Positions 1-64,000 of a stretch of 64,000 bases of DNA are shown piece by piece. Source of the DNA: Asanoa ferruginea. GTDB taxonomy: Bacteria > Actinomycetota > Actinomycetes > Mycobacteriales > Micromonosporaceae. The first letter of the stretch is position 1. Each line of letters opens with the position of its first letter. The DNA is taken from assembly GCF_003387075.1 (NCBI RefSeq), contig NZ_QUMQ01000001.1, positions 5,146,001 to 5,210,000 on the forward strand. Reading direction: 5' to 3'. Made by a program: the position numbers and the translations under genes. Below the pieces are notes generated by a model that searched no databases, was not told the origin of the DNA, and worked only from the letters and a program-made list of their open reading frames with translations.

Positions 1-1188
1 GCCAAGCGGATGCCCCGCCGCAACCTCACCACGCTGCGCGCCGAGAGCCTGATCAACGACGGCACCGCGCTGGTGCTGTTCACGGTCGCGGTCAGCGCGC
101 TGACGAGCGGGTCGAGGCCGAGCGTCCTGGCGGTCACCGGCACACTGATCTGGTCGGTCGTCGGCGGGCTGATCGCCGGCATCGTCGCTGGCGGTCTGAT
201 CATCTGGATCCGGCGGCGGATCGACGACCCGCTGCGCGAAGGCGGCCTGTCGATCGTCACCCCGTTCGGGGCGTTCTTCCTCGGCGAGCTGATCCACGCC
301 AGCGGCGTGGTCGCGGTCGTGGTCGCCGGCCTGGTCATCGCCTACTCCGGGCCGCGGGTCATCCGGGCCCGCTCCCGGGTGCAGGCGTTCGCCTTCTGGA
401 ACCTCTCCACCTTCATCGTCAACGGCAGCCTCTTCGTGCTCGTCGGTCTCCAGATCCCGTCGGCCGCCAAACGGATCGAGAACGACCAGATGGGCCGCGC
501 GGTGGGCATCGCGTTCGCCGCGGCCGCCGTGGTGATCGCGACCCGGCTCGCCTGGCTGCACGTCGCCGCGTTCCTGATCCGCACGTTCGACCGGCGCGAG
601 ATCCAGCGCACCCGGCGGCTCAACTGGAAGGTACGCACGGCGTACGGCTGGGCCGGCTTCCGCGGCGCCGTCTCCCTGGCCGCCGCGCTGGCGGTCCCGT
701 CCGTGCTCGACAACGGCGACCCGTTCCCGGACCGCGACCTGATCGTCTTCGTCACCTCCGTGGTGATCCTGGTGACCATCCTGGTGCAGGGGCTGACCCT
801 GCCGATGGTGGTCCGCTGGGCGGGGATGAGCACCGACACCGCCCGGGCCGACGAGGCCCGACACGCCCGGGTGCGCGCCGCCGAGGCCGGGCTGGCGGCG
901 CTGCCGGCGGTGGCCCGCTCGCTGAACGCGCCGCAGCCGATGACCGACCGGGTCCGGGCCGACTACGAGGCGGCCGCCAACGAGGCGCGCGGCAACAGCG
1001 GGCAGTCCGGGCTGACCAGCGCCGAACAGCTCGAGCGGCGGCTGCGGCTGGGCGTGCTGGAGCACGAGCGGCTGGCCGTGACCGCCATGCGGGACCGGCG
1101 GGAGATCGACGACATCGTGATGCGCGAACTCCAGGCCTCCCTCGACGTCACCGAGATGTCGCTGCTCGGCCCGAACCAGAACGACTGA
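1..1188 (+). CDS. CPA1-type Na+/H+ antiporter, 5' end cut by window edge
   Basis: The reading frame is open from base 1, so the N-terminal half lies outside the window and the visible ATG at 10 is internal. The visible part begins with the ESLINDGTALVLF segment, the hallmark of the cation/proton antiporter 1 core helices, followed by six or seven further hydrophobic segments and a hydrophilic C-terminal tail of about 120 residues rich in Arg and Glu. This class exchanges Na+ (or K+) for H+ across the cytoplasmic membrane in pH and salt homeostasis. A second antiporter at 56562-58220 shares the FPDRDL motif and tail architecture, so the two are paralogs. It is followed after 14 bases by a flavoprotein gene and may be cotranscribed. 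Confidence 0.85.
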   Translation, partial: AKRMPRRNLTTLRAESLINDGTALVLFTVAVSALTSGSRPSVLAVTGTLIWSVVGGLIAGIVAGGLIIWIRRRIDDPLREGGLSIVTPFGAFFLGELIHASGVVAVVVAGLVIAYSGPRVIRARSRVQAFAFWNLSTFIVNGSLFVLVGLQIPSAAKRIENDQMGRAVGIAFAAAAVVIATRLAWLHVAAFLIRTFDRREIQRTRRLNWKVRTAYGWAGFRGAVSLAAALAVPSVLDNGDPFPDRDLIVFVTSVVILVTILVQGLTLPMVVRWAGMSTDTARADEARHARVRAAEAGLAALPAVARSLNAPQPMTDRVRADYEAAANEARGNSGQSGLTSAEQLERRLRLGVLEHERLAVTAMRDRREIDDIVMRELQASLDVTEMSLLGPNQND

Positions 1189-1202
1189 AAGGAGCCAACA
1201 GC

Positions 1203-2552
1203 ATGACGACCCTGTCCGACCGGGTACGCGGCCCGGTCTACCAGCCCGGCGACGACGGATTCGCGGCCGCCGCGGCCGGCTTCAACCTGTCCTTCGCACC
1301 CCGACCCGACCTGGTGGTGACCGCGACGTCCGTCGACGACGTCGTCGAGGCGGTGCGGTTCGCCCGCTCCGCCGGAATGCGGGTCAGCGTGCAGGGCACC
1401 GGGCACGGCGCCGAGGCGCCGATCGAGTCCGGCCTGCTGATCATCACCAGCCGGCTCGACCACCTCACCGTCGACCCGGCCGCCTGCGTCGCGACGATCG
1501 GCGCCGGGGTGCGCTGGAAGGCGGTGGTGGACGCCGCGGCCGAACACGGGCTGGCGCCCGTCACCGGCTCGTCGCCGGCGGTCGGCGCGGTCGGCTACCT
1601 GCTGGGCGGCGGAGTCGGCCCGCTGGCCCGCAGTCACGGTTTCAGCTCCGACTACGCGACCGGGTTCACCGTCGTGACCGGCGAGGGCGACGTCGTCGAG
1701 GCCGACGCCGACACCAACCCCGACCTGTTCTGGGCCTTGCGGGGCGGCAAGTTCGGGCTGGGCGTCGTGACCGAGATGCGGGTCCGCCTCGTCGAGCTGA
1801 CGTCTGTCTATGGTGGATCGTTCTTCGTGGACACTTCTGACATCGAGCGGATGCTGCGGGCCTGGATCGACTGGACCGACGGGGCCGACGACCGGGTGAC
1901 CACCAGCGTCCAGCTGGTCGGGTTCCCGCCGCTGCCCGAGGTGCCCGAGCCGATGCGCGGCAAACTGTTGCTCAGCGTGCGGTTCGCGTTCCCCGGCGAC
2001 CCGGCCGAGGGGCAGCGCCTGGTGGCGCCGCTGCGCGCCGCCGCACCGGTCTACCTCGACATGCTCGGCGAGCTGCCGGCCACCGAGCTGGGCCGGATCC
2101 ACAACGACCCGGCCGACCCGATCCCGGCCTACGTGCACGGGAACATGCTCGACCGGATCGACCAGGGCCTGGGCACGGCATTCCTCGACGTGATCGGGCC
2201 GGGCGCCCCCGACTCGCCGTTCTTCGCCGGCGAACTGCGCCACCTCGGCGCGGCCACCAGTCGTGACGTGCCCGGCGGCTCCGCCGTTGGTGGGCGCGGT
2301 GCCGGCTTCGCCTGCGCGTTCGTCGCCGGGCAACCGGAACTGTTCGCCACCGCGGCACCGGCCGCGGCCGCGCACTGGGACAGCACGGCGGCGCCGTGGA
2401 TCTCCGACGTCAACAACGCCAACGTGGTGAGCCAGCCGATCACGGCGGAGCGGGTCGCCGCCTGCTGGCCCGACGACATCCGCGAACGGCTCGGCCAGGT
2501 GCGCCGCCGCTACGACCCGGACCAGCTCACCGCCGGTTGGTGGCAGCGATGA
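1203..2552 (+). CDS. FAD-linked oxidoreductase of the berberine-bridge (BBE) type
   Basis: 449 residues. The N-terminal PCMH-type FAD-binding domain is clear: PDLVVTATSVDDV, then VQGTGHGA, whose histidine is the usual 8alpha-FAD attachment site, then a GYLLGGGVG segment and the ALRGGKFGLGVVTEM signature around residues 180-200. The C-terminal end (RYDPDQLTAGWWQR) resembles the BBE substrate-domain tail, although the usual N-P motif is altered. The second cysteine that makes bicovalent FAD in some members is not evident at the expected place. Such enzymes oxidise alcohols, sugars or amines; the substrate here is unknown. AAGGAG precedes the ATG. Its last 26 bases overlap the convergent hydrolase gene. 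Confidence 0.85.
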   Translation: MTTLSDRVRGPVYQPGDDGFAAAAAGFNLSFAPRPDLVVTATSVDDVVEAVRFARSAGMRVSVQGTGHGAEAPIESGLLIITSRLDHLTVDPAACVATIGAGVRWKAVVDAAAEHGLAPVTGSSPAVGAVGYLLGGGVGPLARSHGFSSDYATGFTVVTGEGDVVEADADTNPDLFWALRGGKFGLGVVTEMRVRLVELTSVYGGSFFVDTSDIERMLRAWIDWTDGADDRVTTSVQLVGFPPLPEVPEPMRGKLLLSVRFAFPGDPAEGQRLVAPLRAAAPVYLDMLGELPATELGRIHNDPADPIPAYVHGNMLDRIDQGLGTAFLDVIGPGAPDSPFFAGELRHLGAATSRDVPGGSAVGGRGAGFACAFVAGQPELFATAAPAAAAHWDSTAAPWISDVNNANVVSQPITAERVAACWPDDIRERLGQVRRRYDPDQLTAGWWQR

Positions 2553-3408
2553 CCCGGCCGTCCTCGTCGGACGGCGTGAGGAACTCGGTCAGATCGTCGG
2601 CGAACTCGCGGAAATGCTGGAACAGGAAGCCGTGCGCCGCATCCGGGTAGATCTTGATGTCGGCGTTCGGCAACAGGCCGGCGACCAGGTGGCTGTAGCG
2701 GGGCAGCATCATCGGGTCGCTGTCACCGTTGGCGACGAAGACCGGAACGTCGATCGCGCTGAGCCGTTGCAGGGCCGCGTGGTTGGGCGTGCCCCAGCGG
2801 ACCACGGCGTCATACTGCGCGAGCCGGGTGTCCCAGGTGGTCACCTCGTCGCGGCCGGCCTCGCGGGTGTAGATCCGCTCGAGGGTCTGCTGCCCGGCGG
2901 CCTGGCTGGTCTCGCTCGGTGCGAAGAACACCGACAGGTAGTTTTCGGGCCTCATCTCGGGGGCGCCTACCGCGCCGATCACCTCGGGCGCCCAGCCGAA
3001 CATGCCCTCCGCACCCTCGGGAGCGGTCGAGGCCAGCACCAGCCGGCGGATCAGGCTCGGCCGGTCGAGCGCGACCCGCTGCGCCACGAAGCTGCCGATC
3101 GAGAAGCCGAGCACGTCGATCCGGTCGAGGCCGAGCGAGGTGACGAACGCGACGGTCTCCCGCGCCATCTGGTCGATGGTGTCGGCGGTGCGCCCGGTGC
3201 TGGCGCCCACGCCGGCGTAGTCGAACATGATCACCCGGCGGCCGGCCGACAGCGCGTCGATCAGGGCCGGATCCCAGAAGTCGAGGTTGCCGCGATAGTG
3301 CTGGAGCAGCACCAGCGGCAGCCCGCCCTGGCCCGTCTCGCGGTAGGCGTAGGTCACGCCGTCCGCCGCCGTGGTGGTCTTGTTCTCGGTTTCCAGATAG
3401 GGCGCCAT
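2527..3408 (-). CDS. alpha/beta-fold hydrolase
   Basis: 293 residues with a complete alpha/beta hydrolase plan: oxyanion strand LVLLQHYRG, the nucleophile elbow GFSIGS (Ser about residue 105), an acidic residue in NGDSDPMM, and the late histidine in DAAHGF. The sequence resembles the haloperoxidase/lactonase-like branch common in actinobacteria, so esterase, lactonase or perhydrolase activity is possible; the substrate cannot be inferred. GAGGGAA lies upstream of the ATG at 3408. It is convergent with, and overlaps by 26 bases, the flavoprotein gene. No signal peptide, so cytosolic. Confidence 0.85.
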   Translation of the reverse strand: MAPYLETENKTTTAADGVTYAYRETGQGGLPLVLLQHYRGNLDFWDPALIDALSAGRRVIMFDYAGVGASTGRTADTIDQMARETVAFVTSLGLDRIDVLGFSIGSFVAQRVALDRPSLIRRLVLASTAPEGAEGMFGWAPEVIGAVGAPEMRPENYLSVFFAPSETSQAAGQQTLERIYTREAGRDEVTTWDTRLAQYDAVVRWGTPNHAALQRLSAIDVPVFVANGDSDPMMLPRYSHLVAGLLPNADIKIYPDAAHGFLFQHFREFADDLTEFLTPSDEDGRVIAATNRR

Positions 3409-3477
3409 GCCGCAATTCCCTCGGGTCGACTGCGTGACGGCAAACCGGGGGAGGACCGTTCCAGCCTAGCCGCGCGC

Positions 3478-3512
3478 GCCGCCCGCAGCGCCTGATGGCT
3501 GCTGCGGGCGGC
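3478..3512 (-). terminator. Hairpin terminator downstream of the Pro/Ala-rich secreted protein gene
   Basis: A perfect 12-bp inverted repeat (GCCGCCCGCAGC at 3478-3489, complement at 3501-3512, 11-base loop) begins about 20 bases after the stop codon at 3534. There is no T-tract, as is usual for high-GC actinobacterial terminators. Confidence 0.65.
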
Positions 3513-3533
3513 GGTGTGGGGCAAACTCGCCGG

Positions 3534-5536
3534 TTAGGGCGTGGCGGTCTTGGTTGCCTTGGGCTTGGCGGTCTTGGCGGTTTTGGTGGCGGTGGTGGCC
3601 TTGGGCTTCGCCGACTTCGTGCCGGTCGCCTTCGGCTTGGCGGCCTTCTTGGCCGGCTTCGCCTTCTTCTCCTCGGCAACGGCGGCACCACCGCTGCTGC
3701 CCGGCATCCAACTGGTCGCGGCCGGGTCATCGGTGCGGGCGGGCTCCGTGGTCGCGGTGTCCGGGTCGACCGGCACCGCGTTGAGCGAGGTGGAGGCGCC
3801 CGGGCCCCAGGCGCCGGCGTCGATGGGCGCCGGTTCGTTGGCCACCGGGCCGGGGTCGACCGGCAAGGGCAGGATCGGCTCGGGTACGACCGGCGCCGGG
3901 TCAACCGCCACCGGCGCGGGCTCGGCGGCGACCGGGGGCGGATCCTGGTGCTGGGCGGCGGCGGGGCGGGACTGCTGCGGCTCGTCGTGCTGCGGCTCGG
4001 CCTGCTGCGGTGCCGGCTCGTAGTGGTGCTGCTCCTCGTCCGCCGGCTGCTCGTACACCTGCTCGGGTTGTGCTTCTTCGTGGTGCTCCTGGTATTCGGG
4101 CTCGGCCGCGCTGTGGTCCTCGCCGGACCAGTCGTCGGTCGGCTGGCAGTCGGGGGCGTAGGGCGCTTCGTAGGACTCGACGGAGGGCGCCTCGTAGGAC
4201 TCGGCCCACGGCGTCGCCTCTTCGGTGACGGTGGTGCCCTCGTCGACCCAGCCCCACCCGTCGGAGCTGTCCGACCAGTCGTTGCCCCAGCCGCTGTCGT
4301 CGGTCCACTCCTCGCCGGCCGCGTTCCAGTCGGAGTTGGCGGTGCTCGGGTCGACGTAGCGGGGGTCGACAAAGCCCTCGTTCGCGGTGAGCGGCGGCGC
4401 GGCGGTCGCGTCGTAGGGCACGGCGCTGTCGACCGAGCCGTCGGGCATGACCTGGTTGGGATCCGGGCCACGGTGCCGGGCACGGCGGACGGCGTGGCGT
4501 AGGGATCGGCCAGGGCGGCCTCGGGCGTCGGGGTCGGGGTGGCCCACGGGTCGGCGGTGGCGATCGCCGAGGGGTCCGGCGTCGCCATGTCGGGGAAGAC
4601 CGCCTGCTCGGTCGCCGGGGCAATGCCGGGGTCGGGCTCGGCCATCCCGCCGCCGATGCCGCCGGTCATCGACTCGGTCGGCAGCGCCGGGTCGACGTAG
4701 GCCTCCGGAACCAGGTAGGGGTCGGTCGTCGCGTAGGGGTCCACGGTGGGGTCGGGCGCGGCGTAGGGGTCGGTCAGCGGCGGCAGCGCGGTGGCCGACG
4801 GCAGCGGTGTCGGGTCAACGGTGGCGGCGATCCCGGGCACGGCCGGCGCGGGGGTGGGCGCGACCGTCGGTGCGATCCCCGGCGCTGACGGCTGGACGTC
4901 ACCGGGTGCGGGAGCGGACCCGACCGCGGGGGCGGAGGCGACGGCGGGAGCGGACCCGACTGCGGGCGGGGACTCGACTGCGATGCCGGGGACCGACGGG
5001 GCGAGCTGCGGCAGGGCGGAGGCGTCCGGTGTCACGGTCGGGATCGGGGTCCCGGCGTCCGGCGCCGGGGTCAGCGCGCTCTGCGGGTCGACCGGGGTGC
5101 CGGTCGGCTGGTCGGTCGCGGCCACACCCGGCGACGGCGCGCCGCTCGGGGCCGCGAGCGGCTCGCCGGTGGTGCTCGGCGCCGGTTGCGGCGTCAGCGG
5201 GGCCGGGGCCGGCGAGGGCGTCGGCGTCGGTGCGCCGGCCGGGTCCGCGGTGCCGGCGGCGGGCGCGGCGGCGGCGTCCGGCGCGGCGGCCAGCGGCGGC
5301 ACCGGCACGTCGGTCGGCGCCTGCTCCAGGTAGCCGTCGCTGTGCTCCGGCTCGGACCAGCCGTCGGCCTCGGACCAGCCGTCGGACCAGTCGTCGGCCG
5401 GAGCATCGGTGACCGCGCACATGTCCGTGCCGGTGCCGGACATCACGGTCTGCACCCTGGCGAACGCGGGCACCTGGGCGAGCAGGCCCATCGCGCTCAT
5501 CACTGCCACGGCACCGAGCCGCGCACGTTTCTTCAT
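3534..5536 (-). CDS. Secreted Pro/Ala-rich low-complexity protein with Lys-rich tail, apparent frameshift
   Basis: Starts at 5536 with a clear Sec signal (MKKRARLGAVAVMSAMG..., cleavage after AFA). A mature part rich in Pro, Ala, Thr and Asp follows, with acidic Trp-Ser-Asp-Gly repeats (DDWSDGWSEADGWSE) and DPYA/TDPY repeats. Near 4470-4490 this frame runs into Arg/Pro junk. The same composition and the same W-S-D-G repeats (WTDDSGWGNDWSDSSDGWGW) resume in another frame and continue to 3534, ending in a histone-H1-like K-A-K-P-rich tail. The 2003-bp span is one base short of a whole number of codons, so a single missing base would restore one protein of about 667 residues. It could be a sequencing error or a real mutation. 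No known family recognised; a cell-wall-associated or extracellular role is suggested only by the signal peptide. Confidence 0.6.
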
Positions 5537-5826
5537 CTGATCCCCCGTAGTCAGCTGATCGTCCGCCTGCGGCCGGTGCGGGGCGCGCGCCCACACACCG
5601 CCACCTCCCGCGTCACTTCGGTCCCGAGCCGGACATGCGGCCCGCTCACGCCCGTACGGCCGATAGTGCCCGAACGGGGGCACAAAAGATGAGAATCCGG
5701 AGAATCTGTCTCACATCTGCCCTGCGTGGGGTCAACGATGCCGTCTCGACCTGTTTGCCCGGTGCTCAACCGGCGGTCGCGTCACATCGGCGTAGTTGGC
5801 ATCCACGGCCAGCTACCCTTCCGGCC

Positions 5827-6507
5827 ATGACCCTGCTCGCCGTGGCCCACCGGGCCGGCAACACCCTGCCTGACCTGCGGGCGGCGCTGGCCGCCGGGGT
5901 CGACCTGGTCGAGGCCGACGTGCACCTCTATCGCGGCGCGCTGGAGATCCGGCACCGCAAGGCGCTCGGCCCGCACCTCTACTGGGAGCGGTGGGCCCAG
6001 GTGCACCGCCGCCGCGACCTGATCGTCCCCGACCTGCGCGAGGTGCTGGCCACGGCGGCCGGCGACCCCAGGCTCATGCTCGACCTCAAAGGCCCGTCAC
6101 TCGACGTCGCCCCCGAGGTCGCCGGGGCGTTGCGGCTTTACGCGCCGGGCATACCGGTGGCGGTGTGCACCAAGCAGTGGGCGATGCTCGACGCGTTCGC
6201 CGGCCAGTCGCACGTGCGCCGGATCCTGTCGGCGAGTGACCCCTTGCAGCTTGCGCGCCTGCGCGCCCGACTGCGCCGCGGCCGCGTTGACGGCGTGTCG
6301 ATCCGGCTCCGGCTGCTCTCCGCCGCGGTGGTCGAGGAACTGCACCGGGCCACCGACACCGTGCTCGCCTGGCCGGTGGACACCCCGGCGGCGCTGGCGC
6401 GGGCCCGGTCGATCGGTGTGACCGGCGTGATCAGCAAGAACCTGCCGATGCTGGCGGGCCTCGCCACCGAGCCCGTCCGCCGCGCCGGCATCGAACTCGC
6501 CGCCTAG
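5827..6507 (+). CDS. Glycerophosphodiester phosphodiesterase family protein
   Basis: 226 residues, starting at the ATG at 5827. It begins with the family signature AHRAGNTLPDLRAALAAGVDLVEADVHL, which supplies the His-Arg pair and the Glu-Ala-Asp metal ligands. Internal segments RHRKALGP, LMLDLKGP and the late WPVDTPAALARARSIGVTGVISKN complete a GDPD TIM barrel. Members hydrolyse glycerophosphodiesters to glycerol-3-phosphate and an alcohol. It has no signal peptide and is therefore predicted cytosolic. The family Asn following the catalytic His is represented by a Gly-Asn pair (AGNTLP). It faces a DMT-type permease gene, whose open frame runs antisense through most of this gene. Confidence 0.85.
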   Translation: MTLLAVAHRAGNTLPDLRAALAAGVDLVEADVHLYRGALEIRHRKALGPHLYWERWAQVHRRRDLIVPDLREVLATAAGDPRLMLDLKGPSLDVAPEVAGALRLYAPGIPVAVCTKQWAMLDAFAGQSHVRRILSASDPLQLARLRARLRRGRVDGVSIRLRLLSAAVVEELHRATDTVLAWPVDTPAALARARSIGVTGVISKNLPMLAGLATEPVRRAGIELAA

Positions 6508-7365
6508 CCCGACCGCTGCCGACCGGGCCAACCCCCACGCACCGGCCAGCAGCAGCGCGGCGGCACCACCGAGCGCCGCGATCGCACCGACCCCACGCGG
6601 CGGCGCGGTGTGGAAGGCCACCATCCCGAGCAGGTAGCTGGCCACCGGATTGGTGATCGACCCCGCAGTCACGGCCGCGGCCAGCGACCCCGACGCGAAC
6701 GCCTGCTGACCGAGCACAAGAGCGCCAAGAATCGAGACCAGCAGCGCGTACGCCGGCCAGTCGGTCACCGTCGCGGCAGCACCACGCACGGCCGCGCTCT
6801 CGGCGGTGACCTTGAGGAGCACGGCACTGAGGGCCGAGCAGAGCGCGCCGCCGACGGCCAGCAGGGTCGCGTACCCCCGGCGCCCGATCTTGGTGGTGGC
6901 GACCGTGACCGTCAGTCCGGCGAGCACGACCGTCGCGGCGAGCGCGACCAGCACCCGCGCCCGATCGGAGTGCCCGTGCGCCGGCACCGTGCCGCGAACG
7001 GTGAGGAACAGCGCGAGCGCACCCACGATGGCGCCGGCGGCCAACCAGTCCCGGACCCGCGGCCAACGCCGGCTGCGCCGGGCACCGAGCGGCAGGGCGA
7101 AGAGCAGCTGGGTGGCCAGCAGCGGCTGCACGAGCCCGACCGACCCGAGATGCAGGGCGACGGCCTGCACGCCCGCGCCGAGCGCGCTGGTCACCTGACC
7201 GGAAACCCAGACCGGCGAGCGCACCAGGCGATGCGCGACCCGCAGCAGCGGCAACGGACCGCCGGTGCCGGTTCCGGCCGCGCGCTGGGCAGCGTGTTGC
7301 TGCAACGCCGCCGCGACCGACAGGAGGACGGCGGCCGACAGGCCGAGCAGCACGACGAGAAGCAT
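6097..7365 (-). CDS. DMT/EamA-like ten-helix permease
   Basis: Start chosen at the ATG at 7365, with GGGGAGG five bases upstream. Residues 1 to about 285 contain roughly nine or ten hydrophobic helices with internal pseudo-repeat (LLATQLLFALPLGA; SITNPVASYLLGM), resembling actinobacterial EamA/DMT permeases of unknown substrate. The open frame continues to 6097, but everything after about 6510 is antisense to the glycerophosphodiesterase gene and looks like shadow translation (Arg, Gly, His-rich, no helices). A stop in an adjacent frame lies at 6504-6506, sharing the CTAG with the stop of the opposite gene, so the functional protein may end there if a frameshift is present. The 3' boundary is therefore uncertain. 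Confidence 0.65.
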   Translation of the reverse strand: MLLVVLLGLSAAVLLSVAAALQQHAAQRAAGTGTGGPLPLLRVAHRLVRSPVWVSGQVTSALGAGVQAVALHLGSVGLVQPLLATQLLFALPLGARRSRRWPRVRDWLAAGAIVGALALFLTVRGTVPAHGHSDRARVLVALAATVVLAGLTVTVATTKIGRRGYATLLAVGGALCSALSAVLLKVTAESAAVRGAAATVTDWPAYALLVSILGALVLGQQAFASGSLAAAVTAGSITNPVASYLLGMVAFHTAPPRGVGAIAALGGAAALLLAGAWGLARSAAVGLGGEFDAGAADGLGGEARQHRQVLADHAGHTDRPGPRQRRRGVHRPGEHGVGGPVQFLDHRGGEQPEPDRHAVNAAAAQSGAQARKLQGVTRRQDPAHVRLAGERVEHRPLLGAHRHRYARRVKPQRPGDLGGDVE

Positions 7366-7537
7366 CCGCACCTCCCCGCCGAGACGATCTCACAGCGCGG
7401 CGGCGACGAACCCCATCCCGTCGATCGTCCATCGGAAGTTCATCGCTGCGATAGCGCGGATAGGCCGGGAATAGGTGCGGGCAGCAGGGTGCCCGTGTGC
7501 GGTGCCCGAGGGGGGCCCGCGGTGAGGAGAAGCGGGC

Positions 7538-7981
7538 ATGACGCGAACCAAAAGGGCCACCCGGATCGGGCTCTGGCTCGCCGCCATGGCGGCGACGACC
7601 GTCACGTCGGTCGTCGTCCTGCAATCGCCGTCGCAGGCGGCAACCCTGCACTGCAACCGGGTCGGCCAATCCAACGACGCCTACGTGCCGATCTTCTATC
7701 CGTCCTGGGATCCATTCAACTGCCTGCTGACACGGGGCGACCGCTCGGACGCGGTCCGCCAGCTCCAGAACGACATGAACATCTGCTACCACCAGGAGAT
7801 GTGGAACCTGTTGGGCAAAGACGTCGGTGTCGACGGCGACTTCGGGCCCGAGACCGAGCGGGCGCTGCGCAGGGTGCAGCAGTTGGCCGGCACCGCCGCT
7901 GATGGCGAATACGGGCCCAACACCCGGCGGGCCATGATGCATCAGCGGACCTCGGGCGCCTATTGCGGCCGGGTCTCGTAG
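7538..7981 (+). CDS. Secreted peptidoglycan-binding-domain protein
   Basis: 147 residues with a Sec signal peptide (basic start MTRTKRATR, hydrophobic core, cleavage near SQA-A). The mature part contains one PGB1-like repeat: RGDRSDAVRQLQNDMN, then VDGDFGPETERALRRVQQ and DGEYGPNTRRAMM, the V-D-G-x-F-G-P-x-T pattern typical of peptidoglycan-binding domain 1. Two or three cysteines in the mature protein could form disulfides. There is no attached catalytic domain, so it is probably an extracellular wall-binding protein. GAGGAG precedes the ATG. A perfect 28-base palindrome follows the stop. Confidence 0.85.
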   Translation: MTRTKRATRIGLWLAAMAATTVTSVVVLQSPSQAATLHCNRVGQSNDAYVPIFYPSWDPFNCLLTRGDRSDAVRQLQNDMNICYHQEMWNLLGKDVGVDGDFGPETERALRRVQQLAGTAADGEYGPNTRRAMMHQRTSGAYCGRVS

Positions 7982-7990
7982 ACGGGTGCG

Positions 7991-8018
7991 CCGGTGACCG
8001 CCGCGCGGCGGTCACCGG
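7991..8018 (+). terminator. Perfect 28-bp palindrome, likely terminator
   Basis: The self-complementary stretch CCGGTGACCGCCG/CGGCGGTCACCGG with a two-base centre sits 10 bases after the stop of the peptidoglycan-binding protein gene and about 28 bases before the next gene. A very stable GC hairpin without T-tract; transcription termination is the simplest reading. Confidence 0.65.
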
Positions 8019-8045
8019 TTGCACGGGTGTGCGACCCTCGGCCGC

Positions 8046-8672
8046 GTGAACCCCAAGGGGTGGCAGGGCCAGCTCGCGGTCTACAAGGAACTTATGGACC
8101 TGGCCGAGCAACGGTTCGCCGTGCTGACCGATGGCCTCGACCATCCCCGGATCGACACGGCACGTGGGCGGATCGAGAATTCCGCCGACGCACTGGCCCG
8201 GGTGGCGGGCGGCCTGTCCGGCTGGACGCGCACCTGGTTCGGCGCGGTGCTGTTGGGCATCGCGGCCTGGGCGGTGGCCACCGTTGCCGGGCCCCTCGCC
8301 GGCCTGCCGGCGGGCTGGACGATCACGGTCACCGTGACGGTGGTGCTGGCGGCGCATCTGCCGGTCTTCCTGTTGACCAACGCTCTTGCGGAACGGGTCA
8401 ACCGCCGGCGGACGAGGCGACGGGCGGAGCCGGTGTCGATTGTGGAGCCGGAAGACCCCGATCCGGCGGTGGCGGTCATCGAGCTGCTGTGGGCGGTCCG
8501 TGACGGGCTGGCCACCGTGTTGCGGCAGTGGCCCGAGGCCTACATCATCGGCGTCGACCGGCTGGCCAGCCGCGATCGCCACCTCTACTGGGCCAGCGTC
8601 GCCGACCGCGACCTGTGCGTAGCCATCGACTCCATCGAGATCTGGCGCGACACCCGCGAGGCTGACCGGTGA
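8046..8672 (+). CDS. Hypothetical membrane protein with two helices (first of a pair)
   Basis: 208 residues from the GTG at 8046. It has an amphipathic N-terminal region (residues 1-55), two adjacent membrane helices (about 60-115: VLLGIAAWAVATVAG and TITVTVTVVLAAHLPVFLL), then a basic stretch and a cytosolic C-terminal domain of about 80 residues with several Trp. No family recognised. Its stop overlaps the GTG of the next gene by four bases (GTGA), implying translational coupling; the next protein has the same layout (helical start, two helices, Arg-rich junction), so the two probably work together. Confidence 0.6.
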   Translation: MNPKGWQGQLAVYKELMDLAEQRFAVLTDGLDHPRIDTARGRIENSADALARVAGGLSGWTRTWFGAVLLGIAAWAVATVAGPLAGLPAGWTITVTVTVVLAAHLPVFLLTNALAERVNRRRTRRRAEPVSIVEPEDPDPAVAVIELLWAVRDGLATVLRQWPEAYIIGVDRLASRDRHLYWASVADRDLCVAIDSIEIWRDTREADR

Positions 8673-9235
8673 CCGACATCGACGGCCGGCTGCGGTCGGT
8701 CGCCGATCTGGCGGAATATGCCGCGACCGACCGGCAACTCGCCGGGCTGGACGGGCCGCGGTCGACCGGCACGGTCATCGCCGGGCTGCAACTGACCGCT
8801 GACATGCTCCGCTATGCGGCCGAGGTGTTGAGCCAGCCGCCGGTCGCGAGTCGCCGGCTCCTGCACGTGTCCCTGGCGATGGGCGGCACCAACGTGGTCT
8901 CGTGGGTGGCGGCGCTGCTGATCGTGCCCGATCCGGGCGACCCGCTGGTGCTGGCGGCCGTCCTCGTCGGCAGTTCGGTGCTGGCGAAGCTGGCCGGAGA
9001 CCTGTTCGACGAGATCCTCGACCGGCGCCTCGACCGCACCCGTCGGACACCTCGCGGCACCCGGCTCGAGATCGCCGAACTTCGGACGATGATCCTGGCG
9101 ATCGGCCGCGCCCTGGAAACCGACCGCGACGACCGTCACCTCGAGGTCGGCAGCCGGATCGACTCCGCGATGGTGTGGCTCGACCACGCCGAAAGGGCGC
9201 AGGCCCGCTTGGAAGCTGAGCTGCCGAGAAGCTGA
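8669..9235 (+). CDS. Hypothetical membrane protein (second of a pair)
   Basis: 188 residues, GTG start overlapping the previous stop. A soluble N-terminal region precedes a pair of hydrophobic helices (about residues 72-112, VSWVAALLIVPDPG and VLAAVLVGSSVLAKLAG), followed by an Arg-rich junction DRRLDRTRRTPRGTR and a helical C-terminal domain. The family is not recognised. The final codons lie inside the first two copies of a 16-bp tandem repeat (9213-9305), so repeat expansion may have extended the C-terminus. Confidence 0.55.
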   Translation: MTDIDGRLRSVADLAEYAATDRQLAGLDGPRSTGTVIAGLQLTADMLRYAAEVLSQPPVASRRLLHVSLAMGGTNVVSWVAALLIVPDPGDPLVLAAVLVGSSVLAKLAGDLFDEILDRRLDRTRRTPRGTRLEIAELRTMILAIGRALETDRDDRHLEVGSRIDSAMVWLDHAERAQARLEAELPRS

Positions 9236-9305
9236 GCCGCCGAGAAGCTGAGCCGGCCAAAAGCTGAGCCGGCTAAAGCTGAGCTGGCTAAAAGCTGAGC
9301 CGGCT
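9213..9305. repeat. Six-copy 16-bp tandem repeat (AAGCTGAGC core)
   Basis: The core AAGCTGAGC recurs at 9213, 9229, 9245, 9261, 9276 and 9292, i.e. with spacing 16, 16, 16, 15, 16. The full unit reads roughly AAGCTGAGCCGGCTAA with small variations. The array starts in the last codons of the + strand membrane protein gene, fills the convergent intergenic gap, and reaches the stop codon of the - strand gene. Confidence 0.9.
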
Positions 9306-9486
9306 AGAAGAAGCGGCGCCGGCGGCGGCCCATGCCGAGCAGGTCGGCGAACTGCCGCATGCCCCTGGTGAGGCCGCTAGGGCCGCGCCGGGCCTCGACG
9401 ACCTGGGTGACCTTGCGGATCCCGGCGGCGGCCAACGGCAGCGCGACCGCGACGACCGCCCACCGCCGAACTGCGGTTCCGAGCAT
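9304..9486 (-). CDS. Small membrane-associated hypothetical protein
   Basis: 60 residues. The start at 9486 is preceded by GGGAGG on the minus strand. One hydrophobic segment (WAVVAVALPLAAAGI) is followed by a basic, amphipathic C-terminus ending in a run of arginines (GMGRRRRRFF). No family recognised; a single-span inner membrane peptide with a cytosolic basic tail is the most that can be said. Its stop codon lies within the last unit of the tandem repeat. Confidence 0.5.
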   Translation of the reverse strand: MLGTAVRRWAVVAVALPLAAAGIRKVTQVVEARRGPSGLTRGMRQFADLLGMGRRRRRFF

Positions 9487-9535
9487 TTCCGACCTCCCTA
9501 GGTCTGTCGGTGTCGGATACCCCGTTCGGCGCCGT

Positions 9536-9925
9536 TTATGCCAGGGACTGCACGATCTGGATCGGGTTTCCGTCGGGGTCACCGGTCCAGGCGATCAGCA
9601 GCCGGTCGAGCCACCGGTGCGGAGCGGCGATCGCCGGGGCCCCAGCGGCCACGAGGTCCTCGTAGGCCTTGGCGGTGTCGTCGGTCCAGAGGATCACCGC
9701 CGCCCGCTGGCCTTCGGCGATGGGGTCCAGACCGTGGTCGTCGCGGGTCGAGGCGACCGAGGCGATCCCGATCTTGTAGCCGTCGAGAACGAGATCGACA
9801 TGGATCGGCTCCGCGTCGACCGGCACCCGGAACGTTTCGGTGAAGCCGAGGCCTTTGTAGAACGCGACCGCCCTCGGGAGATTGTCGCTGAAGAGAATGA
9901 TCTGTGGCGTATAGAAGATCGACAC
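9536..9925 (-). CDS. VOC/glyoxalase-family protein
   Basis: 129 residues, GTG start. It has the vicinal-oxygen-chelate pattern: an N-terminal strand TPQIILFSDNLPRAVAFYKGLGF typical of glyoxalase/bleomycin-resistance modules, a middle VILWTDDTAKAYEDLVAAGA, and the C-terminal AWTGDPDGNPIQIVQSL. Members bind a metal and act as lyases, dioxygenases or drug-binding proteins. The substrate is not predictable. Only two bbab-type halves, hence likely a homodimer. Confidence 0.8.
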   Translation of the reverse strand: MSIFYTPQIILFSDNLPRAVAFYKGLGFTETFRVPVDAEPIHVDLVLDGYKIGIASVASTRDDHGLDPIAEGQRAAVILWTDDTAKAYEDLVAAGAPAIAAPHRWLDRLLIAWTGDPDGNPIQIVQSLA

Positions 9926-9950
9926 AGGTCAACTCTACCGGTGCCGGCGC

Positions 9951-10481
9951 TCACAGGTCGGGCGGTGCCACCCAACGGTGTGCCCGGCGCACCCGCGGAC
10001 CGCGCAGCAGCACGACGAGCGCCACCGTGATGAGCAGCGCGTCGGCGGCCAGCAGGGCGACGTTGGGGCCGTCCGACGCGGCATGCTGATGGCCCGTGGC
10101 GGGCAGCGGCGCGTCGTCGTTGATGCCGAAGCCGAGCTCGCCCGAGACCGGTCCGTCGTCGAGCACGGCGTGATAGTCGACGCGATAACCACCGCTGCCG
10201 GAGATGTCGACCGGCAACACCACGGTGTCGTCGGTGACGGCGAAAGATCCGGCGCTGACGAGGCGGCCGTCGGCCGTGGTGACCGCGACGTGGCTCCGGC
10301 CGGCGTCGACCCGGCCGTCGAAGACCAGCCTGATCTCGTGCGGCGCCGACGTCAGTCGGTCACCGGCGGCGGGCGACGCGGCGACCAGGCGGGCCGGAGC
10401 GTTCCGGCCCGCCATGAGCACCAGCGCCAACGCGCCCACCACCAGAACGGCTCCGAGGAGCAGGGCGCGGGGCGGCTTCAT
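9951..10481 (-). CDS. CopC-like secreted/membrane-anchored protein
   Basis: 176 residues from the ATG at 10481, one base after the upstream gene's stop, so cotranscribed. A signal/anchor helix (about residues 5-25) leads to a CopC-type beta-sandwich: ARLVAASPAAGDRL, IRLVFDGRVDAG, VLPVDISGSGGYRVDYHAVLDDG, GELGFGI. A His-containing linker (TGHQHAAS) and a second helix near the C-terminus (VALLAADALLITVALVVLLRG) follow, giving an extracytoplasmic domain between two spans, as in the CopC part of YcnJ/CopCD proteins. The classic N-terminal Cu(II)-ligand His directly after cleavage is not seen, so copper binding is inference. It pairs with the His-rich membrane protein upstream. Confidence 0.7.
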   Translation of the reverse strand: MKPPRALLLGAVLVVGALALVLMAGRNAPARLVAASPAAGDRLTSAPHEIRLVFDGRVDAGRSHVAVTTADGRLVSAGSFAVTDDTVVLPVDISGSGGYRVDYHAVLDDGPVSGELGFGINDDAPLPATGHQHAASDGPNVALLAADALLITVALVVLLRGPRVRRAHRWVAPPDL

Positions 10482-10482
10482 C

Positions 10483-11067
10483 TCAGGACGCCGTCGCGGC
10501 CTGGACGCGGCGTCGTGCGGAGACATCGGACGGTCGGCAGCTGCACGCCATCGCCCGCGCCTCCGCCTCGGTCGGACGCAGGTGCAGGTAGAGGGCGACC
10601 ACCATCGGAATGAAGACGACGGTGTTGTAGAACAGGTGCAACTCGACCCGGGGCACGATGAGCTGCACCAGGCTGGTCGGCACGGCGGCGCCGCCGAGGT
10701 AGTGACCGGTCTGCGCCTGTAGCAACAGCAGCAGGTGCTCGATGTGGTGCCAGAACTGGAGCCCGAACGCCACCATCCACCAGGTTCGGGCCCGACCGGT
10801 GAAGCCGTCGCGGAGCAGCCAGAGGCCGGCCAACATGACGATGGCGAAGCCGTAGTGCAGCCATTCCGATGTGATCAGCCAGGGGAACCACACGCCGAGC
10901 ACGCCGCGGGCCTTGGGCCGCGGCCAGCCCAGTCCCCAGATCTGGATGGCCTGGACGATGTGTTCGGCCCAGTGCGCGATGACGATGAACATGAACACGT
11001 TGAGGGCGGCGCGGTGGTGCCGGCCGTTGAGGGCGCTGAAAGTCAGAAAACCGGAACGGGACGTCAT
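10483..11067 (-). CDS. Histidine-rich multi-span membrane protein
   Basis: 194 residues with about four or five membrane helices. Histidines are placed within or at the edges of the helices: VIAHWAEHIVQ, SEWLHYG, QFWHHIEHLL, VELHLFYN. Such spacing suggests a membrane metal (iron or copper) site or a heme site, but no known family could be named with certainty. GGGAGG precedes the ATG at 11067. It is the first gene of a two-gene unit with the CopC-like protein, which strengthens a metal-related guess. The C-terminus contains a CSC motif. Confidence 0.55.
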   Translation of the reverse strand: MTSRSGFLTFSALNGRHHRAALNVFMFIVIAHWAEHIVQAIQIWGLGWPRPKARGVLGVWFPWLITSEWLHYGFAIVMLAGLWLLRDGFTGRARTWWMVAFGLQFWHHIEHLLLLLQAQTGHYLGGAAVPTSLVQLIVPRVELHLFYNTVVFIPMVVALYLHLRPTEAEARAMACSCRPSDVSARRRVQAATAS

Positions 11068-11110
11068 GGCTCTGCCTCCCTGTCGGCGAACACGAGCACG
11101 TTATCCAGCG

Positions 11111-12673
11111 TCATCGCCTAGTCGCTCGGCGTATGTTGCCGTCGTTCCCGCTGCCGGCCACCCGCCACCGGTTGAGGGCGGCCAGGAAGTCGCCATGTGA
11201 GAGCACGGTCGGCGGCAGCACGACGCGGCTGCTGGTGACGTTGGCGACGCGCGGGTTGTAGAGCGTGACGTGCGGCAGTTCGTCCAGGACGATGCGCTGC
11301 ACCGCGTCGTACATCGTCTTGCGCTCGTCCTGCCCGAGCCGGATCGACAGTCCTTTGTCGAGCAGGTCGTCGACGGCCGGATTGCGGTAGGCGCAGCGGT
11401 TCCAGCCAACCGGCGTGAGCATCGCCGAGTGGTAGAACGTGTTGAGGAACGCCGGGTCCGGGTCCGGGTTGAGCGCGAGCACGGCCGCGGAATACTGGCG
11501 GGGATAGATGTGGTCACGCAGCAGCGGGCCCATGCCGAGCGCCCGCACGGTGGCGTGGATGCCCACCCGGCGCAGGTCGGCGGCGATGAACTCGGCCGAC
11601 CGCTCCTTCGCCCGGTCGCCGGCGACGGTGAGGATGGTGAGCTCCAGCGCCGTGCCGCGGCTGTCGCGGCGCACGTCGCCGGTGTCGACAAAGCGCCAGC
11701 CGGCCGCGTCCAGCAGCGCGTTGGCCTCGCTGACGGCGTATTCGCGGGCGAGCAGGTTGTCGTTGCGCCAGACCGTGCCGGGCGGCACCAGGGTGTCGGC
11801 CACGGTCCCGGCGCCACCGAGCACCCGGTGGATCAGCCCTTCCCGGTCGATCGCGTGCGCCACGGCCTGGCGCACCCGCAGCTCCCGCAGCAGCGGGTCG
11901 TCCAGGTTGAACGCCAGATAGCTGACCACGGGTGCGTCGTTCCAGTGCACGTCGACCCCGCGCACGTCGGCCAGCGCCCGGGCCAGGTCGGCCGGCACGT
12001 TGGGCACGTAGTCGATCTCGCCGGCGACCAGGGCCTTCACCGCCGCCTCGATGTCGCCGAAGGTCATGAAGTCCACCCGGTCCAGCGGTGGCCTGCCGTC
12101 GAAGTAGTCGGCGTAGCCGGCGATCGAGACCACCTCGCCCGGGCGCCACTCGACGAACCGGAACGCGCCCGAGCCGATCGGCGAGTTGTTGAGCGGGTGG
12201 TCGGGCAAGGGCGCGTCGCCGTAGCGGTGTTTGGGCAGCAGGGGCAGGCAGGCCAGCGACGCCAGGCAGGAGGCCGACGCCTTGGGTAGCCAGATCCGCA
12301 GGCGGTAGCGGCCCGTCGCGGCGAAGCCCATCTCGGCGCCGCCGACGATGAGCTGCGAGCGCCGCGGGCTCTCGTTGGCCGGGTCGAGAGCCGCCTGGAA
12401 GGTGAAGGCGGCGTCCTCGGCGGTGAGCTCGTGACCGTCGTGGAAACGCACCCCGGGCCGCAGCAGGAAGTCGACCGTCTCGCCGTCGGGGCTGATGGTC
12501 CAGTCCTCGACGAGCCCGCCGGCCTGGTATCGGTAGTCGTCGTCCAGCGACAGGAGATGGTCGTAGAGCTGGGTGACCACTGGCGCGCTGAACAGGTCGG
12601 TGAACATGATCGGATTCAGCGTGACCACGTCGGCCGCCCGACCTATCCGGGCGATTGCCGGCTCCGCGCCCAT
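11111..12673 (-). CDS. Cytosolic family-5 solute-binding-protein fold (SBP paralog 1)
   Basis: 520 residues from the ATG at 12673, which has AAAGGAG eight bases upstream. It shows the oligopeptide-binding (DppA/OppA, SBP_bac_5) pattern throughout: TLNPIMFTD..., GLVEDWTISPDG, VRFHDGHELTAEDAAFTF, GSGAFRFVEW, IDYVPNVP, RVRQAVAHAIDREGL, DLRRVGIHATV. There is no signal peptide or lipobox: the protein starts MGAEPAIARIGRAADV and enters the fold at once. No permease or ATPase genes are nearby. Two paralogs follow on the opposite strand at 13580 and 16407, the latter closest (both have GEL/GPLLR(E/D)H-YP and FYHS segments). Function unknown; an intracellular ligand- or product-binding role is inferred from cluster position. 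Confidence 0.8.
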   Translation of the reverse strand: MGAEPAIARIGRAADVVTLNPIMFTDLFSAPVVTQLYDHLLSLDDDYRYQAGGLVEDWTISPDGETVDFLLRPGVRFHDGHELTAEDAAFTFQAALDPANESPRRSQLIVGGAEMGFAATGRYRLRIWLPKASASCLASLACLPLLPKHRYGDAPLPDHPLNNSPIGSGAFRFVEWRPGEVVSIAGYADYFDGRPPLDRVDFMTFGDIEAAVKALVAGEIDYVPNVPADLARALADVRGVDVHWNDAPVVSYLAFNLDDPLLRELRVRQAVAHAIDREGLIHRVLGGAGTVADTLVPPGTVWRNDNLLAREYAVSEANALLDAAGWRFVDTGDVRRDSRGTALELTILTVAGDRAKERSAEFIAADLRRVGIHATVRALGMGPLLRDHIYPRQYSAAVLALNPDPDPAFLNTFYHSAMLTPVGWNRCAYRNPAVDDLLDKGLSIRLGQDERKTMYDAVQRIVLDELPHVTLYNPRVANVTSSRVVLPPTVLSHGDFLAALNRWRVAGSGNDGNIRRATRR

Positions 12674-12755
12674 GACCGAACTCCTTTCCGCACTGCCTAA
12701 TACGTACGCTGACAATGCAGCCTAGGGCGAATCCCGCTAACCTCCCCGGTTCGCA

Positions 12756-12783
12756 CTTGAGCTGCGCAAAATATGCAGTCAAG
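12756..12783. promoter_or_regulatory. Imperfect inverted repeat in divergent promoter region
   Basis: CTTGA-G-CTGC ... GCAG-TCAAG arms flank the AT-rich centre GCAAAATAT between the divergent SBP1 and AHSA1-PDZ genes. It also carries the GCGCAA hexamer found in two other cluster palindromes. Operator function is inference from position. Confidence 0.35.
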
Positions 12784-12810
12784 CACGGGATCACGTAGCC
12801 GAATTAATGT

Positions 12811-12825
12811 GCGCAAGAATTGCGC
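12811..12825. promoter_or_regulatory. GCGCAA-GAA-TTGCGC palindrome upstream of AHSA1-PDZ gene
   Basis: A perfect 6-bp inverted repeat with a 3-base spacer, 39 bases upstream of the ATG at 12864, in the divergent promoter region. The TTGCGC/GCGCAA half-site also forms the palindrome at 24977-24986 between the other divergent operons of the cluster, so both may bind one regulator. Confidence 0.4.
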
Positions 12826-12863
12826 TAGCCGCCCTTGGCGGCCGCTCGTTAGCGTGCCTAAAC

Positions 12864-13574
12864 ATGAGCGACGACCTTCGTTTCTCCCACACGATCGTCA
12901 TTGACGCACCCCGGCAACGCGTCTGGGACGCGTTGACGTCACCGGCCGAACGCAACAAATATGTCTGCACCGAGAACCAGACCGACCTGCGGCCCGGTGG
13001 CGCCTTCATCGAGCTGTTCCAGTACGGGCCGGCCCGGGCGGGCATCTTCCTGGTGGTCTCGGCACCGAACCGGCTCGTGCAGGAGAACTTCGTCTTCGAC
13101 CGCGGCGTCAGCCACCGCTACTACAACGCCTTCACCCTGGCGAACTCGTTCGGTGGCACCGAGCTGACCATCGACGTCGAGGGGTTCGACCACAACGACT
13201 CCGAAGACTGGCTCCGGGAGAGCATGAAGGTCGGCTGGAAGACCGAGCTCCAGGTGCTCAAGGCCTATGTCGAGACAGGTGCCGACATCCGGCCCCAGGT
13301 CTGGAAGGGCGTCCTGATGGGACTGCGCTTCGTCACCGCGCAGGCCTCGCCCGGCGTGCGGGTCATCGACGTCATCGCCGGCACCCCGGCGGCCGCCGCA
13401 GGCCTACGGGTCGGCGACGTGATCAACGGCGTCGACGGCACGAAGGTCGGCGACTTCGCGGAGTTCCGCGAGCTGGTCGGCCGCTTCCGGCCCGGAGACT
13501 CGGCGAGCTTCCAGGTCTGGCGCGACGGCGAGAGCGCCGATCACGCCATCACCTTCGGCAACGCGATCGCCTGA
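12864..13574 (+). CDS. AHSA1/SRPBCC domain fused to a PDZ domain
   Basis: 236 residues. Residues 1 to about 140 are an AHSA1-type SRPBCC/START domain: FSHTIVIDAPRQRVWDALTSP opening, RPGGAFIELF, a beta-rich middle, and the closing amphipathic helix MKVGWKTELQVLKAYVETG. Residues about 155-236 are a PDZ domain: GLRFVTAQASPGVRVIDVIAGTPA-type carboxylate-binding loop, AAGLRVGDVINGVDG, DSASFQVWRDGE. No signal peptide. The SRPBCC fold gives a hydrophobic ligand cavity; calicheamicin self-resistance proteins CalC, CalU16 and CalU19 have this fold, so in an enediyne cluster this is a candidate self-sacrifice or sequestration protein. The PDZ part is unusual and could bind C-termini of partners. It is five bases upstream of SBP2 and likely cotranscribed. 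Confidence 0.8.
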   Translation: MSDDLRFSHTIVIDAPRQRVWDALTSPAERNKYVCTENQTDLRPGGAFIELFQYGPARAGIFLVVSAPNRLVQENFVFDRGVSHRYYNAFTLANSFGGTELTIDVEGFDHNDSEDWLRESMKVGWKTELQVLKAYVETGADIRPQVWKGVLMGLRFVTAQASPGVRVIDVIAGTPAAAAGLRVGDVINGVDGTKVGDFAEFRELVGRFRPGDSASFQVWRDGESADHAITFGNAIA

Positions 13575-13579
13575 CCGCC

Positions 13580-15178
13580 ATGGCTCCGCCCAACCGGGTC
13601 GTGGTCGGGCTGGCCGAGGAGCCCGACGTCCTGGTCCAGGACTTCACCGGCCGGCACTCGACCTGGGCCGTGCTCGCCCCGCTCACGCTCAAGCTGGTCC
13701 GCTACGACGACCACTGGCGCCCGTGGCCCGAGATGGCCGAGCGGTTGCCGGCGCCGGCCGACGGCTCCTGGGTCCGGCACCCCGACGGCCGCACGACGAT
13801 GCGCTATCGGCTGCGCACGGGGCTGCGCTGGCACGACGGGCGGCCGGTGACGGCCGACGACGTCGTGGCGAGCTACCGGCTGCTGCGCTCGCTCGAGTGC
13901 GACTACCCGCACCGGGAGATCGTGGAAGCGATCGATGACATGACCGCGGCCGGGCTGTCGCTGACCGTCCGGTGGGGCGCGACCAACCCCTACGCGGTCT
14001 TCGAGGAGTGGGGCTCGGTGCTGCCGGCCCGGCTGCTCGACCCGCTGCGACTCGCCGACCCCGCCGCCTGGCCGGAGCTGCCCCAACTGCGGCTGCCGAT
14101 CTCGCACGGCCCGTTCCGCGCGGCCGAGTGGGTGCCGGGCGAACGGATCCGCTTGGTCCGCTGCCAGCCGCACCCGCGCGGTGCCGCGGCCGTGGACGAG
14201 ATCGTGTTCCGCTTCCTACCCGGCTCGGGCGAGCTGCGCGACGCCGTCGCGGCCGGGGAGGTCGACGTCACCGACCTGTCCGGGTTCACCGCCGCCGACG
14301 CCCGCGCCCTGCGGGCCGGCGGGTCGGGGGTAAGGGTGGCGGTGGTGCCCTCGTCGATGTGGGAACACATCGACTTCAACCTGGACGACCGCCACCTGCG
14401 CGACGTCCGGGTGCGGCACGCGGTGGCCCACGCGGTCGACCGCCAGGCGATCTCGGACACGCTGCACGACGGTCTCGCCGAGGTGGCACATTCGTGGCTG
14501 CCGGCGCGCCATCCGGCGCACAACGACACCGTCCGGCGTTACCCGCACGACCCTCGCGCCGCCCGGTCCCTGCTGTCCGCCGCCGGCTACACGCCCGGGC
14601 CCGACGGCATCCTGCGCGACGCGTCCGGCGACCGGTTGTGCTTCCGGCTGCTCACCACGACGCCGTCGGTGGCCGGTGGCCGGTGGAGCGCCTCGTCCAC
14701 CCGGACCCGGGCCGGCGAGCTGCTGGCGGACCAGCTGCGGGCGGTCGGCGTCGAGCTGCGGGTCGACGCGGTGCCGGCCGGCGACGCGTTCCGCCGGTTC
14801 CGCTCCCGAGACTTTCCGCATCTCGCGATGTTTGCCTGGTCGATCGCGCTGGAGGCCAACGGGCACCTGATGTGGCATTCCGGCCAGGTCCCACGCCGGG
14901 CCGGCGACTACGGGCTCAACCTGGCCGGCTGGCGGTCGCCGACCAACGACCGGTTGCTCGACCGCATCATCGCCGAGGGCGACCCGACGGCCCGGACGGC
15001 GCTGATCGCCGAGCAGCAGGCGGAGTGGGCCGAGCAGCTGCCGTCGCTGCCGCTGTTCTTCCTGCCGCAGATCGACGCCGTCCGGCGCGGCCTCACGGGG
15101 GTCCGGCACGTCGGTGCGTTCGGCACGTACGTGACCTGGAACAGCTGGCAATGGGCATGGGAGGAGACCGCAAGATGA
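13580..15178 (+). CDS. Cytosolic family-5 solute-binding-protein fold (SBP paralog 2)
   Basis: 532 residues. SBP_bac_5 features: RYRLRTGLRWHDGRPVTADDVVASY, ISHGPFRAAEW, ELRDAVAAGEVDVTDL, HIDFNLDDRHLRDVRVRHAVAHAVDR, DPRAARSLLSAAGYTPGPDG, QLRAVGVELRVDAVP, PSLPLFFLPQIDAVR. The N-terminus MAPPNRVVVGLAEEPDVL has neither a signal peptide nor a lipobox, so the product is predicted cytosolic. The stop codon overlaps the ATG of the downstream P450 (ATGA at 15175-15178), indicating translational coupling and possibly a physical partnership. No ABC permease is nearby. More diverged from paralogs 1 and 3 than they are from each other. Confidence 0.8.
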   Translation: MAPPNRVVVGLAEEPDVLVQDFTGRHSTWAVLAPLTLKLVRYDDHWRPWPEMAERLPAPADGSWVRHPDGRTTMRYRLRTGLRWHDGRPVTADDVVASYRLLRSLECDYPHREIVEAIDDMTAAGLSLTVRWGATNPYAVFEEWGSVLPARLLDPLRLADPAAWPELPQLRLPISHGPFRAAEWVPGERIRLVRCQPHPRGAAAVDEIVFRFLPGSGELRDAVAAGEVDVTDLSGFTAADARALRAGGSGVRVAVVPSSMWEHIDFNLDDRHLRDVRVRHAVAHAVDRQAISDTLHDGLAEVAHSWLPARHPAHNDTVRRYPHDPRAARSLLSAAGYTPGPDGILRDASGDRLCFRLLTTTPSVAGGRWSASSTRTRAGELLADQLRAVGVELRVDAVPAGDAFRRFRSRDFPHLAMFAWSIALEANGHLMWHSGQVPRRAGDYGLNLAGWRSPTNDRLLDRIIAEGDPTARTALIAEQQAEWAEQLPSLPLFFLPQIDAVRRGLTGVRHVGAFGTYVTWNSWQWAWEETAR

Positions 15179-16410
15179 CTATCCACGAGGGCGCGGAGCT
15201 CGACATCACCTCCGCCGAGTATGCGGCCGACCCGTACTGGCACTACCGGAAGCTCCGCGAGCAGGCGGCGGCGCATTGGATCGGGCCGGCCGGGTCCGAC
15301 CGCTGGGTGCTGGTGACCCGCTGCGAGCTCGGGCGGCAGGTGCTCGCCGACGGCCGGTTCTCCAAGCACCTGCCCGGTAAGTACACGGCCACCTCGACCG
15401 CCGGTGGTGAAGGGCGCTCGATGCTCGGCAGCGACCCGCCGGCACACACCCGGCTGCGCGCCACCGTCTCCTCGACCTTCTCCGGGCGGGCCATCGCCGC
15501 CCGCCGTCCGCGCATCGCCCGGATCAGCGAGGAGCTGGTCGACGCCATGGTGGCGCGGCTGGACCCGCCCGGCGCCGGCGTCGCCGAACTGCGCCACGAG
15601 TACGCGCTCCCGTTCGCCTTCACCGTGCTCAGCGAGATCATCGGCATCCCGGACGACCGGCGCGACGACTTCCACGCCTGGACGGTCCGCATGTTGAGCC
15701 CGGCGCCGACCGAGGCCGAGCGGACGGCTCAGGCGACGGCGGTCGACAACATCCGCGCGTACGTCCGGGAGCGGGTGGCCGTCGAGGCCCGGGAACGCGG
15801 GACGGTCGACGACACGGCACCGCTGCTGCGCGCCCTGGCCATCGACGCGTCCGAGAACGCGCTCACCGACGGCGAGATCGTCACGATGATCACGCTGATC
15901 CTCGCCGCCGGCTACGAGGGCGCGGCCAACATGATCCTCAACGGGATGGCCGCGTTCCTGGTGCACGAAGACCAGTGGAAGCTGCTGACCAGCACACCGT
16001 CGATGGCCGACGCCGCGGTGCGGGAAGCGCTCCGCTACGACTGTCCGGTGCAGCGGGCCACCCTCCGGGTCGCCACCGAAGACGTCCGCTTCGGCGACGT
16101 GACGTTCGAGGCCGGCACGCTCGTCGGCGTCTCGCTGGCCGCCGCCAACCACGACCCCGAGGCGTTCGCCGACGCAGAGGCGTTCGACATCGGCCGCCCA
16201 CCGGCGCCGAACATGGCGTTCAGCCACGGCATCCACCGGTGCCTCGGCGCGTCGTTGGCGACCACCGAAGGCGCCGTCGCGTTCCGGCACCTGGCCACCC
16301 GGCTGCCCGACCTGCGGCTGCATCCGGCCGCGGGCCCGATCCGCTGGTGCCGCACCGGGTTCCTGCGCGGCCCCGAGGAGATCCGCGTGGTGCGCGGTGA
16401 CGCGGGATGA
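15175..16410 (+). CDS. Cytochrome P450 with altered I-helix threonine
   Basis: 411 residues, bacterial soluble class. The heme-ligand loop FSHGIHRCLG places Cys at about residue 356, the K-helix has EALR, and the perf region follows. The I-helix reads AAGYEGAAN: the acidic residue (Glu about 248) is retained, but the usual following Thr of the acid-alcohol pair is Gly. Loss of that Thr is known in some P450s that use substrate hydroxyls for proton delivery or catalyse non-hydroxylation chemistry; which applies here is unknown. It overlaps SBP2 upstream and SBP3 downstream by four bases each, so the three are translationally coupled. No ferredoxin gene is in the cluster as seen. Confidence 0.9.
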   Translation: MTIHEGAELDITSAEYAADPYWHYRKLREQAAAHWIGPAGSDRWVLVTRCELGRQVLADGRFSKHLPGKYTATSTAGGEGRSMLGSDPPAHTRLRATVSSTFSGRAIAARRPRIARISEELVDAMVARLDPPGAGVAELRHEYALPFAFTVLSEIIGIPDDRRDDFHAWTVRMLSPAPTEAERTAQATAVDNIRAYVRERVAVEARERGTVDDTAPLLRALAIDASENALTDGEIVTMITLILAAGYEGAANMILNGMAAFLVHEDQWKLLTSTPSMADAAVREALRYDCPVQRATLRVATEDVRFGDVTFEAGTLVGVSLAAANHDPEAFADAEAFDIGRPPAPNMAFSHGIHRCLGASLATTEGAVAFRHLATRLPDLRLHPAAGPIRWCRTGFLRGPEEIRVVRGDAG

Positions 16411-17924
16411 CGACGACGGTCCGGATCGCCCGCACCACCGAGGTCACCACCTTCGACCCGGTGCGCTACAACGACCGGGGCACCGGTGAGGTGCTCAACC
16501 GCATGTTCAGCCACCTGCTGGTCACCGACAGCGCCGGCGGCTACGGCTACGGCTCGCTCGTGGCCGAGGCTGTGGAGACGCGGCTCGGCGACCGGGTCCG
16601 GCACAGCCTGCGGCTGCGTGACGACGCGCGCTGGCACGACGGGCGGCCGGTCACCGCGCACGACGTCGCCTTCACCATCCGCCGGGTGCTCGACCCGGCG
16701 CTGGACAGCCCGCGCCGGCCGGAAGTGTTGACCATCGGCGCCGACCTGACCGTCAGGTGCCCGACGGCCCGAGTGGTCGAGCTCGAGTTCGTTCCCGAAG
16801 GCCACGCCGGCCTGCGGGCGTTGGCCTGGCTGCCGGTGCTGCCCGAGCATCACTACGGTGCCGGAGGCGGTGACCCGTTCGCCGTTGCCCCGCTGGGCTC
16901 CGGCGAGTTCCGGTTCGCCACCCGCGACCCGGCCGACGGCACGATCGAGCTGGTGGCCAACCGCGACCACTGGGCGCCACCGAGGCTCGACGGTGCCCGT
17001 TGGCGGCGCTACCGGGACGCGGGGGCGGCGGTGGACGCGGTGCTGGCCGGCGCGGAAGACATCGCCACGGCCGTCACGCCCGCGGCCGCCCGATCGGTCG
17101 CCGGTCATCCCGGCGTGCGGGTGCACACCAGCAGCGACGGAAGCTGCGTCTACCTCGGCTACCAGACCGCGACACCGGTGCTGCGCGAGCCGGCGCTGCG
17201 CACGGCCCTGAGCATGGCGATCGACCGCCGGAAGCTGGTGGCGGAGACGATCGCCGGCCAGGGTCGCCCGGCGACCACGATCATCCATCCGGACAGTCGC
17301 TGGCACTGCGGCGACGTCTTCGAGCATCGTTATGACCCGATGGCGGCGGCGGACCGGTTGGGGCGCCTGGGCTGGCGGCTCGACGGCACCGCGGTGCGCC
17401 GTGACGGCGCGGGCCGGCCGCTCACGCTGAGCCTGCTCACCGTCGCCGGTGACGAGGTGAAACTGGCCGCCGCCGAGTTGATCGCGAGCCAACTCGCCGA
17501 CGTGGGCGTGCGGGTGCGGGTCGACGCGCTGCCGATCGGCGAGCTGCTGCGCGAGCACGTCTATCCCGGGCGCTTCGAGGCCGTGCTGCTCGCGCTCAAC
17601 CCCGGTCCCAGCCCGTCCTTCCTGCGCGGCTTCTACCACTCCGGAGAAAACGGGGCGACCAACCGCTTCCGGTACGCGGACCCGGCGGTCGACCGGATGC
17701 TCGACGCGCTGCCGCCGCTGGACGACGAGGCGGCTGCCGTCGAACCGGTGCGGGCCGTCCAGCGGGCGGTGGCGCTCGGTGTCCCGCACACCCCGCTGTT
17801 CCACCCCGACGTCGTCGACGTCGCCTCGGCCGCGCTGCGGATGCCGCCGCTGACCGGCCTCTACACCAACCGCTTCACCGACCTGCACCGGTGGGCGCAT
17901 CAGACGCCCGCCCCGGCCCGCTGA
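16407..17924 (+). CDS. Cytosolic family-5 solute-binding-protein fold (SBP paralog 3)
   Basis: 505 residues. Motifs align with paralog 1: TTFDPVRYND, GSLVAEAVETRLGD, SLRLRDDARWHDGRPVTAHDVAFTIRR, PLGSGEFRFATRD, LRTALSMAIDRRKLV, ASQLADVGVRVRVDALPIGELLREHVYPG, ALNPGPSPSFLRGFYHSG. No signal peptide: MTTTVRIARTTEV leads straight into the fold. The ATG overlaps the previous P450 stop (ATGA), and a second P450 starts 18 bases after its stop. The arrangement SBP-P450-SBP-P450 is repeated, suggesting duplication of a two-gene unit followed by divergence. Ligand unknown. Confidence 0.8.
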   Translation: MTTTVRIARTTEVTTFDPVRYNDRGTGEVLNRMFSHLLVTDSAGGYGYGSLVAEAVETRLGDRVRHSLRLRDDARWHDGRPVTAHDVAFTIRRVLDPALDSPRRPEVLTIGADLTVRCPTARVVELEFVPEGHAGLRALAWLPVLPEHHYGAGGGDPFAVAPLGSGEFRFATRDPADGTIELVANRDHWAPPRLDGARWRRYRDAGAAVDAVLAGAEDIATAVTPAAARSVAGHPGVRVHTSSDGSCVYLGYQTATPVLREPALRTALSMAIDRRKLVAETIAGQGRPATTIIHPDSRWHCGDVFEHRYDPMAAADRLGRLGWRLDGTAVRRDGAGRPLTLSLLTVAGDEVKLAAAELIASQLADVGVRVRVDALPIGELLREHVYPGRFEAVLLALNPGPSPSFLRGFYHSGENGATNRFRYADPAVDRMLDALPPLDDEAAAVEPVRAVQRAVALGVPHTPLFHPDVVDVASAALRMPPLTGLYTNRFTDLHRWAHQTPAPAR

Positions 17925-17942
17925 CCCGCTCGGGAGGATTGC

Positions 17943-19181
17943 ATGGCCAGCCGTGAACCGCTCGACTTCGATCCGTTCGACCCGGCGTTCGTCACCGACC
18001 CGTACCCCCTGCTGGGCAAGCTGCGTGCGGAAGCGGCGGTCCACTTCGTCCGGCAGCCCAACAAGATCGAACGCTATGTGATCGTGCGGCTGGCCGAGGG
18101 CCGCCGCATGCTCACCGACAAGCGGTTCTCGGCCAACCCGGAGGTCGGCCGGGCCGCCCTGGAGAAGGCGGGCTATCTCCAACCGGGCCAGGGCTCCGGG
18201 CTCGCCGAGGCGAGCCTGCTGACGACCGACCCGCCCGTGCACACCCGGCTGCGGCGGCTGCTGTCCAGGGCCTACGACCCGCACCAGCAGGGGCAGCTGC
18301 GGCCGATCATCGAACGCACCGTGGCCGCCATGGTCGAGCAGTTGCGCGCCGCCGACGGTGCGACGGTCGACCTGGTCACCGGCTTCGCCCACCCGCTGAC
18401 CATCCGTACCCTGTGCGAACTGATGGGCATCACCGAGCACGACAGCGTCGCCTTCGGTGGCTGGATCAACGACGTCATGACCCCACGGCACCGGCCCGGC
18501 GCCAACGCCATCCGGATGGCGGCCGACCAGGCCGTCCGCGACTACCTGGCGGCGCTGATCGCGGCGCGCACAGGTGGGGGAGACGACCTGACCAGCCGGC
18601 TCGTCGACCGGTGGCGCGCGGATCCGGAGCAGATCACCGCGGCCGAGCTGACCAACATGCTCTACGAGCTCATCCTGGCCGGCTATCTGACCACGGCCGG
18701 CCTCATCGTCAACGGCCTGCTCGCGCTGCTCGACCACCCGACGCAGTGGCGGCGCTGGAGGTCGGAGCCCGACCTGCGGCCTGGTGCGGTGGAGGAGTTG
18801 CTGCGCTACGACGGGCCGGCGTTCTCCGGCTCCTCGCGGTTCGCCACCGAAGACATCGAGGTCGGCGAGGTCACCATTCCGGCCGGCGGTGTGGTGTCGG
18901 TGATGTTCGCCGCGACCAACCGCGACCCGCGGGCGTTCCCGGATCCCGACCAGCTCGTGCTGCACCGGCCCAACGCGCAGCAGCACCTCGGTTTCAGCCA
19001 TGGCATCCACCTGTGCTGGGGTGCGCCGATCGCCCGGCTCGAGACCTGGATCGCGCTCGGTGCGCTGGCCGACGCGTTCGAGTCCGTCGAGTTGGCGGTT
19101 GACCGGGCCGAGGTCAGCTGGGGCTCGGTGGGCAACAGCCGGTCACCGGTCGCGCTACCGGTGGCGCTGCGCGGCTCCTGA
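17943..19181 (+). CDS. Cytochrome P450 lacking the I-helix acidic residue
   Basis: 412 residues with a Shine-Dalgarno GGGAGG before the ATG. Heme loop FSHGIHLCWG (Cys about residue 358), K-helix EELLR. The I-helix reads LAGYLTTAG: the Thr pair is kept, but the acidic residue before it is Leu (about residue 249). This is the mirror image of the neighbouring P450, which keeps the acid and lacks the Thr. Both share the uncommon FSHGIH heme-loop start, so they are probably related by duplication. Likely role: tailoring oxidation in the enediyne-type pathway. A strong bidirectional terminator follows the stop. Confidence 0.9.
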   Translation: MASREPLDFDPFDPAFVTDPYPLLGKLRAEAAVHFVRQPNKIERYVIVRLAEGRRMLTDKRFSANPEVGRAALEKAGYLQPGQGSGLAEASLLTTDPPVHTRLRRLLSRAYDPHQQGQLRPIIERTVAAMVEQLRAADGATVDLVTGFAHPLTIRTLCELMGITEHDSVAFGGWINDVMTPRHRPGANAIRMAADQAVRDYLAALIAARTGGGDDLTSRLVDRWRADPEQITAAELTNMLYELILAGYLTTAGLIVNGLLALLDHPTQWRRWRSEPDLRPGAVEELLRYDGPAFSGSSRFATEDIEVGEVTIPAGGVVSVMFAATNRDPRAFPDPDQLVLHRPNAQQHLGFSHGIHLCWGAPIARLETWIALGALADAFESVELAVDRAEVSWGSVGNSRSPVALPVALRGS

Positions 19182-19195
19182 GCGGACGCACGAAA

Positions 19196-19227
19196 CGCGG
19201 CGAGGCGCCCGTGGGCGCCTCGCCGCG
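19196..19227. terminator. Bidirectional terminator hairpin
   Basis: A perfect 14-bp stem (CGCGGCGAGGCGCC with its complement) and a 4-base loop lies in the 56-base gap between the convergent P450 and YCII-like genes, well placed to stop transcription from both sides. Confidence 0.75.
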
Positions 19228-19237
19228 GTGTGTCTGG

Positions 19238-19564
19238 TCAGACCAGTTCGCGGACCTCGACGCCGCCGAACGGCGCGGGCACGTCTTTCGCGATCTCGCC
19301 GGCGCGCTCGGGGCTGTCGGCCTCGACGATGTAGTAGCCGCCGATCGCCGTGGTGGTGCCGGCGGTGAACGGCCCCGTCGCGACCGTGTCACCGCGGACA
19401 GCCTGCGCCGCCGTGGTCGGTGCCAGCCGGCCACCGCCGCGCAACGCCGGCCCGTGCTGTGCGGCGAACTTCTGGTGTCCTTCCAGGACCGAGGCGATGA
19501 CCTCCTGGCTCGCACCGGCCAATTGGGCTTCGTCGTCGTGGATGAAAAGAATGTACTTCGCCAT
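19238..19564 (-). CDS. YCII/DGPF-domain protein
   Basis: 108 residues from the ATG at 19564 (AKYILFIHDDEA start). The segments MAKYILFIHDDE, GPALRGGGRLAPTTAAQAVRG, GPFTAGTTTAIGGYYIVEADSPERAGEIA and a closing VEVREL match the YCII-related ferredoxin-like fold commonly encoded beside sigma factors and tailoring enzymes in actinobacteria. The DGPF-type motif is present as TGPF. The enzymatic role of the family is unsettled. It lies divergent from a methyltransferase gene; membership of the biosynthetic cluster is uncertain. Confidence 0.8.
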   Translation of the reverse strand: MAKYILFIHDDEAQLAGASQEVIASVLEGHQKFAAQHGPALRGGGRLAPTTAAQAVRGDTVATGPFTAGTTTAIGGYYIVEADSPERAGEIAKDVPAPFGGVEVRELV

Positions 19565-19620
19565 TCCGCTACTCTCCGTCTGCTCGGGCTCGTGCGGTCG
19601 GGGCACAAAATTATCATTGC

Positions 19621-19637
19621 TCGCGCGGATAGCGCGA
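19621..19637. promoter_or_regulatory. TCGCGC-GGATA-GCGCGA inverted repeat
   Basis: A perfect 6-bp inverted repeat with a 5-base spacer between the divergent YCII-like and methyltransferase genes. A possible operator; no further support. Confidence 0.3.
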
Positions 19638-19691
19638 CCTAGACAGCAATAAATGCGTAGTTCGCTTATCGATGGGGCGTAGAGTGGTGGA

Positions 19692-20474
19692 ATGGCGGAG
19701 CTCGCAGCTATCACCGCAGACCGGGAAATCGACGATGACGGGTGGCAGGAGTTCTTCTCGCACCCGCAATTCTTGCGCTTCTCGTCCGCGATTCTCACCG
19801 CTGAGCGCACGGCCGCCGAAGTCGCCGCGGTGCGCCGGTGGTTGGGCCCGCCGTCCGGGGCATCCCTTCTCGATCTCGGCTGTGGCTACGGTCGCATCGC
19901 GGTTCCACTCGCCGCCGCCGGTTACCGGGTGACCGGGCTGGATGCCAACGCGGCGATGCTGGCGAAGGCGGCCGCCGACGCCGAGGCCGCCGGTGTCGCC
20001 ATCGATTTCGTGCACCGCGACATGCGCGAGATGGCCCTGCCGGCGGAGTCGTTCGACGCGGTGCTCAACCTCAGCACCGCCTTCGGCTACGCCGACGACG
20101 CCGACGGCGACCTGGCCACCCTCGAGGCGGTGCGCACGGTGCTGCGGCCGGCCGGCCTGTTCCTCATCGACACGGAGAACCGCGACGCCAAGATCCGCAC
20201 TGCGCGCTCGACAAGTTTCGCCATGGCCGGGGTGAAGATCACCTGCCGGCGCGACTTCGACCCTCTCACTGGCCGGTGGCGGGAGGCGATGTCGTGGACC
20301 GACGGCGACGCCACCGACGGCTCGGTGTTCAGCGTGCGTCTCTACTCCGCCACCGAGCTGACCACCATGCTGCGCCGGGCGGGCCTGCAACTGGTCGGCG
20401 CCTGGGGCGGCTTTGACGGCCAGCCCTACACGATCGACAGCGGCCGGATGATCATGTTGGCCCGCCGGGCCTGA
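19692..20474 (+). CDS. Class I SAM-dependent methyltransferase
   Basis: 260 residues. SAM motif I LLDLGCGYGRIAVPLA (about residues 58-75), the motif II acidic residue in VTGLDANAAML, DFVHRDMREMAL for adenine contacts, and the motif IV/post I region FDAVLNLSTAFGYA. The C-terminal half carries the substrate cap strands ending IDSGRMIMLARRA. Small-molecule O- or N-methylation is likely; whether the substrate is the enediyne-type product or its acyl group is unknown. It is convergent with the carrier-protein operon (11-base gap). Confidence 0.85.
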   Translation: MAELAAITADREIDDDGWQEFFSHPQFLRFSSAILTAERTAAEVAAVRRWLGPPSGASLLDLGCGYGRIAVPLAAAGYRVTGLDANAAMLAKAAADAEAAGVAIDFVHRDMREMALPAESFDAVLNLSTAFGYADDADGDLATLEAVRTVLRPAGLFLIDTENRDAKIRTARSTSFAMAGVKITCRRDFDPLTGRWREAMSWTDGDATDGSVFSVRLYSATELTTMLRRAGLQLVGAWGGFDGQPYTIDSGRMIMLARRA

Positions 20475-20485
20475 CCGCCCCGGGA

Positions 20486-20743
20486 TCAACGGCCGGTCAG
20501 GGCGCGGCTGAGACTGCCGACGCTGGCCAGTGCGGCCGGGTCGGCGGCCAGGGCGGTGACGTCGGCACCGAGCCGCTCGCGCGCGAAGGCCAGCAGCCGC
20601 ACGGTGCGCAGCGAGTTCAGGATCCCGTACGCCAGCAGCGGTGTGTCCTCGGTCAGGTCGTTGTCGGGGTCGCCGTCGAGGAACTCGTCGCGGACGAACG
20701 CGAGCAGTTCGGCGGTGACGTCGGTCTCGGAGAGCCTGGCCAT
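20486..20743 (-). CDS. Free-standing acyl/peptidyl carrier protein
   Basis: 85 residues, a four-helix carrier protein. The phosphopantetheine serine is in LLAYGILNSLRTVRL, where NSL replaces the common DSL; an acidic helix 1 (ETDVTAELLAFVRDEFL) and helix 4 follow the usual pattern. It is the last gene of a minus-strand operon, five bases after the adenylation gene, which most likely loads it. The arrangement matches PCPs such as CloN5, PltL and RedO that hold prolyl and then pyrrolyl thioesters (inference). Confidence 0.85.
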   Translation of the reverse strand: MARLSETDVTAELLAFVRDEFLDGDPDNDLTEDTPLLAYGILNSLRTVRLLAFARERLGADVTALAADPAALASVGSLSRALTGR

Positions 20744-20748
20744 GACAG

Positions 20749-22215
20749 CTACCTTCCGGATCGGGGTACGAGAGCCCGCACCTCGCGACGGTCCACTTTG
20801 CCCCGTCCGCCGCGCGGCAACCGGGCGACCGACACGACCTCGTCGGGCATGAGGTGACCGGCCAGGAGGCCGGCGAGGTGTGCGCGTAACCGCAGGGTCG
20901 GCACCGGGCGCGCGCCGTCGGGCTCGACCACCAGGACCAGTTGGGCGTCGAGACCGGTGCCGACCGCGACCGCAGCACTCGCCGCGACGCCGGGAAAGGT
21001 GTTGGCGGCGGCCTCCACCTCGGCCGGTTCGACGCGATGCCCGCGGATCTTCAGCAGGTCGTCGACCCGGCCGAGAAAGGTCAGCACTCCGCCGGCCGCG
21101 GCGCGCACCAGGTCGCCGGTCGGGTAAGGCCCACGGTGCGGCGGCCCGCCCCAGTAGCCCTGGAAGACCGTCGGTCCGTCGACCCACAGTTCGCCGACGC
21201 CCGGTGGGTCGGCCGGCCTGGGCACGACGGTCAGCCGGTCGCCGCAGCACGGTCGCCCGATCGGCAGCGGTTCGCCGCCGCGCAGGTCGGCCTCGGTCAC
21301 CCGGTGGAAGGTGCAGACGTTGGTCTCGGTCGGCCCGTAGAGGTTGTAGAGCGGCAGCAGGGACCAGTGGGCCAGACGCCGCAGCGGGCCGGGCGGGAAC
21401 GGCTCGCCGGCAAAGAGAATCAGCCGCAGGGCGGGCGGCGGTGGTGTGCCGGTGAGGTCGCCGAAGCGCATCAGGAACAGCAGCGCCGACGGCACGGAGT
21501 ACCAGATCGAGATCCGCTCCTCGTGCACGAACCTGGCCAGCAGCCGCGCGTCGTGCCGGCCGGCGGCGGGCACCGGTACGACGCAGGCGCCGGCGGCGAA
21601 CGCGCCGTAGATGTCGAAGACCGACAGGTCGAAGGTGAGCGCGGCGTGGTTGGCCAACCGGTCGCCGGCGCCGACGGCGAACTCCTCGACCGCCCAGTCG
21701 ACGAAGGCGCGGGCGGCCCGGTGACTGACCATGACGCCTTTGGGCGCACCGGTGCTGCCGGAGGTGTAGAGGACGTAGGCGGTGTCCGCGGGAGTCACCG
21801 CCGGCCGGCCGGCGACGGTGCGGCCGGCTGGCGGCGCGTCGACGTCGACCGCGGTGAGACCGGACGCCGTGACGAGCGCGATCCGGTCGGCCGTGCCGCA
21901 CACCACCTCGGCACCGCAGTCCGCCGCCAACCGCAGCAGCCGGGCCGGCGGGCTGTCCTCGGCGACCGGGACGTAGGCCGCGCCGACCCGCAGCACGGCC
22001 TGCATCGCGACGATCGCGGCGGCGCGCTCGGCACACCAGATCAACACCCGGTCACCGCGGCGTACGCCGTGCCCGGCGAGCGCGCCGGCGAGCGTGTCGG
22101 CGCGGGTGACCAACTCGCCGTAGCTCAGCGGGCCCGCGGGGCCGTCGACCGCAGGCGCGTCGGGAGCCCGGGCGGCGGCGTCGGTGGCGAGGTCGTGGAG
22201 CAGTCCGCCGGTCAT
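20749..22215 (-). CDS. Adenylation enzyme, probable L-prolyl-AMP ligase
   Basis: 488 residues, a free-standing ANL-family adenylation domain. Core motifs: A3 YTSGSTGAPKGVM, A4 FDLSVFDIYG, A5 NLYGPTETNVC, A7 PTGDLVR, A8 GRVDDLLKIRGHRVEP, A10 RGGRGKVDRREV with the catalytic Lys. Pocket residues after A4 begin Asp-Leu, and the FAGEPFPPG and TETNVCT segments resemble prolyl ligases such as PltF, RedM and CloN4. Proline specificity is inferred from these and from the neighbouring flavoprotein and carrier protein. Its ATG overlaps the stop of the dehydrogenase gene (ATGA), and it ends five bases before the carrier gene. Other small amino acids cannot be excluded. Confidence 0.8.
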   Translation of the reverse strand: MTGGLLHDLATDAAARAPDAPAVDGPAGPLSYGELVTRADTLAGALAGHGVRRGDRVLIWCAERAAAIVAMQAVLRVGAAYVPVAEDSPPARLLRLAADCGAEVVCGTADRIALVTASGLTAVDVDAPPAGRTVAGRPAVTPADTAYVLYTSGSTGAPKGVMVSHRAARAFVDWAVEEFAVGAGDRLANHAALTFDLSVFDIYGAFAAGACVVPVPAAGRHDARLLARFVHEERISIWYSVPSALLFLMRFGDLTGTPPPPALRLILFAGEPFPPGPLRRLAHWSLLPLYNLYGPTETNVCTFHRVTEADLRGGEPLPIGRPCCGDRLTVVPRPADPPGVGELWVDGPTVFQGYWGGPPHRGPYPTGDLVRAAAGGVLTFLGRVDDLLKIRGHRVEPAEVEAAANTFPGVAASAAVAVGTGLDAQLVLVVEPDGARPVPTLRLRAHLAGLLAGHLMPDEVVSVARLPRGGRGKVDRREVRALVPRSGR

Positions 22216-23354
22216 GACAGCAGCCCGGCCACGATGATGTCGCGCTGGATCTCGGTGCTGCCGGAGAAGATGGTGCTGGGCAGGCCGTCGCGCAGGACGG
22301 CGTCGACCCCGGTCGCGGTCAGCACGCCGGTGGAGCCGTGCACCTGGATGGCGTCCAGCCCGTTGGCGACCACCGCCTCGGACACCGCGACCTTTGCCAG
22401 CGCCGCCGCGGTCGAGGCCTCCGGGTCGCCCTCGTCGAGCAGCCAGCAGGCGCGTTGGAGCAGCAGGCGGCCGCTCTCCAGGCGCTGCCGCATGACGGCC
22501 AGCCGGTGCGCGGTGACCTGGAAGTCGGTGAGCGCGCGGCCGAACTGCCGGCGGGCCCGGGCATGCGCGACGCACTGCCGCAACTGGGTGGCCATGCTGC
22601 CCAGGTAGATCGCGGCCAGGCAGGCCCGTTCCCAGTGCATGCCGGCCTGGAAGATCTGGCTGCCCGCGCCGGCCGCACCGATCAGGTTCGCGGCGCCGAC
22701 CCGGCACCCGGCGAAGGTCACCTCGGCCGCCAGGCACCCGCGCAGCCCGGTCTTGCGCAGGAGCGGGCCGATCCGCACGCCGGGCGTCGTGCGTGGGACG
22801 GCGAAGGCGGAGACGCCGAGGTAGCCGGCGGCGGGGTCGGTGGTCGCGTAGACGACCAGCCAGTCGGCGATCGGGCCGTTGCTGACGAACGACTTGATGC
22901 CGTCGAGGCGGTAGCCGTCGCCGTCGGGTACCGCCGTGGTGGCCAGCCGGCTGACGTCGGACCCCGCGTCGGGCTCGGTCATCGCGTTCGCCGCGACCCG
23001 GCCGGTCGCGAGGTCACGGAGCAGGTCGGCGTGCAGCGCCCCGGAGCCGAAGTCGCGGATCGGAACGGCGCAGGCGAGCAGGTGCGCGGCGATCCCGAAC
23101 GCGAAGCCGGTGTCGAGGCCGGCGGCGCCCAGCGCCTCGAGCGCGAGCGCGGTGTCGAGCGCGCCGAGGCCGCGTCCACCGTGCTCGACGGGCACACACA
23201 ACCCGGTGAGCCCTCGGTCGGTGGCCACCTGCCAGGCCTTGGCGACCGCTGCCGGGTCCGGGTCGTCGGCCAACGGACCGTCGAGGATCCCCTCGGCGGC
23301 CACCGCGACCTCCTCGAGCAGCCGGCGCTGAGCTGCCGACAGGCCGAAGTTCAT
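22212..23354 (-). CDS. Acyl-CoA-dehydrogenase-like flavoprotein, probable prolyl-carrier oxidase
   Basis: 380 residues, full-length acyl-CoA dehydrogenase fold: N-terminal helical domain, FAD strand NAMTEPDAGSDVSRLATTA, then GIKSFVSNGPIADW, and C-terminal helical part with RRQFGRALTDFQVTAHRLA and the end motif IFSGSTEIQRDII. In pathways with a free prolyl ligase and PCP, the equivalent enzyme (PltE, RedW, CloN3) oxidises prolyl-S-PCP to pyrrolyl-2-carboxyl-S-PCP. The gene order oxidase-ligase-PCP with 4-base overlap supports the same role here. Alternative: a desaturase acting on another aminoacyl or fatty acyl thioester. Confidence 0.85.
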   Translation of the reverse strand: MNFGLSAAQRRLLEEVAVAAEGILDGPLADDPDPAAVAKAWQVATDRGLTGLCVPVEHGGRGLGALDTALALEALGAAGLDTGFAFGIAAHLLACAVPIRDFGSGALHADLLRDLATGRVAANAMTEPDAGSDVSRLATTAVPDGDGYRLDGIKSFVSNGPIADWLVVYATTDPAAGYLGVSAFAVPRTTPGVRIGPLLRKTGLRGCLAAEVTFAGCRVGAANLIGAAGAGSQIFQAGMHWERACLAAIYLGSMATQLRQCVAHARARRQFGRALTDFQVTAHRLAVMRQRLESGRLLLQRACWLLDEGDPEASTAAALAKVAVSEAVVANGLDAIQVHGSTGVLTATGVDAVLRDGLPSTIFSGSTEIQRDIIVAGLLS

Positions 23355-24388
23355 GACGGGTCGGCCATGGTGATCTCGATCACCATCGCCTTGTAGGTGA
23401 TGCCGGGCGAGAAACCGGTCAGCAGCACCCGGTCACCGGGCCGCAGTGCGCCGGCCGCCAGCATCTCGTGCAGTGCGACGAAATGGTCGCCCGCGCCGAG
23501 GTGGCCCAACGCTTCGGTGTGCGCCCACGACGATTGCTCCAGGGTGAAACCAAAACTGTCGAGATAATCCTTGGCGGTGCTCTCCGGCATTGTGTTGACG
23601 AGCACTTTCCTAATGTCGCCGCGGCCGATTTCCGCGTCGGCGAGCGCCTCCTCGACGACCTCCTGGACGTGGGCCCGATGGTCGGTGATGAGCCGCAACC
23701 ACGACCCCTCGCGCATCGCCCGTCGCTGGAATGCGGCGGCCCGCGCCCCGAAATCCAGGTATCGGCCTTCGGTCACCGGCGGTGGAAACAACGGCTCGTC
23801 TCCACGGTATACCTCCTCCATTTCCGAGAAGGTCGTGCCGGCGCTCGAAAGAATGCGTGCCAGGCCACCGGTGCGGGAAAGGAGAACGGCGGCCGCGCCG
23901 TCTCCGACAGCGCCCGACAGCGGCCCCATGCACCATCGGTCGACCAATTTGGTGCCGAAGTTGTCGCTGGCAATGACCAATGCGGTCTCGGCCGTGCTCC
24001 GATCGTTCAGATAGCCGATCGACAGATCGATAGCTCCGAATGTTCCGGTGCATCCACCGCGGACCTCGAGGGCCAGCGAGTGGTCCAGCCCGAGGTGGTG
24101 CTGTAGGTAGTGGTGCGGGCCCCAGCCGTCTGGCCCCTGGTGCCAGACACTGGCGTAGAGCAGCAGCGCCACGTCCGCCGGGTGGGCCCGCGCGGCGGCC
24201 AGTGCGCGCCGTGCCGCGGTGAGCGCCATGTCCGGCGCACTGATGTCGCCCGCTATCGCAACCCGGGTTCGCCGGTTATTAGTCCTGTTCAGCGTGCTCG
24301 CAGGCGCCGTGCCATCGGATTGGGCGACGTACCGCGATGCCGGCAGGTACACGCCCGTGCCGGCCAGCCAGATGTCGTGCGCCTTCAC
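23351..24388 (-). CDS. KASIII-like ketosynthase/acyltransferase with altered triad
   Basis: 345 residues from a GTG at 24388. Thiolase-fold FabH-like protein: early LAGTGVYLP, nucleophile Cys113 in RGGCTGTFGAID, GAVGDGAAAVLL. The canonical HQAN histidine is not seen (the position reads VNTMPEST), and the GNTS region reads GHLGAGDH, offering His296 and Asp301. Such changes are typical of KASIII-like acyltransferases (for example DpsC, CerJ and CloN2 types) that transfer an acyl group rather than condense. Transfer of a carrier-bound (pyrrolyl) group is the likely task. It lies 37 bases after the thioesterase gene and overlaps the dehydrogenase gene. Confidence 0.75.
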   Translation of the reverse strand: MKAHDIWLAGTGVYLPASRYVAQSDGTAPASTLNRTNNRRTRVAIAGDISAPDMALTAARRALAAARAHPADVALLLYASVWHQGPDGWGPHHYLQHHLGLDHSLALEVRGGCTGTFGAIDLSIGYLNDRSTAETALVIASDNFGTKLVDRWCMGPLSGAVGDGAAAVLLSRTGGLARILSSAGTTFSEMEEVYRGDEPLFPPPVTEGRYLDFGARAAAFQRRAMREGSWLRLITDHRAHVQEVVEEALADAEIGRGDIRKVLVNTMPESTAKDYLDSFGFTLEQSSWAHTEALGHLGAGDHFVALHEMLAAGALRPGDRVLLTGFSPGITYKAMVIEITMADPS

Positions 24389-24425
24389 GGGTCAATTCGC
24401 CTCTCCGTCGTGCCGGGCTCGGACC

Positions 24426-24932
24426 TCACGCGCTCAGCGTCGTCCCGAACTTCGTGGTGATGTAGCCGCCGATCGATTCGAGCAGCTCCCGGGGCACCGG
24501 TCGGGGCCGCATCCGGCGGTCGTCGTCGCGCTCCAGCCACGCCAATTGCTGGGAGCCCCGGGCGACCAGCTCGGCGGGGCCGGCGGATACCCGCCAATAC
24601 TCGAACTCCAAGGTCATCCGGTTCTGGGTGACGTCGGACATCCACAGATGCATACAGATTTCGTCGAATGCTTCGGTCTCGATGAAATAGTCACACCGGC
24701 ACCAGGTGGTGACCAAGGCGTAGCGGTCGCCGAGTTCGCGGACCACCCAGTCGCCGGTCTCCTTCAGGAACAGCTCCCGGCAGTGCCCCTGCCACTTGAC
24801 GTACTGCGAGAAATAAACGTTTCCGGTCGCGTTCGTCTCCTCCAGGGAAACCACCCGTCGATATGCGAAATATGGTTGGCGTGGGTTGCCGTGTGTGCAT
24901 TCGATATCGGGAGTGTCATATTGCGTATGCAT
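24426..24932 (-). CDS. Enediyne-type hotdog thioesterase (E10/TEBC family)
   Basis: 168 residues from the ATG at 24932 (a TTG at 24941 is an alternative). The segment EETNATGNVYFSQYVKWQG followed by HCRELFLKE is the signature of enediyne thioesterases such as CalE7 and SgcE10, including the Asn and Arg region used for hydrolysis and decarboxylation. The rest is a 4-hydroxybenzoyl-CoA-thioesterase-like hotdog fold. It releases the polyene chain from the enediyne PKS in known systems. Unusually, it is not next to the PKS gene but heads the divergent operon with the carrier-protein enzymes. Confidence 0.92.
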   Translation of the reverse strand: MHTQYDTPDIECTHGNPRQPYFAYRRVVSLEETNATGNVYFSQYVKWQGHCRELFLKETGDWVVRELGDRYALVTTWCRCDYFIETEAFDEICMHLWMSDVTQNRMTLEFEYWRVSAGPAELVARGSQQLAWLERDDDRRMRPRPVPRELLESIGGYITTKFGTTLSA

Positions 24933-24976
24933 ATCGCCCAAGCGTACTGACGCGGTCTCTGGCCGGCACTGCGGAT

Positions 24977-24986
24977 GTTGCGCAAC
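24977..24986. promoter_or_regulatory. GTTGCGCAAC palindrome between divergent core operons
   Basis: A perfect 10-bp palindrome in the 145-base gap between the thioesterase operon (-) and the unbV-unbU-pksE operon (+), with another GCGCAA a few bases on. The half-site is shared with 12811-12825. A cluster regulator site is plausible, for example for the flavodoxin-AraC fusion protein, but this is inference. Confidence 0.4.
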
Positions 24987-25077
24987 CAGCGCAAGGAACG
25001 CAGGGTATGGGGAGCGCTACTCGGCGGTATCGTCGCCACTGAATGTGACCGGACATCGCTAACACGGGGGGTAAGCC

Positions 25078-27024
25078 TTGTCGTCTCAGACTGCACCCGC
25101 GCCCCAACAGCCCAACCGGCCGACCGGCCGGGCCCGGCACCACCTCGTTCGCCTCCTCGCCCTCGTCGCCGTGCTGGCGGTGGGCTGGGCGACCGAACTG
25201 CCCCGGCCGTCGGCCGCTGAGGTCCGCCGGGTCGCGAGCGGGTTCGCCTTCGCGCCCACCGAGTTGCGGCCGGTTTCGGTCGACGGCTTCAAGACACAAC
25301 GCCCGGTCGCGCCGCACCTGTCGAAGCTGCGGACCTGGATGTCCGGCGTCGGCGCCTCGATCGCGCTGACCGACCTACAGGGTTCCGGGTTCAGTCGCGA
25401 CCTCTGCTGGGTGGACCCGCGGACCGACACCGTCACGATCACCCCGGCCCCCGGAACGCCCGCGGCGTACGCCCCGTTCGCGGTGGATCCGGCGCCGTTG
25501 ACCTACAGCCGCGCGACCATGGCACCGACCGGTTGCCTGCCCGGTGACTTCGACGAGGACGGCTCGACCGACCTGCTCGTCTACTACTGGGGACGGACCC
25601 CGGTGGTCTTCCTCCGCTCGCCTGCCACGCCACTGTCGGCTGCGGCGTTCCGGCCGCTGGAGCTCTGGCCGGGTGCGGAGCGCTGGTATACCGACTCCGT
25701 CAACCGCGCCGACGTCGATGGTGACGGGCACCCCGATCTGATCATCGGCAACTACTTCCCGGACGGCGCCCGCATCCTCGACGCCACCGCCGAGCACGAC
25801 CCGGCGTTCCAGATGAACGACTCGATGGCGAGCGCCTTCAACGGCGGCCGGAACCACATCATGCTGTGGCGCCCCGGTGCCGCCGGGTCCCTACCGTTCC
25901 AGGACGCCGGCGCGGTGTTCGGCGAGAAGGTCGCGCACGGCTGGACGCTGGCGATCGGCGCGCAGGACTTCAACGGCGATGGGCTTCCGGAGCTCTACTT
26001 CGCCAACGACTTCGGCCCCGACCGGCTGATGGTCAACCGCTCGACGCCGGGTCAGGTGCGGTTCACCGAGGTGACCGGGAGCCGTGACTTCACCACGCCC
26101 AAGTCCAAGTCGCTCGGGCACGACTCCTTCAAGGGCATGGGTGTCGACTTCGGCGACCTCAATGGTGACGGCCGCACCGACATGTTCGTCAGCAACATCT
26201 CGTCGCAGCGCGGTCTGATGGAGACCAACTTCGCCTGGGTCAACACCGGCGACCCGGTCGCGGTCGGCGCGGAAGCACCGTTCGCCGAGCGCAGCGACTC
26301 GTTGCACGTGGCCCGCACCGGCTGGGGTTGGGACGCCAAGATCGACGACTTCGCCAACGACGGCCGCCCGGAGATCGTCCAGGCGACCGGTTTCGCCTAC
26401 GGCAAGCACGACACCTGGCCGCAGGTGGCGGAGCTGGCGATGGAGAACGACCAGTTGGTCAAGCACCCGACCAACTGGATGCAGTCCAGCGACGACTGGG
26501 GCCTGGCCGCGCACGACCAGCCCGCCTTCCTCGCCTGGGACGGCGACCGGTTCGTCGACGTCACCACCGAGTTGGGGCTCGACCAGGGCATCACCCGGGC
26601 CATCGCCACTGGCGACGTCGACGGCGACGGGCGGCTCGACCTGGCGATCGCCGGTCAATGGGGACCGTCGTTCTTCTACCGCAACACCACGCCCGACGCG
26701 GGGCTCTCGCTCGACCTCCGGTTGCTCCGGCCGCTGGCGTCCGGTGGGACACCGACGGTCACCCGCGACGTCGCGGTGCGGGGAATTCCGGTGATCGGCG
26801 CTCGCGCGACGGTCACCCTCCCGAGCGGAGACCGCTACACCGCGCAGGTCGACGGCGGGAACGGCCACGCCAGCGCACGGAGCACCGACCTGCACTTCGG
26901 GCTCGGTGAGCTGCCGGCGGGCACGCCGATAGCGGTCCGCGTCGACTGGCGGTCGACGGACGGGACCCAGCAGTCCCGCGACTACACCGTGACAGCCGGG
27001 CGATGGTCCATCGTCCTCGGGTGA
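25078..27024 (+). CDS. unbV: UnbV-type enediyne biosynthesis protein (FG-GAP repeats + ASPIC/UnbV domain)
   Basis: 648 residues from a TTG start with a GGGGGG stretch upstream. An N-terminal hydrophobic signal/anchor (HLVRLLALVAVLAVGWATEL) is followed by FG-GAP/VCBS-type repeats with calcium-binding loops DFDEDGSTDL (about 157), DVDGDGHPDL (about 211), DFNGDGLPEL (about 297), DLNGDGRTDM (about 360) and DVDGDGRLDL (about 514). It ends in an ASPIC/UnbV domain (GARATVTLPSGDRY, VDGGNGHASARS, LHFGLGE). UnbV (E4) belongs to the conserved enediyne PKS cassette; its chemical function is not established. It is first in the rightward core operon. Confidence 0.92.
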   Translation: MSSQTAPAPQQPNRPTGRARHHLVRLLALVAVLAVGWATELPRPSAAEVRRVASGFAFAPTELRPVSVDGFKTQRPVAPHLSKLRTWMSGVGASIALTDLQGSGFSRDLCWVDPRTDTVTITPAPGTPAAYAPFAVDPAPLTYSRATMAPTGCLPGDFDEDGSTDLLVYYWGRTPVVFLRSPATPLSAAAFRPLELWPGAERWYTDSVNRADVDGDGHPDLIIGNYFPDGARILDATAEHDPAFQMNDSMASAFNGGRNHIMLWRPGAAGSLPFQDAGAVFGEKVAHGWTLAIGAQDFNGDGLPELYFANDFGPDRLMVNRSTPGQVRFTEVTGSRDFTTPKSKSLGHDSFKGMGVDFGDLNGDGRTDMFVSNISSQRGLMETNFAWVNTGDPVAVGAEAPFAERSDSLHVARTGWGWDAKIDDFANDGRPEIVQATGFAYGKHDTWPQVAELAMENDQLVKHPTNWMQSSDDWGLAAHDQPAFLAWDGDRFVDVTTELGLDQGITRAIATGDVDGDGRLDLAIAGQWGPSFFYRNTTPDAGLSLDLRLLRPLASGGTPTVTRDVAVRGIPVIGARATVTLPSGDRYTAQVDGGNGHASARSTDLHFGLGELPAGTPIAVRVDWRSTDGTQQSRDYTVTAGRWSIVLG

Positions 27025-27039
27025 AAAGGGGGGAACCAG

Positions 27040-28044
27040 ATGGTTGCCGAGGAAGTGCTGACGAGGTCGGCGGCCCCGAGCGCACCGGCGCCGAAGGTCA
27101 TCGACAAGCGGGTGGCCGCGCTGAAGCGGTTCGCGATCTCGATCACCGTGTTCAACATCGTCGGGCGGCTCTGGCTCGGGTTCGAGACCTCGTGGGCGTC
27201 GCTGTGCGTCGCGCTGCTCACCGCGTACACGGCCGAGTTGTTCTTCGAATTTGTCGACGCGAAGGCGAGCGGGCGCCGGCCACGTTACGAGGGCGGGCTC
27301 CGGAGTTTCGTCATCTTTTTGCTCCCCGGGCACATCGGCGCCGTGGCGATCTCGATGCTGCTCTATCCCGGCGGCGAGCTGTGGCCGTTCGTCTTCGCGG
27401 TGACCGTCGCCAGCGCCGGCAAATACCTCTTCCAGGCACCGGTGAACGGCAAGCTGCGGCACGTGCTGAACCCCTCCAACCTGGGGATCTCGGCCACGCT
27501 GCTGGTGTTCCCGTGGGTGGGTGTCGGGCTGCCCTACCAGTTCACCGAGACCACCTCGGGGATCGTCGACTGGATCATCCCGCTCGCCCTGTTCGCGAGC
27601 GGCATCATGCTCAACTCGAAGCTCACCGGCAAGATGCCGCTGGTCCTGAGCTGGCTGGGGTTCTTCGCACTACAGGCGGTGCTGCGGGGTTTGGACCCGA
27701 CCGTCTCGCTGGTCGGCGCGCTGGCTCCGATGACCGGCCTCGCGTTCCTGCTCTTCACCACCTACATGATCACGGATCCTGGTAGCACCCCCGTGCGGCC
27801 GCTCAACCAGGTGGCATTCGGCGCGGCCTGCGCCGCTTGTTACGCCGGCTTCATGCTGCTGCACATCGCGTACGGGATCTTCTACAGCGTGGTCGTGGTG
27901 TGCGCGATCCGGGGCGGCTACCTGTGGTTCCGCCACTGGCGCGGGATCCGGACGCAGCGTGCCCAGGCGAGCGTGCCCGAGGCCGGTCAGCAGCTGTCCG
28001 CTCCGACCGGCACCGCGGTGCCGGCGATGACCCTGAGTGAGTGA
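27040..28044 (+). CDS. unbU: UnbU-type integral membrane enediyne biosynthesis protein
   Basis: 334 residues with about eight to ten membrane helices, resembling the RnfD/NqrB-like membrane fold. The family hallmarks seen are YEGGLRSFVIFLLPGHIGAVA, KYLFQAPVNGKLRHVLNPSNLGI and the TYMITDPGSTP loop. UnbU (E5) is one of the conserved enediyne cassette proteins; by fold it could be a flavin-linked membrane electron-transfer subunit, but this is not proven. It lies 15 bases after unbV and six bases before pksE, so one transcript is likely. Confidence 0.92.
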   Translation: MVAEEVLTRSAAPSAPAPKVIDKRVAALKRFAISITVFNIVGRLWLGFETSWASLCVALLTAYTAELFFEFVDAKASGRRPRYEGGLRSFVIFLLPGHIGAVAISMLLYPGGELWPFVFAVTVASAGKYLFQAPVNGKLRHVLNPSNLGISATLLVFPWVGVGLPYQFTETTSGIVDWIIPLALFASGIMLNSKLTGKMPLVLSWLGFFALQAVLRGLDPTVSLVGALAPMTGLAFLLFTTYMITDPGSTPVRPLNQVAFGAACAACYAGFMLLHIAYGIFYSVVVVCAIRGGYLWFRHWRGIRTQRAQASVPEAGQQLSAPTGTAVPAMTLSE

Positions 28045-28050
28045 GGGATC

Positions 28051-31000
28051 ATGGCGAACACCAGGATCGCAATCGTCGGACTCGCCTGCCAATACCCGGA
28101 GGCGGCCGCACCCGCCCTGCTGTGGCGCAATGTGCTGGCCGGGCGCCGCTCGTTCCGGGAGATCCCGCCGGAGCGGCTCAACCTCGACGACTATCACTCA
28201 CCCGACCGCTCGGCGCCGGATGCCACCTACAACCGCTACGCCGCTCTGCTCGACGACTACCAGTTCGACCGGGTCGCGTTCAACGTCCCCGGCCCGGCCT
28301 ACCGCAGCAGCGACATCGCGCACTGGCTGGCCCTCGACGTGGCCAAGCGGTCCCTCGACGACGCCGGTTTCGCCGACCTGCCGATCGACCGGCGCCGCGT
28401 GTCCGTCCTCATGGGAAACACGCTGACCGGCGACTACACCCGCAGCGGCGTGCTCCGGCTGCGCTGGCCTTATGTGCGGCGCGCCGTCGCCGCGGCACTC
28501 GCCGAGCGGGGCCTGGCCGATCAGCTCGGGCAGCTCCTCCCGGAGCTCGAGCGCACCTTCAAGGAGCCGTTCCAGCCGATCAACGAGGAGAGCCTGGCCG
28601 GCGGGCTGTCAAACACCATCGCCGGCCGGATCTGCAACTTCTTCGATTTCGGTGGCGGCGGCTACACCATCGACGGCGCCTGTTCGTCGTCGCTGCTGAC
28701 AGTCATCCACTCCGCGATCGCGTTGCAGCGTGGCGACGTCGACCTGGCGCTGGCCGGCGGCGTCGACCTGAGCATCGATCCGTTCGAGCTGGTCGGGTTC
28801 GCCAAGACCAGCGCGCTGGCCGAGACGCTGATGCGGATCTACGACGAGCGCTCCGAGGGCTTCTGGCCCGGCGAGGGCTGTGGCGTGGTCACGCTGGTGC
28901 GGGAGGCCGACGCGATCCGCTGGGGGTTGCGGGTCTACGCGACGATCACCGGGTTCGGCATCTCCTCCGACGGGCACGGCGGCATCACCCGTCCCGAGGT
29001 CGACGGTCACGCCCTGGCCATGCGCCGGGCGTACGACGCGGCCGGTTACGGCCCGGACCTGGTCGAGCTCTTCGAAGGGCACGGCACCGGCACCCGGGTC
29101 GGTGACGCGGCGGAGGTCGCCGCCATCTCGCGGCTGCGGCGCACGGCGGGTGCGAGCGACGTCGCCGCCCTGGGGTCGATCAAGGCGAACATCGGCCACA
29201 CCAAGGCCGCCGCCGGTGTCGCGGGACTGATCAAAGTGGTGCTGAGCGTGCACAGCGGCGTGTTGCCGCCGACCACCGGCTCCGAGGCGCCATTGGCCGA
29301 GCTGCGCGGGCCCGACCGGGTGCTGGAGGTGCGGCGGGGTGCGCGCGAGTGGAGCAGCGACGTCCGCCGGGCCGCGGTCAGTGCCGTGGGCTTCGGTGGC
29401 ATCAACACCCACGTCACCGTCGAGCAGTCGCACGCCGGCCAGCCGGCCCGGCTCTGGGCGGTCGACTCGGCGGTGGCGTCCACCGGGCAGGACGCCGAGC
29501 TGATCCCGTTCGCGGCCGCGTCCCTGCCGGAGCTGGCCAGGCAGAGCCGGGAGCTGGCCGCGGCGGCCCGCGATCTGACCTTCGGGCGGATGAGCGACCT
29601 GGCCGTCCACGCCGCCCGGGCCACGCTTCCGGGCCAGCGGGCCCGGGCGGCGGTGGTCGCCCGCACACCGAAGGAGCTGGCCGAGGGCTGCGCCGAGCTG
29701 GCCGATCGCATCGAGGCCGGTGTGCCGCGGCACGTCGGGCCGGACTACTCCTTCTCGGCTTCGGCCGACGCGCCACGGATCGGCTTCGTGTTCTCCGGCC
29801 AGGGCTCGCCGGTGCGTCTCGACGCGGGCTCGCTTGGCCGCCGGTTCCCGGCCGCGCAAGCGGTGCTCGACGGGGCCGGGCTGCCGGACACGACCACTGT
29901 GGACACCGCGGTCGCGCAGCCGGCGACCGTGGCGGTTTCGGCCGCTGCGTTGGCGGTTCTCGGCGCGCTCGGCGTCGAGGCGACCGTCGCCGTCGGCCAC
30001 AGCCTCGGCGAGCTCACCGCGCTGCACTGGGCGGGCGTGTTCACCCGCGCCGAGCTGATCGACCTGGCCACCACCCGCGGCCGGGCGATGGCCGCGTGCA
30101 CCGCCGAGCGGGGCGCGATGGTCGAGTTGGGAACCGACGTCGAGACCGCGGCCGACCTGATCGCCGACCTACCGCTCTCGGTGGCCGCGGTCAACGCGGC
30201 CGACCGCACCGTGGTCTCGGGCGCCGAGGCCGCCATCCAGACCTGCCGGCGCCGTGCCGCGACCCGGAGCATCCGGGCCACCCCGCTGCGGGTGTCCCAC
30301 GCGTTCCACTCCGATCTGGTCGCGCCGGCCGCGCCGGCGATCACCGCGTGGTTCCCGCCAGGTACCGCCGAACGCGTGGTCCAGCGTCCGGTGGTCTCCA
30401 CCGTTACCGGGGCCGTGCTGTCCGGGCGGGTGTCGATCGAGCGGCTGCTGGTCGAGCAGGTGACCGCGCCGGTGTTGTTCACCGACGCGCTCGAGGCCGC
30501 GGCCGACCGGTGCGACCTGCTCGTCGAGGTCGGCCCCGGACGGATCCTGGCCGACCTCGCCGCGGCGGCCGGGTTGCCGGCCCTGTCGGTCGATGCCGGC
30601 GCGTACGGCTTCGCGCCGTTCCTCGGCGTCGTCGGTGCGGCGTATGCCCTCGGCTCGCCGGTCGCGCTCGACGCGCTGGTCGCCAACCGGATCGCCGTGG
30701 TCAGCGATCCGCTGCGCCGGCCCACCTATCTGGTCAACCCGTGCGAGCAGTTGCCCGCCCCGACGGTGCGGCTGGAACCTGCGCCGGAGCCTGAACCGGC
30801 GGCGGAGCTTCAACCGGGGGCGCCGCCGGAGGTTTCCGAGCGCGGCGACATCGCCCGGGTGGTTCGCGACCTCATCGCCGCCCGGACCGAGTTGCCGGCC
30901 GACGCGGTCAGCGACGGCAGCACGTTCCTGGTCGACCTCAAGCTCAACTCGATCGCGGTGGCCCAGATAGCCGCGGACGCGGCCCGGGACACCGGGCGCG

Positions 31001-33834
31001 AGCCGCTGGCGGCGCCACACGAACTGGCCGAGGGCAACGTCCGCGAGCTGATCGAGATGCTGGAACGCAGTCCGGCGGCCGGCGAGGGCGGCCGCACCGA
31101 GGAGGCGCCGGGCGCCGGCGAGTGGGTGCGGACCTTCGCCGTCGACTGGGTGCCGCGTCGGCGTGGCGGGCCGCGCCGGGCCGTCGCCTGGGAGCTGCCG
31201 GATGACTGTCCGCCGGCGGTGCGGGCGGTCTTCGGAGACGAGGGCCGGGGTTCATACGACGCGCCGCGCGGTCTCGTGCTTTCCCTCGAACCGATCGTCA
31301 CCGAGCACGATGCGATCCGCGCGATCCAGCGCCTTGCCGAGGTCGCCGATGACCGCACCGCCCGCCGGGTGGTGGTGTGTCACTCCGGTGGTGCGGCCAG
31401 CCTCGTGCGGACGTTGCACGCGGAGCGGCCCGACCTGCCGGTGCGCCTGCTCGACACGTCCATGCTCGCGGGCCTCGCGCCGGGAGAGCACCGGCAGCTG
31501 CGGCGGGAGTGCGAGATCGGTGACGGCTTCGAGGAGCTGCGGCTCGACGATGGCCGCGTCACGGTGCCGAGGCTGGTCGAGCAGGCCGTGAGCGGCCGGA
31601 CCCGCCGTCTCGGCGCCGAAGACACCGTGCTGGTCACGGGCGGCGGCAAAGGCATCGGCGCCGAGGCCGCACTCGCGCTCGGCCGCACCTTCGGGGCCCG
31701 GGTCGCCGTGGTCGGCCGATCCGACCCCGACGACGACGCCGAGCTGGCGGCCAACCTCGACCGGATGCGGGCGCTCGGCGTCCCGGTGCGATACGAACGG
31801 GCCGACATCACGGACCCGGCGTCGCTGCGCGCGGCCGTCCGGCTGATCGAAAACGACCTCGGCCCGGTGACCGGCGTTGTGCACGCGGCCGGCGTCAACG
31901 AGCCTGGCCTGCTCACCGCGCTGGACCCGGAGTCGATCGCCGCGACCTGGCGCACCAAAGTGGACGGGCTGCGACAGCTCACCGCCGTCGTCGATCCGGA
32001 CCGGTTGCGGCTACTCGTGGTGTTCAGCTCGCTCATCGGCCGCACCGGGATGCGCGGCGAGGGCCACTACGCCGTCGCCAACGAGCGGGTCCGGGCGGAG
32101 GTGGCTGAGTTCGCCGCCGCCCACCCGGAATGCAAGTGCCTGTCCGTCGACTGGTCGGTGTGGTCGGGCGTCGGCATGGGTGCCAAGCTCGGGGTCCTCG
32201 AGTCATTGGTGCGGGCCGGCATCCGCCCGATACCGCCGGAAGCCGGCATCGCGACCCTGCTGGAGTTGATCTCCGCGGACGGCGACGTGGCGCCGATCGT
32301 CAGCGGCCGGTTCGGTCTCGCGGCCACCACCCTGCCGATGCGCGACGACGAGGTGCCCTTCCTGCGGTTCGTGGAGAAGCCGCTGGTCCGCTATCCCGGC
32401 ATCGAGCTGGTGGTCGAGGCGACGCTGGCCCGCGAGACCGACCGCTATCTGGCCGACCACGCACTCAACGGGGCGCTCCTCTTCCCGATGGTGGCCGGCC
32501 TGGAGGCGATGGCACAGGTGGCACACGCCCTCACCGGCCGCGCACCGGTTGCGCGGGTGCTCGACCTGCGGCTCAGCCAGCCCATCTCGGTGCCGGTCGA
32601 CGGCACGCTGCGGATCCAGATCGCGGGTCTCGTCCGGCCGGACGGCCTGGTCGACGTGTGCGTCCGCAGCGAGGCCACGAGCTTCGGCGCGGAGCATTTC
32701 CGGGCCACCTTCGACTTCGACGACCGCGGCACGCCGCCGCCAGAGGCGAGCCGCCGGCCGGAGCTGCTCGCCAGCTCCGCCGACATCGTGACGGCCCTCT
32801 ACTCGGACCTGCTCTTTCATGGGCCCCGATTTCAGCTCGCGCGCGGCTTCCGCCGGTTGGAGAGCGTGCGGTGCCGCGCCGACGTCGACGCGCGGGAGGC
32901 CGGTCGCTGGTTCGTCGACTACCTTCCGCAGGATCTGCTCCTCGGCGACCTGGCCGCTCGGGACGCGAGCCTGCACGCCGCGCAGTCGTGCATTCCGCAC
33001 CGCCGGTTGCTGCCGGCCGGTGCCGACGAGGTGCGGTTCCGGCGACCGTCGCCGGCCGCCGTGCTCGACGTGGAGTCCACCGAGCGTGGCCGCGGCGACC
33101 GCGATCTCGTCTTCGACCTGACGGTGCGCGACGACGGCGGCGCCGTCACCGAGACCTGGCGGGGGATGCGGCTGCGGGCCGTCGACGACCTGCCGGTCAC
33201 CAAGACCTGGCCGGTGGAACTGATCGCCGCATACCTGGAGCGGACCCTGGGCCTGCGCTGGGGCGCGGGCGTCGCCTGCCGGGTGACCCTCGCCGACACC
33301 TCGGGCCTCGACCGCGACCAACGTGGAGCGCGTGCCGTCGCGCTGGCCACCGGCGACACGCAGACGCTGGTCCACCGCCCGGACGGGAAGCCGGAACTGG
33401 TCTCCGGTGCCGGGATCTCGCTGTCCCACGCGGGCAGCTACACGCTCGCCCTGGTCAGCGATGCCCCGGTCGGAGTCGATCTGGAGCCGGTCGGGCACCG
33501 GCCCCGCCCGTCCTGGCAGGGCATGCTCGGCGCGACGAACGACGCGCTCGCCGAGGCGATCGCCGAGTCCGGTGGGGAAGACTACGACGTCAGCGCCACC
33601 CGCGTCTGGTCGGCGGTGGAGTGCCTCCGCAAGCTCGGCGAGGCCGGCGCGGTGCCGTTACGGCTGGACCAGCCGCCACAGGATGGCTGGTGCACGCTGT
33701 CGTCCGGGCCGCTGCGCGTCACCACCGCGGTCATCCGCCTGCCCGGCCTCGACGGCGGCGTCGTGGTCGCGGCCGTACGGCGGACCGCACCGGAGCCGGC
33801 GACCCTGCGCACCGGGGCGGAGGCCGGCCGATGA
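28051..33834 (+). CDS. pksE: Iterative enediyne polyketide synthase (PksE)
   Basis: 1927 residues, the usual size. Domains in order: KS (1-450) with Cys211 in IDGACSSS and EGHGTGTRVGD/NIGHTKAAAG histidines; AT (about 560-900) with Ser651 in GHSLGE; ACP with phosphopantetheine Ser967 in LKLNSIAV, the enediyne-type motif; KR with nucleotide loop VTGGGKGIG (about 1193) and Tyr1340; DH with His1470 in DHALNGALLFP; and an integral phosphopantetheinyl transferase (GVDLE at about 1810, SAVECLRK at about 1857). This builds the linear polyene precursor of the warhead. Ring size (9 or 10) cannot be told from motifs alone. A rare TTA leucine codon lies at 33658-33660. The last codon overlaps the following regulator (ATGA). 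Confidence 0.97.
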   Translation: MANTRIAIVGLACQYPEAAAPALLWRNVLAGRRSFREIPPERLNLDDYHSPDRSAPDATYNRYAALLDDYQFDRVAFNVPGPAYRSSDIAHWLALDVAKRSLDDAGFADLPIDRRRVSVLMGNTLTGDYTRSGVLRLRWPYVRRAVAAALAERGLADQLGQLLPELERTFKEPFQPINEESLAGGLSNTIAGRICNFFDFGGGGYTIDGACSSSLLTVIHSAIALQRGDVDLALAGGVDLSIDPFELVGFAKTSALAETLMRIYDERSEGFWPGEGCGVVTLVREADAIRWGLRVYATITGFGISSDGHGGITRPEVDGHALAMRRAYDAAGYGPDLVELFEGHGTGTRVGDAAEVAAISRLRRTAGASDVAALGSIKANIGHTKAAAGVAGLIKVVLSVHSGVLPPTTGSEAPLAELRGPDRVLEVRRGAREWSSDVRRAAVSAVGFGGINTHVTVEQSHAGQPARLWAVDSAVASTGQDAELIPFAAASLPELARQSRELAAAARDLTFGRMSDLAVHAARATLPGQRARAAVVARTPKELAEGCAELADRIEAGVPRHVGPDYSFSASADAPRIGFVFSGQGSPVRLDAGSLGRRFPAAQAVLDGAGLPDTTTVDTAVAQPATVAVSAAALAVLGALGVEATVAVGHSLGELTALHWAGVFTRAELIDLATTRGRAMAACTAERGAMVELGTDVETAADLIADLPLSVAAVNAADRTVVSGAEAAIQTCRRRAATRSIRATPLRVSHAFHSDLVAPAAPAITAWFPPGTAERVVQRPVVSTVTGAVLSGRVSIERLLVEQVTAPVLFTDALEAAADRCDLLVEVGPGRILADLAAAAGLPALSVDAGAYGFAPFLGVVGAAYALGSPVALDALVANRIAVVSDPLRRPTYLVNPCEQLPAPTVRLEPAPEPEPAAELQPGAPPEVSERGDIARVVRDLIAARTELPADAVSDGSTFLVDLKLNSIAVAQIAADAARDTGREPLAAPHELAEGNVRELIEMLERSPAAGEGGRTEEAPGAGEWVRTFAVDWVPRRRGGPRRAVAWELPDDCPPAVRAVFGDEGRGSYDAPRGLVLSLEPIVTEHDAIRAIQRLAEVADDRTARRVVVCHSGGAASLVRTLHAERPDLPVRLLDTSMLAGLAPGEHRQLRRECEIGDGFEELRLDDGRVTVPRLVEQAVSGRTRRLGAEDTVLVTGGGKGIGAEAALALGRTFGARVAVVGRSDPDDDAELAANLDRMRALGVPVRYERADITDPASLRAAVRLIENDLGPVTGVVHAAGVNEPGLLTALDPESIAATWRTKVDGLRQLTAVVDPDRLRLLVVFSSLIGRTGMRGEGHYAVANERVRAEVAEFAAAHPECKCLSVDWSVWSGVGMGAKLGVLESLVRAGIRPIPPEAGIATLLELISADGDVAPIVSGRFGLAATTLPMRDDEVPFLRFVEKPLVRYPGIELVVEATLARETDRYLADHALNGALLFPMVAGLEAMAQVAHALTGRAPVARVLDLRLSQPISVPVDGTLRIQIAGLVRPDGLVDVCVRSEATSFGAEHFRATFDFDDRGTPPPEASRRPELLASSADIVTALYSDLLFHGPRFQLARGFRRLESVRCRADVDAREAGRWFVDYLPQDLLLGDLAARDASLHAAQSCIPHRRLLPAGADEVRFRRPSPAAVLDVESTERGRGDRDLVFDLTVRDDGGAVTETWRGMRLRAVDDLPVTKTWPVELIAAYLERTLGLRWGAGVACRVTLADTSGLDRDQRGARAVALATGDTQTLVHRPDGKPELVSGAGISLSHAGSYTLALVSDAPVGVDLEPVGHRPRPSWQGMLGATNDALAEAIAESGGEDYDVSATRVWSAVECLRKLGEAGAVPLRLDQPPQDGWCTLSSGPLRVTTAVIRLPGLDGGVVVAAVRRTAPEPATLRTGAEAGR

Positions 33835-34817
33835 GAACCCCTTCCGTGCTGCTCATCAGCGATTGCGAACGCTTCGAGACACAGGCCGACCAGCTCATCC
33901 GGCATGTGCGGCAGACGCTGGTCAACGGCGGCGCTCAGGTCCGGGTGATGCTGCCGGACACGGCTCCCCAGCCGATGGCCGGAGACGTGGCCGCATCGGA
34001 CGCGGTCATCGTGGTCTCGCGGGAGCGCAACCGCTCCTACTCGGGCACCATCAAGACGTTGCTCGACTCGCTCGACGTGCGAACCACGTCCGGCAAGCCA
34101 TTCGCGCTGATCTCCTACGGCGAGTCGCGGCCGGCGGCGACCGCGGTCGACCACCTGCGCGTGGTCGTCAGCGCCCTCGGTGGGGTGCCGCTTCCGGCGG
34201 ACGTGTGCATGGCCCTCAAGGCGGTCGGCTCGGCCGGCGCCAGCGTGGTCGACGGCGCCGCGGCCGACTCGATCGCCAGTCTGGTCGGGGAGTTGCTGTC
34301 CTACTCCCGGCGCGCCGGGCCGGGTACGCCGCGGACCGGCCCCGAGCGCCGACCGCGGGCGGTGACCTCGACCACCCGGACGGGGTTCGAACCGGCGGCG
34401 CAGGTCGACGGCAAGGTCTACGAGGGCATCGCGCTCGCGGTCGCCTATATCAAGGAGAACTACCGGGACCAGAGCCTGTCGCTGGACGCCGTGGCGAACG
34501 CCGTCTACATGAGTCGCTACCACTTCTCCCGGAAGTTCCGGCAGGAGACCGGCCGGCGGTTCATCGACTACCTGATCATGTTGCGAATGACCGAGGCCCG
34601 GAAACTGCTGCTCCAGACCAACTGCACGGTCACGGCCATCTCGGCGGAGGTGGGCTATCGGGACCTCAGCAACTTCGAGCGCAGCTTCAAGAAGCTCTAC
34701 GGCACCCAGCCCTCGCAATACCGGCAGCGCTATGCCCGGCCGGCGCCGGAACGGCACCGCGAGCTGATCCAGCTCCGGCAGTTCGAGTCAGAACCGCCCG
34801 TCCGGCGGCCGGCATGA
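33831..34817 (+). CDS. Flavodoxin/FMN-reductase-like domain fused to AraC DNA-binding domain
   Basis: 328 residues. Residues 1 to about 150 resemble NADPH-dependent FMN reductases: a beta-alpha start LLISDCERFETQADQLI, SRERNRSYSGTIKTLLDSL in place of the flavin loop, GKPFALISYGESRPAATAVDHLRVVV and GGVPLPADVCM. A Pro/Arg linker follows. Residues about 205-305 form an AraC-family double helix-turn-helix: DQSLSLDAVANAVYMSRYHFSRKFRQE, ARKLLLQTNCTVTAISAEVGYRDLSNFERSFKKLYG. An FMN-sensing or redox-sensing activator of the cluster is plausible. It is translationally coupled to pksE upstream and to the ABC1 kinase downstream (ATGA overlaps on both sides). I know no characterised protein with this domain pairing. 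Confidence 0.85.
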   Translation: MRTPSVLLISDCERFETQADQLIRHVRQTLVNGGAQVRVMLPDTAPQPMAGDVAASDAVIVVSRERNRSYSGTIKTLLDSLDVRTTSGKPFALISYGESRPAATAVDHLRVVVSALGGVPLPADVCMALKAVGSAGASVVDGAAADSIASLVGELLSYSRRAGPGTPRTGPERRPRAVTSTTRTGFEPAAQVDGKVYEGIALAVAYIKENYRDQSLSLDAVANAVYMSRYHFSRKFRQETGRRFIDYLIMLRMTEARKLLLQTNCTVTAISAEVGYRDLSNFERSFKKLYGTQPSQYRQRYARPAPERHRELIQLRQFESEPPVRRPA

Positions 34818-36052
34818 GCGCGGCCGGGTATCTCCGCTACGGCCGGCACCTGGTCGGCTTCGCGACGCGGGTTGGTGCGGGCTGGCTACGCGCCACCGTC
34901 CGCGGCCGGCGCAGCACCTTCGACGCCTGGCGCTACGTGCCCGACCTGCTGGAGAACCTCGGCCCTGGTTTCGTCAAGATGGGCCAGCTGGCCTCCACCC
35001 GCCGCGACCTGCTGGGCGAACGACCCCGGGCGGCACTGCGCCGATTGCGCGACGACTGCCGACCGCTGCCCGCGGAACATGTTCGGCGAAACGTCGAGCG
35101 GGTCCGGCCGGACCCGCCCACCGAACCCGTCCTACCGCTCGGCTTCGGCAGCATCGCGGGGGTCTACCTGGCCCGGTTCCCTGACGAACCGCTGGCGGTG
35201 AAGGTCCGCCGACCCACCGTCTCCGACCGGCTGCGTTTCGACGCCGACAACGCCCGCCGCGCTGCTCGGGCGGTCGCCATCCTGCCGCCGGCCCGGCACC
35301 TGCCGGTGCGCGAGATGGTCGACTTCCTGGCGACGGCGGCCGAGATGCAGGTCGACCTGGGCCGGGAGGGCCGCAACCTGATCGAGCTGCGGCGAACCCT
35401 GGCACACCTGCCGGTCCGGCTGCCCCGGGCCCGCCCCGAGCTCAGCGAGGGCGACCGGCTGGTGATGGAATACCTGCCCGCGTTCGCGGCAGCGGACGGG
35501 CCGATCCGGGACGGCACCACCAGCGCGATCCGGTTGCTCGAAGCCGTCTTCACGATGATCTTCAGATCGGGCTTCGTCCATCTCGACATGCATTCCGGGA
35601 ACTTCGCGTGGGATCCCGATGGCACCCTCAACATCGTCGACGCGGGCTTCGCCGTGCAACTGTCCGACCGGACCCGCCGGCAGTTCAGCGAGTTCTTCAT
35701 CGGGCTCAGTTTCGGCAACGGCCGGCGCAGCGCCGACAGCGTCCTGCGCAGCGCGGTGACGCTGCCCGAGTCGCTGGACCGGGAGGCGTTCACCGCGGAG
35801 ATCTCGCACCTCATCCACGCCCATCGCCGGCTGCCGGCGCGCGATTTCCGGGTCGGTGCGTTCACCGCCGAGCTTTTCGCGATCCAACGGCGGCACGGCG
35901 TATTCATCTCGTCTGAGTTCGCGGCGCCCGTGCTCGCCCTGCTCACCATCGAGGAGCAGGTCCGCGACTGGGCGCCCGACCTCGACTTCCAGGTGGTCGC
36001 CCAAGCCATCATCCTGGCATCCATCGCGCTGATCCCTTGTGGACCGGAATAG
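34814..36052 (+). CDS. ABC1/UbiB-family atypical kinase
   Basis: 412 residues. UbiB-family elements: LGPGFVKMGQLASTRRDLL (KxGQ motif, about residue 56), the invariant Lys in LAVKVRRP (about 130), the catalytic HLDMHSGNFAW (about 255) and the metal Asp in NIVDAGFAV (about 275), where Ala replaces the usual Phe of DFG. UbiB proteins are ATPases/kinases that support ubiquinone synthesis, probably by extracting hydrophobic intermediates from membranes. In this operon it might handle the hydrophobic polyene or a membrane-bound intermediate (inference). No C-terminal membrane helix pair typical of UbiB is obvious. It is coupled by overlap to the regulator gene. Confidence 0.88.
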   Translation: MSAAGYLRYGRHLVGFATRVGAGWLRATVRGRRSTFDAWRYVPDLLENLGPGFVKMGQLASTRRDLLGERPRAALRRLRDDCRPLPAEHVRRNVERVRPDPPTEPVLPLGFGSIAGVYLARFPDEPLAVKVRRPTVSDRLRFDADNARRAARAVAILPPARHLPVREMVDFLATAAEMQVDLGREGRNLIELRRTLAHLPVRLPRARPELSEGDRLVMEYLPAFAAADGPIRDGTTSAIRLLEAVFTMIFRSGFVHLDMHSGNFAWDPDGTLNIVDAGFAVQLSDRTRRQFSEFFIGLSFGNGRRSADSVLRSAVTLPESLDREAFTAEISHLIHAHRRLPARDFRVGAFTAELFAIQRRHGVFISSEFAAPVLALLTIEEQVRDWAPDLDFQVVAQAIILASIALIPCGPE

Positions 36053-36160
36053 CTCCGCCGGTCGGCGTTCCTTGTGGCAACAAACGTCGAGATCCGAAGC
36101 ACTCCAGGGCCAATGCTTTACGCATAGGGCAATACGGCCCACGTAATGGGAGGTAAGAGG

Positions 36161-36703
36161 ATGTCCATCAGGACGACCCCCAAGGTCACCACCTACGACA
36201 CCGTCATGGAGCTCGACTACGCCGAGAGCGAGATCGGTCTGTTCCTGACGGACGGCCGTTCCGAGCGGATCTCGCTCAAGACGGCCTGCCCGACCGAGTT
36301 CATCGTGCACGAGCCCGACGTCAACGAGGACGGCAGCGTCGACCTGTCCCTCGAGATCATCCGGTTCGACCTGGTCGGCGAAAGCACCGAGCTGTGGCCG
36401 GGCGAAGAGATCCACGTGCTCGGCGGCGCGCTCAGCTCGCCGGACGGCCGCCCGATCCTGGGTGCCGCGCACATCCCCGCCGGCCGCGCCCTCGAGCAGG
36501 GTGTGCTCAGCGAGCAGAAGCTGTACCTGACGATCGAGACGCCGGTCGGCACGCTGCACAACACCGAGCCGATCACCATGTCGGGTCAGCTCTACCGGCT
36601 GCCTCCGAAGGGCTCGCGCTTCGAGTCGACCGACCGGACGCCGCTCTACGCGCCGGACGGGATCAAGGTCGGCGACGTCTACATGTGCTCCAACGAGGCG
36701 TAA
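36161..36703 (+). CDS. Hypothetical protein of the enediyne-type operon
   Basis: 180 residues from the ATG at 36161, which has GGGAGG seven bases upstream; an earlier ATG at 36146 lacks this. All-beta composition: KVTTYDTVMELDYAESEIGLF, ISLKTACPTEFIVHEP, then a Glu/Asp-rich stretch, LSSPDGRPILGAAHIPAGRALEQG, IETPVGTLHNTEPITMSGQLYRLPP and a C-terminal GDVYMCSNEA. No signal peptide and no catalytic motif that I recognise. Its stop overlaps the ATG of the DUF1702-like gene (TAATG), so the two are translationally coupled. Could be a binding or structural protein; function unknown. Confidence 0.75.
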   Translation: MSIRTTPKVTTYDTVMELDYAESEIGLFLTDGRSERISLKTACPTEFIVHEPDVNEDGSVDLSLEIIRFDLVGESTELWPGEEIHVLGGALSSPDGRPILGAAHIPAGRALEQGVLSEQKLYLTIETPVGTLHNTEPITMSGQLYRLPPKGSRFESTDRTPLYAPDGIKVGDVYMCSNEA

Positions 36704-37764
36704 TGACGCAGAGTTCGCGTCAACAGGGGTGCACGGACTCCCGCATCGCGGGGGGCCGTGCGCCCTTGCCGCGCACCCGGATCGCCCGCCTGCGGGCCCG
36801 GGCCGTCGCCCGGCTGACCACGCGGGACCCGCAATTTCTGCGGCGGGTCACCACCGATTTCCCGTTCGCCGACGAGGCGGCCGCGCAGCGCACCGTCGAC
36901 ATCGCGACCACCTTCCTGGTCGGCTACAACCTCATCGCCGGCGGTGCCGACGCGCCGGCGGCGCGGGACCGGGCCACCGAGGTGCCCCGGTTCTTCCGGC
37001 CGTTCTACTTCGAGGGTGCGGCGATGGGTTTCGGCCCGTTCGCGTTGCGCACCGGCGGTGGGCTCGGCGGCTTCGAAGACTTCGCCCGTGCGCTCTCCCC
37101 GGCGACCGTCTATCAGAACTACGTCGGCTTCGGTTGGTGGCTCGGCACCTTCTACCGCGGCCGGGCCGGTCGGGTGGCCCGGGTGGTGGCGGAGCTCGAC
37201 CCGCGTTACGGCTTGTTGTGCTACGAGGGCATCGGGTTCCGGCAGGGCTTCATGTCCGGCGGCCGGCGCACCCGGCCCACCGACATCCGGCGTGGCGACG
37301 TTCCCGCCACCCACGTGTGGTATCAGGGCTATGGCCGCAGCCTCTGGTTCGTCCACATGGGAGATACCGCCGCCGCTGCCCGGTCGGCGCTGCGCGTGCC
37401 GGAGCCCTACGTCGGTGACTGCATCAGCGGGCTGGGCACCGGCGTTGCGTTCAGCTGGCTCGACCGGGCGGCCGACTACGCCCGTTTTTACCAGGCCGTC
37501 CCGGAGCGGTTCCGCGCCGAGTTCGACCAGGGCCTGTCGTTCGGCTGGGAGGCGCGGCAACTCGCCGACCGGGAACTGTTCGACGCGTCGCTGCGGTGCC
37601 TCCCAGCGCCGGTCGTCGCCGACGTCGACGAGCGGGTGGGCGACGTGCACGAGGTGCGCGACGCGCTCGTCGCGGCCGGCGACCACACCGATTTCTACAA
37701 CGCCTGGCGGCGCGGCGTCGTACGCCGCAGGCGCAGCGGTAAGCCCCTGTTCCCCGCGCGATAG
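36703..37764 (+). CDS. DUF1702/UnbL(E3)-like protein
   Basis: 353 residues. The segments VPRFFRPFYFEGAAMGFGPFAL, YQNYVGFGWWLGTFYRG, LLCYEGIGFRQGF, RVWYQGYGRSLWFVHMG-like sequence and YCISGLGTG-like region with SFGWEARQ match the DUF1702 family that occurs repeatedly in enediyne clusters. Size fits the UnbL/E3 member of the conserved cassette; that equivalence is from memory and should be treated as probable. The high aromatic and glycine content suggests a hydrophobic ligand-binding scaffold. No signal peptide or clear membrane helices. Coupled to the preceding hypothetical gene. Confidence 0.75.
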   Translation: MTQSSRQQGCTDSRIAGGRAPLPRTRIARLRARAVARLTTRDPQFLRRVTTDFPFADEAAAQRTVDIATTFLVGYNLIAGGADAPAARDRATEVPRFFRPFYFEGAAMGFGPFALRTGGGLGGFEDFARALSPATVYQNYVGFGWWLGTFYRGRAGRVARVVAELDPRYGLLCYEGIGFRQGFMSGGRRTRPTDIRRGDVPATHVWYQGYGRSLWFVHMGDTAAAARSALRVPEPYVGDCISGLGTGVAFSWLDRAADYARFYQAVPERFRAEFDQGLSFGWEARQLADRELFDASLRCLPAPVVADVDERVGDVHEVRDALVAAGDHTDFYNAWRRGVVRRRRSGKPLFPAR

Positions 37765-37786
37765 CGCCCCGGCGATTGGACTCCGG

Positions 37787-39043
37787 ATGACCGAGCAGCC
37801 TGACCCGTCGTTCGCCCGCAACATCCGGTTGATCTATCGCTGGCAGGCGCTGACCAATGTCAGTCTCTGGATGCCGATCTGGATCGTGTTCCTCGAGCAC
37901 GACCGGCACCTGACCCTCACCGAGATCTACGTGATCGCCGGCGCCGGGTGGATCGTGCAGGCGGTCTCCGACGTGCCCCTCGGGGTGTTCGCCGACACGT
38001 TCGGCCGGCGGGTGACGCTGATCAGCGGCACCGTGCTGCTCGCCATCGGCCTCGGATCGCTGGCCGTGCTGCCGGGCTTCTGGGGCGTGGCGACCGGCTA
38101 TCTGTTCTGGGCCATCGGCACGGCCATGGCCTCGGGCACGGAGACCGCGCTGCTCTACGACAGTGCGGTCAAGGCGGGGCGCGAAGCCGAGTGGCCGCGA
38201 ATCGCCAGCCACTCGTTCCAGGTCATCCAGGGCGCCCAGGCGGTCGGCAGCATCGCCGGCGGCCTGCTGGCCGCGATCAACCTGGCACTGCCGATGGCCG
38301 CCACGGCGGTGCTCACCGGCATCGCCTTGTTCTTCGTCGGTGCCACCCGCGAGGTCCCGATCGAACACGAGGAGCGCCGGGGGTACGCCGCGACGCTGGC
38401 GTTCGCCGGCCGCTACCTGGCCGCCCATCCGCCGGTGCTGAGCATCGTCGGCTATGCCGCGTTGATCTCCGGGACGGCGTTCTTCGTTCCATTCGTGCTC
38501 TTCCAGCCGACCGCGCAGTCGTTCGCGGTGTCGGTCGGCTGGCTCGGTGTGCTCTTCTTCGGGTTGCGGCTGTCGGCGCTGCTCGGCTCCCGTTACGGGT
38601 ATCTGATCATCTCCGAGCGTCGGCTCGGTTTTTGGCTGACCAGCACCCCGATCGCCATCTCGGCGCTGTTCGTCGGGGTGGCGTCGAGCCGGAGCTGGTG
38701 GACCGCCTACCTGGCCATGCTGCTGATCGCCGCGGTCAGTGCGGGGGTCCGTCCACACACCTCAGACGTGCTCAACCGGATGGTGGTCGCCAAGATCCGG
38801 GCGACCATCCTGTCCTTCCAGAACCTCGTCATGACCGTGTTCATCGCCGTCATGCACCCGGCGGTCGGTGGCATCACCGACCTGTCCGGACTCCGCTGGG
38901 CCTTCGTCCTGCTCGCCGGGTTGAGCCTGCTGCCGCTGCTCGCCCGGCCGTTCATCCCGCTGCACACCTCGCAGAAGCCAGCCGACACCCAGGAGGATGA
39001 GATGACACCCGAGGCCCGTCAACACTCCAGTGTGGAGTCGTGA
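37787..39043 (+). CDS. MFS transporter
   Basis: 418 residues with twelve predicted helices. The A-motif-like loop DVPLGVFADTFGRRVTL follows helix 2, and the helix 4-5 region reads GTAMASGTETALLYDS, as in drug-type major facilitator proteins. Its place in the core operon suggests export of the product or of a protective intermediate, driven by proton antiport. The stop overlaps the start of the peptidase gene (TGATG). The hydrophilic C-terminus (DTQEDEMTPEARQHS) is cytosolic. Confidence 0.88.
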   Translation: MTEQPDPSFARNIRLIYRWQALTNVSLWMPIWIVFLEHDRHLTLTEIYVIAGAGWIVQAVSDVPLGVFADTFGRRVTLISGTVLLAIGLGSLAVLPGFWGVATGYLFWAIGTAMASGTETALLYDSAVKAGREAEWPRIASHSFQVIQGAQAVGSIAGGLLAAINLALPMAATAVLTGIALFFVGATREVPIEHEERRGYAATLAFAGRYLAAHPPVLSIVGYAALISGTAFFVPFVLFQPTAQSFAVSVGWLGVLFFGLRLSALLGSRYGYLIISERRLGFWLTSTPIAISALFVGVASSRSWWTAYLAMLLIAAVSAGVRPHTSDVLNRMVVAKIRATILSFQNLVMTVFIAVMHPAVGGITDLSGLRWAFVLLAGLSLLPLLARPFIPLHTSQKPADTQEDEMTPEARQHSSVES

Positions 39044-41064
39044 TGACGACCGCGGTGACGGCGCCGGCCGGCGCGAACCCGCTGGTGGCCGACTTCGACC
39101 TGCCGCCGTTCGCCGACATCCGGCCGGAGCACTACCGCGACGCCCTCGCCCGCGGTCTGGCCGAGGCCGAGGCCGAGCTCGCGGCGATCGTCGCCGACCC
39201 TCGGCCGCCGACCTTCGCAACGGTGATCGTCCCCCTTGAGCGCTGTGGCGAGCTGGCGGAGCGGGTGATGGTCACGTTCCAGACCGTGGTCGGTGCGCAG
39301 GGCACGGCCGAGCTGATCCAGCTCGAGGCCGAGCTCGCGCCCAGGTGGGCCGCCTACCGCGTCGCGAAGGAGACCGACCCACGGCTCTTCGCCCGGATCG
39401 CGGCCGTCGGCACCGCCGGGCTCAACGCCGAGGAGCGCTATCTGGTTCGGCGCTACGTCGACCGGATGACCCGCGCCGGCGTGGGCCTGGCGCCCGACCG
39501 CAGGGCCCGGCTCGCGGAGATCGCCGAGCGGCTCGCGGCCCTGTCGGCCGAGTTCAACAAGCGGGTCCAGGCCGACACCGACGACCTGGCGCTGGTCGTC
39601 GAGGCCAGGCAGCTCGACGGCCTCGGCCCCGGTGACGTCGCGGCCGCCGGGCACGCGGCGCAGCGGCGCGGGCTGCCCGGGAAACACCTCATCCCACTGA
39701 GCTATCCGACCGGCCATCCGCACCTGCGCCGGCTCCGCGACCGGGAGGTGCGCCGGCGGCTCCTGGCCGCGTCGATGTCGCGGGGCCGGCGTGGCAACGC
39801 CAACGACACCCGGGAGGTGCTGCTCGAGATCACCCGGCTGCGCGCCGAGCAGGCCGAACTGCTCGGCCATCCGAGCTATGGGGCCATGGTGACCGCCGGG
39901 GAGATGGCCGGGGATCCGGACACCGTCGCCGCTCTGCTCGGCCCGATGGCGCGGGCCGCCGCGGTGCGGGCCCGCGCCGAACATGCCGAGCTCCAGGTCC
40001 AGTCCGCGGAGCCGGTCGAGGCGTCGGACTGGCCCTACTACGCCGAGCAGGTCCGGGCCCACCGCTACGACATCGACGGCGAGGCGCTGCGCCCCTACTT
40101 CGAGCTGGACAACGTGCTGACCCGGGGCGTATTCCACGCGGCCCGGCTCAGCTACGGCCTGACCTTCGCGGAGCGGCCAGACCTGCCCGGCTTCCACCCG
40201 GACTGCCGGGTGTTCGAGGTCCGGGACGCCGACGGCGCCGTGCTCGGCACCTACCTGTTCGACCCCTACGCGCGAGAGGGCAAGCGAGGCGGAGCGCGCT
40301 CGCACTCGATCGTCCCGCAGAGCCGGCTGACCGGCCGCAAAGCCGTGGTGTGCAACAGCTTCGCGATCCCGGCGGCGGCGCCCGGCAAGCCGACGCTGCT
40401 CACCGTCGAGCAGGTGGTGACGCTGTTCCACGAGTTCGGGCACGCCCTGCACGCACTGCTGTCCGACGTGACCTACCCGTCGATCTCGGGTATGAACGTC
40501 TTCCGGGACTTCATCGAATACCCGGCCCAGGTCAACGAGATGTGGGCGACCCGGCCGGAGATCGTGGCGAACTACGCCGTGCACGTCGAAACCGGCGAGC
40601 CGCTGCCGCAGCGGACCATCGACCGGATCAGTGCCGCGGCCACCTTCCAACAGGGCTACCTCACCTGTGAGCACCTCGCCGCCGCCCTCGTGGACCAGGC
40701 CTGGCACGGCCTCGGCGCTGACCACGACGTCGTCGACGTCGACGGGTTCGAGCGCGGGGTGCTCGCCGCGCACGGGCTCGACCACCCGGCCATTCCGGCG
40801 CGCTACTCCAGCACGTACTTCATGCATGTGTTCTTCGGCGACTATGGCGGCCGCTACTACAGCTACGTCTGGTCGGAGATCTTCGCGGCGGACACCATCG
40901 CCTGGTTCGAGGAGCGGTCCGACGATCCGCGCGGCGCCGGCGAGACCTTCCGCCGCGCAGTGCTGGCGGTCGGTGGCGGGGCCGATCCGCGAGCGGTGTA
41001 CCGCGCGTTCCGTGGCCGCGATGCCTCGGCCGAGGCGTTGCTGAACCGCCGCGGCCTGCGCTGA
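39043..41064 (+). CDS. M3-family zinc oligopeptidase
   Basis: 673 residues, the normal size for thimet-oligopeptidase/dipeptidyl carboxypeptidase-like enzymes. The zinc site is LFHEFGHALHALL (His463, Glu464, His467), with the second Glu in the following helix (FIEYPAQVNEMW). N-terminal helical part and C-terminal YSSTYFMHVFFGDYGGRYYSYVWSE complete the fold. It would cleave short peptides in the cytosol. A start at the GTG at 39040 is possible; the ATG at 39043 overlaps the MFS stop. A peptidase inside an enediyne-type operon with peptide-binding-fold proteins is unusual. Confidence 0.92.
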   Translation: MTTAVTAPAGANPLVADFDLPPFADIRPEHYRDALARGLAEAEAELAAIVADPRPPTFATVIVPLERCGELAERVMVTFQTVVGAQGTAELIQLEAELAPRWAAYRVAKETDPRLFARIAAVGTAGLNAEERYLVRRYVDRMTRAGVGLAPDRRARLAEIAERLAALSAEFNKRVQADTDDLALVVEARQLDGLGPGDVAAAGHAAQRRGLPGKHLIPLSYPTGHPHLRRLRDREVRRRLLAASMSRGRRGNANDTREVLLEITRLRAEQAELLGHPSYGAMVTAGEMAGDPDTVAALLGPMARAAAVRARAEHAELQVQSAEPVEASDWPYYAEQVRAHRYDIDGEALRPYFELDNVLTRGVFHAARLSYGLTFAERPDLPGFHPDCRVFEVRDADGAVLGTYLFDPYAREGKRGGARSHSIVPQSRLTGRKAVVCNSFAIPAAAPGKPTLLTVEQVVTLFHEFGHALHALLSDVTYPSISGMNVFRDFIEYPAQVNEMWATRPEIVANYAVHVETGEPLPQRTIDRISAAATFQQGYLTCEHLAAALVDQAWHGLGADHDVVDVDGFERGVLAAHGLDHPAIPARYSSTYFMHVFFGDYGGRYYSYVWSEIFAADTIAWFEERSDDPRGAGETFRRAVLAVGGGADPRAVYRAFRGRDASAEALLNRRGLR

Positions 41065-41084
41065 TCCGGACGGAGGCAACAGAC

Positions 41085-41591
41085 GTGACCGCATCGCTGA
41101 TGGTGGACCAGGCCCTGTTCCGCGCGCTGCTGCGCCGGCACGCGGCAGGCGTCGTGGTGGTCACGGCGCCCGGCCGGCCGCCGGCGGGCTTCACGGCGAC
41201 GTCGTTCACCTCGGTATCGCTCGACCCGCCACTGGTGTCGTTCTGCCTCGCCAACCGGGCCTCGGCCTGGCCGGCCGTTTCGGCCGCCGGCCTCGTCGCG
41301 GTGCACATGCTCAGCCGTGAACAGGAGCCGGTCGCTCGGCTGTTCGCCACTCGCGGCATCGACCGGCTCGCCACCTACGGCTCCTGGCGGCCCGGCCCAG
41401 CCGGAGTGCCGCTGCTCGACGGCGTGCTGGCCAGGGTGATCTGCCGGGTGGACCGGCGGGTGCCGGCCGGCGACCACACCCTGCTGCTCTGCGCCGTCGA
41501 GTCGGGGGAGCACTGGCACGAAGAAGACGCCGAACCGCTGATCTACCACGCCGGGGACTACCGGGGGACCGACGACTGGAGGAAACGATGA
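41085..41591 (+). CDS. Flavin reductase (SgcE6-like partner of a two-component monooxygenase)
   Basis: 168 residues from a GTG with GGAGG eight bases upstream. The flavin-reductase-like split-barrel signature is clear: RRHAAGVVVVTAPG, GFTATSFTSVSLDPPLVSFCLA, VHMLSREQEPVARLFATRG, LLLCAVESGE. It supplies reduced flavin to monooxygenases; in C-1027 and related clusters E6 serves such a role. No separate flavin-dependent monooxygenase partner was seen in the window, so the partner may lie outside or be general. It ends four bases into the ATP-grasp gene. Confidence 0.88.
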   Translation: MTASLMVDQALFRALLRRHAAGVVVVTAPGRPPAGFTATSFTSVSLDPPLVSFCLANRASAWPAVSAAGLVAVHMLSREQEPVARLFATRGIDRLATYGSWRPGPAGVPLLDGVLARVICRVDRRVPAGDHTLLLCAVESGEHWHEEDAEPLIYHAGDYRGTDDWRKR

Positions 41592-42802
41592 CCGAAACGA
41601 CCCGTCCGCGGCTGCTGCTGGTCGGCATGGGCATGATGGGCCGGCCCTACCTCGCGCGTGCCCGCCGCCTGGGGTTCGCGGTCTCGGTGGTCGACTACGA
41701 GGGTTCGCTCGGCGCGCCCGACCTCGCCGACTCGTGGCGCGGCGACGACCGTCGTCACCCGATCCCCAACGGGTTCGGCGCCGGCGATGAAGTCTGGTAC
41801 GCCGCGGCCAGCCGCGCGGTTGCCGAGGCCGAGCCGGACGCGGTGCTGGCCTTCGCCGAGCCGCACGTGTTGGCGGCCGCCCTGATCGCGGCGCGGCTCG
41901 GCCTTCCCGGCCCGGGGCTGCACGCCGCCACCGTCTCGCGTGACAAGGCCTTCCAGCGGGCCCTGTTCGAGCGGCACGGCATCCGCCAGCCGGCCTACCG
42001 GCTGGTCACCGATCAGGCGGCGGCAGAGGATTGGGCCGCGGGCCGCTATCCCGTCGTGCTCAAGCCCTTGGGCGAGAGCGGCAGCAAGGGTGTCGTCGTG
42101 GCGGCGGGCCCGCAGGGCGTCAAGGAATGGACGGCCGAATACGGCGGCACCGGTCCGTTCCTGTGCGAGGAGTACGTGCCCGGTGCGGAGTTCAGCTGCG
42201 AGGTCGTGGTCGACCGCTCGGTGGTGGTCTTCGCCAACGTGACGGCCAAGACCACCACCGAACCGCCGTACTGCGTAGAGGTCGAGCACCTGGTGCCGGC
42301 CGACGTCGACGCGGTGACCCGCGACGCGATCGTCGCGCAGGCCCGCGAGGTCGTGGCGGCGCTCGGCATGGGCGCCGGCATCGCGCACGTGGAAATGCGG
42401 CTCACCCCCGACGGTCCGTGCCTGATGGAGGTCGCCGTCCGCACGCCGGGTGACAACCTCATGGACCTGATCGAGGCGGCCACCGGGGTCGACCTGTTCG
42501 AAGCGGCCATCGCCGTCGCCGCCGATCGCCGGCCGGCGGTGGAGCCGACGCGGGACCGGGTCGCCGGCATCTGGTACCCGCTGCTCGAACCGGGGTCGCC
42601 CATTCCCACCGAGACGCTGCGCGGTGCCGAGACCCTGCCCGGCGTGACCCGGGTCGACATCAACCCGATGGCCGGCCCGACCGTGCCCGAGCTGCGGTGG
42701 TCGCTCGACCGGGCGGCGTGCGTGCTGGTCACCGGGCCCACGGTCGCGCAGCTGCGCGGATCGCTCCAGCGGGTCAAGGCGACCGTGCTGGCGGCCGGCT
42801 AG
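41588..42802 (+). CDS. ATP-grasp carboxylate-amine ligase family protein
   Basis: 404 residues. Preceding Rossmann-like part (LLLVGMGMMGRPYLARARRLGF), a central ATP-grasp domain with YPVVLKPLGESGSKGVVVA for ATP, FLCEEYVPGAEFSCEVVVD and GIAHVEMRLTPDGPCLMEVAVRTPGD for Mg-ATP acidic residues. It resembles PurK/LysX/biotin-carboxylase-like ligases that join a carboxylate to an amine via acylphosphate. It could form an amide in product assembly or a dipeptide. Its ATG overlaps the flavin reductase stop. It is the last gene of the rightward operon and ends head-on against an aldo/keto reductase gene with one base between stops. Confidence 0.85.
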   Translation: MTETTRPRLLLVGMGMMGRPYLARARRLGFAVSVVDYEGSLGAPDLADSWRGDDRRHPIPNGFGAGDEVWYAAASRAVAEAEPDAVLAFAEPHVLAAALIAARLGLPGPGLHAATVSRDKAFQRALFERHGIRQPAYRLVTDQAAAEDWAAGRYPVVLKPLGESGSKGVVVAAGPQGVKEWTAEYGGTGPFLCEEYVPGAEFSCEVVVDRSVVVFANVTAKTTTEPPYCVEVEHLVPADVDAVTRDAIVAQAREVVAALGMGAGIAHVEMRLTPDGPCLMEVAVRTPGDNLMDLIEAATGVDLFEAAIAVAADRRPAVEPTRDRVAGIWYPLLEPGSPIPTETLRGAETLPGVTRVDINPMAGPTVPELRWSLDRAACVLVTGPTVAQLRGSLQRVKATVLAAG

Positions 42803-42803
42803 G

Positions 42804-43829
42804 TCACACCGGAAGGCGCCGGGCCTGCTGGTCGACGCCGGCCGTGCCGTAGGGGTAGTCGGCGACCCGCGGCGCGCTGGCCTCGTCGAGACGCGCCCGC
42901 TCGTCGTCGGTCAGCACCAGGTCGGCGGCGGTCAGGTTGTCGTCGAGCTGCTCGGTGGTGCGGGCGCCCAGGATTACCGACGTGACCGCCGGGCGGTCGG
43001 CCAGCCAGGCGAGCGAGACCGCGGCCATCGACATTCCGCGCGCCTCGGCGATCTCGCGGACCGCGTCGACCACCTGCCACGTCTGCTCCGACGCGTTGCG
43101 GCCCGCGTAGGCCTCGACGCCGCGGTTGGGGTTCTCGCCCAGCCGGGTGGCGCCCGTGGGCAGGTCGTCGCGGCGGTATTTGCCGGTCAGCCAGCCGCCA
43201 CCGAGCGGCGACCAGGGCAGGATGCCGATGCCCTCGTTGACGCAGACCGGCACGACCTCGTGCTCGATATCGCGGGCCAGCAGGTTGTATTGCGGCTGCA
43301 CGGTGACGATCGGCGCCAGCCCGCCGAAGCGCGCGAGCAGCACCGCCTTCTGGAGCTGCCAGCCGACGAAGTTGCTGACACCGACATAGCGGATCTTGCC
43401 CGCGCGTACGGCGTCGTCGAAGAAACGCAGCGACTCCTCGATCGGGGTCATCGGGTCCCACGCGTGCGCCTGGTAGAGGTCGATCGCGTCGACGCCGAGC
43501 CGGGCCAGGCTGGCGTCGAGGGCCTTGCTCAGGTGCAGCCGGGACAGGCCGGCGTCGTTGCCGCCGTCGCCCATCGGGAAGCGGCCCTTGGTGGCGATCA
43601 CGAGCTTTTCGCGTACGCCGGGCCGGCTCCGCAGCCAGCGGCCGATGATCTCCTCGGAGATGCCGCGCGAGTAGACGTCGGCGGTGTCCAGGAACGTGCC
43701 GCCGGCCTCGACGAAGCGGTCGAGCTGGGCGTGCGAGCCGGCCTCGTCGGTCTCGTTGCCGAACGTCATCGTGCCGAGGCACAGCGTCGACACGACGGTC
43801 CCCGTTGAGCCGAGCCTGCGGTAGCGCAT
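42804..43829 (-). CDS. Aldo/keto reductase
   Basis: 341 residues from the ATG at 43829, which has AGGAGG upstream. AKR family signs: LGSTGTVVSTLCLGTMTFG start, catalytic Asp-Tyr in FLDTADVYSRG, catalytic Lys in LVIATKGRF, VGVSNFVGWQLQKA, VQPQYNLLARDIEHEV, and the NADPH-binding end SVILGARTTEQLDDNL. Typical cytosolic NADPH-dependent carbonyl reductase of the AKR12/13-like group. Probably outside the biosynthetic cluster, although sugar reductase roles of such enzymes in clusters are known. Confidence 0.9.
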   Translation of the reverse strand: MRYRRLGSTGTVVSTLCLGTMTFGNETDEAGSHAQLDRFVEAGGTFLDTADVYSRGISEEIIGRWLRSRPGVREKLVIATKGRFPMGDGGNDAGLSRLHLSKALDASLARLGVDAIDLYQAHAWDPMTPIEESLRFFDDAVRAGKIRYVGVSNFVGWQLQKAVLLARFGGLAPIVTVQPQYNLLARDIEHEVVPVCVNEGIGILPWSPLGGGWLTGKYRRDDLPTGATRLGENPNRGVEAYAGRNASEQTWQVVDAVREIAEARGMSMAAVSLAWLADRPAVTSVILGARTTEQLDDNLTAADLVLTDDERARLDEASAPRVADYPYGTAGVDQQARRLPV

Positions 43830-43952
43830 GCCGTTCCTCCTGCTGAAAGCGTTTCGCGAAGCGGCGCCCAATCTAACCCGGGGCCCGAAATTCGGTGGCG
43901 GCGGCAACCGGTGTCGGTGTTGCCTGACATCCCGTCCGTGGAGAGGGCTCGA

Positions 43953-44744
43953 ATGATTGTGGTGTGCGCGGCATCCGGCGCGCTCGGCCGGCTGGTGGTC
44001 GAGGAACTCGCAAAAACCGGCCATCAGGTCGTCGCGGCCGTCCGGGATCCCGGGCGCGCGGTGGCGGGGGTCGAGGTGCGGCATGGCGACTACGACGACC
44101 CGGCCTCGCTGCGGTCGGCGTTGCGTGGCGCCGAGCGGGTGCTGCTCATCTCGTCGCCCGAGCTGGCGGCCGACCGGCGGGTCCGGCAGCATCGGGCGGT
44201 CATCGAGGCGGCGACCACCAATGGCGTCCGGGCCATCGCCTACACCAGTTTCCTCGGCGCCGACCGCGGCGGCGACGGCATGAACGCGGCGCACCACGAG
44301 ACCGAGCGGGCCGTCGTCGAGAGCGGGATCGGCTACACGCTCCTGCGGCACCCTTTCTACACCGACGCGTTCGTCAACGCCGGGCTGGCCGCGGTGGTCG
44401 CGGCGGGCCGGCTGGAGAGCGCGACCGGCGGGCGCGGCCTCAACACGGCGCTACGGGCCGACCTCGCGGCCGCGGCCGCCACCGTGCTGACCTCCGACGA
44501 CCACCTCGGTCGCGGCTACGACCTGACCGGACCACTGTGGACCTACCCGGAGCTCGCCGCCTTGCTCAGCGAGGTCAGCGGGAAGCCGGTCGAATACCAG
44601 GAGGCCGAGGTCGGCGGCGGGATGGGCTTCCTGATGGGTCTGGCCAAGGCCGGCGCGCTCGAACGGCAGACCGACGACCTGGGGGGTCTGCTCGGCCGCC
44701 CGCCGACGAGCTTGCGGACGGCCGTGGAGCGGGCGCTGCGCTGA
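43953..44744 (+). CDS. NmrA-like NAD(P)-binding protein
   Basis: 263 residues from the ATG at 43953 with a GAGAGG stretch upstream. Rossmann start MIVVCAASGALGRLVVEELAKTGHQVVAAVRDP, which departs slightly from GxxGxxG, then RHGDYDDPASLRSAL and the YTSFLGAD-type region of atypical short-chain reductases (NmrA/QOR2). The catalytic Tyr-Lys pair is not evident, so it may be a redox sensor or quinone reductase. Divergent from the aldo/keto reductase gene. Confidence 0.85.
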   Translation: MIVVCAASGALGRLVVEELAKTGHQVVAAVRDPGRAVAGVEVRHGDYDDPASLRSALRGAERVLLISSPELAADRRVRQHRAVIEAATTNGVRAIAYTSFLGADRGGDGMNAAHHETERAVVESGIGYTLLRHPFYTDAFVNAGLAAVVAAGRLESATGGRGLNTALRADLAAAAATVLTSDDHLGRGYDLTGPLWTYPELAALLSEVSGKPVEYQEAEVGGGMGFLMGLAKAGALERQTDDLGGLLGRPPTSLRTAVERALR

Positions 44745-44749
44745 GCCGG

Positions 44750-46147
44750 TCACCAGCCGATCCCGGTGGAGACGGTCGGCATGGCATTGGGTATCCGGCC
44801 GGAGCCGAGCACCGTGCCGCCAGCGTCGACCGCCTCGAAGACGAGGTCGGCTGAGTCAGGGGCATCCACCACGGCGGCCAGGCCGTTGACGTCTGCCGTG
44901 TCGACAATGGACCCATCGTGCACCGCTCGAACCGCCTTCGCGCCGTCGGGCGCGACGACGAGCACCGAATCGCTTCCGCCGAACCGCATCGGCACGACGG
45001 CGGTCGGGCTGGTCGGGTCGTCGGGCATCCACGAGCCGGTGAGGTCGCGCAGTGTGTTGTCGGCTGCGGGTGACGCGATGTGCAGGTCGACCTGCCAACC
45101 GCTCGGCGCCGCTGGCGCCGCGGTGAGCACGCCGGTGCCGTCCCATGACCCGTGGTCATCGGGTTTCGCGCCAGCGATCTGGCCGCCCCAGAGGACCCGG
45201 ACCGGACCGCTCAGCTGGTTGGGCGCGATCTGGGTCGACGCGCGGACCGCGGCGCTGGCCAGTTGCCGGTCGACCTGACCGCGAGCGCCCTCGAGCGCGG
45301 CGTCGACCTCGGCGTCGGTGAGCGGTTTGGGCTCCTCGGGCGGCAACACCGTCGGGGCCGGTTGCGAGTCCCGGACAACCCCGTCACAGATCGCCCGCCA
45401 CCACTCGGCGCGTTCGGTGGCGGTGGTGCGCACCAGATATGACCCAGTGGGCTCCGGCTTCCAGTCGCTGACCGCGGGCAAGGGCGCGGATTCGACGACA
45501 CAGCCCTCGGGCACCAGCGCGACGGCGGCGCCGGCGTTCGTGCCGTCCGGCTTACCGAGCTTGGAGACGATCATGAACGGGTCCAGCGTGCTGCTGAAGG
45601 AAGCGGTGGCAGCCGCGCCGGCCACCTCCGCCGCTGAGGCGCCCCTTGGCGCCGCGAACCAGGCGCTGGAGTTCACATAGCCCGTGACCGGGGCCGGACT
45701 GGCGAGGTGGAACGCGACGAGCGCCACCCGGGCGTCGCCGACATCGTCGAGGAACACCACATTGACCTCGCTGACGCCGGCCTTCTGCTCGTAGTCGCCG
45801 GCTCGCTGGTGCTGTGCCAGCAACCGCGTCAGCTCGTCGACGTAGGCCGGGTCGGCCGTCGCCACCTGGCCGCGCGTCGGGGTCTCCCGCATCCGTTCGG
45901 ACCACTGGTTCATCGAGTGCGCCGGGTTCGTGTCGTCGTTGTCGGTGGTCGGACCGCCGCCACCGCCGGGCGACAGGACGACGGCGGTGACCGCCATGAC
46001 GACGATCAGGCCCAACCCGGCCGCGATCGCGCGCCGCCGCCTGACCCGGCGGTGGCGCGCGTGCAGCCGGCCGTAGGGATCCGGCGCGGGGAGCGCTTCG
46101 CCGGCCAGCTCGACCAGCACCTCACGGATCCGATCGTCGACGCTCAT
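44750..46147 (-). CDS. Sigma-factor-associated membrane protein
   Basis: 465 residues. A short cytosolic N-terminus (about 45 residues, RRRRAIAAG boundary) precedes one membrane helix (LGLIVVMAVTAVVLSP) and a large, low-homology extracytoplasmic domain. Cysteines near CVVES and ICDGV may pair. The start overlaps the stop of the ECF sigma factor gene (ATGA), the arrangement expected for an anti-sigma or sensor partner in SigE-type pairs of actinobacteria. There is no recognisable zinc anti-sigma motif, so direct sigma binding is uncertain. Confidence 0.65.
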   Translation of the reverse strand: MSVDDRIREVLVELAGEALPAPDPYGRLHARHRRVRRRRAIAAGLGLIVVMAVTAVVLSPGGGGGPTTDNDDTNPAHSMNQWSERMRETPTRGQVATADPAYVDELTRLLAQHQRAGDYEQKAGVSEVNVVFLDDVGDARVALVAFHLASPAPVTGYVNSSAWFAAPRGASAAEVAGAAATASFSSTLDPFMIVSKLGKPDGTNAGAAVALVPEGCVVESAPLPAVSDWKPEPTGSYLVRTTATERAEWWRAICDGVVRDSQPAPTVLPPEEPKPLTDAEVDAALEGARGQVDRQLASAAVRASTQIAPNQLSGPVRVLWGGQIAGAKPDDHGSWDGTGVLTAAPAAPSGWQVDLHIASPAADNTLRDLTGSWMPDDPTSPTAVVPMRFGGSDSVLVVAPDGAKAVRAVHDGSIVDTADVNGLAAVVDAPDSADLVFEAVDAGGTVLGSGRIPNAMPTVSTGIGW

Positions 46148-46644
46148 CGCAGGTTCTCCTTCGCCGGTTGGTTGTCGCCGAGGGCGGTCCTCAGCCGAGC
46201 CAGCCCGCGTGACGCGTGGCTCTTGACCGTGCCGACCGGCCAGCCGAGTTGCGCCGCGACCTCGGCCTCCGGCAGGTCGTCGAGATAACGCAGGACAACC
46301 ACGACGCGGGTACGCGGCGGCAGGCCCCGCAAAGCCGCGGCGACGGCGTCGCGCCGGACCACCCGCTCGGCCGTGTCGTCGCCCGCGGGTTCGGGCGGTT
46401 GCGCGCCGACCAACTCGCGGGACCGGACCCGGTGCCACAGGCTGATGTGCTGGTTGGCCATCGTGCGCCGCAGGTAGGCGACCGGATCGTCGATCTTCCG
46501 CCACCGCCGCATCACCTTCAGCAGCGCCGACTGCACCAGGTCCTCGGCGTCGTGCGCCGAGCCGGTCAGCAGGTAGGCGATCCGCAGCAGTTCGCCGTAG
46601 CGCACGTCTACGAACTCCTGAAACCCGCCGTCGTCATCCGCCAC
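46144..46644 (-). CDS. ECF RNA polymerase sigma factor (SigE-like)
   Basis: 166 residues; start chosen at the GTG at 46644, with GAGGAG six bases upstream. Region 2: FQEFVDVRYGELLRIAYLLTGSAHDAEDLVQSALLKVM. Region 4: LPPRTRVVVVLRYLDDLPEAEVAAQLGWPVGTVKSHASRGLARLR. This is the actinobacterial SigE-family pattern. It is cotranscribed with a membrane protein downstream and lies divergent from an ABC transporter whose promoter region carries an iron-box-like sequence. Confidence 0.88.
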   Translation of the reverse strand: MADDDGGFQEFVDVRYGELLRIAYLLTGSAHDAEDLVQSALLKVMRRWRKIDDPVAYLRRTMANQHISLWHRVRSRELVGAQPPEPAGDDTAERVVRRDAVAAALRGLPPRTRVVVVLRYLDDLPEAEVAAQLGWPVGTVKSHASRGLARLRTALGDNQPAKENLR

Positions 46645-46739
46645 CGGCACTCCTCGATGTTCGTCGCTACCTACACGACCCCGGCGAAGGCGGAAACGTT
46701 GCGGCCTTTCGATATGCGATTGGCGTACGCCTGATTGGC

Positions 46740-46755
46740 GGTTAGCCTCTCCTAA
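46740..46755. promoter_or_regulatory. IdeR/DtxR-type iron-box-like sequence
   Basis: GGTTAGCCTCTCCTAA matches 14 of 16 positions of the last part of the consensus TTAGGTTAGSCTAACCTAA; the first three consensus bases are not matched. It lies 30-45 bases upstream of the ABC transporter start at 46785 and suggests repression by iron-loaded IdeR/DmdR. A better copy is at 55505-55523. Confidence 0.5.
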
Positions 46756-46784
46756 CTTGTCGAGTGGGGGGGAAGACACCAGCC

Positions 46785-48458
46785 ATGGCGGACCCGACCC
46801 GCCGGCTGATCGGCGAGATGTTCCGGCGTCAGCGCCGCGGCGTCGCGCTGACCGCCGGTTTCTGGTCGTTGCACCAGATCTGTGAGGCCCTCGTGCCGGT
46901 CGCGATCGGCGTCGTGATCGATCAGGCCGTCGGCACCGGCTCCGGCGCGGCGATGATCTGGTCGCTGGTCGGCGTCTTCGCGTTGTTCACCGCGCTCACC
47001 ATGGGCTGGCGCACCGGCCTCTGGTTCGTCTCCCGGGCCGAGCAGGAAGAGTCGCACCTGCTGCGGATGGCGGTGGTCCGGCGGGTCATCACCGGGCGCG
47101 GGATCAGCACCGAGCGGCAGACCGGCGAGCTGCTGTCGATCGCGACCTCCGACACGCAGGGTGCGTCGGAGCTGCTCGAGCTGGGCAGCCGCGCGGTCTC
47201 CGCGAGCGTCGGACTGGTGGTGTCCACAGTGGTCCTGCTGCGGATCGACTGGTCGCTCGGCGTCGGGCTGGTGATCGGCGTCCCGGTGCTCGTGCTGGCG
47301 CTCAACGCGCTGGGCCCGCTGGTCGAACGGCACACCTCGGCCCAGCAACAGGCGATCGGCGAGTCCGCGGCGACCGCGTCTGACCTGCTGACCGGGCTGC
47401 GGCCGCTGCGCGGGTTCGGCGGCGTCGACGAGGCCACCCGGCGCTACCGCACCGCCAGCCGCACCTCGCTGCGGGCCAACATCGGCGCGGTCAAGGCCGG
47501 TGCGGCGTTCATCGGCGTCTCGACGTTCACCACCAGCCTGCTGATCGCGGTCGTGGCCGCGCTGTCCGGCTGGTTCGCGCTGCGCGGCCGGATCACCATC
47601 GGCGAGCTGATCACGATCGTCGGGCTGGCCGCGTTCATCACCGACCCGGTGCTCAACCTCGCCAACTGCGTGTTCCGGTTCGCGACCGTCCGGGCCAGCG
47701 CGACCCGGGTCGCCGAGATCCTGGGCGCTCCGGCCCGCACCGAGTCCGGCACCCGCCCGGCCATCGCGGGCCCGGTGGCCCTCGACGACGTGCACACGCC
47801 GGGCCTGGAGGGCGTCAGCTTCGCGGTCGGGCCGGGCGAGTTGGTCGGCGTCGTCACCACCGAGATCGCCGCCGCCGACGCGGTCACCGACCTGCTCGCC
47901 GGCACCCGCGTGCCGGACAAGGGCCAGGTCACGCTGGCCGGCACGGCGCTGGCCGAGCTCGACATCGCCTCGCTGCGCCGGGCCCTGCTGGTCGAGCCGC
48001 ACGCCGTCGACCTGTTCGGCGGCACCCTGCGCGAGGCGCTGCGCACCGACGACGCCCAGGACGACGCGACGATGGCCGCGGCCATGGCGGCGGCCTCCAC
48101 CAGCGACCTGGTCGCCGACGGCAGCCGCGGGCTCGACCACGAGTTGCTCGACCACGGCGTCAACCTCTCCGGCGGGCAACGGCAGCGGGTCGCGGTGGCC
48201 CGGGCGCTGCTCGCCGACCGGCCGGTGACCGCCTTCCGCGACCCGACCACGGCGGTCGACGCGGTCACCGAGCACGCCATCGCCGAGGGCCTGCGCGCCC
48301 ACCGGGCCGGCCGCGCGACGGTGCTGGTCACCACCAGCGCGCCGCTGCTCGACCGGTGCGACCGGGTGGTGTTCGTGCACGCCGGCCGGGTGCAGGGCGA
48401 AGGACGGCACCGCGACCTTCTCGAACTTCCGGCGTACGCGGATGTGGTGCTGCGATGA
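46785..48458 (+). CDS. ABC transporter half with degenerate nucleotide site (iron-regulated pair, subunit 1)
   Basis: 557 residues: six-helix exporter-type membrane domain (residues about 20-310) and a C-terminal ATPase domain. The Walker A region reads GVVTTEIAAADAV with no GxxGxGKST, the Walker B end is AFRDPTTAVD lacking the catalytic Glu, and the H-loop reads TTSAP without His. The signature LSGGQRQRVAVARALL is intact. It cannot hydrolyse ATP with its own Walker site but can complete the site of its partner. GGGGGAAG is upstream of the chosen ATG; the GTG at 46764 is an alternative. It overlaps the second subunit by four bases. Iron-box context suggests siderophore or ferric-siderophore transport, as in IrtAB/YbtPQ or exporter pairs. 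Confidence 0.85.
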   Translation: MADPTRRLIGEMFRRQRRGVALTAGFWSLHQICEALVPVAIGVVIDQAVGTGSGAAMIWSLVGVFALFTALTMGWRTGLWFVSRAEQEESHLLRMAVVRRVITGRGISTERQTGELLSIATSDTQGASELLELGSRAVSASVGLVVSTVVLLRIDWSLGVGLVIGVPVLVLALNALGPLVERHTSAQQQAIGESAATASDLLTGLRPLRGFGGVDEATRRYRTASRTSLRANIGAVKAGAAFIGVSTFTTSLLIAVVAALSGWFALRGRITIGELITIVGLAAFITDPVLNLANCVFRFATVRASATRVAEILGAPARTESGTRPAIAGPVALDDVHTPGLEGVSFAVGPGELVGVVTTEIAAADAVTDLLAGTRVPDKGQVTLAGTALAELDIASLRRALLVEPHAVDLFGGTLREALRTDDAQDDATMAAAMAAASTSDLVADGSRGLDHELLDHGVNLSGGQRQRVAVARALLADRPVTAFRDPTTAVDAVTEHAIAEGLRAHRAGRATVLVTTSAPLLDRCDRVVFVHAGRVQGEGRHRDLLELPAYADVVLR

Positions 48459-50194
48459 CGACGATCCTGCCCATCGCCGGCGGCCGCACCACCGCCCGCG
48501 CGTTCGGCCGCAAGCTGCGCCGCTATCCCGGTCTCGGGCTGGCCGCGGTGCTGGCCTCGGCCGCGGCGAGCGGTGCGGCGGTCGCCGTGCCGATCCTGCT
48601 CGGCCGCCTGGTCGACCTGGTCGCGGCGCACGGCGAGACCTCGTCGCTGCTGGCCAACGCGGCGTGGATCCTGGCCTCCGGCCTCGCCGCGGCGGTGCTG
48701 GCCGGCGTTTCCCGCTGGCTCGTCGCCGAGTGGGGCTCGCGGGCCTGCGCCGACCTGCGCGAAGAGGTGCTCGACCACGCGCTGCGGATGGACGCGGCCC
48801 GGCTCGAGGCCGCCGGTGCCGGCGACGTCGCCTCCCGGGTCACCGACGACGTCGAGCAGGTCACCGACGCGACCCGGCTGGCCGCCGAGGTGTTCGCCGC
48901 GCTGGTCACCGTCGCCATCACGTTCGCCGGTTTCGCCACCCTCGACTGGCGGATCGCGCTGGCGTTCCTGGTCGTCTTCCCGGTCTACGCGATCGCTCTG
49001 CGCCGGTTCATCCCGCAGGCCGAGCAGCGCTACGCCGCCGAACGGCGGGCCGTGGCGGTGCGCACGCAGAGCCTGCTCAGCACGTTCACCGGCGCGCGGA
49101 CCGTGCACGCCTACGGCATGGAAGACCGGCAAAGCGCCCGCGTCGACGCGGCCTCCCGCGGCGCCGTCGAAGCCCGGCTGCGCGCCATCCGCGGGTTCCT
49201 GTGGTTCGCCAACGTGATGAACTACGCCGAGGCGATCGGTCTCAGCGCCGTGCTACTGACCGGTTTCCTGCTGGTCCGCGCCGACGCCAGCACGGTCGGT
49301 GAGGTCACCGCAGCCGCGCTGCTCTTCCACCGGCTGTTTGGCCCGCTGGGCCTGCTGCTGGTCACCTTCAACGACGTGCAGTCGGCCGGCGCCGCGCTGG
49401 CCCGGCTCGTCGGCGTCGCCGAGTTGGAGATGCCGGCCCCGTCCGGGCACGTCGCCGCGAAGACACCGACCAGCGTCGTCGCCACCGCGGTCGCACACCA
49501 CTACCTCGACGGGCCGACCGTGCTGCACGACGTGTCGATCGAGATCCCGGCCGGCCGGTCACTGGCCGTCGTCGGCGCGAGCGGCGCGGGCAAGACCACC
49601 CTCGCCGCGATCCTCGGCGGCGTCTTCCCGGCCACCGGCGGCGAGGTGCGGTTGGGCGGCCGGCCGATCGGCGACCTGGCCCCCGACGAGCTGCGCCGGC
49701 TGGTCGGCGTCGTGACCCAGGAGGTGCACGTCTTCGCCGGCACCCTGGCCGACGACCTGCGCCTGGCCGTTCCCGACGCGACCGACCACGACCTGCACGC
49801 CGCCCTGAAACTCGCGGGCGCCGACGACTGGGTCACCGCGCTGCCCGACGGCCTGCAGACCCGCGTCGGCGACGGCGAACACCCGCTCACCGCGAGCCAG
49901 GCGCAGCAACTGGCGCTGGCCCGGATCGCGCTGGTCGACCCGCCGGTGGTGATCCTCGACGAGGCCAGCGCCGAGGCGGGCAGCGCCGGCGCCCGCCAAC
50001 TGGAGCTGGCCAGCGCCGCCCTGCTCCAGGACCGCACCGCGGTGGTGGTCGCACACCGGCTGACCCAGGCACAGAGCTGCGACCGGATCGCGGTGATGGC
50101 GCAGGGCCGGATCATCGAGCTGGGCACCCCGGCGGAGCTGATCGCCGCCGGCGGCGCCTACGCCGAACTCTGGGCCGCCTGGCACACGGCGTAG
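48455..50194 (+). CDS. ABC transporter half with intact Walker motifs (subunit 2)
   Basis: 579 residues with six membrane helices and an ATPase domain. Walker A VVGASGAGKTTL, Q-loop VTQEVHVFAG, Walker B VVILDEASAE with catalytic Glu and H-loop VVVAHRLT are all intact, but the signature is degenerate: LTASQAQQLALAR instead of LSGGQ. Together with subunit 1 this leaves exactly one consensus ATP site (its Walker motifs plus the partner's LSGGQ) and one fully degenerate site, the hallmark of heterodimeric type IV ABC systems. Substrate inferred as siderophore-related only from the iron-box-like sequence and the uptake operon nearby. Confidence 0.88.
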   Translation: MTTILPIAGGRTTARAFGRKLRRYPGLGLAAVLASAAASGAAVAVPILLGRLVDLVAAHGETSSLLANAAWILASGLAAAVLAGVSRWLVAEWGSRACADLREEVLDHALRMDAARLEAAGAGDVASRVTDDVEQVTDATRLAAEVFAALVTVAITFAGFATLDWRIALAFLVVFPVYAIALRRFIPQAEQRYAAERRAVAVRTQSLLSTFTGARTVHAYGMEDRQSARVDAASRGAVEARLRAIRGFLWFANVMNYAEAIGLSAVLLTGFLLVRADASTVGEVTAAALLFHRLFGPLGLLLVTFNDVQSAGAALARLVGVAELEMPAPSGHVAAKTPTSVVATAVAHHYLDGPTVLHDVSIEIPAGRSLAVVGASGAGKTTLAAILGGVFPATGGEVRLGGRPIGDLAPDELRRLVGVVTQEVHVFAGTLADDLRLAVPDATDHDLHAALKLAGADDWVTALPDGLQTRVGDGEHPLTASQAQQLALARIALVDPPVVILDEASAEAGSAGARQLELASAALLQDRTAVVVAHRLTQAQSCDRIAVMAQGRIIELGTPAELIAAGGAYAELWAAWHTA

Positions 50195-50204
50195 ACCGGC
50201 GAGG

Positions 50205-50224
50205 TCTCCCCCGCGCGGGGGAGA
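50205..50224 (+). terminator. Palindromic terminator after the ABC transporter pair
   Basis: TCTCCCCC-GCGC-GGGGGAGA, a perfect 20-base palindrome 11 bases after the stop codon of subunit 2. A stable GC hairpin; no T-tract. Confidence 0.65.
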
Positions 50225-50278
50225 TGGCTGGCTCGCAGGGGTGAAGTGGTCCGTCGCCGGCGTGGATATTTTGGCCCG

Positions 50279-50941
50279 ATGGACGTCTACCGGGCGGTGC
50301 GGACGAGGCAGTCGGTTCGCAGCTTCACCGGTCGGCCCGTCCCGCGCGAGGTCATCGAACGAGTTTTGAGGGCAGCCGCCGACGCACCGTCCGGGAGCAA
50401 CCTGCAGCCCTGGAGTGTTTACGTCCTTTCCGGCGACCCGCTGGCCACGCTGAAGAAGGCGGTGGCCGAGCGGGTCGCCGGCGGCGACAGCGGCGACGAT
50501 CGCGAATTCGCGATCTACCCGCCCACCGTGCGCTCGCCCTACGTCGAGCGGATGGAGATCCTTGGCGAAGCTCGCTACGGCTCGCTGGGCATCACGCGCG
50601 ACGATGTCATCGGCCGGGCCAGGGTCCGGGCCGAGAACTGGAACTGCTTCGGGGCCGGCACGGCACTGTTCTGCTACCTGGATCGCGACATGCCGCCACC
50701 GCGGTGGGCGGATGTCGGGATCTACCTGCAGACCGTGATGCTGCTGCTGCGGGCAGAGGGACTGGATAGCTGCGCCCAGGAGGCGTGGGCGGAATACCAC
50801 CGCAGCGTCGCCGAGGTGATCTGCCCGCCACCCGAACGAATGCTGTTCTGCGGCATGTCGATCGGCTACGCCGAACCGACCGTCACGCATCCGCGCATCC
50901 GTCGCGCGCCCCTGTCGGAGACCGTGACGTTCATAACCTGA
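50279..50941 (+). CDS. Nitroreductase-family FMN oxidoreductase
   Basis: 220 residues from the ATG at 50279. Nitroreductase fold: VYRAVRTRQSVRSFTGRPVPREVIERVLRAAADAPSGSNLQPW binds FMN phosphate through Arg and Ser; a later LRAEGLDSCAQEAW and FCGMSIGYAEP provide the rest of the flavin and NAD(P)H site. Reduction of nitro compounds, quinones or flavins is expected. Convergent with the hexapeptide-repeat protein gene, 12 bases apart. Confidence 0.9.
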   Translation: MDVYRAVRTRQSVRSFTGRPVPREVIERVLRAAADAPSGSNLQPWSVYVLSGDPLATLKKAVAERVAGGDSGDDREFAIYPPTVRSPYVERMEILGEARYGSLGITRDDVIGRARVRAENWNCFGAGTALFCYLDRDMPPPRWADVGIYLQTVMLLLRAEGLDSCAQEAWAEYHRSVAEVICPPPERMLFCGMSIGYAEPTVTHPRIRRAPLSETVTFIT

Positions 50942-50953
50942 GCCGCAGGAGGG

Positions 50954-51556
50954 TTAGAGTTGTCGGTCGTCGCTGTGGCGGCCCAGGGCGCGACCGAACC
51001 GTTCGGAGATCCCCGGCATAAGACTCTCGCCGTCGGCCGGGCGGTCCAGGCCGAAGACGTAGCCCGGGAAGTCCAGCTCCCGCTGCGCGGCCCAGATGCC
51101 CTCATGGTCTTCGGTGGGAAGGATACGAAGCGGATCGCCGACCGCTACCCAGCCGATAGGCACCATGGAGTCGGGTGGCAGCACCGTGCGGAGGTGCACG
51201 ATGCCGTTGACGCGGATCTCGCTGCGTGTTCCGATCCTCGCTCCGTTGAAGACGCGGCTGCCGGTGGCCAGGAATACCTCGTCTTCCACCTGACAGCCGC
51301 TCAAATAGGAGGTGGGTCCGACCAGGACCTGGCGGCCCAGCCGCAGGGGGTCGCGGCGGGTGCCGCGCAGCACGGCGTTCTCCATGACGATGCTGTCGTC
51401 GCCGATCTCCACCGGCCCGCCCTCGGCGGTGAGCACCGCACCGAACAGCACCCGGCAGCCCGGCCCCACCCGGACATCCCCGCTGAGGGTCGCCGTCGGC
51501 GCGACGTAGGCGGTGGGGTCAATCGTCGGCGAATGGCCCTCGTGCTCAATCAGCAT
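50954..51556 (-). CDS. Left-handed beta-helix (gamma-carbonic-anhydrase-like) protein
   Basis: 200 residues. Hexapeptide-repeat turns run from about residue 12 to 150: PTAYVAPTATLSGDVRVGPGCRVLFGAVLTAEGG, VEIGDDSIVMENAVLRG, then VLVGPTSYLSGCQVEDEVFLATGSRVFNGARIG. The position of the metal His triad of gamma carbonic anhydrases is not conserved as far as can be seen (no H-x-x-x-x-H), so catalysis is doubtful. A C-terminal helix region of 50 residues ends GRHSDDRQL. Family similar to YrdA/PaaY-type proteins. Confidence 0.8.
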   Translation of the reverse strand: MLIEHEGHSPTIDPTAYVAPTATLSGDVRVGPGCRVLFGAVLTAEGGPVEIGDDSIVMENAVLRGTRRDPLRLGRQVLVGPTSYLSGCQVEDEVFLATGSRVFNGARIGTRSEIRVNGIVHLRTVLPPDSMVPIGWVAVGDPLRILPTEDHEGIWAAQRELDFPGYVFGLDRPADGESLMPGISERFGRALGRHSDDRQL

Positions 51557-51581
51557 GGATCCGATGATGCCGCACCCGACC

Positions 51582-52355
51582 TCAGGCCGGCACGATCATC
51601 GGGGTGCCGGCGACCGGGTCGGGGACCACCAGGCAGCTCAGGCCGAAGACGGCTTCAACCAGTCGCGCGGTGACCACCGAAGTCGGGTCGCCCTCGGCCA
51701 CGATGCGGCCGGCCGACATCGCGATCAGGTGGTCGCTGAAGCGGCAGGCCAGGTTGAGGTCGTGCAGCACCACGACGATGGTCTTGCCGGAGTCCTCGTT
51801 GAGCGTGCGCAGCAGGCGCAGCAGCTCGACCTGGTGGTTGATGTCGAGATAGGTGGTCGGCTCGTCGAGCAGCAACAGGTCGGTGTCCTGGGCCAGCGCC
51901 ATCGCCACCCAGACCCGCTGGCGCTGGCCGCCGGACAGCGACCGGATCGGCCGGTCGATCAGGTCGGCCGTGCCGGTCGCGGCCAGCGCGCGGGTGACCG
52001 CGTCGTGGTCGCTGTCGGTCCAGCGCCGGAACCAGCCCTGGTGAGGATAGCGGCCGCGGGAGACCAGGTCGGCGACCGTGATCCCGTCGGGCGCGACCGG
52101 CGTCTGCGGCAACAGGCCCAACACCTTGGCGACATCGAGCGTACGCACATCCGCCAGGCTCTTGCCGTCGAGGTAGACGGCGCCGCCGAGCGGTGCCAGC
52201 AAGCGGGCCAGGCCACGCAGCAATGTGGACTTCCCGCAGGCGTTGGCGCCGACGATCGCGGTGATCCGGCCGTCCGGGATCGTCACGTCGAGGTTGGCGA
52301 TGACCGGGCGGTCGTCGTAGCCAAGGGTCAGGTCCGCGGTGCGCAGTCGGCTCAT
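51582..52355 (-). CDS. Ferric-siderophore ABC transporter ATPase (FepC-like)
   Basis: 257 residues. Walker A IVGANACGKSTLLRGL, Q-loop LLPQTP, signature LSGGQRQRVWVAMAL, Walker B LLLLDEPTTYLDI, H-loop VVLHDLNLA: the exact pattern of FepC/FhuC iron-chelate ATPases, including the YPHQGWF motif (RGRYPHQGW). Drives uptake through the two permeases encoded upstream. It overlaps the second permease gene by four bases (ATGA) and is the last gene of a four-gene operon preceded by an iron box. Confidence 0.93.
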   Translation of the reverse strand: MSRLRTADLTLGYDDRPVIANLDVTIPDGRITAIVGANACGKSTLLRGLARLLAPLGGAVYLDGKSLADVRTLDVAKVLGLLPQTPVAPDGITVADLVSRGRYPHQGWFRRWTDSDHDAVTRALAATGTADLIDRPIRSLSGGQRQRVWVAMALAQDTDLLLLDEPTTYLDINHQVELLRLLRTLNEDSGKTIVVVLHDLNLACRFSDHLIAMSAGRIVAEGDPTSVVTARLVEAVFGLSCLVVPDPVAGTPMIVPA

Positions 52356-53422
52356 CCGCCCGCTCCTTGCCGGTTGGTGGTGGCCAGCAGCCACAGCAGA
52401 TAGGGCGCCCCGACCGCGCCGGTGACCACACCGGTGGGCAGGGGAGTGGGCAGCACGTGCACGGCGACCAGGTCGGCGGCCAGCAGCAGCGCGGCGCCGA
52501 CCAGGGCGGCCGGGACGATCCCGCCGGTGGCCGCGCCGAGCAGCCGGTTGGCGATCGGGCCGGCGACCAGAGCCACGAAGACGATCGGGCCGGCGACCGA
52601 CACCGCGAGGGCGACCAGCACCAGCGCGGTGCCGAGCAGGGCCGCGCGGCTGAGCTCGGTGCGGGTGCCGAGCGTGCGGGCCGAGTCGTCGCCCAACTCC
52701 AGCGCCCGCAGCGGCCGCTGGAGCAGGACGGCCAGCGGTAGCAGCACGATCAGGCCGCCGACCAGCAGCCGCAACTCGACGTCGCTGGCCTGGCCGACCG
52801 AGCCGGTCAGCCAGTGCATCGCCTGCCGGGCCTCGAAGAGCTGGGCCCGGGTCAGCACGAAGCCGGTCAGGCCGTCGAGGAAGGCCGCGACGCCGATGCC
52901 GATCAGGATGAACCGGTAGCCGCTGATGCCGTCGCGCCAGGCCAGCACATACATCAGCAGGGCCGAGGCGATCGCGCCGCCGAGGGCCAGGCCGCTGATC
53001 ACCAGCCCGCCGGCCTGGAGCACGACGATGCCGACGACCGCGGCGAGCCCGGCGCCGGAGGTGATGCCGACGAAGTCGGGCGAGGCCAGCGGGTTGCGCA
53101 GCAACTGCTGGAAGATGGTGCCGGAGGCGCCCAGCGCGAGGCCGACCGCGAGGGCCGAGAACGCGGTCGGCAGCCGCAGTTCGCGCACCACGAAGTCGAC
53201 GCCGGCGTTGTCGGACAGGTGCAGCACCGACGAGACGACCTCGAGGGCGCCGATCCGGAAGCTGCCGACCATCATCGTGACCACGAACAGCGCGAAGACC
53301 AGCACCGCCAGGCCGAGGGTGACGGCGGCCGAGCGGGCGGCACGGCGCCGCCGGTTGGCGCGGAGCCGGCCGGCGACGTCGACGCCAACAAGAGTGTCCA
53401 CAGTGGATAAGGTGGCGGTCAT
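52352..53422 (-). CDS. FecCD-family siderophore permease (second subunit)
   Basis: 356 residues from the ATG at 53422, overlapping the stop of the first permease gene. About nine or ten membrane helices, with family segments LRLPTAFSALAVGLALGASGTIFQQLLRNPLASPDFVGITSGAGLAA and GPIVFVALVAGPIANRLLG that contact the ATPase and the periplasmic protein. An Arg-rich N-terminus (RLRANRRRRAAR) precedes the first helix. Forms a heterodimeric channel with the other permease for ferric-siderophore import. Confidence 0.93.
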   Translation of the reverse strand: MTATLSTVDTLVGVDVAGRLRANRRRRAARSAAVTLGLAVLVFALFVVTMMVGSFRIGALEVVSSVLHLSDNAGVDFVVRELRLPTAFSALAVGLALGASGTIFQQLLRNPLASPDFVGITSGAGLAAVVGIVVLQAGGLVISGLALGGAIASALLMYVLAWRDGISGYRFILIGIGVAAFLDGLTGFVLTRAQLFEARQAMHWLTGSVGQASDVELRLLVGGLIVLLPLAVLLQRPLRALELGDDSARTLGTRTELSRAALLGTALVLVALAVSVAGPIVFVALVAGPIANRLLGAATGGIVPAALVGAALLLAADLVAVHVLPTPLPTGVVTGAVGAPYLLWLLATTNRQGAGG

Positions 53423-54456
53423 CAAACCTCCGACAGCCGCGCGTAGCGGACGATCGCCACGAACGCCGGTGCGCAGACCACCCCGAGGACCACGCCGACC
53501 TGCACCTCGTCGGGCCGCGCGGCGACCCGGCCGAGCACGTCGGCGAGGAGCAGCACGATCGGGGCCAGCAGCATCGAGTAGGGCAGGATCCAGCGATAGT
53601 CGGGCCCGCAGATGAACCGGGCCAGGTGCGGCACGACGAGGCCGACGAAGACGATCGGCCCGCAGGCGGCGGTGGCCGCGCCGGCGAGCACCGCGACGAC
53701 CGCGAAGGCGGCCAACCGGGTGCGGCCGATGTGCTGGCCGAGGCCGCGGGCCACGTCCTCACCGAGCGCGAGGCCGTTGAGGGCGCGGCCGAGGCCGAGC
53801 GAGGCGGCCAGGCCGAGCAGTAGGAACGGCGCGACGCCGGTCAGGATCGGCGCGTAGCGGCCGGCCAGCGAACCGACCTGCCAGAACCGCAGCTCGTTGA
53901 GAGCGTCCACATTGGTCATCACAATGCCGCTGGTGATCGAGGCGAGGCCGGCGGTGACCGCGGCTCCGGCCAGGGCCAGCTTGACCGGGGTGGCGCCTTC
54001 GCGACCGAAGGAGGCGATCGCGTACACCAGGATCAATGCCACGATCGCGCCGGCGAAGGCGAACCAGACGTAGACGCCGACGCCGCGCAGGCCGAGCACG
54101 GTGATGGCGAAGACGACGAAGGCGGCCGCGCCGGAGTTGATGCCCATGATGCCGGCGTCGGCGAGCGGGTTGCGGGTGACGCCCTGGAGGATCACACCGG
54201 CGACGCCGAGCGCGGCGCCGACCAGGATGCCGAGCAGGGTGCGCGGCACCCGCAGTTGGAGCGTGACGGTGCTGCTGATCGAGCCGTCGTCGGTCCAGTT
54301 GCCCAGCGCGCGCAGCACTTCGGACAGGCCGATGTCGCGCGAGCCGAGCGTGACGCTGAGGAACGCGACGACGGCGAGGACCCCACAGAGGGCGACGAGC
54401 CCCGGCCCGAGGGCCGCGGCTCGTCGCGCCGTCGCCGGCGGCCTAGCTGCTGACAT
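53422..54456 (-). CDS. FecCD-family siderophore permease (first subunit)
   Basis: 344 residues, about ten helices. FecCD signs: LRVPRTLLGILVGAALGVAGVILQGVTRNPLADAGIMGINSGAA, and GPIVFVGLVVPHLARFICGPDYRWILPYS, which includes the coupling helix toward the ATPase. Its start overlaps the end of the substrate-binding protein gene by 14 bases, so all four uptake genes are translationally linked. Confidence 0.93.
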   Translation of the reverse strand: MSAARPPATARRAAALGPGLVALCGVLAVVAFLSVTLGSRDIGLSEVLRALGNWTDDGSISSTVTLQLRVPRTLLGILVGAALGVAGVILQGVTRNPLADAGIMGINSGAAAFVVFAITVLGLRGVGVYVWFAFAGAIVALILVYAIASFGREGATPVKLALAGAAVTAGLASITSGIVMTNVDALNELRFWQVGSLAGRYAPILTGVAPFLLLGLAASLGLGRALNGLALGEDVARGLGQHIGRTRLAAFAVVAVLAGAATAACGPIVFVGLVVPHLARFICGPDYRWILPYSMLLAPIVLLLADVLGRVAARPDEVQVGVVLGVVCAPAFVAIVRYARLSEV

Positions 54457-55453
54457 TCGGATCCGCGGCCTTGACCGCGTCGGTCAGCTTGCCCAGCTCG
54501 GTGGCGAAGTCGCCGTAGGTGTGCAGCCAGAACGCCGGCCACGCGACGGCCGCGCCGGCCTTGGCCGCCTTGATTTTGAACCAGGTCGGCTGCTTGGTGC
54601 CCCACTCGGCGTTGGCGGAGGGGGTGTAGGAGCGGCCGTCCCAGAGGATCAGGTCGGGCTGGTATTTGTCGGCGTTCTCCCAGCTCAGATTCTCCCAATA
54701 GGGGAAGCCGGGGTCGGGGCTGGCCGGGTTGAGCACGTCGAGGCCCCAGCTCTGGAGGTCGAGCAACTCCGGCGCGTAGGCCGGGTTGGCCACGTAGACC
54801 TTGTCGTCGGCCGGCGACATCGCCGCGACGCTCAGGCCCGGCTTCGCGGCGACGGCGGCCTTGAACGCGGTGACGGCCTCTTCGAACCGCTTCTTGTTGG
54901 CCGCGATCTCGGGACTGTCTACTTTGGCGCCGAGGCTCTTGGCCAGGCTCTCGTAACCCTCGGCGAGCTCGACGATCGACTTGCCCTGCGAAACGCCGGT
55001 GATCGGCGCGAGCTCGGCGAGCTTCTTGCTCTTCTCGTCGACGCCCTCTTCCATGCCGCTGTGCGCCTTCTCGGCGGGCCACCAGTCACCGACGATCAGG
55101 TCCGGCGCCAGCGCGGCGGCCTTCTCGACGTCGATCTTGCCCCACTCCTCGCCGAGGATCTCGATGCCCGAGAGGTCGAGATTCTTCAGGTTGGGATCTG
55201 TTTTTACCGACTCGTCGGCGTAGATGCCGACCGGCTTGATGCCGAACGACATCAGCGCCGCGGCCTCGCCGGCGTGCGCGATGATCCGGGTCGGTGTCTT
55301 GTCGGCCTTGACGACCTGACCGGACCCGCCGGTGAACGTCCACGGTCCGGCCGACGGGGCGGCGTTGTCGCCGCCACTGTCGGTGCCGCTGCCACAACCG
55401 GCGAGCGCGGCGCCGAGAACCGCCACCGCAAGGATCTGACGCCACGCGCGCAT
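54443..55453 (-). CDS. Siderophore-binding lipoprotein of an ABC importer
   Basis: 336 residues from the ATG at 55453 (a TTG two codons upstream is an alternative). Lipoprotein signal with lipobox LAGC (Cys about residue 20). The mature part is a class III periplasmic-binding-protein fold (FepB/FhuD-like): PTRIIAHAGEAAALMSFGIKPVGIYAD, KAAALAPDLIVGDWW, VYVANPAYAPELLDLQSWGLDVLNP. It delivers a ferric siderophore to the permeases encoded downstream. A strong iron box lies 52 bases upstream. Confidence 0.93.
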   Translation of the reverse strand: MRAWRQILAVAVLGAALAGCGSGTDSGGDNAAPSAGPWTFTGGSGQVVKADKTPTRIIAHAGEAAALMSFGIKPVGIYADESVKTDPNLKNLDLSGIEILGEEWGKIDVEKAAALAPDLIVGDWWPAEKAHSGMEEGVDEKSKKLAELAPITGVSQGKSIVELAEGYESLAKSLGAKVDSPEIAANKKRFEEAVTAFKAAVAAKPGLSVAAMSPADDKVYVANPAYAPELLDLQSWGLDVLNPASPDPGFPYWENLSWENADKYQPDLILWDGRSYTPSANAEWGTKQPTWFKIKAAKAGAAVAWPAFWLHTYGDFATELGKLTDAVKAADPNVSS

Positions 55454-55504
55454 GATCAAATCTTCCGTTCCGACGACCCCGAACGGGCTCCAGCGGCCCG
55501 AGGG

Positions 55505-55523
55505 TTAGGTTAGGCTAACCATC
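55505..55523 (-). promoter_or_regulatory. IdeR/DmdR iron box upstream of the siderophore uptake operon
   Basis: TTAGGTTAGGCTAACCATC matches 16 of 19 bases of the consensus TTAGGTTAGSCTAACCTAA, with the core GGTTAG-G-CTAACC perfect. Placed between the membrane protein gene (stop 55538) and the lipoprotein gene start (55453), as expected for iron-dependent repression. Confidence 0.88.
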
Positions 55524-55537
55524 ACTCGGGCCTTTGG

Positions 55538-55837
55538 CTAGTCGGACAATCCGGTATGGACCTTGAACGGGTCGTGTTCGGCGAGCAGCTTGTCGAGCCG
55601 CGCCTGGTCGACCCGGCTCACCACGTCGGTCGACTCCTGATGGTCGCGCACGCACTTGGCGAGCGTGAACGACGAGGTCACGACGTAGAGCAGGCTCAGC
55701 GCGAGAAACGCGCGGATCCAGACGCCCACCGGCAGATAGATGATCGCGACAGTTGCCGCGAACAACGAGATTCCAAACGATAGCGCCGCTTGTACGAAGA
55801 AGGCCGTTGTCGTCTTGCGCGCCACGGGTGCAGTCAT
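55538..55837 (-). CDS. YiaA/B-like two-helix membrane protein
   Basis: 99 residues. Two hydrophobic helices (FFVQAALSFGISLFAATVAIIYLPV and IRAFLALSLLYVVTSSFTLAKCVRD) match the YiaA/YiaB two-helix domain, including the closing SSFTLAKCVRD. A soluble C-terminal part follows. Function of the family is unknown. It sits upstream of the siderophore operon, with the iron box between, so it may be transcribed separately. Confidence 0.85.
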   Translation of the reverse strand: MTAPVARKTTTAFFVQAALSFGISLFAATVAIIYLPVGVWIRAFLALSLLYVVTSSFTLAKCVRDHQESTDVVSRVDQARLDKLLAEHDPFKVHTGLSD

Positions 55838-55927
55838 GCCCCCTACCGTCGCGAGCCGGAGCGGCCGGCGCCTGAGCGGGCGTACTCAGCGCTGGGGAGC
55901 CGGGCACTCACCTGGCATGGTGGGTGC

Positions 55928-56560
55928 GTGACGGACACCCGGATCCTGCTCGCCGACGACCACGCGCTGGTGCGCCGCGGCGTGCGGCTCATCCTCGACG
56001 GCGAGCCCGGGCTGACCGTGATGGCCGAGGCCGCCGACGGTGCGGAGGCGATCGAACTCGCCCGCACCGAGAAGCCGGACCTCGCCGTGCTCGACATCGC
56101 CATGCCGCGGTTGACGGGGCTACAGGCCGCGCGGGAGCTGTCCCGGTCGCTGCCCGACCTGAAAATCCTGATCCTGACGATGTACGACAACGAGCAGTAC
56201 TTCTTCGAGGCGCTCAAGGTCGGCGCGGCCGGGTATGTGCTCAAGTCGGTCGCCGACCGCGACCTCGTCGACGCCTGCCGGGCGGCCATGCGCGACGAGC
56301 CGTTCCTCTATCCCGGCGCGGTCAACGCCCTGGTCCGCCAATACCTGGCCGGCATGCCGGCGCGGGCCATCACCGACCGCGAGGAAGAGGTGCTCAAGCT
56401 GGTCGCCGAGGGCCACTCGTCGCGCCAGATCGCCGACCTGCTCTTCATCAGCGTGAAGACCGTCGAGCGGCACCGGGCCAACCTGCTACAGAAACTCGGC
56501 CTGCGCGACCGGCTCGAGTTGACCCGCTACGCCATCCGCGTCGGGCTGATCGAGCCCTGA
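55928..56560 (+). CDS. NarL/LuxR-family response regulator
   Basis: 210 residues from the GTG at 55928. Receiver domain with acidic pair LLADDHALVRRG, phosphoacceptor Asp in LAVLDIAMPRL (about residue 56), the Thr/Lys switch in LTMYD and LKSVADRD. C-terminal LuxR helix-turn-helix: ITDREEEVLKLVAEGHSSRQIADLLFISVKTVERHRANLLQKLGL. The probable partner kinase is at 58301-59314 on the same strand, with an antiporter gene inserted on the opposite strand between them. Confidence 0.93.
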   Translation: MTDTRILLADDHALVRRGVRLILDGEPGLTVMAEAADGAEAIELARTEKPDLAVLDIAMPRLTGLQAARELSRSLPDLKILILTMYDNEQYFFEALKVGAAGYVLKSVADRDLVDACRAAMRDEPFLYPGAVNALVRQYLAGMPARAITDREEEVLKLVAEGHSSRQIADLLFISVKTVERHRANLLQKLGLRDRLELTRYAIRVGLIEP

Positions 56561-56561
56561 G

Positions 56562-58220
56562 TCAGCGCGGCCGGTCCGGCAGCAGCCGCTCCTCGTGGTC
56601 GAGTTCGCGTTGCAGCACCCGCAGGCCCTCGTCGGGCAGGCGGCCGGCGTCGCGCCAGCGGAGCAACTCCTCGCGCTGCGCGTCGATCGCGGCGCGGCGC
56701 ACTCGCAGGCCCGCCTCGTAGCCGGGGGACACCGGCACGTCCTCGGAGTCCGACTCCCGGAGCAGGTCGATCCGGCCCTGGTAGCGGGCCAGCCGCGCCT
56801 TGAGCTGGCCACGCGTCGCCTCGATGGCCCGCACCTCCTCGGGGTCACCCTCCGCGGCGACCTCGGAGAGCCGTTCCAGGGCGGCCTCGACCGACGCGGA
56901 CCGGGCCTCGTTGCGCAACATGGCCTGGTCGGACCGGTTGGCCCGCAGGCCGAGCGCCCGCACCAGCGGCGCGAAGGTCAGGCCCTGCCCGACCAGGGTG
57001 ACCAGCACGACCACGAACGTGCAGAACAACAGCAGGTCGCGGTCCGGGAACGGAGCGCCACTGTCGGTCGTCAACGGCAGCGCGAAGATGGCGGCCAGGC
57101 TGATCACGCCGCGGGTGCCGGCCCAGCTCAGCGCCACCACCTCGCGGCCGGGCAGGCCGATCCGGTGCCGCTGCGCCACCACCCGCTGCTCGTCGGTGTC
57201 GGTGTCATCGCTGATCAGCCGGGTGTGCAGCGACCGGGGCAGGAACTGGGTGAGGATCAGCCACACCGGCCGCAGCAGCAGCGCCACCCCGACGCTGATC
57301 GAGACGGCGGCCAGGATGGTCGACAGCTCGTAGTCTTCGAGCCCGCGCACGACCCGGGGTAGCTGCTGGCCGATCAGCAGGAACACGAAGCCCTCGAGCA
57401 GGAAGTCGACGAGTCGCCAGACCGCGGTGGTCTGTAGCCGGCTGGCCCCCGACCCGGTCAGCGGCGCGTAGTGGCCGATGATCAGGCCGGCGACCACGAC
57501 CGCGAGCACGCCCGAGACGTGCAGTTCCTCGGCCGCCAGGTAGGCGCCGAACGGCGTGACCAGGGAGATGGCGTTGGCGGTGAGCGGGTCGTCGCGCAGC
57601 TTGCGGAGCAGCCGGACCACGTAGGCCACCACGACACCGACCAGCACGCCACCGGCCGCCGCGAGCGCGAACTTGCCGATCGCCGAGCCCCACGAGAATC
57701 CGTCGCCGACGGCGGCGGCCACCGCGACGCTCAGGATGGTCAGCGCCGTCGCGTCGTTGAGCAGTCCCTCACCCTGGATGATCGTGAGCAGCCGAGGCGG
57801 CAGGCCGACCTTGCGGCCGACGCCGAGCGCGGCGACCGGGTCGGGCGGCGCGATCGCCGCACCTACCGCGATGCCCGCCGCGAGCGTCGCGCCGGCGACG
57901 AACCACTGGAACCCGATGCCGATCACCAACGCGGTGATGAGCACCAGGACCACCGACAGGCTGACCACGATGCGCAGGTTGCGGCGGATCGCCAGCAGCG
58001 ACGAGTCGAGCGCCGCGCTGTAGAGCAGCGGCGGGATGACGAACGTCAGGATGATCTTCGGGTCCAGGCTGATGTTGGGTCCCGGCAGCACCGCGTAGAC
58101 GATGCCGACAATGGGCAGCAGCGCGGCCGCGGGCAGGCTGGTGCGCTCGGCCACCCACCGGACCAGCACCACCACTGCCACCGCGGCAAGGACGAAAATC
58201 AAGATCGTTTCGACGCTCAC
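56562..58220 (-). CDS. CPA1-type Na+/H+ antiporter
   Basis: 552 residues from the GTG at 58220. Twelve or so helices with the family motifs ILTFVIPPLLYSAALDSS, the ion site region APPDPVAA, GEGLLNDATALTI and SWAGTRGVISLAAIFALPL, then a cytosolic tail of about 120 residues with helical charged sequence. Paralog of the partial gene at the start of the window (same FPDRDL and tail design). Probably contributes to pH or salt homeostasis. It is flanked by the two genes of a two-component system, which may sense the same stress. Confidence 0.92.
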   Translation of the reverse strand: MSVETILIFVLAAVAVVVLVRWVAERTSLPAAALLPIVGIVYAVLPGPNISLDPKIILTFVIPPLLYSAALDSSLLAIRRNLRIVVSLSVVLVLITALVIGIGFQWFVAGATLAAGIAVGAAIAPPDPVAALGVGRKVGLPPRLLTIIQGEGLLNDATALTILSVAVAAAVGDGFSWGSAIGKFALAAAGGVLVGVVVAYVVRLLRKLRDDPLTANAISLVTPFGAYLAAEELHVSGVLAVVVAGLIIGHYAPLTGSGASRLQTTAVWRLVDFLLEGFVFLLIGQQLPRVVRGLEDYELSTILAAVSISVGVALLLRPVWLILTQFLPRSLHTRLISDDTDTDEQRVVAQRHRIGLPGREVVALSWAGTRGVISLAAIFALPLTTDSGAPFPDRDLLLFCTFVVVLVTLVGQGLTFAPLVRALGLRANRSDQAMLRNEARSASVEAALERLSEVAAEGDPEEVRAIEATRGQLKARLARYQGRIDLLRESDSEDVPVSPGYEAGLRVRRAAIDAQREELLRWRDAGRLPDEGLRVLQRELDHEERLLPDRPR

Positions 58221-58300
58221 CGGTTCAATTCTCCAGACGATGGCCACGATCGAATGGGTGGCAGCACCCATTTATCGCGCCGGGTTGGACGACGGAGCGG

Positions 58301-59314
58301 ATGGACCCGCAAGCTCGTCAGGTGCCCCTGTTCTGGCGGATCTTCCTGCTCAACGCCGCTGTGCTGTCGGCAGCGACCGGGCTGCTGCTCTTCACCCCGG
58401 CCAGCGTATCGACCGCGGCCACGCCGGCCGAGGCGGCCAGGTTGTTCGCCGCCCTGGCCGTGATGCTGGTCGCGAACGCCGCGCTGCTGCGCGTCGGCCT
58501 GGCCCCATTGTCCCGGTTGACCCGCACCATGGCGACGGTGGACCTGTTGCGCCCCGGCCGCCGGCTGGCGGTGACCGGCAACTCGGGCATCGCCTCGCTC
58601 GTGCGCACCTTCAACACCATGCTCGAACGGCTGGAGGCCGAGCGCGCCACCAGCGCCGGCCGCGCCCTGACGGCGCAGGAAGACGAGCGGCGCCGGATCG
58701 CCCAGGAGTTGCACGACGAGGTCGGGCAGAGCCTGACGGCGGTGCTCCTGGAGCTCAAGCGGGTCGGCGACCACGCCCCCGACGAGGTCCGCGCCGAGCT
58801 CCGCGAGGTGCAGGAAACCACCCGCAACAGCCTCGACGAGATCCGCCGGATCGCCCGGAGGTTGCGCCCCGGCGTGTTGCACGAGTTGGGCCTGACCAGC
58901 GCGCTGCGGTCGCTGGCGACGGAATACTCGACCCGTGGCGTGAGCGTCCGGGCCCGGATCGAACCCGACCTGCCGGACCTGGCCGAAGACGCCGAACTCG
59001 TGGTCTACCGGATCGCGCAGGAAGGGCTGACCAACACCGCCCGGCACGCCCGCGCGGAGCAGGTCGACCTCACCCTGCGCCGCACGCCGGGCGGTGTCGA
59101 GTTGCTCGTCCGCGACGACGGCCGGGGCCTGCGGGGTGCGCCGGAGGGTGCCGGCATCCGCGGGATGCGCGAACGCGCGCTGTTGGCCGGCGCCGACCTC
59201 ACCGTCGGCGCCAGCCCCGCCGGCGGCACCGAGGTGCGGCTGCGCCTGCCCGCGCGTACCCCGGAAATGGGTGTCGCCACCGATGCGGAGCCGGCGTCGT
59301 TGCGGCAAGGCTAA
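58301..59314 (+). CDS. Sensor histidine kinase (NarL-type, HisKA_3)
   Basis: 337 residues. Two membrane helices (about 10-32 and 45-70) flank a very short extracytoplasmic loop, then a HAMP-like linker, the HisKA_3 dimerisation motif with phospho-His in RRRIAQELHDEVGQSLTAVLLELKR, and the ATPase domain with LVVYRIAQEGLTNTARHARA (N box) and the G box VRDDGRGLRG. Typical NarX/DesK-like kinase with a minimal sensor part, suggesting membrane sensing. Partner of the LuxR-type regulator at 55928-56560. Confidence 0.92.
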   Translation: MDPQARQVPLFWRIFLLNAAVLSAATGLLLFTPASVSTAATPAEAARLFAALAVMLVANAALLRVGLAPLSRLTRTMATVDLLRPGRRLAVTGNSGIASLVRTFNTMLERLEAERATSAGRALTAQEDERRRIAQELHDEVGQSLTAVLLELKRVGDHAPDEVRAELREVQETTRNSLDEIRRIARRLRPGVLHELGLTSALRSLATEYSTRGVSVRARIEPDLPDLAEDAELVVYRIAQEGLTNTARHARAEQVDLTLRRTPGGVELLVRDDGRGLRGAPEGAGIRGMRERALLAGADLTVGASPAGGTEVRLRLPARTPEMGVATDAEPASLRQG

Positions 59315-59337
59315 AGGTCCCCGCTCCGGAGGCCCCG

Positions 59338-59649
59338 ATGACTGCTCCGCTGATCGGTCGCGACCTCAAGGACCGCGACAACCGCCCGGCCGGCAAGATC
59401 CGAGCGGTCTACCGCTATCCCGCCGAGTTGGCGATGCCGTGGGGCGTCGCCGCGGTGGTGCGCGGTCGGCTGCTGCGCTCGATCCACCTGGTCGACCTCA
59501 AAGACGCCGACGTCGACCACGACGGTGTACGCGTGCCGCACGCCCGCGAGACCATCTCCAGCGCGCCGCACTTCGTGCCGCTGGTCGGCGAGACGCTGTC
59601 CGCGGGTCACGCGGCCCGGGTCCGCGACCACTACGGCCGCACCGCCTGA
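59338..59649 (+). CDS. PRC-barrel-like small protein
   Basis: 103 residues. The pattern MTAPLIGRDLKDRDNRPAGKIRAVYRYPAEL, AMPWGVAAVVRG, LVDLKDADVDHDGVRVPHARETISSAP resembles PRC-barrel domains common in actinobacteria as stress or RNA-related proteins. The family assignment is moderate; function unknown. It lies 23 bases after the sensor kinase gene and might be cotranscribed. Confidence 0.6.
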   Translation: MTAPLIGRDLKDRDNRPAGKIRAVYRYPAELAMPWGVAAVVRGRLLRSIHLVDLKDADVDHDGVRVPHARETISSAPHFVPLVGETLSAGHAARVRDHYGRTA

Positions 59650-59713
59650 CCGCTCGCGATGGTCCGCGACTGGGTCGGCGTGCGCGCCACCACCGGTCCG
59701 CGCCGCGACGGCG

Positions 59714-60655
59714 TCAGTCCGCGACGTGGATGACGATCTTGCCGCGCCGGCCGTGCCCGTCGAGCGCGGCGTAGCCCGCGCGAGTGTCGGTCAGCGGCAG
59801 CACCCGGTCGACGACCGGGGCGAGCTGCCCGCGGTCGACGAGGTCGGCGATCGACGCGAGTTCGCTGGCGTCGGGCTCGACGACGAAGAAGACGCCACGC
59901 ACCCGGTGCCGCGCCGCTTCGGCCTGGTCGGGTGGTGACGCCAGCGACACCAGCACGCCGCCGGGCTTGAGCACCGGCCAGGACCGCTGCTGGGTCGCGC
60001 CGCCGACCAGGTCGACGACCACGTCGACGTCGCTGACGTGGTCTTCGAAGCGGTCGTTCCTATAGTCGAAGACCCGTTCGGCACCGAGGTCCATCACGAA
60101 CTCGAGGTCGGCCGCCGAAGCCGTCGCGCTCACGTGCGCGCCGAGGTCGGCGGCGAGCTGCACCACGTAGGAACCCACGCCGCCGGCGCCGCCCTGCACC
60201 AGCACCTGCTGGCCGGTCAGCACGTCGGCCTGGTCGACCAGGGCCTGCAACGCGCTCAGCGCGGCCAGCGGCAGCGCCGCCGCCCGGTCATAGTCCACTG
60301 TGGTCGGCTTCGCGGCGACGAGGTCGGCCGGCACGGTGAGAAACTCGGCCGCGGCGCCGTCGTGGGCGAAGGGCACCAAGCCGTAGACCGCGTCGCCGAC
60401 GGCCGGGTCGTCCACCCGCGCGCCGGTCGCGGCGACGACGCCGGAAAACTCGTGCGCCGGGATGATCGGCGTGCGGTCGGGTGCCGTTTCGTCGGAACCC
60501 TGTTTCCAGGTCTCCGTCCAGCTCAGCTCCTGCGGTGTGATGGCGGCGGCCTTCACGGCCACCAACACCTCATCGGGCCCCGGTGCGGGCCGCGGCGCGT
60601 CTTCGTACACGAGCTGTTCCGGTCCGCCTCTGGTGTGTGCGCGTACGGCATGCAT
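59714..60655 (-). CDS. Quinone oxidoreductase-like MDR dehydrogenase
   Basis: 313 residues from the ATG at 60655. GroES-like N-terminal half (MHAVRAHTRGGPEQLVYED, PIIPAHEFSGVVAATG) and Rossmann half with VLVQGGAGGVGSYVVQLAADLGAHVSA nucleotide loop. Zinc ligands are absent, so it belongs to the zinc-independent quinone reductase (QOR/YhdH-like) branch of the MDR superfamily, reducing quinones or enones with NADPH. Confidence 0.92.
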   Translation of the reverse strand: MHAVRAHTRGGPEQLVYEDAPRPAPGPDEVLVAVKAAAITPQELSWTETWKQGSDETAPDRTPIIPAHEFSGVVAATGARVDDPAVGDAVYGLVPFAHDGAAAEFLTVPADLVAAKPTTVDYDRAAALPLAALSALQALVDQADVLTGQQVLVQGGAGGVGSYVVQLAADLGAHVSATASAADLEFVMDLGAERVFDYRNDRFEDHVSDVDVVVDLVGGATQQRSWPVLKPGGVLVSLASPPDQAEAARHRVRGVFFVVEPDASELASIADLVDRGQLAPVVDRVLPLTDTRAGYAALDGHGRRGKIVIHVAD

Positions 60656-60704
60656 GGTGCCGATTCTTCGCCGCCGCGGCCGCACCCGGAGGGCATTCGC
60701 CGAG

Positions 60705-60737
60705 CGGGCGCGCCCGGTCTCGCACCGGACGCGCCCG
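60705..60737 (-). terminator. Hairpin terminator of the small secreted protein gene
   Basis: Arms CGGGCGCG (60705-60712) and CGCGCCCG (60730-60737) enclose a second stem CCGGT/ACCGG; located just downstream of the stop at 60746 on the minus strand. Confidence 0.6.
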
Positions 60738-60745
60738 TTGCCCGA

Positions 60746-61171
60746 TCAGATGTCGACCCACCCCGTGCAGGTCCACGGTCCCCAGTTGAGCGCGTAACAC
60801 ACGTGGTGCTGATCCTGGCTGGCCGCGCCGGACCACCAGCCGTCGACCGCGGCGGTGGCGTACTCGCCGTAGGGCCCCTCGATGTTGATCTGCCGCCACG
60901 CCGTGATCGAACCGCCTTCGCGGCGCTCGACCCGGATGTTGAACGTGACGCCGGCCTGGGCGTAGGGGTGCGTCTCGACCAACCGGCCGTAGTAGGTGCA
61001 GCCCGCCGTGCGCGCCAACCGCACGGTCGTGTGGGTGGAGAGCTGCATATAGCCCCGCTCGGCCGGATTGCACGAGCCGGCCGCCTGCGCGCTGCCCGCG
61101 ACCAGGCCGGTGGCCACCATCACCCCGGCGACCACGACGGCCGCCAAGCGGCCCAGAAATCCCTGTCTCAT
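60746..61171 (-). CDS. Secreted hypothetical protein
   Basis: 141 residues with a Sec signal (MRQGFLGRLAAVVVAGVMVATG..., cleavage near AQA-A). The mature protein of about 110 residues has four cysteines (SCNPAE, AGCTYYG, HVCYALN, TCTGW), which probably form two disulfides, and many aromatic residues, suggesting a small beta-rich extracellular domain. No family recognised. A hairpin terminator follows. Confidence 0.7.
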   Translation of the reverse strand: MRQGFLGRLAAVVVAGVMVATGLVAGSAQAAGSCNPAERGYMQLSTHTTVRLARTAGCTYYGRLVETHPYAQAGVTFNIRVERREGGSITAWRQINIEGPYGEYATAAVDGWWSGAASQDQHHVCYALNWGPWTCTGWVDI

Positions 61172-61292
61172 CCGCGTTTCCCCTCCCGACGGTGGCGGGT
61201 CGATCGGCCCGCGACAGGAGACTCGCGTGGCCCGCTATCTCCGAGCCATCCGGACGCCTCGCCGCGATAGATCCGCGACCGGGGGATCTCAC

Positions 61293-61337
61293 GGCGAAGG
61301 GCTCCCGGCGGCTTTCGCCGACCAGGAGCCCTTCGCC
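61293..61337 (-). terminator. Hairpin terminator after the lamin-tail-domain protein gene
   Basis: Perfect 13-bp arms GGCGAAGGGCTCC (61293-61305) and its complement (61325-61337), loop with a nested CGGCG/CGCCG stem. It starts 14 bases past the stop codon at 61351 on the minus strand. Confidence 0.75.
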
Positions 61338-61350
61338 GCACTGTTCGGTG

Positions 61351-61893
61351 CTAGCAGGCGACGCGGATGCGGCCGTTCTGCTGGCGGTAGCCGCACGAGT
61401 CGATCGCCCGGCTGCGGGGGCCACTCAGGACGGCGACGTCGCCGTTGTTGTTCCAGACGTAGTTGCGGCTGTTCCAGTGGACCGTGTTGCCGGAGTTGCG
61501 GCCCGGCCCGGTCAGCAGCCGGACCCGGCCGCCGTCGCCGTCGATCCAGGTGTTGCCGAACGTGTAGACGCGACCGGCCTGGTCTTCGATCGTGTAGCCG
61601 CGCAGGTTCACCGGCCGCTGTCCGTTGTTGACGATGGACACCCACTCGGCGTTGAGGCTCGCGTTGCTGCGGTCGTCGCGGCCGGGCGAGTCGTATTGGA
61701 TGGCCGAGATCTGCAACTGCGACGGCGGGGGCGTGTGCGGGCGGGAGTGCGGCCGGTTCCCGCCGTGCGACGGCCCGCCGGGGCCGCCAGGGCCGCCGGG
61801 CCCGTGGGGTCCGGCCGAGGCGGGCGCGGCGCCGATGGCCACGGCGCCGAGAGCGATCAGGGAAGCAGAGACGATGCCGACGATCCTGCGCAC
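61351..61893 (-). CDS. Secreted lamin-tail-domain (LTD) protein
   Basis: 180 residues from the GTG at 61893, with GGAGG six bases upstream. Signal peptide (VRRIVGIVSASLIALGAVAIGAAPASA) followed by a Gly/Pro/His-rich linker (GPHGPGGPGGPGGPSHGG) and an LTD-type beta domain: LQISAIQYDSPGRDD, NAEWVSIVNNGQRPVNLRGYTIEDQAG, RVRLLTGPGRN, WNNNGDVAVLSGPRSRAIDSCGY. Such proteins are frequent in the actinobacterial extracellular set; the role is unknown. A perfect hairpin terminator follows. Confidence 0.85.
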   Translation of the reverse strand: MRRIVGIVSASLIALGAVAIGAAPASAGPHGPGGPGGPGGPSHGGNRPHSRPHTPPPSQLQISAIQYDSPGRDDRSNASLNAEWVSIVNNGQRPVNLRGYTIEDQAGRVYTFGNTWIDGDGGRVRLLTGPGRNSGNTVHWNSRNYVWNNNGDVAVLSGPRSRAIDSCGYRQQNGRIRVAC

Positions 61894-62112
61894 GGTTTTC
61901 CTCCGGAAAATCCTGGGTGGAACGGGTAGGGCCAGGACAGTTACCGACATTTAGCTGGGAATCAGGAGGAAAACGCACGGGCGATTTGCACCTTAAGTCG
62001 TTTTCATCCTATTGCGTTAGCCGGAAAGGGCATGGTCACCTGTCCACCCGGCCAGCCGGGGTAGGCCGTTGGGCATGATTGCTAGGCATCCGCAGCCAGG
62101 GGAGGCCACAGG

Positions 62113-63306
62113 ATGGATCATGAGTCCGCGCTGATGTCGCTGTTCCAGCCCGAGGGACGACTGGATCCCTATCCCGCCTACGACGCGATCCGCGAGCACG
62201 CCGGAATCTTCCAGGCGCTCGACGGCCGCTGGTTCGTCACCACCCACGCACTCACCAGCCGCCTGCTGCGCGACTCGAGCCTGCGGGTCGCCGACGCCGC
62301 CGACTACGACCGGACCTGGGCTGACTGGCGGGAGAACCGCGGTGTCGCCTCGGTCGTGCTGTCGATGCTGCAAACCAACCCGCCGGACCACACCCGGGTA
62401 CGCCGCGCGGCCGCCGCCACCTTCACCGCCCGCCGGGTCGCCGCCCTTCGCGACGTCATCGCGGCCCAGGTCGAAGAACTGATCGAGGCACTGCCGGCGC
62501 GTACGGAGTTCATGAACGCGTTCGCGTACCCGTTGCCGATCGGGGTGATCTGCGCTCTGCTCGGCATCCCGGAGGCCGACCGGCCGTGGTTCCGGCAGCG
62601 CGCCGCCGACCTGACCGTGGTGCTCGAGCCGATCAGCACCGAGGAGGAGATGCACCGCGCCGACCTGGCCGGCCGCGACCTCGAGGACTATTTCATCGGC
62701 CTGATCGCCGACCGGCAGCGGGCGCCGCGCGAAGACCTGACCAGCGCCCTCGTCGCGACGGCGGGCGACACCGGGCTGACCGGCGCCGAACTGCTGGCCA
62801 ACCTCGTGCTGCTGCTGGTCGCCGGCTTCGAGACCACTACCAACCTGCTCGGCACCGGCCTGCGGATCCTGCTCGACCACCCGGAGCAGGCCGACCGGCT
62901 GCGCGCCGATGCCGACCTCGCGCCCGCGTTCGTCGAGGAGATGCTGCGCTACGACTCGCCGGTGCAACTGACCTCGCGGTTCACCGCCGGCCCGGTGGAT
63001 CTCGGCGACGACGGACAGATCCCCGGTGGCGAGATGCTGACGCTGCTGCTCGGTTCGGCCAACCGCGACCCGGCCCGCTATCCCGATCCGCACCGCTTCG
63101 ACCCGGACCGGCCGAGCATCCAACCGGTCTCGTTCGGCGGCGGCGCGCACTATTGCCTCGGCGCGCCGCTGGCCCGGCTCGAGGCCCAGGTCGCGTTCCC
63201 GCTGCTGCTCACCATGCTGCCGGGGCTGAGCCTGGCCGGCCCGGCCGAGCGCCGTGACCGCCTGGTGCTGCGCGGCTATGCCACCCTGCCCGTCAGCACC
63301 GGCTGA
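62113..63306 (+). CDS. Cytochrome P450
   Basis: 397 residues with fully canonical motifs: I-helix AGFETTTN, K-helix EEMLR, heme loop FGGGAHYCLGAPLAR. It resembles soluble actinobacterial CYP families. Its stop overlaps the start of the EPSP synthase gene (TGATG). It is separate from the cluster P450s, which both have altered I-helices, and there is no evidence that it belongs to the enediyne pathway. Confidence 0.92.
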   Translation: MDHESALMSLFQPEGRLDPYPAYDAIREHAGIFQALDGRWFVTTHALTSRLLRDSSLRVADAADYDRTWADWRENRGVASVVLSMLQTNPPDHTRVRRAAAATFTARRVAALRDVIAAQVEELIEALPARTEFMNAFAYPLPIGVICALLGIPEADRPWFRQRAADLTVVLEPISTEEEMHRADLAGRDLEDYFIGLIADRQRAPREDLTSALVATAGDTGLTGAELLANLVLLLVAGFETTTNLLGTGLRILLDHPEQADRLRADADLAPAFVEEMLRYDSPVQLTSRFTAGPVDLGDDGQIPGGEMLTLLLGSANRDPARYPDPHRFDPDRPSIQPVSFGGGAHYCLGAPLARLEAQVAFPLLLTMLPGLSLAGPAERRDRLVLRGYATLPVSTG

Positions 63307-64000
63307 TGGCACACTTCGGAGCCGTGCCCGACTTCATCGCCGTCGCCCCGCTGACCGCACCGCTCGACGCGACCGTGCGTCCGCCGGGCTCGAAGAGCAT
63401 CACCAACCGGGCGCTGCTGTGCGCCGCGCTGGCGCCGGGCACCTCGACGCTCACCGGCGCCCTGTTCGCCGACGACACCCGGGCGATGCTGGGCGCGATC
63501 GCCGCGCTCGGCGCCACGGTCGAGGCCGACCCGGCGGCCGCGACGGTCACCGTGGCCGGGGTGGATCCGCGCGCCGGCCGGTCCGACGCCGTGGTCGACG
63601 CCCGCTACTCCGGCACCACGTCGCGGTTCATCCTGCCGGCGGCCGCACTGCGGCCCGGCCGCACGGTGGTCGACGGCACGCCGCAGTTGCGGGCCCGCCC
63701 GTTCGGGCCGGTGCTCGACGCCCTGCGCGACCTCGGCGCTCTCGTATCAGCGAATGGCTTCCTGCCAGCGACGGTCAGCGGCCCGTTGCGGGGCGGACCG
63801 GTCCGGCTCAGCGGCCACATCTCCAGCCAGTTCCTGTCCGGGCTGCTGATGGCCGGCCCGCTGATGACCGACGGCCTGTCCGTCGAGCTCACGTCCCCGC
63901 TGGTGTCGGTGCCCTACGTGGAGATGACCAAGGCGGTCATGGCGGCCTTCGGGGTCACCGTCGACGGGCTCGAGGTGGCGCCCGGCTCCTACCGCGCGAC
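63306..64000 (+). CDS. aroA: 3-phosphoshikimate 1-carboxyvinyltransferase (EPSP synthase), 3' end cut
   Basis: The open frame starts at the ATG at 63306 (GTG at 63324 is an alternative) and runs to the window edge, about 231 residues visible. EPSP synthase signs: APLDATVRPPGSKSITNRALLCAALAPG for PEP and shikimate-3-phosphate binding, GALFADDTRAML, DARYSGTTSRFILPAAAL, ISSQFLSGLLMAGPL and VPYVEMTKAVMAAFG. It catalyses the sixth shikimate-pathway step. Translationally coupled to the P450 gene. The remainder lies outside the window. Confidence 0.93.
   Translation, partial: MAHFGAVPDFIAVAPLTAPLDATVRPPGSKSITNRALLCAALAPGTSTLTGALFADDTRAMLGAIAALGATVEADPAAATVTVAGVDPRAGRSDAVVDARYSGTTSRFILPAAALRPGRTVVDGTPQLRARPFGPVLDALRDLGALVSANGFLPATVSGPLRGGPVRLSGHISSQFLSGLLMAGPLMTDGLSVELTSPLVSVPYVEMTKAVMAAFGVTVDGLEVAPGSYRA

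Follow-up and report, generated by a model that had tools for sequence, protein, structure and literature searches.

Proteins of the SBP_bac_5 family, to which OppA, DppA, NikA and AppA belong, mostly bind peptides and are usually located outside the cell, where they supply transporters. The regulator SgrR uses an SBP domain in the control of expression, and the SBP_bac_5 domains of some regulators are located in the cytosol. The apoproteins of nine-membered enediyne chromoproteins of the C-1027 and neocarzinostatin types are secreted, and Pfam contains a family of enediyne apoproteins. Enediynes are antibiotics that cut DNA and are extremely toxic, and the survival of the producer and its handling of the unstable core are known for few clusters. 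Solute-binding proteins (SBPs) are described as extracytosolic (PMC9602780). Enediyne producers employ START self-sacrifice proteins and TnmS sequestration proteins (PMC11069151), and for the START protein DynU16 an action early in the pathway, on a linear polyene, was proposed (PMC8488855). Among the open-licence titles listed, none dealt with SBPs of enediyne clusters, and the gene tables of known clusters may contain some; neither was a paper found there on solute-binding proteins in enediyne biosynthetic gene clusters or on AHSA1/SRPBCC/PDZ proteins of enediyne clusters. The main text of PMC5181780 contains no use of "binding protein" or "oligopeptide", and its supplementary gene tables may list SBPs.

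The window analyzed here, a stretch of 64,000 nucleotides from Asanoa ferruginea, contains three SBP_bac_5 genes, designated SBP1 (11111..12673, reverse strand), SBP2 (13580..15178, forward strand) and SBP3 (16407..17924, forward strand). SBP2 is of the type that we call SBPa, while SBP1 and SBP3 are of the SBPb type, and SBP1 was placed in the SBPb group with support of 100/99. PF00496 was detected in all three proteins with E values of 4.5e-51 or better (6e-74 for SBP1) and with scores of 249.8, 182 and 174.5 bits, as compared with the curated cut-off of 32.4. It was the only domain given by Pfam, and neither a DNA-binding domain nor an apoprotein domain was found in them. The predicted models of SBP2 and SBP3 have the full two-lobed SBP fold, and the fold is therefore predicted to be intact. 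Assignment of a ligand from the pocket residues was tried and abandoned, because the compared region is so variable even in ordinary SBPs that it gives no indication of the ligand.

Neither an export signal nor a lipobox was found in the three window SBPs (3/3), as judged by a heuristic (hydrophobic stretch plus lipobox) and not by SignalP. Among the 16 PF00496 genes of the genome, the hydrophobic stretch and the lipobox were present in 13/13 outside the window and in 0/3 inside. SBP1 is best started at the ATG of position 12673 instead of the TTG given in the ORF list, and this ATG has an AAGGAG-like site upstream; the 16 further codons up to a stop are at most mildly hydrophobic (mean hydropathy 1.43 over 11). 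Upstream of SBP3, an in-frame stop appears after two codons. The open frame upstream of SBP2 runs through the preceding gene in a different frame and contains no lipobox, and the most hydrophobic stretch of the SBP2 frame (1.91) falls within the SBP proper. The upstream frames of the corresponding SBPs in two related clusters, G604 and G491, do not give a signal either, and an upstream start supplying one was therefore rejected. In total, the signal was absent from 7/7 SBPs of the three related clusters. The earlier note on this DNA had described the three proteins as devoid of signal peptide and lipobox, which is borne out by the upstream frames and the genome comparison, and an in-frame signal missed by the choice of start, named there as a counter-argument, was found in none of the SBPs of the window, G604 and G491.

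The gene directly preceding SBP2, which the earlier note did not include, encodes a protein with a START-like AHSA1 domain and a PDZ domain (12864..13574, forward strand; PF08327, 1.5e-16; PF13180, 3.7e-16), and opens the conserved row described below. The best PDB match of the AHSA1 domain was not CalU16 but the uncharacterized 3q6a (E 0.0073), and CalU16 accounted for two of the six PDB matches at E<=1, both weak (E 0.016–0.019). Apart from the own genome, no AHSA1-PDZ gene was found in 80 relatives, a set to which G604 and G491 do not belong. Binding of the PDZ domain to the C-termini of cluster proteins was considered as a candidate function and rejected, as the sole hydrophobic C-terminus common to the three clusters by eye was the -PA of the AraC-type regulator. 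Downstream of SBP2, two P450 genes are found, namely P450a (15175..16410, forward strand; PF00067, 2.8e-25; best PDB matches, PikC) and P450b (17943..19181, forward strand; PF00067, 9.7e-24). The 4-base overlaps reported previously between SBP and P450 genes are present at two of the three junctions, SBP2/P450a (ATGA, 15175–15178) and P450a/SBP3 (ATGA, 16407–16410), but SBP3 and P450b are separated by an 18-base gap with a ribosome site inside. SBP1 lies on the opposite strand to this SBP2-P450a-SBP3-P450b row.

The enediyne setting assumed previously was confirmed, and the window holds an enediyne cassette. Four genes characteristic of such a cluster were present, i.e., the polyketide synthase PKSE (28051..33834, forward strand; KS, AT, KR and DH matches, with DynE8 among the PDB matches), the thioesterase TEBC/E10 (24426..24941, reverse strand; DynE7, CalE7 and the ACP-polyene thioesterase 4i4j matched at E 5.3e-27 or better), a UnbV-type protein (25078..27024, forward strand; PF07593, ASPIC/UnbV) and a UnbU-type membrane protein (27040..28044, forward strand; NQR2/RnfD match under the cut-off). 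The last two are common to the window, G604 and G491, as are an AraC-type regulator (33831..34817), an ABC1/UbiB-like kinase (34814..36052) and an open frame with an MFS exporter, the true start of which is not fixed (36944..39043; PF07690), all on the forward strand. A methyltransferase (19692..20474, forward strand), recognized with Pfam, has reciprocal best hits in both of them. Further genes of the window encode an M3 peptidase and an ATP-grasp ligase, and prolyl-carrier genes are present as well. As for transport, the earlier note had stated that no ABC permease or ATPase is nearby. Indeed, no import permease with ATPase adjoins the SBPs (Pfam, direct neighbours, 9951–20474), and no SBP-dependent import permease (PF00528) was detected among those window proteins that were scanned with Pfam, in which the genes farther from the SBPs are represented in part; however, two ABC exporters (46764–50194) and a FecCD siderophore system that includes a lipoprotein of its own (52352–55459) are present farther in the window.

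The row AHSA1-PDZ, SBPa and SBPb recurs in the enediyne clusters of G604 and G491, which belong to two other genera, and the order of these genes is therefore not due to chance. In G604, the AHSA1-PDZ/SBPa and SBPa/SBPb pairs each overlap by 4 bases, and in G491 the SBPa/SBPb pair does so; in both clusters, the ABC1/UbiB-like kinase gene adjoins the AHSA1-PDZ gene. The identities of the window proteins to those of G604 and G491 were 51–52% for SBPa, 48–49% for AHSA1-PDZ (49% and 48%, respectively), 48–49% for PKSE and 51% for TEBC, and thus SBPa and AHSA1-PDZ are conserved on a par with the enediyne core genes. In a tree of 41 PKSEs, the three clusters with SBPa/SBPb formed one clade with an SH-aLRT support of 100. 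The three clusters share only 11 genes, of which three make up the AHSA1-PDZ/SBPa/SBPb unit. At the sequence level, the coupled, signal-less SBPs have been inherited jointly with the enediyne core in the three clusters. The earlier note had also raised the occurrence of orthologs beside ABC permeases in relatives as an objection; no SBP-dependent import permease was found among the Pfam-scanned neighbours in G491 and G604. Orthologs of SBP2 were found in 3/354 genomes of the family, the own genome included, distributed over three genera, and in 0/341 and 0/375 genomes of two other families. The two empty results came from searches with no positive control of their own; in the first family, the same query did detect G604 and G491.

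In a second enediyne lineage (G594 and G626), a separate tandem pair of SBPs was found, which is likewise signal-less and is unrelated to the SBPa/SBPb pair; a P450 gene is present in the cluster and does not adjoin the SBPs. By a profile search, SBP_bac_5 was found in 4/40 enediyne neighbourhoods, in which 8/8 genes were signal-less. No SBP was found in the stretch read of the other 36/40, and therefore most enediyne clusters do without SBPs. A cut-off of 60 bits had given 2/40 and was too strict, since only 10/13 of the ordinary SBPs of the genome exceed it, and the profile search was used instead. In five genomes that were chosen for having signal-less SBPs, 12/68 SBP_bac_5 proteins were signal-less, 11 of them near enediyne genes and one in another biosynthetic-looking locus. 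The latter, a lone signal-less SBP of G626, is located beside two amino-acid-ligase-like proteins and an N-monooxygenase, in what looks like a peptide-type locus. It is possible, though rather doubtful, that signal-less SBP_bac_5 proteins recur in actinomycete biosynthetic clusters as a class of proteins that bind small molecules within the cell. They would have entered enediyne clusters on at least two occasions, each time as a tandem pair (SBPa/SBPb alongside AHSA1-PDZ, and the G594/G626 pair), and the peptide-type locus of G626 once, and would prevent a reactive product or precursor from doing harm inside the producer.

The window SBPs resemble OppA, DppA, NikA and AppA in the domain and, for SBP2 and SBP3, in the whole predicted two-lobed fold, but differ from them in that the signal and lipobox are missing, that an import permease and ATPase were not found adjoining, and that their genes are lined up with an AHSA1-PDZ gene within enediyne clusters. 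If the ligand is an enediyne, they would act like the apoproteins of C-1027 and neocarzinostatin, which are secreted, whereas the window SBPs carry no signal and only the SBP_bac_5 domain. In SgrR, the SBP_bac_5 domain is likewise in the cytosol, but it is combined with a DNA-binding domain that the window SBPs lack. By analogy, they would also act like TnmS1/S2/S3, which are cluster-encoded drug binders in the producer (PMC11069151); this likeness is one of role, and the window proteins have the SBP fold and 505–532 residues. With the START self-sacrifice proteins CalC/CalU16 and with DynU16 (PMC8488855, PMC11069151), the first gene of the row is linked by its AHSA1 domain, which is weakly CalU16-like; however, this domain is fused to PDZ, and its tie to the SBPs is the gene order only.

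We tentatively favour the explanation that SBPa and SBPb are cytosolic binding proteins for the enediyne or for a reactive precursor from late in the pathway. As complete SBP_bac_5 proteins devoid of an export signal, they would have turned cytosolic within the enediyne pathway and would be made in one row with the START-like/PDZ protein. The compound would be held in the cell until the exporter takes over, and would thus be kept from meeting DNA. The cytosolic carrier or sequestration protein proposed in the earlier note is in accord with the absence of a signal, the enediyne setting and the finding of no import system nearby, while the cytosolic location, the ligand and the protection are what we infer from these sequences. 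Against this explanation count the 36/40 enediyne neighbourhoods with no SBP in the stretch read, the weak CalU16 match, the variability of the region compared for the ligand, the P450 gene in the cluster of the second lineage and the fact that SBPa and SBPb were not shown to be sisters. The START-like neighbour does not prove a resistance function, because DynU16, a START protein as well, is proposed to act early, on a linear polyene. If true, an extracellular peptide-capturing fold has moved indoors as a new type of protein for self-protection or handling, and signal-less SBP_bac_5 genes that stand in a row within a biosynthetic cluster would be a simple mark that could be sought in any genome. 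With just 11 genes common to the three clusters, the role is directly testable.

The main rival to protective binding of the final product is a biosynthetic role. In it, the SBPs would either carry or chaperone an early pathway intermediate in the cytosol, such as the polyene of the PKSE once the thioesterase has released it, or catalyse the maturation of the core. SBPb adjoins the thioesterase gene in both G604 and G491, the few shared genes offer few candidates for maturation, and DynU16 has been read likewise on account of its cavity (PMC8488855). On the other hand, 36/40 enediyne neighbourhoods have no SBP in the stretch read, and therefore the carrier step would need to be peculiar to the SBP-bearing lineages; we consider this role possible but unlikely. 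The presentation of a ligand by each SBP to a partner P450, as the earlier note proposed, agrees with the overlaps at SBP2/P450a/SBP3, but SBP1 sits on the other strand, and no P450 was found in the regions of G604 (65 kb) and G491 (80 kb), where the best tblastn match with P450a/b was 24.3 bits (E 9.4). From these sequences, SBPa/SBPb are conserved in the two clusters with SBPa coupled directly to SBPb. P450 partnership was thus rejected as the general role, and the model is very improbable.

The SBPs could also be cytosolic sensors, controlling expression upon binding of a peptide or metabolite in the manner of the SBP domain of SgrR. Regulators with cytosolic SBP_bac_5 domains are a precedent, and a match of the NCBIfam SgrR model to SBP1 was obtained with 19.5 bits (cut-off, 476). 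However, Pfam gave no DNA-binding domain in the three SBPs and an AraC-type regulator is encoded separately in the cluster, and a sensor function is improbable. The binding of peptides or amino-acyl conjugates produced by the pathway would suit the habit of the family, the peptidase, ligase and prolyl-carrier genes of the window and the surroundings of the lone SBP of G626. But in the stretches read of G604 and G491, nothing matched the M3 peptidase, ATP-grasp or prolyl-carrier dehydrogenase at more than 60 bits; G604 does have an adenylation-domain match (103 bits, 32%). We regard this possibility as decidedly improbable. Finally, the SBPs could be ordinary transport proteins exported by a different route, with which the intact predicted fold is compatible, or decaying remnants. 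The signal is, however, missing from all seven proteins, and the identities between G604 and G491 for SBPa (76%) and SBPb (67%) resemble those for PKSE (69%) and TEBC (77%), indicating that the SBPs are not decaying; this explanation is very improbable.

SBP3-like genes were found neither in 60 relatives (E 1e-60) nor in 393 other genomes of the class (E 1e-55; three candidates scored per genome), and a plasmid search gave no match. A scan of genome contigs with SBP3 gave 27 matches with 20–32% identity. Sixteen of them were inspected by a heuristic using two-letter motifs and mechanical frames; seven had a lipobox match, five more a strong hydrophobic stretch and four only a weak one, and their loci contained a polytopic frame in 14/16 and an ABC-ATPase-like frame in 5/16. 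In G491, an ordinary lipoprotein SBP is located at C23:567035-568048, approximately 41 kb from the thioesterase gene and just beyond the stretch read.

Pfam searches of the window (C1:5146001-5210000 of a single-contig 9.07 Mb genome) placed at 11111-19181 one AHSA1-PDZ protein, a START-like/PDZ gene product (12864-13574, +), two P450s, P450a (15175-16410, +) and P450b (17943-19181, +), and three SBP_bac_5 (PF00496) proteins, SBP1 (11111-12673, -), SBP2 (13580-15178, +) and SBP3 (16407-17924, +). SBP1 starts at an ATG at 12673, preceded by a good ribosome site, and runs leftward; AHSA1-PDZ runs rightward from 12864, so that the two genes have a 190-base divergent upstream region in common. SBP2 begins 5 bases after the end of AHSA1-PDZ. 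The earlier note had described 4-base coupling throughout the order SBP-P450-SBP-P450. ATGA overlaps were indeed found at the SBP2/P450a and P450a/SBP3 junctions, but SBP3 and P450b are separated by an 18-base gap with a ribosome site inside it. P450s are expected to carry a Thr and an acid in the I-helix motif, together with a heme motif. The I-helix motifs look unusual here, AGYEGA in P450a (no Thr) and AGYLTT in P450b (no acid), and the heme motifs, FSHGIHRCLG and FSHGIHLCWG, respectively, are intact.

Export signals were called by a hydropathy and motif heuristic, not by SignalP. The genome has 16 PF00496 genes, and a hydrophobic stretch followed by a lipobox was present in all 13 outside the window and in none of the 3 inside. 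No signal was detected by the heuristic for SBP1-SBP3, upstream open frames included, and in SBP3 an in-frame stop two codons before the start leaves no room for one. The proposal that the three proteins lack a signal and lipobox was thus borne out, including against a missed upstream in-frame signal peptide.

The surroundings of these genes were identified from sequence as an enediyne cluster. The product of 24426-24941 matches the solved thioesterases DynE7 and CalE7 and a third ACP-polyene thioesterase; DynE8 is among many PKS matches of the 1927-residue synthase (PKSE, 28051-33834, +); and an ASPIC/UnbV protein is encoded between them. The thioesterase query matched 112 of 300 family genomes, own included, and one match per genome was read in 40 others (29 best and 11 hand-picked), with a reach of up to 20 kb on each side, contig permitting (9.3 kb in G477; 20 kb in total in G023, G506 and G568), extended to as much as 40 kb for 19 of the 40 and, as far as their contigs reached, for G604 and G491. 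The product of 10483-11067 (-), which has no Pfam match, is an unnamed enediyne-associated protein: homologs 60-78% identical to it (matches >60 bits) occur in 26 of these 40 neighbourhoods.

The thioesterase matched best in G604 and G491, which come from two other genera. In both, AHSA1-PDZ, SBPa (the SBP2 type) and SBPb (the SBP1/SBP3 type) form one row adjoining the thioesterase, with identities to the window of 48-49% for AHSA1-PDZ, 51-52% for SBPa to SBP2 and 40-44% for SBPb to SBP1/SBP3. Overlaps of 4 bases occur at both row junctions in G604 and at SBPa/SBPb in G491, and all four SBPs lack a signal. An ABC1 kinase gene followed by one for an LVIVD-repeat protein, divergent from the row, was seen in G491, and reciprocal hits place the same gene pair in G604 (L082:4852-7808, L077:13242-16102). 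Reciprocal best hits gave 11 genes common to the three clusters, i.e., AHSA1-PDZ, SBPa, SBPb, thioesterase, UnbV, UnbU, PKSE, AraC, methyltransferase, ABC1 kinase and MFS exporter. The cluster boundaries in G604 and G491 are not fixed, because the flanking regions of the two also match. Of these two relatives, only G604 shares the ABC exporter pair of the window, and only G491 shares a few proteins such as 10483-11067 and 36146-36703. SBP2 orthologs occur in 3 of 354 family genomes, namely these three (E<=1e-40), and two other families gave none (0 of 341 and 0 of 375 genomes, E<=1e-50). A PKSE tree covering 41 clusters, made by a quick method without bootstrap, joins the three in one clade (SH-aLRT 100) with a long window branch; in an SBP tree with 35 rows, the SBPa (3) and SBPb (4) groups are each supported at 100/99 or better. 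No P450 was found in the 65 kb (G604) and 80 kb (G491) read, the best match having 24.3 bits (E 9.4). The row is conserved and the P450s are not; the window pair is thus a gain here or a loss there. The partnership proposed between SBPs and P450s is not upheld by these orthologous rows, and the P450 pair is unlikely to be the reason that the SBPs exist.

A relaxed search gave two further SBP-bearing enediyne clusters, G594 and G626, which the PKSE tree places together. They contain a different tandem pair of SBP_bac_5 proteins (L161:12326-15744 in G626; L162:3248-4954 with a match at L162:1866-3071 in G594), with starts MSDT..PRYGGVLRLYG and M...PRYGGTL, no upstream signal, and Aminotran_5, DUF6004 (PF19467) and proteins without Pfam match as neighbours. 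A distance of 16-20 kb separates the pair from the thioesterase. The interval in G594 contains genes for an AHSA1 protein, a P450, an MFS exporter, methyltransferases and an EryCIII-like glycosyltransferase, and these genes make it most likely that the pair and the thioesterase are part of one cluster. The pair is independent of the window-type SBPs and occurs in another enediyne lineage. By profile search (E<=1e-5, frames >=200 residues), 4 of the 40 neighbourhoods have SBP_bac_5 genes, eight in total and all signal-less; they represent two lineages and should not be counted as eight separate events. In G491 a conventional lipoprotein SBP is encoded some 41 kb away from the thioesterase, just beyond the stretch read.

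G604, G491, G594 and G626 together have 52 PF00496 genes. The upstream stretch was checked at 47 loci, of which 43 have a signal and 4 do not; the script had flagged 6, and L180 and L200, with a clear lipobox, were counted with signal. Three of the 43 (L174, L176, L193) have a hydrophobic stretch and no lipobox match. The remaining 5 are cluster genes, all without signal. With the own genome, 56 of 68 genes have a signal and 12 do not, in five genomes that were chosen for having signal-less SBPs and are no random sample. The contexts of the 12 were read, and 11 are in enediyne neighbourhoods. The other, in G626 (C12:118129-119328; L209, L248, L249), lies near two ATP-grasp proteins with amino-acid-ligase ends, a MetRS-like protein, a lysine/ornithine N-monooxygenase, a Na/H exchanger and a DDAH/ADI protein, in what looks like another biosynthetic locus, of peptide type.

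What can be read from the sequences supports absence of a signal, an intact predicted fold, gene coupling, inheritance with the enediyne core and recurrence. The SBPs would be placed in the cytosol by prediction, where they may bind a cluster metabolite. We tentatively prefer, at somewhat below an even chance, that they hold the enediyne or a late precursor inside the cell; that they carry an early intermediate seems less likely, but the data discriminate poorly between the two. The START-like first gene of the row points to ligand handling or protection, and CalU16 accounts for two of its 6 PDB matches at E<=1, weak and not first. START self-sacrifice and TnmS sequestration proteins are in use in enediyne producers (PMC11069151); DynU16, a START protein of the dynemicin cluster, has instead been interpreted as acting on a linear polyene (PMC8488855). 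Protective binding proteins of enediynes are already known; no report of SBPs in enediyne clusters was found in the open-licence literature, supplementary gene tables being outside the scope.

Several other loci of the window were also observed. At the cluster edge, 9536-9925 (-) encodes a small protein weakly similar to mitomycin-binding protein and to a glyoxalase/bleomycin-resistance fold protein (1kmz, E 0.0029), possibly another drug-binding protein. The genes at 39040-42802 (+), for a flavin reductase, an M3 peptidase (Dcp-like) and ATP-grasp/amino-acid-ligase-like proteins, have no match >60 bits in the stretches read of G604 and G491. A KAS III, a prolyl-carrier dehydrogenase-like protein, an adenylation domain and a carrier protein are encoded in a row at 20486-24388 (-); the NCBIfam models nearest to 22212-23354 are prolyl-carrier dehydrogenases (PigA and RedW types), with scores below the cut-offs, and a pyrrole-2-carboxyl unit is possibly attached to the product. 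The FecCD permease pair and periplasmic-binding lipoprotein (PF01497) at 52352-55459 (-) form a conventional siderophore import system that has no relation to the SBPs.
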